The notes beneath the pieces were generated by a model. The model did not search any database and was not told the DNA's origin. It saw only the letters and a program-made list of their open reading frames with translations. This document shows positions 1 through 33,007 of a stretch of 33,007 nt of DNA, piece after piece. A program made the translations under genes and the position numbers. Each line of letters opens with the position of its first letter. Position 1 is the stretch's first letter. The stretch is from Candidatus Moraniibacteriota bacterium (lineage in GTDB: Bacteria > Patescibacteriota > Minisyncoccia > CAIUEV01): positions 1 through 33,007 of the forward strand of contig VGKB01000004.1 of the NCBI GenBank assembly GCA_016867255.1. The letters run 5' to 3'.

Positions 1-1023
1 ACCGACCTGCTTAATTATTCCCAGCTTTTTGAGTTTTTGCAGTTTAAGTTGGGCGGTTCTCTTGGAAGATTTTGTTATATCCATCATGTCTTTTACGGTT
101 ATTTTTCCTAACTGGTCAACAAAATCCAAAATTTCCTGTTGCTCCTCGTTTAAAAATACTTTTAAGTTAACGCTTTCAGCTATTTTTTTGTTAGATAAGG
201 CCAGAACTTTTTTTCTAATATTGCTGATCTCTTCTTCAAAACCACCCACAAAATATTCAAGCCAGAATGTAAAATCCGCTTTTCCATTATGATACTTTTC
301 ACCAGTATTTACGGCTCTGTAGTAGGATTGCCTGTCGCGGTTGTAATAATCTTCCAGAGCGAAAAGGCGGCGAAAATCATAGCCCATTTTATAGAGTATC
401 AGGGTTGCCATTGCCCTTGCCGTCCTCCCATTGCCATCATTGAAAGGGTGAATGGCGGCGATCTCGATATGGGCAATGCCGGCCACTATGACTGGATTGG
501 TTCTTTGCTCCTCGTTTTCGTTTATCCAAGCAATCAAATCCTTGCATAAGTCCGGCACTTTTTTTTCACTTGGACCAGTATAAACAACCTGGTCGGGAAA
601 ACCTATCCGCCGCTTAACGACGTAAATGGGATTTTTCCGGTAAAGTCCGGATTGTTCTTTTGGCAGGGTTTTATTCGTCACCAGTTTATGGATATGCAGA
701 AAAACCTTTTCGGTAATGGGTTTTTTAGAAGCTACGATACCTCCGATATACTTGAGGGCTTTGAGATAGTTTTGTACTTCATGGATGTCTCTTTCGGGCG
801 CGTTAATCCTTTTACGGGCTAATATCTCTCCTACTTCCTTAACGTTCAGTCTGTTTCCTTCTATAGCGGTTGAGCTATGGGTCATTCTTATCAAAGCCTG
901 CCTCCTCAACCTGATTTCTTGGAGCGGAAGTATCTTCGCGCGCTCGATAATCGCCTTTGCTTCCGCGATAGCAGTCAGTGTTTTTAAAATTCCATCGGTA
1001 ATTTTGTACTTTGGCTTAAACAT
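1..1023 (-). CDS. Fic family protein (C-terminus runs off the left window edge)
   Basis: Minus-strand translation from ATG at 1023 gives MFKPKYKITDGILKTLTAIAEAKAI...RMTHSSTAIEGNRLNV...AAIHPFNDGNGRTARAMATLILY...; Fic core HPFNDGNGRTAR and inhibitory-type (S/T)xxxE(G/N) motif SSTAIEGN; winged-helix-like C-terminus. Open to the window edge, so absent from the ORF track. Confidence 0.93.
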   Translation of the reverse strand, partial: MFKPKYKITDGILKTLTAIAEAKAIIERAKILPLQEIRLRRQALIRMTHSSTAIEGNRLNVKEVGEILARKRINAPERDIHEVQNYLKALKYIGGIVASKKPITEKVFLHIHKLVTNKTLPKEQSGLYRKNPIYVVKRRIGFPDQVVYTGPSEKKVPDLCKDLIAWINENEEQRTNPVIVAGIAHIEIAAIHPFNDGNGRTARAMATLILYKMGYDFRRLFALEDYYNRDRQSYYRAVNTGEKYHNGKADFTFWLEYFVGGFEEEISNIRKKVLALSNKKIAESVNLKVFLNEEQQEILDFVDQLGKITVKDMMDITKSSKRTAQLKLQKLKKLGIIKQVG

Positions 1024-1067
1024 AACTTAATTTAGCGATTCAATATGTTTGTATTCTAAACCAAAAA

Positions 1068-1100
1068 AATAATCGCGCAATAATCGCGCAATAATCGCGC
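1068..1100. repeat. Three perfect tandem copies of 11-bp AATAATCGCGC
   Basis: Read directly: aataatcgcgc x3 upstream of the fic-like gene. Confidence 0.9.
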
Positions 1101-1110
1101 AAAAAAAACC

Positions 1111-1230
1111 GGGATTTTGTCCCTGCGTTGCTCTTCCATAGCTTTAGCGTAGGATAGCCCGTCCTGCTTGGTTCCACTGGCTTGCATTGAGCTTGCCTGC
1201 AGTGAGTTTGTCGAACTGTCGAAGTGCTCC
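1111..1230. repeat. 120-bp dispersed intergenic repeat, copy 1
   Basis: gggattttgtccctgcgttgctcttccatagctttagcg...gtcgaactgtcgaagtgctcc; matches 3974-4093 with 4 differences by eye. Confidence 0.9.
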
Positions 1231-1323
1231 AAAAGCTCGACAGCTTTAGAACCTGTTTAATGGAAACAGTTTAATTTTACCCCACAGCACTTCTCACTAT
1301 ATTATTTTGGCAAAAAATTTAAT

Positions 1324-1351
1324 AAGCCAGTCCGATTACTCAGACTGGCTT
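1324..1351 (-). terminator. Hairpin terminator downstream of the 1374-1787 gene
   Basis: AAGCCAGTC/GACTGGCTT 9-bp stem; minus strand continues into ATTAAATTTTTT. Confidence 0.65.
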
Positions 1352-1373
1352 TCTTAACGTTTGGCCTCATTTG

Positions 1374-1787
1374 CTACTGAACGACTTCGTATGTTCCCGG
1401 CGGTATCGAATACATATCCAATACCTTGGGCATTAGTTCTTCAAGAATCTCTGCCTCCTCGACTTTACCGGCCTTTGCTAGAGCCTCTATCACTGCTGGC
1501 GCATAGGTCAACCGGCTGCCGGGAGGCAAGCCGAAGTCCTTGCCAGTCTGCTCCTTGATTTGCTCGACTGTGAAAATGGTGTCAACCTTTAGCCCAACCA
1601 TAGCCTCGCGAACTTCCAAGGGGACATCCTCATCCGGGCTGGGCTTAGTAATCAATACCGTTACCCATTTGCCAGTGTAGAATACTCCTAGGGTATCCAG
1701 CGGAGCCGCCACTTCGCCATTAGACCCGTGAATCATAATCGTCCCCGGTACTCTGCTTTTTCCTACTACCCTCAACTTTTCGCTCAT
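1374..1787 (-). CDS. Hypothetical protein, 137 aa
   Basis: Intact ORF, 4 bp downstream of the nucleotidyltransferase gene, terminator follows; SD-like aggaggt upstream. Confidence 0.75.
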   Translation of the reverse strand: MSEKLRVVGKSRVPGTIMIHGSNGEVAAPLDTLGVFYTGKWVTVLITKPSPDEDVPLEVREAMVGLKVDTIFTVEQIKEQTGKDFGLPPGSRLTYAPAVIEALAKAGKVEEAEILEELMPKVLDMYSIPPGTYEVVQ

Positions 1788-1791
1788 TTAA

Positions 1792-2631
1792 TCACCTCCT
1801 GACTTCCTGTTTGCTCAAATGGTCGAGGTTTGATCTCGCAAAATTGAGGACTTTTGGAATGACGGCCACGATTTCCCTAAGAACTTCGAAATAAAGCTCT
1901 CTATCCTTTTGAATCAGTTGACGCTCTACACATTGACTGTAATGTTCATCGAGGGCGACGATTTCTTGAAGTAAGGAGCTAGCTGCTTTGATGTTCAGAC
2001 TGGCGTAAATATCCAGCACCTCTTTTTTAGAGTCGCCGCTTTTGAACTTGCGATCGGCGCACTGGATCATCTTTCGCGCCGCATAGATGGGAAACTCGAG
2101 AGCTTTCTGCAGAAAAACGTACGGTCTCTCAAAACGGAGAACTGGAAAAGCGGCCGAACCTTTTTCCAACTTTCTGATCTTGTGGATTAGATAAAGGCGG
2201 GTATCCTCCCAGTAGGATAAGGGGTTGGGATGGATCAGTTCAACAGGATTTCTCTTGATAATGCCGCCCCTTTCTACCGATAAACGGAGGTGGTCTATGA
2301 AGGTTGAATTGAAATGGTGATTCGGCGTAGCCGCGAGCTTGTCATCAAGGGGAATCATTTCCAGCGGGATATTCTTTTTCGAGGACTCGATCTCCAATCG
2401 CTGAAATACCTTCATAGCGTCTGCTCTTTTTTGCCAATCGTAGACAGCCACACAGTCAATGTCGCTTCTAATATTATAGTCGCCCCGAACGTAAGATCCG
2501 CACACCAAAGCCCCCTTTATCGCGGGACTATTGGAAAGCTTTGTTTCCAGTAAGCAACAAAGAATATCGAAGCTTTCCAGTTGAGGAACGTAATGGTCTG
2601 TGATCTCTTCCCAGGCAAATACTCTTCCCAT
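1792..2631 (-). CDS. Nucleotidyltransferase-domain protein (Pol beta superfamily / MNT-like)
   Basis: Motif GSYVRGDYNIRSDIDCVAVYD (GSxxRG...SDID). Confidence 0.85.
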   Translation of the reverse strand: MGRVFAWEEITDHYVPQLESFDILCCLLETKLSNSPAIKGALVCGSYVRGDYNIRSDIDCVAVYDWQKRADAMKVFQRLEIESSKKNIPLEMIPLDDKLAATPNHHFNSTFIDHLRLSVERGGIIKRNPVELIHPNPLSYWEDTRLYLIHKIRKLEKGSAAFPVLRFERPYVFLQKALEFPIYAARKMIQCADRKFKSGDSKKEVLDIYASLNIKAASSLLQEIVALDEHYSQCVERQLIQKDRELYFEVLREIVAVIPKVLNFARSNLDHLSKQEVRR

Positions 2632-2733
2632 TGTATTCTCTCCTTTCAGGTGGAAATGAAGACATTTTAAGTTAAAGAGCTTGACCTATCCTTATAGAGG
2701 ATTAAAAAGGTTTTGTGAAGGATATAAACAAAT

Positions 2734-2757
2734 AACCGCATGATTTGCGGTTTTTGG
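2734..2757 (-). terminator. Putative terminator (may be bidirectional)
   Basis: AACCGCA...TGCGGTT followed by TTTTT on + and ATTTGTTT on -; downstream of the 2892-3872 gene. Confidence 0.45.
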
Positions 2758-2891
2758 TCGTTGCTCTCAATCGTAGCCACTTGTCCGTCCGTAGCTCTGT
2801 ACTTCCAAAAGGGCGGGGCAAAGGCGGAACGTTAGAACTGTTTTTGAGAAAAGGGGCACAATTATTTACATTCCAAATCTGGATTAAGCCC

Positions 2892-3872
2892 TTAAACCTC
2901 ACTGATTACGTCGAATCCTTTGAAGCTGCCGGTGATGGTGAGTCCGATAATTTTCCCCCGGCAGAGGCCGCGAGCGTGGATTTGGGAGGCGATTTCGTTG
3001 ATAGTGGCACCGGAACCGACTGCGTCGTCGATGAGCAAAATATTATTGTATTGGCCGGAATCGTTCACCACAAAAGTTTTTTGGGCGTTTTCCACCCGGT
3101 CGGATAGTTTATTGAGAGTTTTTTGGGGCACGATAATATCCGTTTTTATCTTGGTTATCGAGAGCTTTCTCTGGCGGAGGTTCAGATTTTTTGCTAGTTC
3201 TTTCATAAATTGTACTTCCCTTTTGACAGTCGGCGGCACGAAACCAACCCCGTCAATGCGGTACTTCTTCAGGATGAAGTTAATTTGCGGTTTGACGTCG
3301 GCCACCAACTCTTTAATCAATTTTTTATTCTGGCTCTGTTTGGCGTACAATAGCAGTTGGCCGAGTTTGGTTTTGCCAAAACGTTCAATACTATAAAAAT
3401 CCAGATAGAATAGTTCATCCAACCAAACCTTAGGAAAGGTGCTTTTCATTTTTTCCAGACCGCTAATCAGGTTTCCATTTCTGATATTTCTGAAAGCATC
3501 ATATTTTTTAAGGGTCTTTATGTATTCCTTGGCGGTTTTTTCGGGCGGTTGTTTGGTTTTTCCGCACCAATACAAAAAACCTTTCCAGCCTTCCCTTCTC
3601 TCGCCGGTTGGAGTGATGATCAAAAACCGGCCGTCGATGGCTTCTCTGGTTTTTTTGTTTATGGTCACCGCTACTCTTTTCTCGGCTTTTTCTTGTATCA
3701 AATAAAAAACTTTCGGCGGTTTGCCGATTTTGGTAATTTTCTTACTTTCCAACAAATTTTTGAGTTGTTTTCTTACAGCTCTGTCCGTCATTTCCAAAAA
3801 TTCGGCTAGTTCGCTGCCGCTGGATTGCCCTTTATTTTTTAGAAAATCCAAAATTTTTTCCGAGGTCTTCAT
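2892..3872 (-). CDS. N-terminal winged HTH fused to C-terminal phosphoribosyltransferase domain
   Basis: HTH: SSGSELAEFLEMTDRAVRKQLKNLLESKKI; PRPP loop: NILLIDDAVGSGATINEIA. Confidence 0.8.
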   Translation of the reverse strand: MKTSEKILDFLKNKGQSSGSELAEFLEMTDRAVRKQLKNLLESKKITKIGKPPKVFYLIQEKAEKRVAVTINKKTREAIDGRFLIITPTGERREGWKGFLYWCGKTKQPPEKTAKEYIKTLKKYDAFRNIRNGNLISGLEKMKSTFPKVWLDELFYLDFYSIERFGKTKLGQLLLYAKQSQNKKLIKELVADVKPQINFILKKYRIDGVGFVPPTVKREVQFMKELAKNLNLRQRKLSITKIKTDIIVPQKTLNKLSDRVENAQKTFVVNDSGQYNNILLIDDAVGSGATINEIASQIHARGLCRGKIIGLTITGSFKGFDVISEV

Positions 3873-3973
3873 GGGTAATTCTAAAAAGTTCCTAGTTCCT
3901 AGTTAATTAGGAACTATTTTTTTGTTTAATGCAAGAACAAACTTAAAAATGTGTTCGATCAATGATCAAAGCA

Positions 3974-4093
3974 GGGATTTTGTCCCTGCATTGCTCTTCC
4001 ATAGCTTTAGCGTAGGATATCCCGTCCTGCTTGGCTCCACTGGCTTGCACTGAGCTTGCCTGCAGTGAGTTTGTCGAACTGTCGAAGTGCTCC
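3974..4093. repeat. 120-bp dispersed intergenic repeat, copy 2
   Basis: Same orientation as 1111-1230, about 97% identical by eye. Confidence 0.9.
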
Positions 4094-4297
4094 AGCTGGT
4101 GGATACGTTCAAGAATTTATCAGCAATTAATTTTAATACCGACTTTTTAAATCAAGTTTTGGAAAATAGTAAAAACTGCTCTGAACGATTTGACTTCTAT
4201 TACTATACGTGTTATCAAGATTTAAGGTAAAGATTACCTTATAGTACCTTAAATAAACATAATAACCTTTCCCGAAAGAATAGACACGGAGGCACTC

Positions 4298-5440
4298 ATG
4301 AAAGAAGAAGGCATTTTAAAGCGTATTTCGGCTATAACAGGAATCGATAGACTGGTCGAAAAATTGGCGTTGCTTTCGCAAAAAGACTGGCAGTCCCTAC
4401 TACTGTATGCATTTGAGGAGAGAGCCGGCAGACTCTCAGTTAACCACCTCCTCGATCAAGTGCATAATAGTAGATTTACACAACCTAGTGCGCTCTCACA
4501 GAGGGCAATCGTTGGTCTTGAGCATAATGCGATCAATCTTCTTCCCCAAGAATTCGAAGCAATCGAACTTTCGCCTGTTGTTCCTTTTGGGACAAACCGT
4601 ATTCTGGCAGGAACAAATCAGAAAAACATTCTTTCCACGTCACGGAACCTAGAAGTAACCGCAGATCCTACTACCGCACTGGCTTTAGAGTGTGCTAGAC
4701 GACGGTCACAACTAATCCGAAATTCCTCAACTGTCGCTAACCCTGTTCGACTGGCTACAATCCAACGGAACATCCGTCTCCAAAGCTTTGAGAAAATTCC
4801 TGGTTTCATGCCTCATTTCAAGGTTCTTGCACTGGAAACAGCGGGATGTGAAAAGCCAGATTGGCCTTTTAAAATCGCCAGTCTATTAGAGCACCTAACA
4901 TACTATTTGCGATTTATCTGTTTTTTGATTAAGTCCGGATACCATTTTCAAGGAGTGATCGTTAATATCTCTAATATTCGGATAGCCGAGAAAATCATCC
5001 AGAACAAAGGTCTTAGTCGAAAAGAGGTTGGGAGAGAAACTCAAAATTCAGCCTTCAGTATTTTCGAAGCGGCAGGAATTTCTTTTCCATCAATAGTTAG
5101 TGATCTCCGGGTGCTGGATGTAGAATCGCAATTCAATTATGGGATCAAATATTTTATCGACGCCCTAAAGGAAGTCGAAGAAGCGATAGTTACCCCTATG
5201 AAATCAAATATTCCAGATATTTATTGGGAATTCGACCTCGAGAGAATTGCCGGGATGGGCTATTATACCGATCTATGTTTTAAAATCACAGCTAAAAACC
5301 GACTTGGCTACACTTATCCTTTAATTGACGGAGGATTCGTTGACTGGACACAAAAACTCCTTCTGTCAAAGAAGGAACAACTTCTTATTAGTGGAGTCGG
5401 ATTAGATATTCTACTTCAAAATTTTCATGAAAGAGTATAA
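4298..5440 (+). CDS. Divergent class II aminoacyl-tRNA synthetase-like protein (HisRS/HisZ-like core), 380 aa
   Basis: SD cggagg upstream; motif-2-like NPVRLATIQRNIRLQSFEKIPGFMPHFKVLALETAG; C-terminal DLERIAGMGYYTDLCFKI...PLIDGGFVDWTQKLL...ISGVGLDIL resembles HisRS D..RGLxYYTG..FE / GGRYD.L / GxGxGxeRL. Confidence 0.5.
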   Translation: MKEEGILKRISAITGIDRLVEKLALLSQKDWQSLLLYAFEERAGRLSVNHLLDQVHNSRFTQPSALSQRAIVGLEHNAINLLPQEFEAIELSPVVPFGTNRILAGTNQKNILSTSRNLEVTADPTTALALECARRRSQLIRNSSTVANPVRLATIQRNIRLQSFEKIPGFMPHFKVLALETAGCEKPDWPFKIASLLEHLTYYLRFICFLIKSGYHFQGVIVNISNIRIAEKIIQNKGLSRKEVGRETQNSAFSIFEAAGISFPSIVSDLRVLDVESQFNYGIKYFIDALKEVEEAIVTPMKSNIPDIYWEFDLERIAGMGYYTDLCFKITAKNRLGYTYPLIDGGFVDWTQKLLLSKKEQLLISGVGLDILLQNFHERV

Positions 5441-5443
5441 CAA

Positions 5444-5475
5444 GGCTACATACGGAAGTATGTAGCCTATTTGTT
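5444..5475 (+). terminator. Strong hairpin terminator
   Basis: GGCTACATAC-GGAA-GTATGTAGCC perfect 10-bp stem then TATTTGTTT, immediately after the stop at 5440. Confidence 0.85.
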
Positions 5476-5486
5476 TGGTAATAGGA

Positions 5487-6518
5487 TCATGACACCCCAC
5501 TTTCAAGAATAGAAAATTCGTTTTTTTCCGAATTTAAAGAGCTCATTATCCCCATTGGAATTGTTATAATCGGTGACGCATGGCCGATGTTTGCATTATA
5601 GAGAATGGGGTATGAACATCCTCTTGTATAATATTCAATATATTTCTTTAAAGTCTCAACATCTTTTGGCTTATAGAAATAAGGCCTTCCAATAATTAGC
5701 CCTTTTATTGAAGAAAAAACTCCTAAATTATCCATGTCTGATAAGTACGAATCTAGTGATGAAAGAGGCAAAGGGCTGGCTGGGTTATCTCCCTCTGGGA
5801 GATCTAAGAATAATATTTTATCTTTAAGGTCAATCCAATACTCTGTTCCTGCCAAATGGTTTAGCGAGGGAATTGTTCCTCCCCATAATTCCCCTTTTGT
5901 TTTGCCTTGTTTCCACCACTCATACCCCTTATTTTTCTGTAATCGACGCGGTCTGGTAAGATCCTTTTTGGCAAACCAATCAAGAAATTCTTCCGTCCAT
6001 TCAAATGAAGGATTTATTATTCCAATTGGGTCAGTCTTTGAAGTGGCTTTTTCAAAATGTTCTCGAGTATAGGTAAGCATTTCAGAAAATTCACCAAACT
6101 CGGACATTAAACAGGGACCATAAAATGTTCTCAATCTAGATTTCTTTGCAAATGCCAAATGTAGAACGGTAATGTCAGAATAACCTAAAAAAATTTTTGG
6201 ATTTTTGGCAATCATCTCAAAATCGAGATATTTTAAAACCTGATTGGAATGATTTCCTCCGATACTGCATATAATAGCCTTTATATTATCATCGGCAAAC
6301 ATTTGGTTGATATCTGCTGCTCTTTCTTCGGGCAACGCCGAAACATAGCCAGCTTGCTCCAAGGCATGGCTCGAAAATTTTACATTAAACCCCATTTTTT
6401 CGAGCATTGCCTTTCCATTATCAATACGGTGAGGAAAGAGAGGGGCGAGTCCAGCGGATGGAGAAATAATGCCGATTGTTTGTCTTTTCTTAATATGTTC
6501 TGGGTTAATTAAGTTCAT
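5487..6518 (-). CDS. S66 peptidase, MccF-like / LD-carboxypeptidase family
   Basis: Nucleophile motif NPKIFLGYSDITVLHLA; TFYGPCLMSEFGE; EWTEEFLDW...RPRR; GELWGGTIPSLNHLAGTEYW; ILFLDLPEG; GHASPIITIPMG (catalytic His region). Order of blocks matches E. coli MccF as recalled. Confidence 0.88.
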   Translation of the reverse strand: MNLINPEHIKKRQTIGIISPSAGLAPLFPHRIDNGKAMLEKMGFNVKFSSHALEQAGYVSALPEERAADINQMFADDNIKAIICSIGGNHSNQVLKYLDFEMIAKNPKIFLGYSDITVLHLAFAKKSRLRTFYGPCLMSEFGEFSEMLTYTREHFEKATSKTDPIGIINPSFEWTEEFLDWFAKKDLTRPRRLQKNKGYEWWKQGKTKGELWGGTIPSLNHLAGTEYWIDLKDKILFLDLPEGDNPASPLPLSSLDSYLSDMDNLGVFSSIKGLIIGRPYFYKPKDVETLKKYIEYYTRGCSYPILYNANIGHASPIITIPMGIMSSLNSEKNEFSILESGVS

Positions 6519-6542
6519 TTAGCCTAAGTTAAAAAAATAATA

Positions 6543-7397
6543 TTATTTTCTTGCCGCAGTAAAAATATTCATGCCCCGATTAACTACTGTTGGTTTCGAG
6601 TTATGTGCCATTTCTATTTTAAAAGCATTTTTAAAATATTTTTTATTTTCTAATGCTTTTGAAATTTGGCTTCTTTGTTTATTCTTCGGATCGAAATCTT
6701 CCAGTCCAGGTTGGATAAACACAGGTATCCCATAAGTTTTTTCTATTTTAAATCCAGCGTTTGACAACAATTTTTCCATCGATTCTTTCGAAAAAACATT
6801 TAGAAATGGCACATGATTAGCCCACTTTACTGTATAATCCTTTTCAATGTTTCCGATTTCCTCAATTGATGCAAAATAATTGTTCATCTTGGAATACAAA
6901 GCATTATAATATCCGTGGCCCATTATTATAATTACCCCTCCTTTTTTTAAGACCCTATACATTTCTTTGGTAGCTTTTTCCTTATCGTAAATAAAACTAA
7001 TTGGACTATATATACTAATAATACAATCAACTGACCCTGTTTCGATTTGATTAATATTAGTTAAATCCCCTTTTGTCACTGTCACTCGTTGTTGAATGTC
7101 TGACCGAGAAATATTTTTCTTAGCTTTTTCAAGCATGTCATCTGACAAGTCATATAGAATAAATCTACACTTATAGTCCTGACTAAGTTTACAAACCCAT
7201 CGTCCTGTTCCTCCACCTGCATCCATAATGATGTCGTTTTCTTTTATAGATTTAGCTGGTATATTTTTGAGAATAATTTTCCTGATTATAGCGTCCGATA
7301 ATTTCCAAAAAGCAGAGTTGTCGGCGATATCGACATTTTGAGAATATGGTTTGAAAAATTTAATAAACTCCTCTTTTGAGATCTTTTTTTTGTTCAT
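6543..7397 (-). CDS. Class I SAM-dependent methyltransferase
   Basis: Motif I IIMDAGGGTGRWVCKL, acidic LYDLSDDMLEKA, VDCIISIYSPISFI. Confidence 0.88.
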   Translation of the reverse strand: MNKKKISKEEFIKFFKPYSQNVDIADNSAFWKLSDAIIRKIILKNIPAKSIKENDIIMDAGGGTGRWVCKLSQDYKCRFILYDLSDDMLEKAKKNISRSDIQQRVTVTKGDLTNINQIETGSVDCIISIYSPISFIYDKEKATKEMYRVLKKGGVIIIMGHGYYNALYSKMNNYFASIEEIGNIEKDYTVKWANHVPFLNVFSKESMEKLLSNAGFKIEKTYGIPVFIQPGLEDFDPKNKQRSQISKALENKKYFKNAFKIEMAHNSKPTVVNRGMNIFTAARK

Positions 7398-7405
7398 TAT
7401 TCTTT

Positions 7406-8527
7406 TTAAGGATAAATTTTGATGTTTTTTAGCCGAGGATAAACAGTTGCGTCCCGAATCGACTTATGAGCTAATGCCCAAGTTACAAATCTTTCAATTC
7501 CTAAGCCAAATCCGGAAGTGATTTTATAACTGGATTGTCTTCTAAGGTTTATATACCACTCGTAGGGCTTAGGTGAAAGATTTTTTTGCCGTTTTAATGA
7601 TTCGTACATCTCTTCTGGCTTGTCTTGACGCTGGCCGCAACCTACAATTTCTCCACCAAAAGAATTATTAGCTAATGGTGGGAAAAGCAGATCGGCATTG
7701 AGCACTTTATCTGAAGATTTTGGGTGGGGTTTTTGATAGAATGGTACCCGATCCCGATCATAATACATAACCCAAAGCGGAGTTTCAATTTTTAGTATTC
7801 TCATTAATTCAACTTCTCCTTCAGCCGAGATATCTCTACCATGATCGGTAAAGTTTATCAAATTTTTCTTATTGTTTGTAACTAGAATCTCAATTGCTTT
7901 GTCAAAAGTTAGTTTTGGAAAATTCTTACAATCCGCCAGTTGTTTCAGTGCTCTTTTGGTTGCCATGGGATCAGAACTAATTTTATCAACCATTTTTTCC
8001 ATAAAAAGAATGATCTGACATAGAACCTTAACATATCCTTCTATAATTGGCATAATCATTTTCAATGTCCCAATCATTTCAAATTCACAATGATAGAATT
8101 GATTTAAATGTCGTTTATCGCAATCTTCTCCACGCATGGACGGTAGATAACAATATAATTTTTCAAATCCATTTAGTAAGAGAGGTTCAAATCCAAATTG
8201 AGAAGAATCAACCAGGTATGTCTTAAGATTTCCAAACTTTATGGGTATTGGTTTAGAATCAGAGCCCGGCCCAGAAGGAGACGAAACGCTAGGTGATAAC
8301 ATAAATAAATCAACTGATTTTGCATTCTGCTTTTCTGAAAAATAATAGTCTGAAACCTTACGAATGTAGTGACGCAAAGTGATTAGCGCATAGTAGTAAT
8401 TACAATTTGTTAAATCTAAATAGTGTTTTTGGGGATCATACAATGGGACGAGACAATTTTGGCGTTTGCACTTTTCGTATAATTTGTCTTCCTTCCGAAG
8501 ATTTTCTTTAATTACTTTTATACTCAT
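7406..8527 (-). CDS. Class II aaRS-like catalytic core (AsnRS/AspRS or archaeal-type asparagine synthetase A-like), no N-terminal OB-fold
   Basis: Motif 2 region YLVDSSQFGFEPLLLNGFEKLYCYLPSMRGEDCDKRHLNQFYHCEFEM; motif 3 SGFGLGIERFVTWALAHKSIRDATVYPR. ORF track starts at 8560; ATG at 8527 (MSIKVIKEN) is the likelier start because an A/T-rich -10-like sequence overlaps the first codons. Confidence 0.85.
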   Translation of the reverse strand: MSIKVIKENLRKEDKLYEKCKRQNCLVPLYDPQKHYLDLTNCNYYYALITLRHYIRKVSDYYFSEKQNAKSVDLFMLSPSVSSPSGPGSDSKPIPIKFGNLKTYLVDSSQFGFEPLLLNGFEKLYCYLPSMRGEDCDKRHLNQFYHCEFEMIGTLKMIMPIIEGYVKVLCQIILFMEKMVDKISSDPMATKRALKQLADCKNFPKLTFDKAIEILVTNNKKNLINFTDHGRDISAEGEVELMRILKIETPLWVMYYDRDRVPFYQKPHPKSSDKVLNADLLFPPLANNSFGGEIVGCGQRQDKPEEMYESLKRQKNLSPKPYEWYINLRRQSSYKITSGFGLGIERFVTWALAHKSIRDATVYPRLKNIKIYP

Positions 8528-8629
8528 AATATTTTTCGAAATATAATATTTATATCGCATAAATTTTTGTGATCGACAATACTCTACAGCATTTTTTAGC
8601 GAATATTTAATTTAAAAAGCCAAAAATGA

Positions 8630-8659
8630 TTGACAAAAGCAAAATTTATATTGCATAGT
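8630..8659 (+). promoter_or_regulatory. Candidate sigma70-type promoter for the LeuRS-like gene
   Basis: TTGACA (8630-8635), 18-nt spacer, CATAGT (8654-8659). Confidence 0.35.
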
Positions 8660-8750
8660 ATATTAAACCTGATAAGGTCGTTCCTTAAAAAACAAGCTCC
8701 TATACCTAGTGACGGAGCTTTAGACAAATCTATTTCAGAGGAGAACCGTC

Positions 8751-10670
8751 ATGTACGATTTCAAGAGAGCCGAGGCTTTTTGGCAAGAGTTTTGGGAAAG
8801 GGAACATCTGTTCGATATGCCACAGAACGAATCTCGTGAAAAGTTCTATGTGCTGGGAATGTATGCTTACCCTTCCGGAGACGCTCACATGGGACACGTC
8901 CGAAATTATACAATCACAGACGTTATTGCCCGCTACAAAAGAATGAATGGGTGCAACGTTCTTCACCCCACAGGATGGGACGCATTTGGACTGCCGACCG
9001 AAAATGCTGCTTTCAAGAGAAACATTGAACCGCAGAAGTGGAATACTGAATGTACCGCCAAGATGAAGCAGCAGTTCCAAAAACTGGGATTCAGTTATGA
9101 CTGGGACAAGGTCATCGATACTTCTCATCCGGAATATTATCATTGGACACAATGGCTACTCATCCGGTTCTGGGAGAAAGGTCTTCTTTATCGAGATATC
9201 AGAGAAGTTAATTGGTGCCCAAGCTGCAACACAGTGCTCGCTAATGAACAGGTCGAGAATGGAAAATGTGAACGATGTAAAAGTGTTGTCATTCCAAAAA
9301 AGACAACACAGTGGTTTCTGAAGACGACGGCTTACGCTAATCGTTTAACAGAGGACCTCAATTTGTTGAAGGATTGGCCACCTCGAGTCATTGCGATGCA
9401 ACGTAATTGGATTGGTAAACAAAAAGACGGCTCTTTCCGTCTGCGTGATTGGTGTGTATCACGCCAACGCTATTGGGGGGCACCTATCCCTTTCGTGATC
9501 TGTCCTAAGTGTGGGATTAGGCCCGTTCCTGACCAGGAATTACCAGTCAAGTTGCCATTGGGAGTAGATATTACGCCCGGTTGGCCTCCTCCTTTAGCAA
9601 GAATCCCGTCATTTGTTGAGACAACTTGTCCAAAGTGTGGAGGCGCTGCGGAGAGAGCGACCGATGTGCTTGACACATTTGTCTTCTCCGCATGGTACTT
9701 TCTCCGATTTACTGATCCGCACAACACAAAAGCCCCGTTTGATAGTAAGTGGCAAAGCTACTGGATGGATGTTGACTTATACGTCGGTGGAGTGGAGCAT
9801 GCAACGGTGCATCTGATTTATGCCCGTTTCTTTCACAAGGTTCTGTATGACCTCGGGCTAGTCGACCGCCCAGAACCTTTTAAACGATTATTTGTTCAGG
9901 GGATGGTGTGTCTCAAAGGTGAAAAAATGTCCAAATCGAAGGGCAACATTGTGACACCAGTCGAGATACTCGACCAATTCGGGGCTGATGCCTTGCGAGC
10001 CTACATCCTTTTTGTAGGTCCTCCTGAGTTAGACGTCGATTGGCAGGATAACGGCATTCGTGGTTGCCACCGGTTCGTGGAAAGAATGTACTCTGTGCTC
10101 ACCAGAGTATCAGAACAGCACTTTCAAAAGGATTGGCGTCGGCTGATTACTCGAGAACAGTTGGCAGATGCCGATATTCAATTCCGTGGTCATGTTCATC
10201 GCACCATCTCTCGGATAACAGAAACGATTGAAAAAACCTACCACTTCAATACGGTGATTTCAGCTTTTATGGAGGTGCTGAATAACTTCGAGGAGTATCT
10301 GAAGACATCAGTAAACCCAGTAGTAGTAAGTGAAGCGGTGGAGATCTTAACCTTGGTACTTTCCCCTTTTGTCCCACATCTGGCTGAAGAGGTCTGGCGA
10401 AATTCTTTGGGCCAGTCTAATAGTGTTTGCGTCCAGCGGTGGCCTAGTTACGAACCTTCATTGGCTTTCCAAGGAGATTTCCAGATAATAATTCAAGTCA
10501 ACGGGAAGAAAAAGGGCGTTCTGGACTATGATGACAACCAAAGACCTTCGAAAGAAGAAGTTGAAGAATCCGCTCTCAAATTTCTCCGAAATAAAGAAGT
10601 GGTTCTTTCTGAAGGTGCGCGTTTGATCTATGTTCCAAACCGTGTAATAAACTTTATTACCAAAAAATAA
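8751..10670 (+). CDS. Leucyl-tRNA synthetase-like protein lacking the CP1 editing domain, 639 aa
   Basis: SD gaggag; HMGH (HIGH) and KMSKS signatures; Zn CPSC...CERC; text runs NWIGK-QKDGS-FRLRDWCVSRQRYWG, where an editing domain is normally inserted; C-terminal VNGKKKGVLDYDD...IYVPNRVINFITKK matches the LeuRS C-terminal domain. Confidence 0.9.
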   Translation: MYDFKRAEAFWQEFWEREHLFDMPQNESREKFYVLGMYAYPSGDAHMGHVRNYTITDVIARYKRMNGCNVLHPTGWDAFGLPTENAAFKRNIEPQKWNTECTAKMKQQFQKLGFSYDWDKVIDTSHPEYYHWTQWLLIRFWEKGLLYRDIREVNWCPSCNTVLANEQVENGKCERCKSVVIPKKTTQWFLKTTAYANRLTEDLNLLKDWPPRVIAMQRNWIGKQKDGSFRLRDWCVSRQRYWGAPIPFVICPKCGIRPVPDQELPVKLPLGVDITPGWPPPLARIPSFVETTCPKCGGAAERATDVLDTFVFSAWYFLRFTDPHNTKAPFDSKWQSYWMDVDLYVGGVEHATVHLIYARFFHKVLYDLGLVDRPEPFKRLFVQGMVCLKGEKMSKSKGNIVTPVEILDQFGADALRAYILFVGPPELDVDWQDNGIRGCHRFVERMYSVLTRVSEQHFQKDWRRLITREQLADADIQFRGHVHRTISRITETIEKTYHFNTVISAFMEVLNNFEEYLKTSVNPVVVSEAVEILTLVLSPFVPHLAEEVWRNSLGQSNSVCVQRWPSYEPSLAFQGDFQIIIQVNGKKKGVLDYDDNQRPSKEEVEESALKFLRNKEVVLSEGARLIYVPNRVINFITKK

Positions 10671-10708
10671 TAATGTAATCGAGGAGAACAAGAGATTGCT
10701 CTCTCACA

Positions 10709-10740
10709 GGACAGTTATGAGATAACTGTCCCTTTTTATT
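10709..10740 (+). terminator. Strong hairpin terminator
   Basis: GGACAGTTAT-GAG-ATAACTGTCC perfect 10-bp stem followed by CTTTTTATTATT. Confidence 0.85.
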
Positions 10741-10766
10741 ATTAAATGCAATATTTGTATCAAAAT

Positions 10767-10802
10767 AAAAAGAGGGTAATAAATATTTCTTACCCTCTTT
10801 TC
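10767..10802 (-). terminator. Hairpin terminator for the amidohydrolase gene (bidirectional look)
   Basis: AAAAGAGGGTAA...TTACCCTCTTTT. Confidence 0.7.
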
Positions 10803-10820
10803 TCTCCATAACTTATTTCT

Positions 10821-11840
10821 TCAAAAGAAGTACACATTTTTAGCATTTTTGAAAAAAATGGAGTCAAGTACCGATTTGCATCTAGGATACATTTTTTCAA
10901 TGGCTTCCCGTAACGATAAGAGAGCTTGCCAATGTAGATGAGTGGCGTTTTTAGCTAAATATCCATACTCAACATATTCATTGTAATCTACCCAATGATA
11001 TGGATAAGCACTCGCCATTCTTTCCCCAAGTTGTGGGTTTTGGTATAAAATCCCCCTGATCATATTTATTGGCGCATCAGTTCCAAAAAGCAATCGTTCA
11101 TAACCAAAAACTTTCAAAGCAGAGCCTATTATAAGGCTTGAAATAACTAGTGCTGTGTCAAAAAACAGGTTTGGATATTTCTTGATCTCCCGATAATCTT
11201 TTTCGATGTTTTTGGATTCGTAAGATGGTACTCCCAAATGAGCAAGTACTACAATAAGTTTTGGAAAATCAATCATCAACTGTTTAACTTCGTTAGTAAT
11301 CTCCTCAATTCGTCTTGGAAGGTGGAGAATTATGGGAGTTTTGTTGTTTTGGCAAAATTCTAAGATTTCTGGACGGAAAAAATCGTAGATATGGCTATAT
11401 GGCGGAAAAGTTTGCCAGGGATACATTTTCAAAGCTGCACATTTTGAGGATTTTATAGCTTTTACTGTATAATCAACTTCATCTGGGATTCCCATAATAG
11501 CAAATCGATCGGGCTGGTTTATCTGTTTCTTGAAATACTTATTTGATGAATAGAAGTCAATTCCAACAAAAGGACATGGAATAAAAAGGGATTTAACAAA
11601 TCTTCCTGGAAAAAGAATCTGATTTAATTTAGTTGACTTTTTTAAATCAAAGTCTAAAAAAGTTGATGCTGGATGACTTAAGAGAAAATCATGACTCGTA
11701 ATAAGGTTGGGAACATTGATGTGAGAATGTGAATCAATAATTTTTTCTGGGAGCCAATATAACAATTGTTCTCTTAGTTTAACTTCGCTTCTAGTTAAGG
11801 AAAAAGAGTATTTCTCATAATTCCATTTTAACTTTTCCAT
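10821..11840 (-). CDS. Amidohydrolase-family metal-dependent hydrolase (TIM barrel)
   Basis: IIDSHSHIN, IILHLPRR, IVVLAHLG, RLLFGTDAPINMI. Confidence 0.82.
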   Translation of the reverse strand: MEKLKWNYEKYSFSLTRSEVKLREQLLYWLPEKIIDSHSHINVPNLITSHDFLLSHPASTFLDFDLKKSTKLNQILFPGRFVKSLFIPCPFVGIDFYSSNKYFKKQINQPDRFAIMGIPDEVDYTVKAIKSSKCAALKMYPWQTFPPYSHIYDFFRPEILEFCQNNKTPIILHLPRRIEEITNEVKQLMIDFPKLIVVLAHLGVPSYESKNIEKDYREIKKYPNLFFDTALVISSLIIGSALKVFGYERLLFGTDAPINMIRGILYQNPQLGERMASAYPYHWVDYNEYVEYGYLAKNATHLHWQALLSLREAIEKMYPRCKSVLDSIFFKNAKNVYFF

Positions 11841-11967
11841 TGCTTATCTCCTTTTTAAAGAACAGTTATTTGGATAGATTTATTTATCCAAACTTAATTA
11901 TTATGTAACATAAGTTTATTTTAAATCAAGTAAAACAAACACATGATTATACGGTTTTCTGACGTTG

Positions 11968-11982
11968 GCTCTGGGGGCCGGA
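11968..11982 (-). repeat. Duplicate of the tRNA-Asn 3' end with flank (gctctgggggccgga)
   Basis: Identical 15-mer at 12160-12174 at the 3' end of the intact tRNA. Confidence 0.7.
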
Positions 11983-12128
11983 GTCTCACGTCCCCCGCCA
12001 TTCGGCGGGGTCTCAATAGGGCTTCCGCCCTCTTGTCCTCGTCGTTACACTCCTCAGTCACCCCGAACGGGGAAAATACTTTTCCCCGACCCCCTTTGGT
12101 TCGAATCGTGACCCCAAAACAAAACAAA

Positions 12129-12158
12129 AAATCCCGCCATAAGGCGGGGATTTTTGTT
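12129..12158 (-). terminator. Terminator of tRNA-Asn
   Basis: ATCCCGCC-ATAA-GGCGGGGAT; minus strand has T-runs after the stem. Confidence 0.7.
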
Positions 12159-12161
12159 TGC

Positions 12162-12232
12162 TCTGGGGGCCGGATTCGAACCGGCGACCAAGTGGTTAAC
12201 AGCCACCTGCTCTACCACTGAGCTACCCCAGA
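12162..12232 (-). tRNA. tRNA-Asn (GTT), CCA not encoded
   Basis: Minus strand TCTGGGGTAGCTCAGTGGTAGAGCAGGTGGCTGTTAACCACTTGGTCGCCGGTTCGAATCCGGCCCCCAGA; 7-bp acceptor stem, GGTGG/CCACT anticodon stem, loop CTGTTAA. Confidence 0.95.
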
Positions 12233-12281
12233 ATGATAGATAATTTATAAACCATGATTTGAATCTAGGAAAGACAGTCTC

Positions 12282-12359
12282 TCCGCCTGCGGCGGACCTG
12301 CTCCCCGCCCGACTGGACGACGCCAGTCGTTCGGGCGGGTACCACTGAGCTACCCCAGA
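12282..12359 (-). pseudogene. tRNA-Asn 5'-half fragment split by palindromic insertions
   Basis: Minus strand TCTGGGGTAGCTCAGTGGTA + CCCGCCCGAACGACTGGCGTCGTCCAGTCGGGCGGG + GAGCAGGT + CCGCCGCAGGCGG; the first and third blocks are contiguous in the intact tRNA. Confidence 0.75.
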
Positions 12360-12604
12360 AATTATAGAACCTGAAACATGAAACAGTCTCTTCTTATCGG
12401 AGTAAATCTAAGCCCCGGGTTACTGCTTAAGATGGTAACAAAAAGCCAACTCTTTGACGAGAGCGCACTGCTAAGATAAATCAAAAAATGGGAATTGTAA
12501 ACCCTATGTCAGGGGGTTTGTGGAATACTGTGCAAGATAATTTACTGCGAAACTTGTGGCTTTAGGACGGGGCAAATATCTGTAAGCGACGCATAATATT
12601 AAAG

Positions 12605-12632
12605 TTGACAACGTTTTCATTTAAGGTAAAAT
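12605..12632 (+). promoter_or_regulatory. Sigma70-type promoter for the 12703 gene
   Basis: TTGACA (12605-12610), 16-nt spacer, TAAAAT (12627-12632). Confidence 0.55.
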
Positions 12633-12702
12633 AGTTATAAGAAAAATTTAGACGGGTCTTTTGCCTTTTCATTTAACAAAAATAAATATCTAAAACAAAA
12701 AC

Positions 12703-13746
12703 ATGCAAAAAACAACAACTCTGTTGGGAGCAATGGTGTTTGTATCCGGGTTGTTTTTCACGGGGAATGCGTTGGCTTTTGACAATCCCGACGAAGACGA
12801 CATTTTCTGGGAGACTTTAAGCGCGATGGACAACCCTAATGATGTGGATGGCTGCAAAGCGAAAATTGACGAGCTGTGGGCATCGGGAGAACTAAACAGA
12901 TATGATGTGGAAAGAAGGAGAGAAGCCGGACAGACCGTTCCCGACTCTGAATTGTATGATATGAGCGAAGGACATCGGGTGTCTATGACCGCGGGCTATT
13001 ACAATTCTTGCGAAGGATTGGACGAGGGCTTTGAAATAATGCGTAGCTCTATGGAGCAATACGGCAAAACTTCCAATATTTGGGATATGGCCGACTGGCA
13101 CAATGTAACCGGTTTGTATTTCCAAAGCGCGGGAGAAGGAAGAATTGATTTTACCAGAACATTGGATTTTATGTCTTACCGCTTTCAGATTTTTATGCAA
13201 AACCTCCCCAATTTGTTGGTTTTCCAAGATGGATATATCAGTTTGAACGCCGAAATGGTTTCAGAGCTCAAGAACTATGGGGCGGTACTCACGATGTACG
13301 GTTTGAATTTCTCGGAAACCCCGGATATTTATGTTGACGGAGTGTTGGCCGATTCTTCCGATGTGAGTGACATCACATATGATTCCGGCGCCGGAACGCT
13401 TTCCTTTACCGCCAGCCACTTCAGCTCCTATCGAGCAGTAACCAAGGGATCCAAACAAAGCGTGATGAAACTAACCGGGACTACCAAAAAGAGCATCAAG
13501 TATAACGCGAGGAAAAGCACGTTTAAGGTGAAAGCGAAAGGGAAAGGGCTAAGGAAATCAGGTACTTCTACCATCTGTCGGCTGGGCTTCACTGAAGCTA
13601 CCAAGGTTAGTGTTTCCAAAAAAGGGAAGAGCGTGGTTTGCGTCTTCCCGATGAGCGAATTTTCCCAGACCGGCTATTATCCCCTCACGATTTCCATATC
13701 CGGAAAGGGCGAGGTATCCCGCCAAAACGCAATTAGAATCAAGTAA
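12703..13746 (+). CDS. Secreted hypothetical protein with signal peptide
   Basis: MQKTTTLLGAMVFVSGLFFTGNALAF signal peptide; basic Ig-like C-terminal segment. Confidence 0.8.
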   Translation: MQKTTTLLGAMVFVSGLFFTGNALAFDNPDEDDIFWETLSAMDNPNDVDGCKAKIDELWASGELNRYDVERRREAGQTVPDSELYDMSEGHRVSMTAGYYNSCEGLDEGFEIMRSSMEQYGKTSNIWDMADWHNVTGLYFQSAGEGRIDFTRTLDFMSYRFQIFMQNLPNLLVFQDGYISLNAEMVSELKNYGAVLTMYGLNFSETPDIYVDGVLADSSDVSDITYDSGAGTLSFTASHFSSYRAVTKGSKQSVMKLTGTTKKSIKYNARKSTFKVKAKGKGLRKSGTSTICRLGFTEATKVSVSKKGKSVVCVFPMSEFSQTGYYPLTISISGKGEVSRQNAIRIK

Positions 13747-13855
13747 TTGAGCTGAGAATTTGTTTTAGCGCTTTAGAAGAACAATAGATGTTTCCCCTAT
13801 ACAATTGGGTATAGTTATTTTATAGTCTGAGTTACCGTACGTTTCCTAAACTTTG

Positions 13856-14821
13856 GCTATGAAATATTTTGCTAAAGTGGTTTTGTTTTTTTTAATTGCC
13901 GCGGCTGGCTTTGTCTTGTTGCGCTATTTTAACTGGTTTACGCCGAAAGAGCCCTTAGACTTTTCCGGAGAAAAAACGGTTACCGTGAGTGACAACGGCT
14001 TGGAGCATAAAATGACTACCAAGGCCCCCGATGTCGGCGCGGCGCTAACGGAAAATAACATTCAAACGGGAGAAAAAGATGAAATTATCCCGCCGCGGGA
14101 GACGGCGGTTTTTCCCGGCATGAATATTATCATCAACCGGCAGGCGCGGGTGAAAATTTACGCGGACGGAAAAGTTTTAGAAAAAACTACTTTAACTAAA
14201 ACTGTTTCCGCCGCGCTGGCGGAGAGTGATATCGCCCTGGGCCACGCGGACGAGGCGGATCCGCACCCGGAAACCCGGTTAAGCGACGGTCTGGAGATAA
14301 AAATAACCAGGGTCAATACCGAGGAAATTACCGAAGAGGAGCCGATTGATTTTGAAACGGTGGAGAAAAAAGACAAGCAAGTTGATTGGGGCTTAAAGAA
14401 AATTACCAAAGAAGGGGAAAAGGGTGTGCGGGAAGTTAGCTACAAAATAACCTACAAAAACGGCAAGGAAACCAAAAGGGTCAAATTGGCTTCAAAAATA
14501 ACCAAAAAACCGGTGGCAGAAGTCGTGAGCATCGGCACCCGGCTTAATATTGGGAAGAGCAAGACGGGAATTGCCAGCTGGTATAACGCGGATCTTGATG
14601 AGTGCGCTTCCCGCGACCACCCTCCCGGCACCTGGCTGCGGGTTACCAGCATTGCAAACGGCAAACAGGTTTTTGTCCGGGTGGCCGGCTACGGGCCCCA
14701 AGAAGGCACGGGGAAACTCATTGATCTGGATAACAAGTCGTTCAAACAAATCGCGTCTTTAGGACAGGGGGTAGTGAGGGTAAAAGTGGAGGAAATTTTA
14801 AACAAGAATTTTAAACCGTAA
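13856..14821 (+). CDS. Membrane-anchored DUF348 (x2)-G5-DPBB (RlpA/Rpf-like) cell-wall protein
   Basis: TM MKYFAKVVLFFLIAAAGFVLLRYF; ubiquitin-like DUF348 repeats; G5-like segment VREVSYKITYKNGKETKRVKLASKITKKPVAEVVSIGT; C-terminal TGIASWYN...FVRVAGYGP. Confidence 0.78.
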   Translation, partial: AMKYFAKVVLFFLIAAAGFVLLRYFNWFTPKEPLDFSGEKTVTVSDNGLEHKMTTKAPDVGAALTENNIQTGEKDEIIPPRETAVFPGMNIIINRQARVKIYADGKVLEKTTLTKTVSAALAESDIALGHADEADPHPETRLSDGLEIKITRVNTEEITEEEPIDFETVEKKDKQVDWGLKKITKEGEKGVREVSYKITYKNGKETKRVKLASKITKKPVAEVVSIGTRLNIGKSKTGIASWYNADLDECASRDHPPGTWLRVTSIANGKQVFVRVAGYGPQEGTGKLIDLDNKSFKQIASLGQGVVRVKVEEILNKNFKP

Positions 14822-14914
14822 AAAGGTCAGGAAAAAAGGAAGAGAGAAAATAATCTTTGTTCTAATCAGCGCAGGCGGAAGAGGCCTTACAATAAAATTT
14901 TGCGCAAAATGAGT

Positions 14915-15721
14915 TCAGTTCAGCCCGTATTTTTTCTTGATTTTGTTGAATTTTTTGTTGCTTTTTTTGCCCAGTTTTCCCTGAAACCACTTGTCGTAGT
15001 ATTTTTTATATTTCTGGGCGTCTTGGTAGTCTTTTTTGGGGCTGAATTCGCGGCCGGTGGGAGTAAGATCCTCCAGGATATAATCGCCGGTGTAGCGGCT
15101 GGCCATAGTGTTGTAGGTGATGATGCGGCGGGAGGTGCTTTCAATAAAACAATAGCCCGTACCCTTATAGCTGTATTTGGCGGGACAACGGAGCGCCGCC
15201 ACGTCGTGGGATTCCTCAGGAAAAAGGAAAACTCCGGCGGAATAGCCCAACTCGGTGAGCAAAAAAGCGATCAGATAGGAATTTTCACTGCAAATTTGCT
15301 TGTTGTCATAAAGCACTTCATAAGGATAGCGCAGGTGGGGATTGCCGCCCGCCTCAATCTCGTCGCTTTTATCCCAGTCGTAAGGAATATTTTGGGCAAG
15401 ACTTACGGCAATACGCGCCTGGTCGTCAACTTTCTTTGCCTCGGCCTGGATGGCGGCTATGAGTGGGGCCAGAGCCGCTTTTTGGGTGGCTTCGGTGATG
15501 ATCGGCCGGTCTCTTTCGGTGATAGAGGAACAGGTGGGGCAAGCCAGGCGGGGAATGTTATAAATGTAATTGTAAGTGCCGGAATCAAGATTAACGTTGA
15601 TATTTCCTCTTTTCCCTTTCAAGACGTAACTAAAGGAACGGGTGAGGGTTTCCGCTTGGGAATAGCCGGGCAATGCAAAACTAAGCGCCACGAGAAATCC
15701 GATGATTTTTTTAGGGGTCAT
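14915..15721 (-). CDS. Secreted transglutaminase-like protein
   Basis: Signal peptide; KQICSENSYLIAFLLTELGY (Cys) and EESHDVAAL (His). Confidence 0.7.
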   Translation of the reverse strand: MTPKKIIGFLVALSFALPGYSQAETLTRSFSYVLKGKRGNINVNLDSGTYNYIYNIPRLACPTCSSITERDRPIITEATQKAALAPLIAAIQAEAKKVDDQARIAVSLAQNIPYDWDKSDEIEAGGNPHLRYPYEVLYDNKQICSENSYLIAFLLTELGYSAGVFLFPEESHDVAALRCPAKYSYKGTGYCFIESTSRRIITYNTMASRYTGDYILEDLTPTGREFSPKKDYQDAQKYKKYYDKWFQGKLGKKSNKKFNKIKKKYGLN

Positions 15722-15800
15722 TTTTTACTGTTTATTTTTATTTTTTTATTCAATAATTTATGTAACCTCCGTATATTTTAATTAATCCTAAAATAAAAAT

Positions 15801-17303
15801 ATGAAAAACAAAAGGTTGAGTCAGTTAATTAGGGGTCTGTTGGCAATAATTTTGGTGTTCGGTATTGGGCCGGCAGCTGCTAAGGCGGCAGCCGATATTT
15901 CCGCCGAGAAAGTGCTGGGGCAAACCAATATGAGCGGCAGTTCGGCTAACCAAGGAGGATCGGCTGCGGCCAACACGCTCTATTATCCTCACTGGGTCTT
16001 TTACGACGGTTCAAAATTTTTTGTGGCTGATTACAACAACCATCGGGTGCTCATTTATAATTCTCTGCCAACTGCCGATAACCAAAGCGCCGATGTGGTG
16101 GTAGGGCAAACAGATATGAGCGGTACTTCCAATTGGCCGGTCAGCGCCGGCACTCTGAGCTATCCCACCGATGTTTATTCGGATGGCACGAAACTTATCA
16201 TTGCCGATTCAAGCAATAGCCGGGTGCTTATCTATAATTCTATTCCCGCCACTAACGGGGCTAGCGCCGATGTGGTGATTGGGCAGACGGACATGACGGG
16301 CAGCAACGGCAACCAGGGCGGGAGCGCAGCCGCAAATACCCTTCATTCCCCAACCGGCGTCCTTGTCTACAATGGGAAGCTTTTTGTATCTGATAATAAT
16401 AACCACCGGGTTCTGATTTTTAATTCCATCCCTACCGCCAATAATGCTAGCGCCGATGTAGTGTTGGGCCAGCCGGATATGACTTCCAACAGTTCTGACC
16501 AGGGCGGCGCGGTGAGCGCGCAAGGAATGCGGATGCCGCGAGGTGTATTTGCCAGCGGAGGAAAGCTTTTTATCTGTGATGACCAAAATAACAGAGTACT
16601 TATATACAATAATATTCCGACCATTAATAACACTGCTCCAGATGTGGTAGTTGGCCAGCCGGACATGAGTTCCAGTAGCGCTAATCAAGGAGGATCGGCC
16701 AATTATAATACCCTCAATAAGCCGCGGGGAGTTTATTCTGACGGTACCCGGCTGTTTATCGCCGACTACCAAAATCATCGGGTGCTTCAGTACAATTCCA
16801 TTCCTGCGGCCAATAACGCTAGCGCGGACAGGATAATTGGCCAAAGTGACCCGGGCCACAACCAGGCCAATCGGGGAGGAGCGACGGCGGCCAACACGCT
16901 CTATCGGCCCTACGGAGTTTTCCAGTACGGTTCCGCTTTGTATGTGGCGGATACCTATAACAATCGGGTTTTATTTTACGATATTGGCCCGGCTGACGGC
17001 TTGAGCTTAAACAAAACTACTCTAAGTTACAGCAAGAAAAAATCTCGTAACACGGCGATCACTATTACCGTTTACGATGTCAATCTTACTAAGCGGAAGA
17101 AAAACTGGGTGAGAGTGAGATTGGGCAATAAAAAGGCCGTGGTAAAAAATGTCCGTAATTCCGGCGACAATTTATTGGTGAACGTGAAGTTGAAATACGG
17201 CAAGTGGAGCCGTAAAAGTTATAATCTTACGGTACAGTACCGAACCAGTAAAAGCAGTTCCTGGGAATCAAAAAGCAAGACTGGCGCGCTGACAATTAAC
17301 TAA
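15801..17303 (+). CDS. Secreted NHL-repeat beta-propeller protein (six about 62-aa repeats)
   Basis: Repeats of ADVVxGQxDM...NQGGSAAANTLxxPxGVxxxGxKLFVxDxxNxRVLIYNSIPxxNxAS. Confidence 0.88.
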   Translation: MKNKRLSQLIRGLLAIILVFGIGPAAAKAAADISAEKVLGQTNMSGSSANQGGSAAANTLYYPHWVFYDGSKFFVADYNNHRVLIYNSLPTADNQSADVVVGQTDMSGTSNWPVSAGTLSYPTDVYSDGTKLIIADSSNSRVLIYNSIPATNGASADVVIGQTDMTGSNGNQGGSAAANTLHSPTGVLVYNGKLFVSDNNNHRVLIFNSIPTANNASADVVLGQPDMTSNSSDQGGAVSAQGMRMPRGVFASGGKLFICDDQNNRVLIYNNIPTINNTAPDVVVGQPDMSSSSANQGGSANYNTLNKPRGVYSDGTRLFIADYQNHRVLQYNSIPAANNASADRIIGQSDPGHNQANRGGATAANTLYRPYGVFQYGSALYVADTYNNRVLFYDIGPADGLSLNKTTLSYSKKKSRNTAITITVYDVNLTKRKKNWVRVRLGNKKAVVKNVRNSGDNLLVNVKLKYGKWSRKSYNLTVQYRTSKSSSWESKSKTGALTIN

Positions 17304-17318
17304 CTTACCCCAATTTTT

Positions 17319-17726
17319 ATGAAGAAGCGAGTGCGGGCGATTATTTTTGCGGATGATCGGATAATCTTGATGCGGCGGGAAAAGGCGGGGCGGGAATATT
17401 TTGTCTTCCCGGGCGGGCTGGTAGAGGAAGGTGAATCCAAAGAGGAAGCGCTTAGGCGGGAGTGCCGTGAAGAGCTGGGAATAGAAATAAGGGCAGTAAG
17501 GTTAATAAAGAAACAGGACCTGACCCTTTATGCCGATAAACAAAGGGAGTATTTTTACCTGTGCGAAAAAACTGGCGGCGTTTTGGGCACCGGCGACGGG
17601 CCGGAGTATCAAGACGAAAAAGGATATTGGGGAGCGCACGAGCCGGCGGCGGTGCCGAGAGAAAAGATAAAAGATTTGAAGCTGCTGCCGAAGAATGTCA
17701 AGGGGATAGTGGAGAATTTAAAATGA
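17319..17726 (+). CDS. NUDIX hydrolase
   Basis: Nudix box GGLVEEGESKEEALRRECREELGIE. Confidence 0.92.
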   Translation: MKKRVRAIIFADDRIILMRREKAGREYFVFPGGLVEEGESKEEALRRECREELGIEIRAVRLIKKQDLTLYADKQREYFYLCEKTGGVLGTGDGPEYQDEKGYWGAHEPAAVPREKIKDLKLLPKNVKGIVENLK

Positions 17727-17756
17727 AGAGCGTTGGGAGTTAGAGGTTTGGAATCC

Positions 17757-19094
17757 ATGTACAACGAAACAGACAGAAAAAAACTTGTGATTATTGGAAC
17801 AGCCGCCGCAGCGGTTTTGCTCGCGGTGTTTTTGACCATTTTTTTTCTTTTTAGGGGAAAGGGAACCGATCAGAAGAAGGCGGTAATGCCTATCCCGGAG
17901 AAGGAGAGCGCCCAATTAAAAGACGAGAAGATCCAGATACTGTCAAGTCTTGAAAGATTACTTGGTTTCGGGAAAACTAAAGAAGAAAACAGCGTTTCTC
18001 CGTTTGAAAATTACATTGAAAAAAGCGATCAGGGAGCGGGTGATAACGTTGAGAGCGCTATTATTGAAGATAAGCCGGATAAGCCGCTGACTTCGGCTCT
18101 GCTCCTGCCGCCCCCGCCGCCGCCTCCGCCGGTAAATATGGACCGCTTGAAAAAGCAAGGGTGCGTGGCGGACGGCATCCTGACCGGCTACAGCCCGGAG
18201 AATATGCGGTTCATTGAACTTATAAACCGCTCAAATTGCTACTATCTGCACCGAGCGATTGAGACTTGGCTTGCCCCGCCCGATTTCAGCCGGGCGGAAA
18301 CCCGCGAGAAACTAATTACCAAAAAGGACATTGTTTACGGCATGTTTATTGCCGAGGCGCTGGACACTAAAGCTAAATATTACAACGAAAAAAAGAACCG
18401 CGATTTTGATTTTTCCAAAATGTGCCGCAAAGGAACGGCTAACGTTTGGGGGGAGCACACCTGCCAGCCGGCTTTCTCCAGCGTTGAGTACCGCGATTAT
18501 ATGGAGCAGATTACGCGAAAGGCCATCAATTTAGGCGTGCAGAGTTTTACTTTTGGCCAGATTTATTGGCAGGAAGGCTCGGAAAACAAATACGCCGAGG
18601 AAATTATCAAGAATGTCCGCTCCTACGCCAAAGAAAACAATGTGGACGTGATAATCGGCGCGCAGACGGGTTCAATTACCGATGCTCACTACTTGAAACT
18701 TTTTGATTACATTGAAGGCGGAGTGGGAATAGACGGCAACGGCAACATTGAAAGTGGCCCCTGTCTTTCCCGCCGCGGCGGCTGTTGGGCACTGCTTTGG
18801 CACAAAAATTATGCCCAAAACGCCAATAACGTGCTGCTCCACCTTGATTGGACGGGGATTCCCTCCGATGATTTGGATATCTTTGCCCGCATGAGCCGGC
18901 AAAAACGTGCCCAGACTCTTGAAAGACTGTACCAATATTTTCGGGAGAGGGATATGGGGTTTATGATGCCCTTTTTTGGAGTGCTTTACAAAAACAATGG
19001 CGGCTGTTACGGACCCGCGAAAAAATATTATTCTCCGGACAACGCCTATTCCTGTAAAGATGAAGACGCGATTAATCGGATAATGAAGTACTAA
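17757..19094 (+). CDS. Membrane-anchored hypothetical protein, possible TIM-barrel glycoside-hydrolase-like extracellular domain
   Basis: N-terminal TM, LLLPPPPPPPPVN linker, globular domain; ORF track start at 17733 is TTG, ATG at 17757 preferred. Confidence 0.65.
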   Translation: MYNETDRKKLVIIGTAAAAVLLAVFLTIFFLFRGKGTDQKKAVMPIPEKESAQLKDEKIQILSSLERLLGFGKTKEENSVSPFENYIEKSDQGAGDNVESAIIEDKPDKPLTSALLLPPPPPPPPVNMDRLKKQGCVADGILTGYSPENMRFIELINRSNCYYLHRAIETWLAPPDFSRAETREKLITKKDIVYGMFIAEALDTKAKYYNEKKNRDFDFSKMCRKGTANVWGEHTCQPAFSSVEYRDYMEQITRKAINLGVQSFTFGQIYWQEGSENKYAEEIIKNVRSYAKENNVDVIIGAQTGSITDAHYLKLFDYIEGGVGIDGNGNIESGPCLSRRGGCWALLWHKNYAQNANNVLLHLDWTGIPSDDLDIFARMSRQKRAQTLERLYQYFRERDMGFMMPFFGVLYKNNGGCYGPAKKYYSPDNAYSCKDEDAINRIMKY

Positions 19095-19125
19095 GTTCCC
19101 AGTTCCTAGTTCCCAATTATAAGGT

Positions 19126-19338
19126 TTATTTTTTCTTGCCTTTCTTGTGGGTGGCAATGAAAGTGGCGGCGGCGGCGCCCACGGCCAGAGCGGCCCCGGC
19201 GGCGATGCCGGCGGCTTTCTTTGGGTTTTCTTTAATATAGCTTACCACCTTGGCGGCGGCTTTTTTGAATTCCTTTTCTGCCTTTTTGGCCTCCGCGAGC
19301 GCCTGTTTTTTTAGGTCAGCGAACTTTTTTTGGTCCAT
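19126..19338 (-). CDS. Small protein with basic/alanine-rich helix and C-terminal TM segment (ElaB/DUF883-like architecture)
   Basis: YIKENPKKAAGIAAGAALAVGAAAATFIATHKKGKKK. Confidence 0.6.
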   Translation of the reverse strand: MDQKKFADLKKQALAEAKKAEKEFKKAAAKVVSYIKENPKKAAGIAAGAALAVGAAAATFIATHKKGKKK

Positions 19339-19431
19339 AGGTCTTGTTTATTATTTAATATTTTTCATTTTCTCTATTTTCTCAGTTTTTTTGCCGGAGG
19401 GCAAGAGCAAATGAAGTGACGCATAATATTA

Positions 19432-19535
19432 GATGGTTGCAAAACTCCCTATTTTATTTTTTTTGTGGGACGTCGCTTCGCCGCAGACGGCGAGCTAGAT
19501 ACAAAAAAATTGAAATAGGGAGTTTTGCAACCATC
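19432..19535. mobile_element. MITE-like element with 23-bp perfect terminal inverted repeats
   Basis: GATGGTTGCAAAACTCCCTATTT (19432-19454) and its exact reverse complement at 19513-19535; near-complementarity continues inward (T-rich/A-rich). Confidence 0.6.
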
Positions 19536-19548
19536 AGTATTTCTATTG

Positions 19549-19671
19549 TCAACTGCTGGCGCTGGTTTTGCGGCGGAATAAGTTCCGAAAAGCGTTGGCC
19601 AGGCCGGGCTGTTTTTTGGTATATTCGTAACTTTTGCTCAGTTTTTGGACGGAAATAATTGGTTGTGACAT
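19549..19671 (-). pseudogene. Truncated ABC transporter ATP-binding protein N-terminus
   Basis: Minus strand MSQPIISVQKLSKSYEYTKKQPGLANAFRNLFRRKTSASS*: start of an ABC ATPase with no Walker A downstream. Confidence 0.55.
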
Positions 19672-19699
19672 TGGTTTTAAAAAAATCTATTCCAATATT

Positions 19700-19738
19700 C
19701 TTGCTTGCCCGCCGAAGCCCTGCAGGGGCGCAGGAGGG
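19700..19738. repeat. CPR-type GC-rich palindromic repeat (intergenic copy)
   Basis: cttgcttgcccgccgaagccctgcaggggcgcaggaggg; start matches the copy inside valS at 20604. Confidence 0.55.
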
Positions 19739-19762
19739 AGAATTTGGGAATGCCTTTAAGCC

Positions 19763-22525
19763 CTAGTAAAGCTCTGTAAGCTGTTTGGTGATCGTTTTGA
19801 GTTCGGCTTGGGCTTTTATGAGAACGGACTTTTGTTTTTCAATTACGGTTGGGGGGGCTTTTTGAAGGAAGTTTTTATTGCGCAAGGTTTTTTTGAGATT
19901 TTTAATCTGGTTTTCCAAAGTGGTTTTTTCTTTCCGGCACCTGGCAATTTCTTTTTTCCGGTCAATTAGCCCCCCAAGAGGTATTTGAATCATAACTCCG
20001 CCGGTCGCCCGGCAAATAGCTTTTCTGATTTTTTGGCCCGATTCGGTAATTGCTAATGATTTAACACCAGTATGCAGATTTTTTATCAAGTCGCTTTGGG
20101 ATTCTATTAGGGAGTAGGTGGCAGTGCCGGCGTAATCAGGACGGTTTTTTATGTCAATTATTACGCGAATCTTTCTGCGGGGTTCAATTTTGTAATCTGC
20201 TCGGACGCTGCGAATGGCTTCAATAATATTTTTTATTAACTCAAAATTTATCAAGTCAGTTTGCGAAGCGCCGGTCAGCTTTTTGTAAAAGTCGCCGGTT
20301 GGCCACCTCTCTACCATAAGCAGTTTGCCTTGCCTAAAGGATTCCCAAATTTTTTCTGTGACGAAAGGAGTGAAGGGGTGCCAGAGTTTAAGCAGGTCCC
20401 GCAAAATTTGATCCAAGATTATGATTTTTGCGGAATTGTTTTCAATTTTGCTTATTTCCAGGTACCAATCGGCAAAGTCGTTCCAGGTAAATTCGCGCAA
20501 TTTTTCCCCGGCTTGGGAAAAACGGTATTTTTCTAAGTCTCCGGTAATTTCACCCACTAATTTTTTCATTTTATGTAAGATCCAAAGGTCAGAAAGGGAA
20601 AAACTTGCCTGCCCGCCGAGGGCTTGGCGAAGGCGGTAAACTCGGAGATTATTTTTCAATGCTGGGTCTTCCCCCAAACCAAATTTTTGGCTTGTTATCA
20701 CAAATCTTGCGATATTCCATAATTTGTTGGTAAAGCGGCGAAAGCCGGCAATTTTTTCCTCTGACAAATTTTGGTCGTTGCCGGGAGCGGAGCCGACCAC
20801 CAGCGACAGGCGTACCGCGTCGGTGCCGTATTTTTCAATCATAGTGAGCGGATCAAGCGCATTGCCTAGCGACTTGCTCATCTTCTGGCCCTTATCGTCA
20901 CGTACCATCCCGTGAAGGTAAACATCCCAGAAAGGAATGTCTCTAACGGCGTAAGTGGTCATTAAGATCATCCGCGCCACCCAAAAAAATATTAGATCGT
21001 AACCGGTTTCCAGGACGCTGGTCGGATGATAATCTTTAAAATCTTGAGAGTCTATTACCAGTCTGCCCTTTTGGATTTTTATTTGCTTCGGCTTCTGAAC
21101 CAGCGAAGAAAAAGTCCAAAGACCGGAAGAAAACCAGGTATCCAGCGTGTCCTCCTCCTGCTTCCAGCCTGTTCCTTTGGGTGCTTGAACCCCGCAATAG
21201 ATTCTTTTGCCCTTGCACCAGACCGGCACGCGGTGGCCAAACCAAATTTGGCGGCTGATGCACCAATCGCGCAAATTTTCCATCCAGCGGAAATACTCCT
21301 TTTCAAACCTCTTGGGGATAATGCGGATTTTTTTTCGGCCGAAAACGCCGACTTTAACAGCTTCGGTAGATAGTTCTTTGATAGATCGGCCGTACCTTCT
21401 AATCTTCTTGTTGACATTGATAAACCATTGCAATGAAGGCAAAACTTCAATCGGTGTGTTACAGCGGTAGCAGAGAGACAAACTGTTGGCGAGAATTTCC
21501 TCTTTTTCCAAAAGCCCGGTGGCTTTTAGGTCTTTTGTTACCTCCTCGCGGGCTTTGGCCGCGTTTAACCCGGAATACTTTCCGAAACCGGTGCGAATAT
21601 TTCCTTTTTCGTCAATAACTTTAACAATTTTGAGCTTGTTGGCCTCGGCAATTTTCCAGTCGTCATGCGAATGGGAGGGGGTAACACCGAGGGCTCCTGT
21701 GCCAAAGCGGGGGTTTACTTCCCTATCAGTGACTACCTTTAAGTTTAAAGCCGTTCCCAAAAAATTAACCTTGAAAGTTTTACCGACATATTTTTGGTAT
21801 CTTTTATCCTTTGGATTGACCGCCACGGCGGTGTCTCCCAGTTTGGTTTCTGGCCGAGTGGTAGCGATGGCAAAAGGAAAACTTTTGGCGTAGCGGAAAG
21901 TGTAGAGTTTGGCTTTTTGCTCCTTGTATTCTACCTCATCATCAGCGAGTGTTGAAGCGCAGCGGGGGCACCAGTTAACCAACCGCTCACCGCGATAGAT
22001 CAAACCGTCAGCGTGCATCATTTTAAAAACCAGATTCACCACGCGGTGGCGGATTTGGTCCAAAGTGTAGGCCTCGCGGCTCCAATCGCAGCTGGCGCCC
22101 ATTTTTTTACTCTGTCGCACAATATTATCATGGGATTCCAAAGCAAACTTCTCTACTCTTTTTAGGAAGGCCTTTTTGCCGATTTTATGGCGATTTAATC
22201 CTTCTTTTTTTAACAATTTCTCTACTTTGTTTTGGGTGGCGATGGAAGCGTGGTCAGTGCCGGGAATCCAAACTGTTTTGTCCCCCTTCATCCGGTGGTA
22301 GCGAATTAAAATATCCTCAAGAGTAATTACTTCTGCGTGGCCCAAGTGCAATTTGCCGGTGACATTAGGCGGCGGCATGGAAATTGAGTAGTGCGGCACT
22401 TTATTTTTAGTAATACCTTTCTTGACGCACTGATCCGGATTAAAAAATCCGGATCCTTCCCAAATCTGGTAGATCTTGTCTTCCGTTTTTTGAAAAACGT
22501 AGTTTTTGGGTAATTTTTCCTTCAT
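19763..22525 (-). CDS. valS: Valyl-tRNA synthetase
   Basis: PPPNVTGKLHLGHA, DWCISRQIWFGHRVPVWC, KMSKSLGNALDP, C-terminal coiled coil. Confidence 0.96.
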   Translation of the reverse strand: MKEKLPKNYVFQKTEDKIYQIWEGSGFFNPDQCVKKGITKNKVPHYSISMPPPNVTGKLHLGHAEVITLEDILIRYHRMKGDKTVWIPGTDHASIATQNKVEKLLKKEGLNRHKIGKKAFLKRVEKFALESHDNIVRQSKKMGASCDWSREAYTLDQIRHRVVNLVFKMMHADGLIYRGERLVNWCPRCASTLADDEVEYKEQKAKLYTFRYAKSFPFAIATTRPETKLGDTAVAVNPKDKRYQKYVGKTFKVNFLGTALNLKVVTDREVNPRFGTGALGVTPSHSHDDWKIAEANKLKIVKVIDEKGNIRTGFGKYSGLNAAKAREEVTKDLKATGLLEKEEILANSLSLCYRCNTPIEVLPSLQWFINVNKKIRRYGRSIKELSTEAVKVGVFGRKKIRIIPKRFEKEYFRWMENLRDWCISRQIWFGHRVPVWCKGKRIYCGVQAPKGTGWKQEEDTLDTWFSSGLWTFSSLVQKPKQIKIQKGRLVIDSQDFKDYHPTSVLETGYDLIFFWVARMILMTTYAVRDIPFWDVYLHGMVRDDKGQKMSKSLGNALDPLTMIEKYGTDAVRLSLVVGSAPGNDQNLSEEKIAGFRRFTNKLWNIARFVITSQKFGLGEDPALKNNLRVYRLRQALGGQASFSLSDLWILHKMKKLVGEITGDLEKYRFSQAGEKLREFTWNDFADWYLEISKIENNSAKIIILDQILRDLLKLWHPFTPFVTEKIWESFRQGKLLMVERWPTGDFYKKLTGASQTDLINFELIKNIIEAIRSVRADYKIEPRRKIRVIIDIKNRPDYAGTATYSLIESQSDLIKNLHTGVKSLAITESGQKIRKAICRATGGVMIQIPLGGLIDRKKEIARCRKEKTTLENQIKNLKKTLRNKNFLQKAPPTVIEKQKSVLIKAQAELKTITKQLTELY
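20604..20636. repeat. Palindromic element inside the valS coding region
   Basis: cttgcctgcccgccgagggcttggcgaaggcgg; in-frame, encodes about YRLRQALGGQAS. Confidence 0.55.
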
Positions 22526-22743
22526 CGCTGTTTGAAATGGTGGATTTTAACGGTTGTAAAATTCTTAATACTCTTACCCTAGCGTGAATTAACCGAACAG
22601 GCAAAGTAGATGCGCATAAGTTCAGATACATATGGGAAAATGGGTCAAAAACAGTTTTAGTGCTACCGAGGTATGGGTATTTGACTTCTTGGAGTGTCCA
22701 GTTTAGCCCAATTGAATAATTTTAGTCCGCTTTTGTAGTAAAT

Positions 22744-23391
22744 TTATTCAAATCGGAACGATTCCAGAATTTTTTGCCGCGCTTCGCCAATAGACGATTC
22801 GGCGGAATCAAGGCCGGTGAATTCAAAGTAAACTACCGCCCCCAGATCGCTTCTCAGGTACACCTGTTTTTTTACCTTGCCGTTTTCGTCAAAATAAATC
22901 ACGTGGGCCGGAAGGCCGTTTATGGTTTCTGCTTCGCTTTTCAGCTTGGTTTTGGGATGCCAGCGGACGATGTCTTTATCAAAACATCTGGCGTCACATC
23001 CTCTTCTATAAACCCAGACGGACTGTTCAAAATTATCTTTGCCGGAAATCAAATATCCGTCCGTGCTCATGCCGTTGCCGAGTGCGTGGCGATTAACCTT
23101 GGTGCCGGGCGGGTGGGCAAAGGAAAAGTAATATTCCTTGCTTTCAAAGATCGGCCAGCCGTCTTCATTAGCGGTTTTGTTTTTATTGGAGTTTGTTACT
23201 GATTGATTAGTATTTTTAGGGACTGTCTTGGGAGGAGATGGTTTAGGTTGATAATAATTAGTGAACAAAAAATAGACCGCTAGCCCTGCCGTTACTACCA
23301 ACGCAATAGTCGCGATACCAACTATAATTGGCAGTAAAACCTTCCAGCCACTGTTTTGATTGTTTTTTTGCGGATTTTGTTTTTTCGGCAC
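22744..23391 (-). CDS. Single-TM anchored protein with PsbP/DUF1795-like extracellular domain
   Basis: TM VLLPIIVGIATIALVVTAGLAVYFLF, N/K-rich linker, FESKEYYFSFAHPPGT start of the globular domain. Confidence 0.6.
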   Translation of the reverse strand: MPKKQNPQKNNQNSGWKVLLPIIVGIATIALVVTAGLAVYFLFTNYYQPKPSPPKTVPKNTNQSVTNSNKNKTANEDGWPIFESKEYYFSFAHPPGTKVNRHALGNGMSTDGYLISGKDNFEQSVWVYRRGCDARCFDKDIVRWHPKTKLKSEAETINGLPAHVIYFDENGKVKKQVYLRSDLGAVVYFEFTGLDSAESSIGEARQKILESFRFE

Positions 23392-23461
23392 GGGAAAATA
23401 GATATTGAAAGATTTTCCTTATTCTACCACGAAGATATGTTTTATGTTTAAAAAACCAAAA

Positions 23462-24487
23462 TTAGTTATCAGTTATTTCTACGGTCTGGCAGTTTTTTTG
23501 CATCCGCAGAGGAATTTCTTGGAATTCCATCGTATAATCCTTCGGATTTACCCAAACTTTTACCGCCAGCCCCTTTTGGGTTTCCGGACTGAAATATTGG
23601 TCAAAAATAAAATTTCCCAGCGAGTAGTAGATTTTTTTCCCTTGGTACTCTTCGCTGTTTTGGATGACGTGCGGATGAGCGCCGATTATTAAATCGGCGC
23701 CGGCGTCAACGAATTCACGGGCCAAATTGCGAATTGCCGGTTCCGGATTGCCGGTCCGATATTCCGTTCCCCAGTGGGTATATACAATTGTTACTCCGGA
23801 TTGTTCTTCTGTCTCGCGAATATCTGCTAAAGCTCGTTCGCGCGATCCATTGGCGGCGTAGTTGTAATTTACGAAAAATAGTTTCAGACCATCTATTTCC
23901 TTTGTCAGTGTTTCCGAGTTGTCCGCGCTGATGTCGCCGAAATGCTCCACTTTGGCCGCGTCCAGATATTTTTTGGTTTGCGCAATGCCTTCCGCGCCGA
24001 AATTAAAGATGTGATTATTGCCCAGATTGACTATCTTGATTTGGTAAGCGGCTAAAGTCTTGGCCAAACTCGGGTCAAAAGTGAAAATAAAGTTGTTTTT
24101 GGTGTCAATTTTTGAGCCGACGCTGACCGATTTGTTATCGGTAATAGGGCCTTCAAGGTTTGCAACGGACAGATCGCTTTCGGTGAGCAAGTTTTTTATT
24201 TTTTCGAAAATAAAATCGTTGCCTTGCTTTTCGGCTGCCTGGCGAATATGCCGGTCGAACATTACATCACCAAGAAAGAGGATTGATAAGGGATGGGGTG
24301 AGTTTTCGCCGTAGGCGCCTTCTATAGGCAAGTTCGCCTCTGGTGAAGAATCGTCTTTGACGAGAACCGGGTAGGCCGGGTTAGAATTTTCGTTTTTGAA
24401 TACGGTTGCGGTATTTTGGTTGCAGCCGCCAAGCAACACTAAGGAAGCTATTACAAGGAACAAGTTTAAAATTTTAATAAGTTTCAT
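23462..24487 (-). CDS. CapA-family lipoprotein (PGA_cap metallophosphatase-like)
   Basis: Lipobox LVLLGGC; FLGDVMFDRHI, NLEGPITD, NLGNNHIFNFG, VVYTHWGTEY-like, IIGAHPHVIQ. Confidence 0.88.
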   Translation of the reverse strand: MKLIKILNLFLVIASLVLLGGCNQNTATVFKNENSNPAYPVLVKDDSSPEANLPIEGAYGENSPHPLSILFLGDVMFDRHIRQAAEKQGNDFIFEKIKNLLTESDLSVANLEGPITDNKSVSVGSKIDTKNNFIFTFDPSLAKTLAAYQIKIVNLGNNHIFNFGAEGIAQTKKYLDAAKVEHFGDISADNSETLTKEIDGLKLFFVNYNYAANGSRERALADIRETEEQSGVTIVYTHWGTEYRTGNPEPAIRNLAREFVDAGADLIIGAHPHVIQNSEEYQGKKIYYSLGNFIFDQYFSPETQKGLAVKVWVNPKDYTMEFQEIPLRMQKNCQTVEITDN

Positions 24488-24637
24488 GAAATTTTACCAA
24501 ATAATATTTGTTGGTTAGAATGGGAAACAAATGATACCGGTGCCCAGCGTTGGATAACAATAAAGCGGGGAAACTTTCTATTCAGTAATCGGGAACTTAG
24601 TACTTCTTTGTATAATGATTAACTTTAATAAACCAAA

Positions 24638-25528
24638 ATGTCTACCAAAGGAGAAAAAAAAGAACCTCAAGCGCCGTCCGCTCCGACGGCTTCCACACCA
24701 GCTCTTGCTAAGGGCAACAGCCCGGCTCCCATAATTGCTCTGGTGCTGGGTATTGTGGGCTTAGTATTTTCTTTTGGTTCAGGCAAGTTTTTGCTGGTCT
24801 TGGCTTTTCTTTTGACTTTGGCGGCCGTAATATTGGGCTTTGTCGTGCTGAAAGAGAAAAAGGGAGTGGCGATCGCGGCAATTGTGCTGGGAATAATCGG
24901 GCTGCTTTTTTCGGTAACCGGTTTTTTAAGAGGCGATAAAAAAGGAGAATTAAAGCCGGAAGCCGCGACACAGGAGAACAAAGCGAATATAAACGGCAAC
25001 AACAATAATGCTCAAGCGGTGGTGCCGACCAATAGTAACGCCGCCCAAACCGTGGCGGAAATTGCTTTGGGCAAGACTTTTAGCGACGCCGGTTTGGGTT
25101 ATTCCATCAATTATCCCTCCGATTGGGAATCTCAAAAGACTGAGGCCGCGGTGGAGTTTAAGAATAGCAGCGGGATGATTTTTCGCGTTCAGAACGCGCT
25201 GTTCAAATCCCGCGGCGGGGCGTACGAAAATCTTGACGACGCGGTGGCGAAATTAAAGGAAACCATCAAACAAACCGATCCCAACGCTAAATTCGGTCAA
25301 GAGAACGAAATCAGCCACGATTTAGTAGACGGAACCAGCATGCCGGGCAAAGGGATGGAAGTTGAAATGAAAGCGGCGGGGACAACTTATAAAGGAGTGA
25401 TGGTGGCCCTTTCTTACTTGAAAGGCAGCGTTTTTTATGTGGTTGAATATTACGCTCCGGCTGACAAATACGCTGAGGTTACCAAAATCGCGGCGGCCAT
25501 GATTCAATCCTGGAAAGTAGGAAAATAA
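24638..25528 (+). CDS. DUF4190-like membrane domain plus PsbP-like domain
   Basis: Pro/Ala N-term, hydrophobic helices, then GLGYSINYPSDWE. Confidence 0.65.
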   Translation: MSTKGEKKEPQAPSAPTASTPALAKGNSPAPIIALVLGIVGLVFSFGSGKFLLVLAFLLTLAAVILGFVVLKEKKGVAIAAIVLGIIGLLFSVTGFLRGDKKGELKPEAATQENKANINGNNNNAQAVVPTNSNAAQTVAEIALGKTFSDAGLGYSINYPSDWESQKTEAAVEFKNSSGMIFRVQNALFKSRGGAYENLDDAVAKLKETIKQTDPNAKFGQENEISHDLVDGTSMPGKGMEVEMKAAGTTYKGVMVALSYLKGSVFYVVEYYAPADKYAEVTKIAAAMIQSWKVGK

Positions 25529-25640
25529 AGCGCAGAATAGAAAGTGCAAAAAACAAAGAATAAAGGGCGAGACTCAGAGAACAAAACCAGTCCTTAGCTG
25601 TGTGATTAAAGGTGTAAAGTACAAATAGACGGTTGCAAAA

Positions 25641-26519
25641 CTAGAGTTTTTTCTCCTTTTTTTGAAGATAGGGAGAGAAAGTAAAAAGGGAACGGAATAC
25701 GCGTCCGCTAATAAGTTTTAGTTTGTTTTTAAGCCCCCGCGCCCTGATTTTCCTGTCAACTTCCTGCTCAGAGATTTCTTGGGGATTGATTTTTTTGTGG
25801 GGGAAGGCCAGAAGAAACCCCCAGACATTGGAGAAATACGGCATGAAATAGCGGTAAGAGTAAACCGCAGGGAAAATAGTTTGCAGGAGTCTTTTCAATT
25901 TAAAATGTTTCTTGTATTCCAATTCAGTTATCTCTGAAGAATGCATAGCCAGGACGCCTTCCGGTCTTAGATGTTTTTTAATGAGAGAATAAAAGTCTTT
26001 TTGGGATTTTATGGCTTTCGCGCCAAGGTCAAAAAACTCTACATCGGTGATGTCGGAAATAATAAGGTCGTATTCTTCATTGGAGTCGTTCAAGAAATTG
26101 CCGGCACTGTCTGTCACGAATTTTATTTTGGGATTATTGAAAGATCCTTGATGCACCTCCGGAAAGTGTTTTTTGAAAACTTTTACCACTTCCCTGTCAA
26201 TGTCAAGGGAAGTAATTTTGGCTACATTTTTGTATTTTAAGAGTTCCCGGGCCGTGGCGCCTTCGCCGGTGCCCAAGATCAAAATGTCCAGTTTCTTCTT
26301 TTCGGGGAGCAGCAGCATGGCAGGATGGATAAGGCATTCATGATAAACCCACTCGTCTTTTTCGGAACTTTGAGGGATGCCGTTAATGGAACAGCTTTTA
26401 CCAAAAAACTCCAAATCCATTATCTCAATTGTCTGGAAAGGGGTAGTTTTTTTCAGCAGCGTCTTTTTCTTTTTGAAATGGGGATGAACATAAGGCAGGT
26501 ATTTATCAACGTACCACAT
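25641..26519 (-). CDS. Spermidine synthase-like (polyamine aminopropyltransferase family)
   Basis: NGIPQSSEKDEWVYHECLIHPAML; ILILGTGEGATARELLK; SLDIDREVVKVFKKHFPE; YDLIISDITD. Track start 26540 is a TTG inside an A/T repeat; ATG at 26519 preferred. Confidence 0.8.
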   Translation of the reverse strand: MWYVDKYLPYVHPHFKKKKTLLKKTTPFQTIEIMDLEFFGKSCSINGIPQSSEKDEWVYHECLIHPAMLLLPEKKKLDILILGTGEGATARELLKYKNVAKITSLDIDREVVKVFKKHFPEVHQGSFNNPKIKFVTDSAGNFLNDSNEEYDLIISDITDVEFFDLGAKAIKSQKDFYSLIKKHLRPEGVLAMHSSEITELEYKKHFKLKRLLQTIFPAVYSYRYFMPYFSNVWGFLLAFPHKKINPQEISEQEVDRKIRARGLKNKLKLISGRVFRSLFTFSPYLQKKEKKL

Positions 26520-26529
26520 AAGGTAAATT

Positions 26530-27549
26530 TCAAATTTCAAATTTCAAATTGAATATCTCGTTAGCGTGTTTTTCGTATAGAATGTGAGGATGTTTGAAAT
26601 TATCTATTTCCTTTTCAATCTCGGCAATTCCGCGGCCTTCTATCTCGGAAAATCCCAAAGCGCGCATGCCATTTACGCTCATCATTTTGAGGACGGTTTT
26701 GACGTCCAAGACTGTCGGATCAAGGTGCAGCCCTTTTTGCAGGAGAGCGGCGAACTTTCCCGCTTCCCAAATGTCCAGCCGGTTGGAGCTGGCGGCGCCG
26801 TCGGTGCCCAAAGCCACATTAACCCCGGCTTTTAGGAGTTCAGCCACGGGGGCGATGCCGGAGCCGAGCTTCAAGTTGCTTAATGGGCAGTGCACCACGT
26901 GGGAGCCGGCGCGGGCCAGAATCTTAATATCTCTGCTAGTCAGCCAAACGCAATGGGCGAGAACTGTCCTGTTATCCAAGACGCCTAATTTGTTCAAATA
27001 CTCCACCGGCGTAGCTTTGTTGGCTTTCCGGCAGTCGTCAAATTCTTTTTTGGTTTCCGCCAAGTGAAGGTAAAAGACGGTGTTATATTTTTTGGCCAGC
27101 CGCTTGGCTTTCACCAGATTTTCCGCGCAGACGGTGTAAATGGTGTGAGTAATTACGCCGATTTTTACGAAGGGATGTTTTCGGTGCTCTTTTAGTTGTC
27201 TTTCCAAAATTTTAAAAGCTTCGTCCGGTGTTTTGTAGCTGGGGGCGGGGAAATCCACTAACGGTTCGCCCAGTAGGGCGGACATTTTTAGCTCCTCCGC
27301 GGCGCGGATAACCTCATCCTGAAAAAAGTACATGTCGGCAAAAGCGCGAATGCCGTTGCGGCGCATTTCCCGAAGGGCTTTTTTACTGTGGCGGTATACG
27401 AACTGCGGATTTAGTCTGGCTCTTTCCATGGGCCAAATGTGGTCTTCCAGCCAATTCCTAAGCGGCAGGTCTTCCGCCGTTCCCCGAAAAGCCACCATTG
27501 CGGCGTGAGTGTGGGCGTTAACCAGGGGAAGATTAAGCTTGATTTTCAT
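26530..27549 (-). CDS. Amidohydrolase, MTA/SAH deaminase-like (TRZ/ATZ family)
   Basis: NAHTHAAMVAFRGTAEDLPLRNWLEDHIWPMERA; HLAETKKE; HCPLSNLKLGSGIAPV; NVALGTDGAASSNRLD. Confidence 0.85.
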   Translation of the reverse strand: MKIKLNLPLVNAHTHAAMVAFRGTAEDLPLRNWLEDHIWPMERARLNPQFVYRHSKKALREMRRNGIRAFADMYFFQDEVIRAAEELKMSALLGEPLVDFPAPSYKTPDEAFKILERQLKEHRKHPFVKIGVITHTIYTVCAENLVKAKRLAKKYNTVFYLHLAETKKEFDDCRKANKATPVEYLNKLGVLDNRTVLAHCVWLTSRDIKILARAGSHVVHCPLSNLKLGSGIAPVAELLKAGVNVALGTDGAASSNRLDIWEAGKFAALLQKGLHLDPTVLDVKTVLKMMSVNGMRALGFSEIEGRGIAEIEKEIDNFKHPHILYEKHANEIFNLKFEI

Positions 27550-27794
27550 AATTTAGAATTTGAATTTTCGTATTTCAGTTTTATAGTACACATAATAAAA
27601 TAATTGCCCAAAAACAAAAATGTGCACTAAAACAAAAATTGCTCAAGAAAAAAGTGGATGTCCAAAAGGGGCTAATACCGTCAGGGTTTTTGCCAGCCAC
27701 GCCACTTGCGGCACAAAAAATCTAATAAAGAGGATAACCCGGAGATAAAAGCAAGGGGAAAATGAGGAGGAAAGTTAACTTCGGGTGGTAGAGT

Positions 27795-27822
27795 AAAAAA
27801 GACCCGCCAAAAGCGGGTCTTT
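27795..27822 (-). terminator. Terminator of the L,D-transpeptidase gene
   Basis: GACCCGC...GCGGGTC with TTTTTT on the minus strand. Confidence 0.8.
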
Positions 27823-27846
27823 GCGTGCGCTTGTTTGGCCGGTCCG

Positions 27847-28374
27847 TCACGGTATTACGGTGACGGAATCGCCAATCTTGACCGTCCGGAAGATCCGGGC
27901 GGCGTCCTCCTCGCGCAGGCGCACACAGCCACGCGAAGAGGGTTTCGGGCGGACCTCTCCTACATGGAGAAAGTGCCCGCCGACTGAAAACTGGACGGAG
28001 TACGGCATTGGCACTCCGCCATGTCTCCTTGAAAAGTATCGCTGGGCTTTCATCAGGACCCGAAACTTCCCTCGCGGGGTTTCAAATCCCCTGGCACCGG
28101 TGCAGACCGGCCCCCAGAAAGAAAGCTTGCCCCGCTCGTAGAAGCCAAAGTGCTGAGTCTTGAGAAAGACTCGCACTTCTCTTGGCTCCCGGGAAGAAAC
28201 TCTCTCGGGAACCGACTTACCCCGCGCCGTTACGGTACAGAGCGGCGCGGTGCCGGCCCAAACGATACTGTTTGTTGCGACAAAGAAAACCAATCCTTCC
28301 AAAAGAACGAAAACAAATGAGCTTTTTTTTCTCATTGTCTTGCCTTTCGGAAGTTTGGTAAAGAGGCGGAGCAA
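27847..28374 (-). CDS. L,D-transpeptidase (YkuD) domain protein
   Basis: Signal peptide; TPRGKFRV...FLHVGEVRPKPSSRGCVRLREEDAARIF. Confidence 0.82.
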   Translation of the reverse strand: MLRLFTKLPKGKTMRKKSSFVFVLLEGLVFFVATNSIVWAGTAPLCTVTARGKSVPERVSSREPREVRVFLKTQHFGFYERGKLSFWGPVCTGARGFETPRGKFRVLMKAQRYFSRRHGGVPMPYSVQFSVGGHFLHVGEVRPKPSSRGCVRLREEDAARIFRTVKIGDSVTVIP

Positions 28375-28712
28375 AAACTTGCCTCAGGATGGCTTTTTGA
28401 AGTGGGGCAAACATTTAAAATAACTTCCACCAAAAAAAGCCAGCCCGAAGCTCGCTTTTTACTGAAAACATTACAATTATACACCTTTTCAGGCAAAAAG
28501 TCAAGATTAGTGTCGCGCAATATAGTACTAAAAGTTGGGCGCTTGGACTTTTATTATTTTTTGTGTTATCTTTAATAAAAGTTTCTTTATTTAGTGATAC
28601 AAAAAGACAAAGATAAAATAAGGTTAAGAGCAGGTGGAGTTTAGGTTTTCTAATTTCACCGTTTTCTTTTTTGGTGTTTTGTTTAACCTCCATATCATTT
28701 TAAAAGCGTAAA

Positions 28713-29828
28713 GTGGCAAAAAAACAGAAAAAGATTAAAAAGAAAAGAGAAAAAGAGAAAAATAAGAAAAATAAACCAAAGGGCAAGTCAAAAGATAAGG
28801 TCTCGAAGCTGAAGGTCCAGAAGCTGGGGATTGATACAGATCCCGAGCGGCGGGAAATTTGGAAGCGGAATCTGGTGCTGGGAGGGATAATCGTGGTTCT
28901 CGCTTTGCTAAATATTTGGCTTTTCTCTTACCGCCGGGAAAATGGCCAGAATCTGGAATCGGAAGTCAGGCAGATCGCCGAACCGGCCGAGAGTGAATCG
29001 CAGGAGGATAGGAAACCAACTGATATGGAGCCGATTGAGAACAAAGAATGGGGCGGGGTCAGCGAAACGGAGAAAGATAGGATAAGACAGGCATTGCTCC
29101 GAAAAATAACGGAGAAGTGGGCAACGTACAAAAACACGGCTTACAACTTTGAGCTCAAATACCCGGATAATTGGGCCAAGCCGGCAGTGGAAAACGCGGC
29201 CGGCGCGGAGCTAAAATACAAAACGAAAATTGCCTTCAGGGATACCGGCATGGGGCCGGAAGCCGGCCAAAAAGGATTTGATATCTATATTTACCGTTTG
29301 CCAAGGGGTGTTAGGAACATTAGCGCTGATTACTCCAATAATCTTAACTTAAAAGATGGCGTGAATGAAGAATTCGGCCGATGCAAGGAAATCGGGACTG
29401 CCAGTGTGGGGAGCGCAAAGTATCCGGCGATGAAAATCTACGCTTTAGCAAGCGATCCCTGTTATAAAGAATCTTATTTTTATCTTTTGCAGAGAGGCGG
29501 AAACGCTTTTGAAATAGTGCCGGTGCCGGCTGGCGGATTTGGCTATGAAAACTATGACGGAGCCAGAGAGGTTGGAGAAACTTTGCCGGAGTTTGACAAT
29601 ATTCTTGCCACCTGGAAATTCACGGCGGGGGCTGGCGCTGTCCGTAAAGCGGTGCCGAGAATTACCGCGCCCAAACCGCTGGCGGAAACCAGAATCGTAA
29701 GTGGCAAGAGAGTATGCGCCAAGAAAAACGACAAGCCGCGTAAGAGCAAGACGAACAAAAAGAAGCATATGGATATGGAATGCTGTCTGGATCCGGACGA
29801 GTATCCTAATCCGTGGTGCAGCTATTAA
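28713..29828 (+). CDS. TM-anchored PsbP-like protein with Cys-rich C-terminal tail (GTG start)
   Basis: Lys-rich cytoplasmic N-term, TM, YNFELKYPDNW domain, tail CAKKNDKPRKSKTNKKKHMDMECCLDPDEYPNPWCSY. Confidence 0.72.
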   Translation: MAKKQKKIKKKREKEKNKKNKPKGKSKDKVSKLKVQKLGIDTDPERREIWKRNLVLGGIIVVLALLNIWLFSYRRENGQNLESEVRQIAEPAESESQEDRKPTDMEPIENKEWGGVSETEKDRIRQALLRKITEKWATYKNTAYNFELKYPDNWAKPAVENAAGAELKYKTKIAFRDTGMGPEAGQKGFDIYIYRLPRGVRNISADYSNNLNLKDGVNEEFGRCKEIGTASVGSAKYPAMKIYALASDPCYKESYFYLLQRGGNAFEIVPVPAGGFGYENYDGAREVGETLPEFDNILATWKFTAGAGAVRKAVPRITAPKPLAETRIVSGKRVCAKKNDKPRKSKTNKKKHMDMECCLDPDEYPNPWCSY

Positions 29829-29864
29829 ATTATAGTAATGGGTAATGGTACTTAACATATAAAA

Positions 29865-30860
29865 ATGAAAAGAAAAAAATTGGGCGTTCGCCAGCTGCAT
29901 CGTCATCTGAAAAAGCATCTTAAAAAACACTTGGCGCGGTACAGAAAGTTTAGAAAAAGGCGGCCGCACGCACATAAGGTGATAGTCTTAATGAGCGTAA
30001 CAATCCCCTTGATTCTAGGTTTAGTGTTTTTTGGTAGCGGCTCGCTGTTTCTGTACGAAAGCTACCAAGACCAGCTGAGCGAGATGCAGAAACAGGAAAT
30101 AACGGTTGATTTGCCCAATGTGCCGGACGATACGGCCAGTTGGAAAACTTACCAGGACGCGGCAACCAAATTTTCAGTTAAATATATTCCGCGTTGGGAC
30201 GAACCAAAAGTGGATACGGGAAGCGGGAAAAAATATGAGCGGAAAATTACTTTCTCTAACGGCTTGGATGCCGCCAGCGAGCAATTTAAAGGTTTTGAAG
30301 TTTATGTTTACAATGCCAATCTGTATCCCGGCCCGGCCAAAACGGGCAACCTGGTGCCCAAGGAAGATACTTACCAAAAAAACCGTTGCGATCAGCTGGA
30401 GTTTCCGGAAGCGGTGGTGGGCGAAGGAGATTATCCCGCTCAAGAAGTAGAAGTAGATTCACAAAATCGTTGCTTTGGGGAGGCTTATTTTTTCAGCGTG
30501 ACGCGGGGAGGCTACACCTACAACATAGTGCCGCTGGTCAATTTCAAGGGCGACAACCCGTTTGGCGGCGGAAAGAAATCGGAAGTGATTTTGGGGTTTC
30601 CCAAGTTTTTTGAGATTCTTTCCACTGTCGTGATTCCAGAACCGGAAAAATCTAAGGCAGAGGAGCCAACCAAACCAACCGTTAGCCAGAAAGTAATCAA
30701 AAAGGCTGTAGAACCCAAACCTAAGCGCGTGTTGGTTTCCAAGGCCAGTTGTGCCAAGAAAAACCATAAGGGCAAAAAGAGTAAAACGAAAGGCCGCCAT
30801 ATGGATGAGGATTGCTGTATGGATCCGGACGAATCACCCAACCCGCGCTGCCAGTACTAG
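29865..30860 (+). CDS. Paralogue of the preceding gene, same domain and tail
   Basis: TM; TKFSVKYIPRWDEPK domain; tail CAKKNHKGKKSKTKGRHMDEDCCMDPDESPNPRCQY. Confidence 0.75.
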   Translation: MKRKKLGVRQLHRHLKKHLKKHLARYRKFRKRRPHAHKVIVLMSVTIPLILGLVFFGSGSLFLYESYQDQLSEMQKQEITVDLPNVPDDTASWKTYQDAATKFSVKYIPRWDEPKVDTGSGKKYERKITFSNGLDAASEQFKGFEVYVYNANLYPGPAKTGNLVPKEDTYQKNRCDQLEFPEAVVGEGDYPAQEVEVDSQNRCFGEAYFFSVTRGGYTYNIVPLVNFKGDNPFGGGKKSEVILGFPKFFEILSTVVIPEPEKSKAEEPTKPTVSQKVIKKAVEPKPKRVLVSKASCAKKNHKGKKSKTKGRHMDEDCCMDPDESPNPRCQY

Positions 30861-30943
30861 TTAAAATCAAAGAGCAAAAGTCAAAAGACAAATATTTTAT
30901 ATCTGCCAAAGGCGGACGGATTGTCCAGATTAAAATATATTTT

Positions 30944-31618
30944 ATGTTTACTAGGGCGAGAATGAGAATTTCTGATTTTTTTAACCGGATTCCTTCGGTA
31001 GCGTTGATCCCGGCGGTGATGCTTCTGGCGCTGGGAATCGCGGCCTTTCTAATTTGGGTGGGAATAAAACTGTCGCCGGTGGTGATAAAGGAAGAGGGCG
31101 CTATAACCGAAGAGAGGAAAAAAGAAAAGGGAAAAAAGAACAACACTCCCGCCGGCGAAGAGGAAAACGGCTTTTGGGGAGAAAGCCCGTTTGGCGGCAA
31201 GGTGAACGGATTGCGTGATACCGGTTCAGATTTAGGGTTGGAAACGGGCGGTGGCACTGCCGGGGTAAACGGCGGAACCGAAAACAGCGGCGGCCAGACG
31301 GATCAAAACAACCAGAACGCCGTTTCCAACACTGCCGGAAGCTCATTAAGCTATGGTGACGAAGGAGAAGGAGGTACGGGCGCCCAAGCCGGCTCTTCTT
31401 ATTACGGCAAAAACCGGAACAGTAATAAATCCGTTTCCGGTTCCGGCAACGCTTCTAAGAGGTGCACCTATCCGGCAGGCGACATTAATGTTTGGTGGCA
31501 CAACGCCACCCAGCGGCAGAAAAACTGCTATATCAGCCAGCACGGACTACCGGATTTAAGCAGCAAGGTTCCCTATTTTTGCGGGTACGATAATAGCGAG
31601 GATTGTTATTATAGGTAA
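30944..31618 (+). CDS. TM-anchored low-complexity (Gly/Asn/Ser) protein with Cys-rich C-terminus
   Basis: ATG at 30944 or 30962 is more plausible than the track start 30812, which lies inside the preceding gene; TM IPSVALIPAVMLLALGIAAFLIWV; C-term CTYPAGDINVWWHNATQRQKNCYISQHGLP. Confidence 0.65.
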   Translation: MFTRARMRISDFFNRIPSVALIPAVMLLALGIAAFLIWVGIKLSPVVIKEEGAITEERKKEKGKKNNTPAGEEENGFWGESPFGGKVNGLRDTGSDLGLETGGGTAGVNGGTENSGGQTDQNNQNAVSNTAGSSLSYGDEGEGGTGAQAGSSYYGKNRNSNKSVSGSGNASKRCTYPAGDINVWWHNATQRQKNCYISQHGLPDLSSKVPYFCGYDNSEDCYYR

Positions 31619-31624
31619 GTTGTA

Positions 31625-31648
31625 GGTAATGTGTGATTACACGTTACC
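31625..31648. terminator. Putative bidirectional hairpin between convergent genes
   Basis: GGTAATGTGT-GATT-ACACGTTACC (9/10 pairs); no clear U-tract. Confidence 0.4.
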
Positions 31649-31650
31649 CA

Positions 31651-32589
31651 TTACCGTATCTTCAGCGAATAGAGGAATAGATTTTTGTCTCCGTTAGAGA
31701 AAACCACTTTTTTGCCCGATGAAAGATAGCTCGGCTCATTGGCGGTGTGATTGCCGATTTTTTTCCCGGCGCCGCTTTTGCTGACCGCGCGCTTGTATAG
31801 AAGGCCGTTATCGTTTACATTGCTGTAGACAATATATTTGTCATCCGGCGAGAGGGTGAAAGAAAATGGTTTTATCCCCTCAACCACTTCTCCGTTTTCA
31901 TCGTCATCCGCTTTCTTTTTGTATAATTTTCCGTCATTGACATTGATGTAATAGATGTAGTTTCCGCCGGAAGTGTAGACGGCGTTGTGGGAAGTGACGG
32001 AATTAATCTTTCTTCCCTCGTAGCTGTTGTCGTCGTCTTCCAGATTGATTCTGTAAAGCTTTCCTTCGTCCTCGGAGTTGCTGTAAACGATGTATTTGCC
32101 GTTTGGCGAATAGGCCGGATCAAGGGAGCTGACAGGATTGATCCGGGAGCCGTCGCTTTTTTCGTCGGCATTTTTACGATAAAGCTGGCTTTCTTTTGAT
32201 AGATTAACGTAAACAATGTAGCTGCCGTCGGGGGAGTAAGCCGGATTGGCGGCGTTGTCGTCCGTCAGGGGGCTGCCTTTGCTTTTAGAGCTGGCTTTTT
32301 TGCGGTAAAGCTTACCCTGGGTGCCGTCATTATTACTTACGCCGTAGACAATGTATTTTTTGTCGGGCGAGTAAATGGGGTCAAAGCTGGCGGCAGAATT
32401 CAATTTTTTAAGCTTTGAGGTCTTGGTTTTAGCCAAAGCAGACGAAATGGGCGAGGGAACAAGAGAATAGATGAGTGAATGGGTCGGCAAATCAGTAGAG
32501 AGCTGAAAGAAAGCAAAAATAAAAACTGAAAGCAAGGGTAAAAATATGGCTAGAAATCCTGTTTGGGGAAGTTTTTTTCCGGTACGCAC
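31651..32589 (-). CDS. Membrane-anchored TolB/WD40-like (PD40) beta-propeller protein
   Basis: Repeats DPxYSPDxKYIVYxxxNDxGxLYRKxA. Confidence 0.78.
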   Translation of the reverse strand: MRTGKKLPQTGFLAIFLPLLSVFIFAFFQLSTDLPTHSLIYSLVPSPISSALAKTKTSKLKKLNSAASFDPIYSPDKKYIVYGVSNNDGTQGKLYRKKASSKSKGSPLTDDNAANPAYSPDGSYIVYVNLSKESQLYRKNADEKSDGSRINPVSSLDPAYSPNGKYIVYSNSEDEGKLYRINLEDDDNSYEGRKINSVTSHNAVYTSGGNYIYYINVNDGKLYKKKADDDENGEVVEGIKPFSFTLSPDDKYIVYSNVNDNGLLYKRAVSKSGAGKKIGNHTANEPSYLSSGKKVVFSNGDKNLFLYSLKIR

Positions 32590-32730
32590 GGGGGTTGTTT
32601 TATTATTTGTTACCTCTATTAATTCTTTCTTATTTGGAATAATTATAGTACAAATATAGAGAAAAGCGAAACAATAGAAAATTACACCAAAACGCGCAAG
32701 TTTTATTTCTAATTTTTTAATTTCCCAATC

Positions 32731-33007
32731 GTGGCTACAAAAAACAAAAACAAAACGGAAAATGCTCCCGGGTTAAAACCGGCCGAGCCAGTAGCGCCGG
32801 CATCCCGGCCGGCGGCTAACAGCTCAAACAATACTGTGCTCTTGGTAATTGTAATCGTTCTCTTATCGCTAATAATTTTAGGCGCCCTCGGCTGGCTGGG
32901 CTGGAAGTTATGGAAGGGAACAAAAAATAAGTTTATGGATCGGGCGGGCCAAATGGCCGCAACGGAGCAGAGAATGGCGGCACCGCTTGACGAGATGGCC
33001 TACGAGG
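32731..33007 (+). CDS. TM-anchored hypothetical protein, partial (GTG start, runs off the right edge)
   Basis: VATKNKNKTENAPGLKPAEPVAPASRPAANSSNNTVLLVIVIVLLSLIILGALGWLGWKLW...; open to the window end. Confidence 0.6.
   Translation, partial: MATKNKNKTENAPGLKPAEPVAPASRPAANSSNNTVLLVIVIVLLSLIILGALGWLGWKLWKGTKNKFMDRAGQMAATEQRMAAPLDEMAYE

Follow-up and report, generated by a model that had tools for sequence, protein, structure and literature searches.

A Putative Agrocin-84-Like Biosynthesis and Immunity Cluster in a Candidatus Moraniibacteriota Genome

Organization of the locus

The window analyzed in this study (33,007 nucleotides of contig VGKB01000004.1) carries three genes for aaRS-like proteins together with genes for an S66 peptidase, a methyltransferase and an amidohydrolase (Table 1). 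The ORF positions bear out the order and strands of the six genes as described in an earlier sequence-only reading. Intergenic gaps in the minus-strand block (AsnRS-like gene, methyltransferase gene, S66 gene), put there at about 8 and 24 bp, measure 8 and 24 nt, and the hairpin terminators claimed at 5444 and 10709 were found; each hairpin sits between convergent genes, the first where the HisRS-like gene and the S66 gene converge. The minus-strand block has a GC content of 0.32–0.37 versus about 0.44, with values of 0.415 for the HisRS-like gene and 0.459 for the LeuRS gene; that these two depart from the core speaks against the agn-like reading. The locus is regarded as chromosomal, and not as part of a conjugative plasmid, because the same contig also encodes ValRS.

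Table 1. Features of the locus and their positions in the window.
Feature	Position	Strand	Description
HisRS-like protein (P0001)	4298..5440	+	380 aa; ORF
Hairpin, terminator-like	5443..5468		11 bp stem; z = -5.0
S66 (MccF/LD-carboxypeptidase family) peptidase (P0002)	5487..6518	-	343 aa; Pfam
Class I SAM-dependent methyltransferase (P0003)	6543..7397	-	284 aa; Pfam/NCBIfam
AsnRS-like (AgnA-like) adenylating enzyme, predicted (P0004)	7406..8560	-	384 aa; tRNA-synt_2
Second LeuRS without CP1 editing domain (P0005)	8751..10670	+	639 aa; leuS_bact
Hairpin, terminator-like, 3′ of LeuRS gene	10709..10731	+	z = -2.9
Amidohydrolase_2 family protein (P0006)	10821..11840	-	339 aa; Amidohydro_2

AsnRS-like enzyme, methyltransferase, and S66 peptidase

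The AsnRS-like protein matched Pfam tRNA-synt_2 (8e-31); of the NCBIfam models, asparagine synthetase A and asnS fitted it best, each with a score under the cut-off. Class II motif 2 (R143, E145) and motif 3 (GFGLGIER, 350–357) are intact; the OB-fold anticodon domain is missing. In the tree, which contained no AS-AR row, AgnA of plasmid pAgK84 (33.5% identical to the window protein) and all cluster AsnRS-like proteins formed one group, with a 100/100 split from canonical AsnRS/AspRS. The signature SSPxGxGSDS was present in the window protein and most members of the AgnA group, and in no canonical row examined. The AlphaFold model (pLDDT 88) had as its top fold match an AsnRS with bound Asn-adenylate (TM 0.75). 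The gene was not found in 56 near relatives, and viral contigs and phage records gave distant AsnRS-type matches only. This patchy occurrence and the AT-rich core are consistent with horizontal gain.

The methyltransferase gave a class I match (5e-19) and is 60% identical to the copy at locus L059; its subfamily is common to L050, L055, L057, L059, and L061. The methyltransferase adjoining agnA groups (E < 1e-20) with those of six genome loci. That the window and agn enzymes fall in different subfamilies counts against an agn-like reading.

Both the N- and C-terminal S66 domains (S66, S66C) were matched in the peptidase (Peptidase_S66, 3e-40), which is the sole S66 gene product detected in the source genome. 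Ser114 and His313 are invariant across 14 cluster-set sequences; the position of the usual S66 Glu is occupied by Asp (FLD/FID) in the window, L059, and L061, and the third catalytic residue is uncertain. The window peptidase is 33% identical to AgnC5 of pAgK84, and its best PDB matches were MccF/MccC-family chains, which ranked over murein carboxypeptidases. This ranking is no more than suggestive of an enzyme that cleaves aminoacyl-nucleotides instead of murein peptides. MccF-type S66 peptidases are a known resistance route against acyl-nucleotides (PMC9239234), and the window S66 peptidase is predicted to be an immunity enzyme.

Second LeuRS and the housekeeping synthetases

The window LeuRS scored 732 bits against leuS_bact, over the cut-off. 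The earlier description of this enzyme as editing-less holds: leuS model positions 224–408, the CP1 region, were unmatched, an alignment with Thermus LeuRS is interrupted at residue ~226, and the CP1-free LeuRS of PDB 3ziu (637 aa), similar in domain loss and length, aligns end to end. We take 3ziu to be the housekeeping LeuRS of Mycoplasma mobile, whereas the window LeuRS is a second copy alongside a full-length one. Catalytic motifs and KMSKS are intact, and the protein forms a long branch in the tree, where it groups with Patescibacteria LeuRS and not with AgnB2, a point against an agn-like reading. At the AgnB2 resistance positions (T42, A102, Q573, Q413; PMC5059758) the window LeuRS has P, C, M, and R; one of the four, the N105 equivalent (Cys), differs from the usual residue. 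AgnB2-type resistance residues are thus mostly missing, a further point against the agn-like reading, although the enzyme may be resistant in another way. We also dropped the idea that a missing editing domain is a general feature of the extra full-length aaRSs: the AlaRS copies of the clusters matched AlaXM editing models, CP1 is retained in both AgnB2 and the LeuRS of Xenorhabdus, and insertion-less ProRS is usual in these genomes.

The sequence-only reading had made its idea of a functional cluster depend on these synthetases not being the only ones in the genome. The source genome encodes a full-length LeuRS (contig C1), HisRS (C73), GatB (C18), and an AspRS-type enzyme (C29). Because AspRS and GatB serve asparagine, a tRNA-charging AsnRS is not needed, and the synthetase copies in the cluster are therefore extra.

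HisRS-like protein and amidohydrolase

No Pfam, NCBIfam, or PDB match was obtained for the HisRS-like protein. It matches canonical HisRS at about 1e-4, a homologue matches hisZ at 1.2e-5, and a profile-profile comparison with HisRS gave 2e-4. RGxxYYT-like and GG-x-x-D-like motifs with weak profile support are suggestive of a HisRS-type class II core; the C-terminal anticodon-binding domain and the motif 3 arginine are missing. AlphaFold gave a poor model (pLDDT 39) because there were only two admissible relatives, so that its listed fold matches, all to HisRS, HisZ, or the GCN2 HisRS-like domain, are a hint only. The original label "HisRS-like" was the right assignment, but the kinship is remote. 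Apart from weak canonical HisRS matches, relatives were absent from 287 genomes of the phylum. At L053 and L061, homologues lie next to the gene set seen here; one relative, from a Chroococcidiopsis plasmid, is isolated, with the core genes absent. The protein is probably an accessory biosynthetic enzyme.

The gene for the amidohydrolase (Amidohydro_2, 5e-12) is as AT-rich as the core genes, and at L063 a different Amidohydro_2 gene adjoins the AsnRS-like gene. The protein may have an accessory enzymatic role or be a bystander. Of the six-gene cluster proposed from the sequence, the core genes do recur together, but membership of the amidohydrolase is unproven.

Recurrence of the core in other genomes

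The AsnRS-like clade occurs at 15 further genome loci, mostly in Patescibacteria, plus Bradyrhizobium plasmids. An S66 gene lies ≤5 kb from the AsnRS-like gene in 13 of 16 loci; with 46 S66 genes in 287 genomes, chance linkage would be about 0.002 per locus. Co-occurrence in other genomes, which had been proposed as a check, is thus far above chance. The methyltransferase is present at most of the 16 loci, and a second aaRS-like protein (AlaRS-, LysRS-, ProRS-, HisRS-, or PheS-like) at about 10. AsnRS-like, methyltransferase, and S66 proteins are a core that recurs in unrelated genomes (scattered Patescibacteria, at least one Woesearchaeote, and several plasmids) with interchangeable aaRS-like proteins. 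At L056 an AlaRS-like protein is fused to S66. At L051 S66 is absent and an S51 peptidase, of a family that confers microcin C immunity (PMC9239234), is present. AsnRS-like sets were also found with biosynthetic-looking decarboxylase, aminomutase-like, carbamoyltransferase, SAM decarboxylase, and P450 genes. The genes present in the Streptomyces sp. NBC_01707 plasmid cluster (L110) would be compatible with a phosmidosine-like product. A LeuRS gene adjoins the AsnRS-like gene in the window, pAgK84, and Xenorhabdus only, which counts against the agn-like reading. Defence-system models gave no convincing match for the core genes. No description of such clusters in Patescibacteria was found in the literature searched.

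Comparison with known systems

Agrocin 84, a mimic of an activated amino acid, is the textbook example of a Trojan-horse inhibitor encoded on a plasmid. Its cluster (agn) on pAgK84 of Rhizobium rhizogenes (Agrobacterium radiobacter) K84 shares four parts with the window: the anticodon-domain-less AgnA, annotated as agrocin 84 synthetase, an adjoining SAM methyltransferase, the extra LeuRS AgnB2, and the MccF-like AgnC5 (PMC4392301). A described system with much of the combination therefore does exist, whereas the sequence-only reading knew of none; that reading's suggestion of an aminoacyl-nucleotide compound, and its reference to the agrocin 84 LeuRS copy, went in the right direction. Counterparts of agnC1-C4/C6/C7, agnD, or agnE were not recognized among the window ORFs, and because these methylpentanamide/sugar genes (agnC, agnD, agnE) are not recognized we classify the locus as agn-like and not as an agrocin 84 cluster. 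The window further differs in its HisRS-like protein and in a LeuRS that is CP1-less and of Patescibacteria type. No explanation of how the acyl-phosphoramidate of agrocin 84 forms, including the reaction of AgnA itself, was found in the literature searched.

The closest architecture is that of the Xenorhabdus bovienii CS03 megaplasmid (L070), which has AsnRS-like, methyltransferase, S66, leuS, and class II aaRS-like genes in one run. There, however, the fifth protein is ProRS-like, the LeuRS retains CP1, and there are also a nucleoside phosphorylase, VOC proteins, and an MFS transporter. Microcin C also has an N-acyl phosphoramidate bond, which is made by MccB. The mcc system shares the MccF-type S66 immunity peptidase with the window, and its product mimics an aminoacyl-adenylate and targets an aaRS (PMC9239234). 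In contrast to mcc, no MccB (ThiF-like) protein was detected among the window proteins scanned and nothing pointed to a ribosomal precursor peptide; activation would fall to the AsnRS-like enzyme.

Proposed function and alternative explanations

We propose, with a probability of about 0.62, that the window holds an agrocin-84-like biosynthesis-plus-immunity cluster for a putative aminoacyl-nucleotide inhibitor of the acyl-phosphoramidate type, whose structure and activity we infer. The AsnRS-like enzyme, tRNA-free after loss of its anticodon domain, would form an acyl-adenylate and convert it to a stable acyl-nucleotide, an N-acyl phosphoramidate with the type of bond found in agrocin 84 and microcin C. 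The HisRS-like protein might aid selection or loading of the acyl part, and the methyltransferase would decorate the product. Within the producer the S66 peptidase would cut the acyl-nucleotide amide, as MccF does, and the extra CP1-less LeuRS would sustain leucine charging while the product inhibits the housekeeping LeuRS. As the extra LeuRS would be a spare target comparable to AgnB2, the predicted target is LeuRS.

An island for immunity only, which would resist an aminoacyl-nucleotide inhibitor from neighbors or hosts and synthesize nothing, is unlikely, although it is the strongest of the alternatives. It fits the ORF list, in which the cluster has no exporter gene (a point against biosynthesis), and both S66 cleavage and a duplicate target LeuRS have been described as means of resistance (PMC9239234, PMC5059758). 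However, the AsnRS-like, methyltransferase, and HisRS-like proteins have no obvious resistance role, the AsnRS-like clade includes the annotated synthetase AgnA, and the recurrent neighbors listed above appear biosynthetic. Defence-system models gave no convincing match for the core genes.

Slightly less likely still is that an AT-rich agn-like block was inserted at a site flanked by a HisRS-like gene and a LeuRS duplicate that have no connection with it. The GC values agree with such an insertion and other Patescibacteria loci do not share the LeuRS, but HisRS-like homologues adjoin the core in two other loci and LeuRS does so in pAgK84 and Xenorhabdus.

It is improbable that the AsnRS-like protein belongs to primary metabolism as an asparagine synthetase of archaeal type (AS-AR), with unrelated neighbors. 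AS-AR likewise lacks an anticodon domain, and the best NCBIfam model, under the cut-off, was asparagine synthetase A (PRK06462 type); however, the family profile gave 148 bits to AsnRS 1x54 versus 53 to AS-AR 3p8t, AS-AR was not found among the 50 best fold matches of the model, the protein groups with AgnA (in the tree without an AS-AR row), and the gene shows a patchy distribution and close linkage to S66 and aaRS-like genes.

Least probable of all is tRNA-dependent chemistry or translation tuning, in which extra aaRS-like proteins alter charging (for example, by mistranslation through an editing-less LeuRS) and the methyltransferase and S66 peptidase act on peptides: a CP1-less LeuRS is incapable of the usual editing and no match among those listed from 287 genomes extended across the CP1 junction, but the AsnRS-like and HisRS-like proteins have no anticodon-binding domains and the partner aaRS type changes from locus to locus while AsnRS-like and S66 proteins are constant.

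Implications

Extending the agrocin-84-like reading to the other loci, we suggest tentatively, and at somewhat below even odds, that an unrecognized modular family of antibiotic clusters exists in Patescibacteria and at least one Woesearchaeote; in these clusters the constant core would make and disarm the phosphoramidate, the swapped aaRS-like partner would set the amino acid, and each product would attack a different aaRS. If the core recurs with a changing partner, the general chemistry (AsnRS-like enzyme, methyltransferase, S66 peptidase) would be separable from the specificity part. The phosphoramidate-forming step would then become testable with small soluble enzymes, and a sequence-based rule for target prediction would follow. 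It would also mean that bacteria with small genomes, most of them dependent on a host, devote resources to specialized antimicrobial chemistry beyond the usual NRPS/PKS/RiPP signatures, and, if the modular-family reading is true, that reduced cells living on other microbes produce their own aaRS-targeting toxins.

Gene content and genomic setting

The sequence-only reading described an accessory cluster of three aaRS-like proteins, an MccF-like peptidase, a methyltransferase and an amidohydrolase. ORF calling of the window returned the same six genes with identical coordinates and strands, the AsnRS-like, methyltransferase and peptidase genes being separated by gaps of 8 and 24 bp. Pfam and NCBIfam bore out the family assignments for the S66 peptidase, class I methyltransferase, class II AsnRS-like protein, LeuRS and Amidohydro_2 protein, and both hairpins were confirmed. 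No exporter was found within the cluster. The host draft genome comprises 870 kb in 105 contigs (95% complete), and a ValRS gene lies on the same contig as the cluster.

Positions of features in the window and in compared loci
Sequence	Positions	Strand	Feature
Window	1-3872		Fic, nucleotidyltransferase and winged-helix/phosphoribosyltransferase genes
Window	4298-5440	+	HisRS-like protein (P0001)
Window	5443-5468		Hairpin
Window	5487-6518	-	S66 peptidase
Window	6543-7397	-	Methyltransferase
Window	7406-8560	-	AsnRS-like protein
Window	8751-10670	+	LeuRS
Window	10709-10731		Hairpin
Window	10821-11840	-	Amidohydrolase (Amidohydro_2)
Window	12160-12232	-	tRNA-Asn(GTT)
Window	19763-22525		ValRS
Window	25641-27549	-	Spermidine-synthase-like and Amidohydro_1 genes
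L056, genome locus	11868-13946	-	AlaRS-like/S66 fusion
L060, genome locus	2670-3752		Protein reading like a class I aaRS core
L064 (= L046 locus)	9989-18526		AsnRS-like, SAM decarboxylase, methyltransferase, nitrilase, carbamoyltransferase, S66, LysRS-like, PheS-related SrmL
L069, Pantoea agglomerans plasmid	7479-9074		GNAT/AsnRS-like fusion
L106, Chroococcidiopsis plasmid pCHRO.01	10001-10960		P0001 relative
L110, Streptomyces sp. NBC_01707 plasmid	9734-17876		AsnRS-like, methyltransferase, ProRS-like, S66, hydroxylase genes

GC content is 0.32-0.37 in the peptidase, methyltransferase, AsnRS-like and amidohydrolase genes, 0.415 in the HisRS-like gene and 0.459 in the LeuRS gene; this splits the block, so parts of the cluster may differ in history. 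Proximity and composition place the amidohydrolase in the cluster as a putative member. The tRNA-Asn gene, about 320 bp past the amidohydrolase, may mark where the AT-rich block integrated. Just upstream of the cluster, a Fic protein (SoFic model, 6e-56), a nucleotidyltransferase and a winged-helix/phosphoribosyltransferase protein (PsyrT model, 5e-19) look like toxin-antitoxin or defence genes. Elsewhere in the window, a spermidine-synthase-like gene overlaps an Amidohydro_1 amidohydrolase gene by 11 bp.

The aaRS-like proteins

The AsnRS-like protein is reduced to a catalytic core in which motif 2 (R143, E145) and motif 3 (GFGLGIER) are intact; its AlphaFold model (pLDDT 88) best matches a solved AsnRS with bound asparaginyl-adenylate (TM 0.75). 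Close relatives (45-63%) were found in Falkow-, Portnoy-, Gracili-, Pacei-, Taylor-, Moran- and Andersenbacteria and other Patescibacteria, one Woesearchaeote and one gammaproteobacterial MAG, and Bradyrhizobium plasmids carry a relative at 55%; the gene was not found in 56 near relatives of the host. At about 33%, AgnA of the agrocin 84 plasmid pAgK84 belongs to a set of remoter relatives. A tree of 43 rows placed every one of the 25 agn-like sequences on one side of a branch (support 100/100) and the 18 canonical AsnRS/AspRS rows on the other; SSPxGxGSDS occurs in most of the former and none of the latter. Comparison with the archaeal-type asparagine synthetase was based on profile scores, not on the tree. 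In L069 a GNAT acetyltransferase is fused to an agn-clade AsnRS-like domain beside an MFS transporter, and similar matches occur in six Pantoea plasmid records.

The cluster copies are extra: elsewhere in the assembly lie genes for a full-length LeuRS (1004 aa) and a HisRS. An AspRS-type enzyme (445 aa) and GatB are encoded there too, with which the cell presumably obtains Asn-tRNA by transamidation, so charging would not require the AsnRS-like protein. The LeuRS lacks the CP1 editing domain, as had been read from the sequence: alignment with Thermus LeuRS is interrupted at residue ~226, and the protein matches the PDB 3ziu LeuRS (637 aa) over its full length. LeuRS matches were obtained in 276 of the 287 genomes of the phylum; among the matches listed, the window's own aside, the best aligned piece starts at residue 205 or later and none spans the CP1 junction. 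The resistance residues of AgnB2, the extra LeuRS of pAgK84, are mostly missing (one of four positions departs from the norm), and the window LeuRS groups with Patescibacteria LeuRS, not AgnB2; resistance, if present, would thus be of independent origin. Branch lengths are 1.75 for the window LeuRS and 1.84 for AgnB2 (median 0.67).

The HisRS-like call for P0001, on the plus strand, pointed in the right direction, but the likeness is remote. P0001 has no Pfam, NCBIfam or PDB match. It matches canonical HisRS at about 1e-4, a homologue matches hisZ at 1.2e-5, and profile-profile comparison with HisRS gives 2e-4 across the RGxxYYT region; these weak but concordant results suggest a HisRS-like protein. 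The motif 3 arginine is absent in all four members found. A relative in L106 (about 33% identical) stands alone amid VOC and YciI genes.

Conserved neighbourhoods

Apart from the window, 16 loci of the close branch were compared: the Bradyrhizobium plasmid and 15 loci from genomes. In 13 of them an S66 peptidase gene lies within 5 kb of the AsnRS-like gene. The others are L051, which has an S51 peptidase instead, L055, where the sequence ends 1 kb past the AsnRS-like gene, and L062, with neither peptidase. S66 genes are rare in the phylum (46 in 287 genomes, spread over 42), giving a chance of about 0.002 per locus if genomes are assumed to average 0.93 Mb. Most of these 42 genomes lack a close agn-clade AsnRS-like gene. 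A methyltransferase of one of three subfamilies adjoins the AsnRS-like gene in nearly all loci; one subfamily unites the pAgK84 enzyme with six genome loci and Xenorhabdus, Bacillota and Streptomyces plasmids.

About ten loci contain a further aaRS-like protein: AlaRS-like (L051, L052, L056, L058, L063), LysRS-like (L059, L064 and, judged by eye from a truncated fragment, L050), ProRS (L061), HisRS-like (L053, L061) or PheS-related SrmL (L064). In L056, a 692-aa protein fuses AlaRS-like and S66 domains, and a further S66 gene lies 17 bp away from the AsnRS-like ORF. Accessory enzymes differ among loci (carbamoyltransferase, SAM decarboxylase, radical SAM, PLP decarboxylase, P450); for L064, aminopropyl and carbamoyl decorations are possible. 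The AsnRS-like/S66 locus L060 encodes a 360-aa class I aaRS-core-like protein lacking Pfam and NCBIfam matches, with an APH-type kinase and a NUDIX-like gene adjoining.

Known systems and proposed mechanism

Plasmid pAgK84 has agnA, a methyltransferase, agnB2 and the MccF-like agnC5. Published work describes AgnA as a shortened homologue of AsnRS that lacks the anticodon domain, and identifies AgnB2 as the LeuRS responsible for self-immunity (PMC4392301, PMC5059758). The acyl-nucleotide amide of microcin C is hydrolysed by MccF, and S51 peptidases can also confer resistance (PMC9239234). A Xenorhabdus plasmid combines AsnRS-like, methyltransferase, S66, LeuRS and ProRS-like proteins, and a Peribacillus plasmid AlaRS, AlaRS-related, methyltransferase, AsnRS-like and S66 proteins. 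The Streptomyces plasmid run (L110) includes a xanthine-dehydrogenase-type hydroxylase (FAD and molybdopterin genes). Phosmidosine consists of proline, 8-oxoadenosine and an O-methyl phosphoramidate; phosmidosine or a relative is a candidate product that this gene content would fit. No description of such Patescibacteria clusters was found in the literature searched, which covers few subscription journals.

From sequence homology, gene linkage, the presence of spare copies and the intact motifs, we infer each step of the following scheme. The AsnRS-like enzyme would activate an acyl group to form a stable acyl-nucleotide, with a second aaRS-like protein setting the acyl part; the methyltransferase would decorate the product and the S66 peptidase would shield the producer. 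Where a cluster holds an additional full-length aaRS, that copy would serve as a spare target, and for the window the predicted target is LeuRS.
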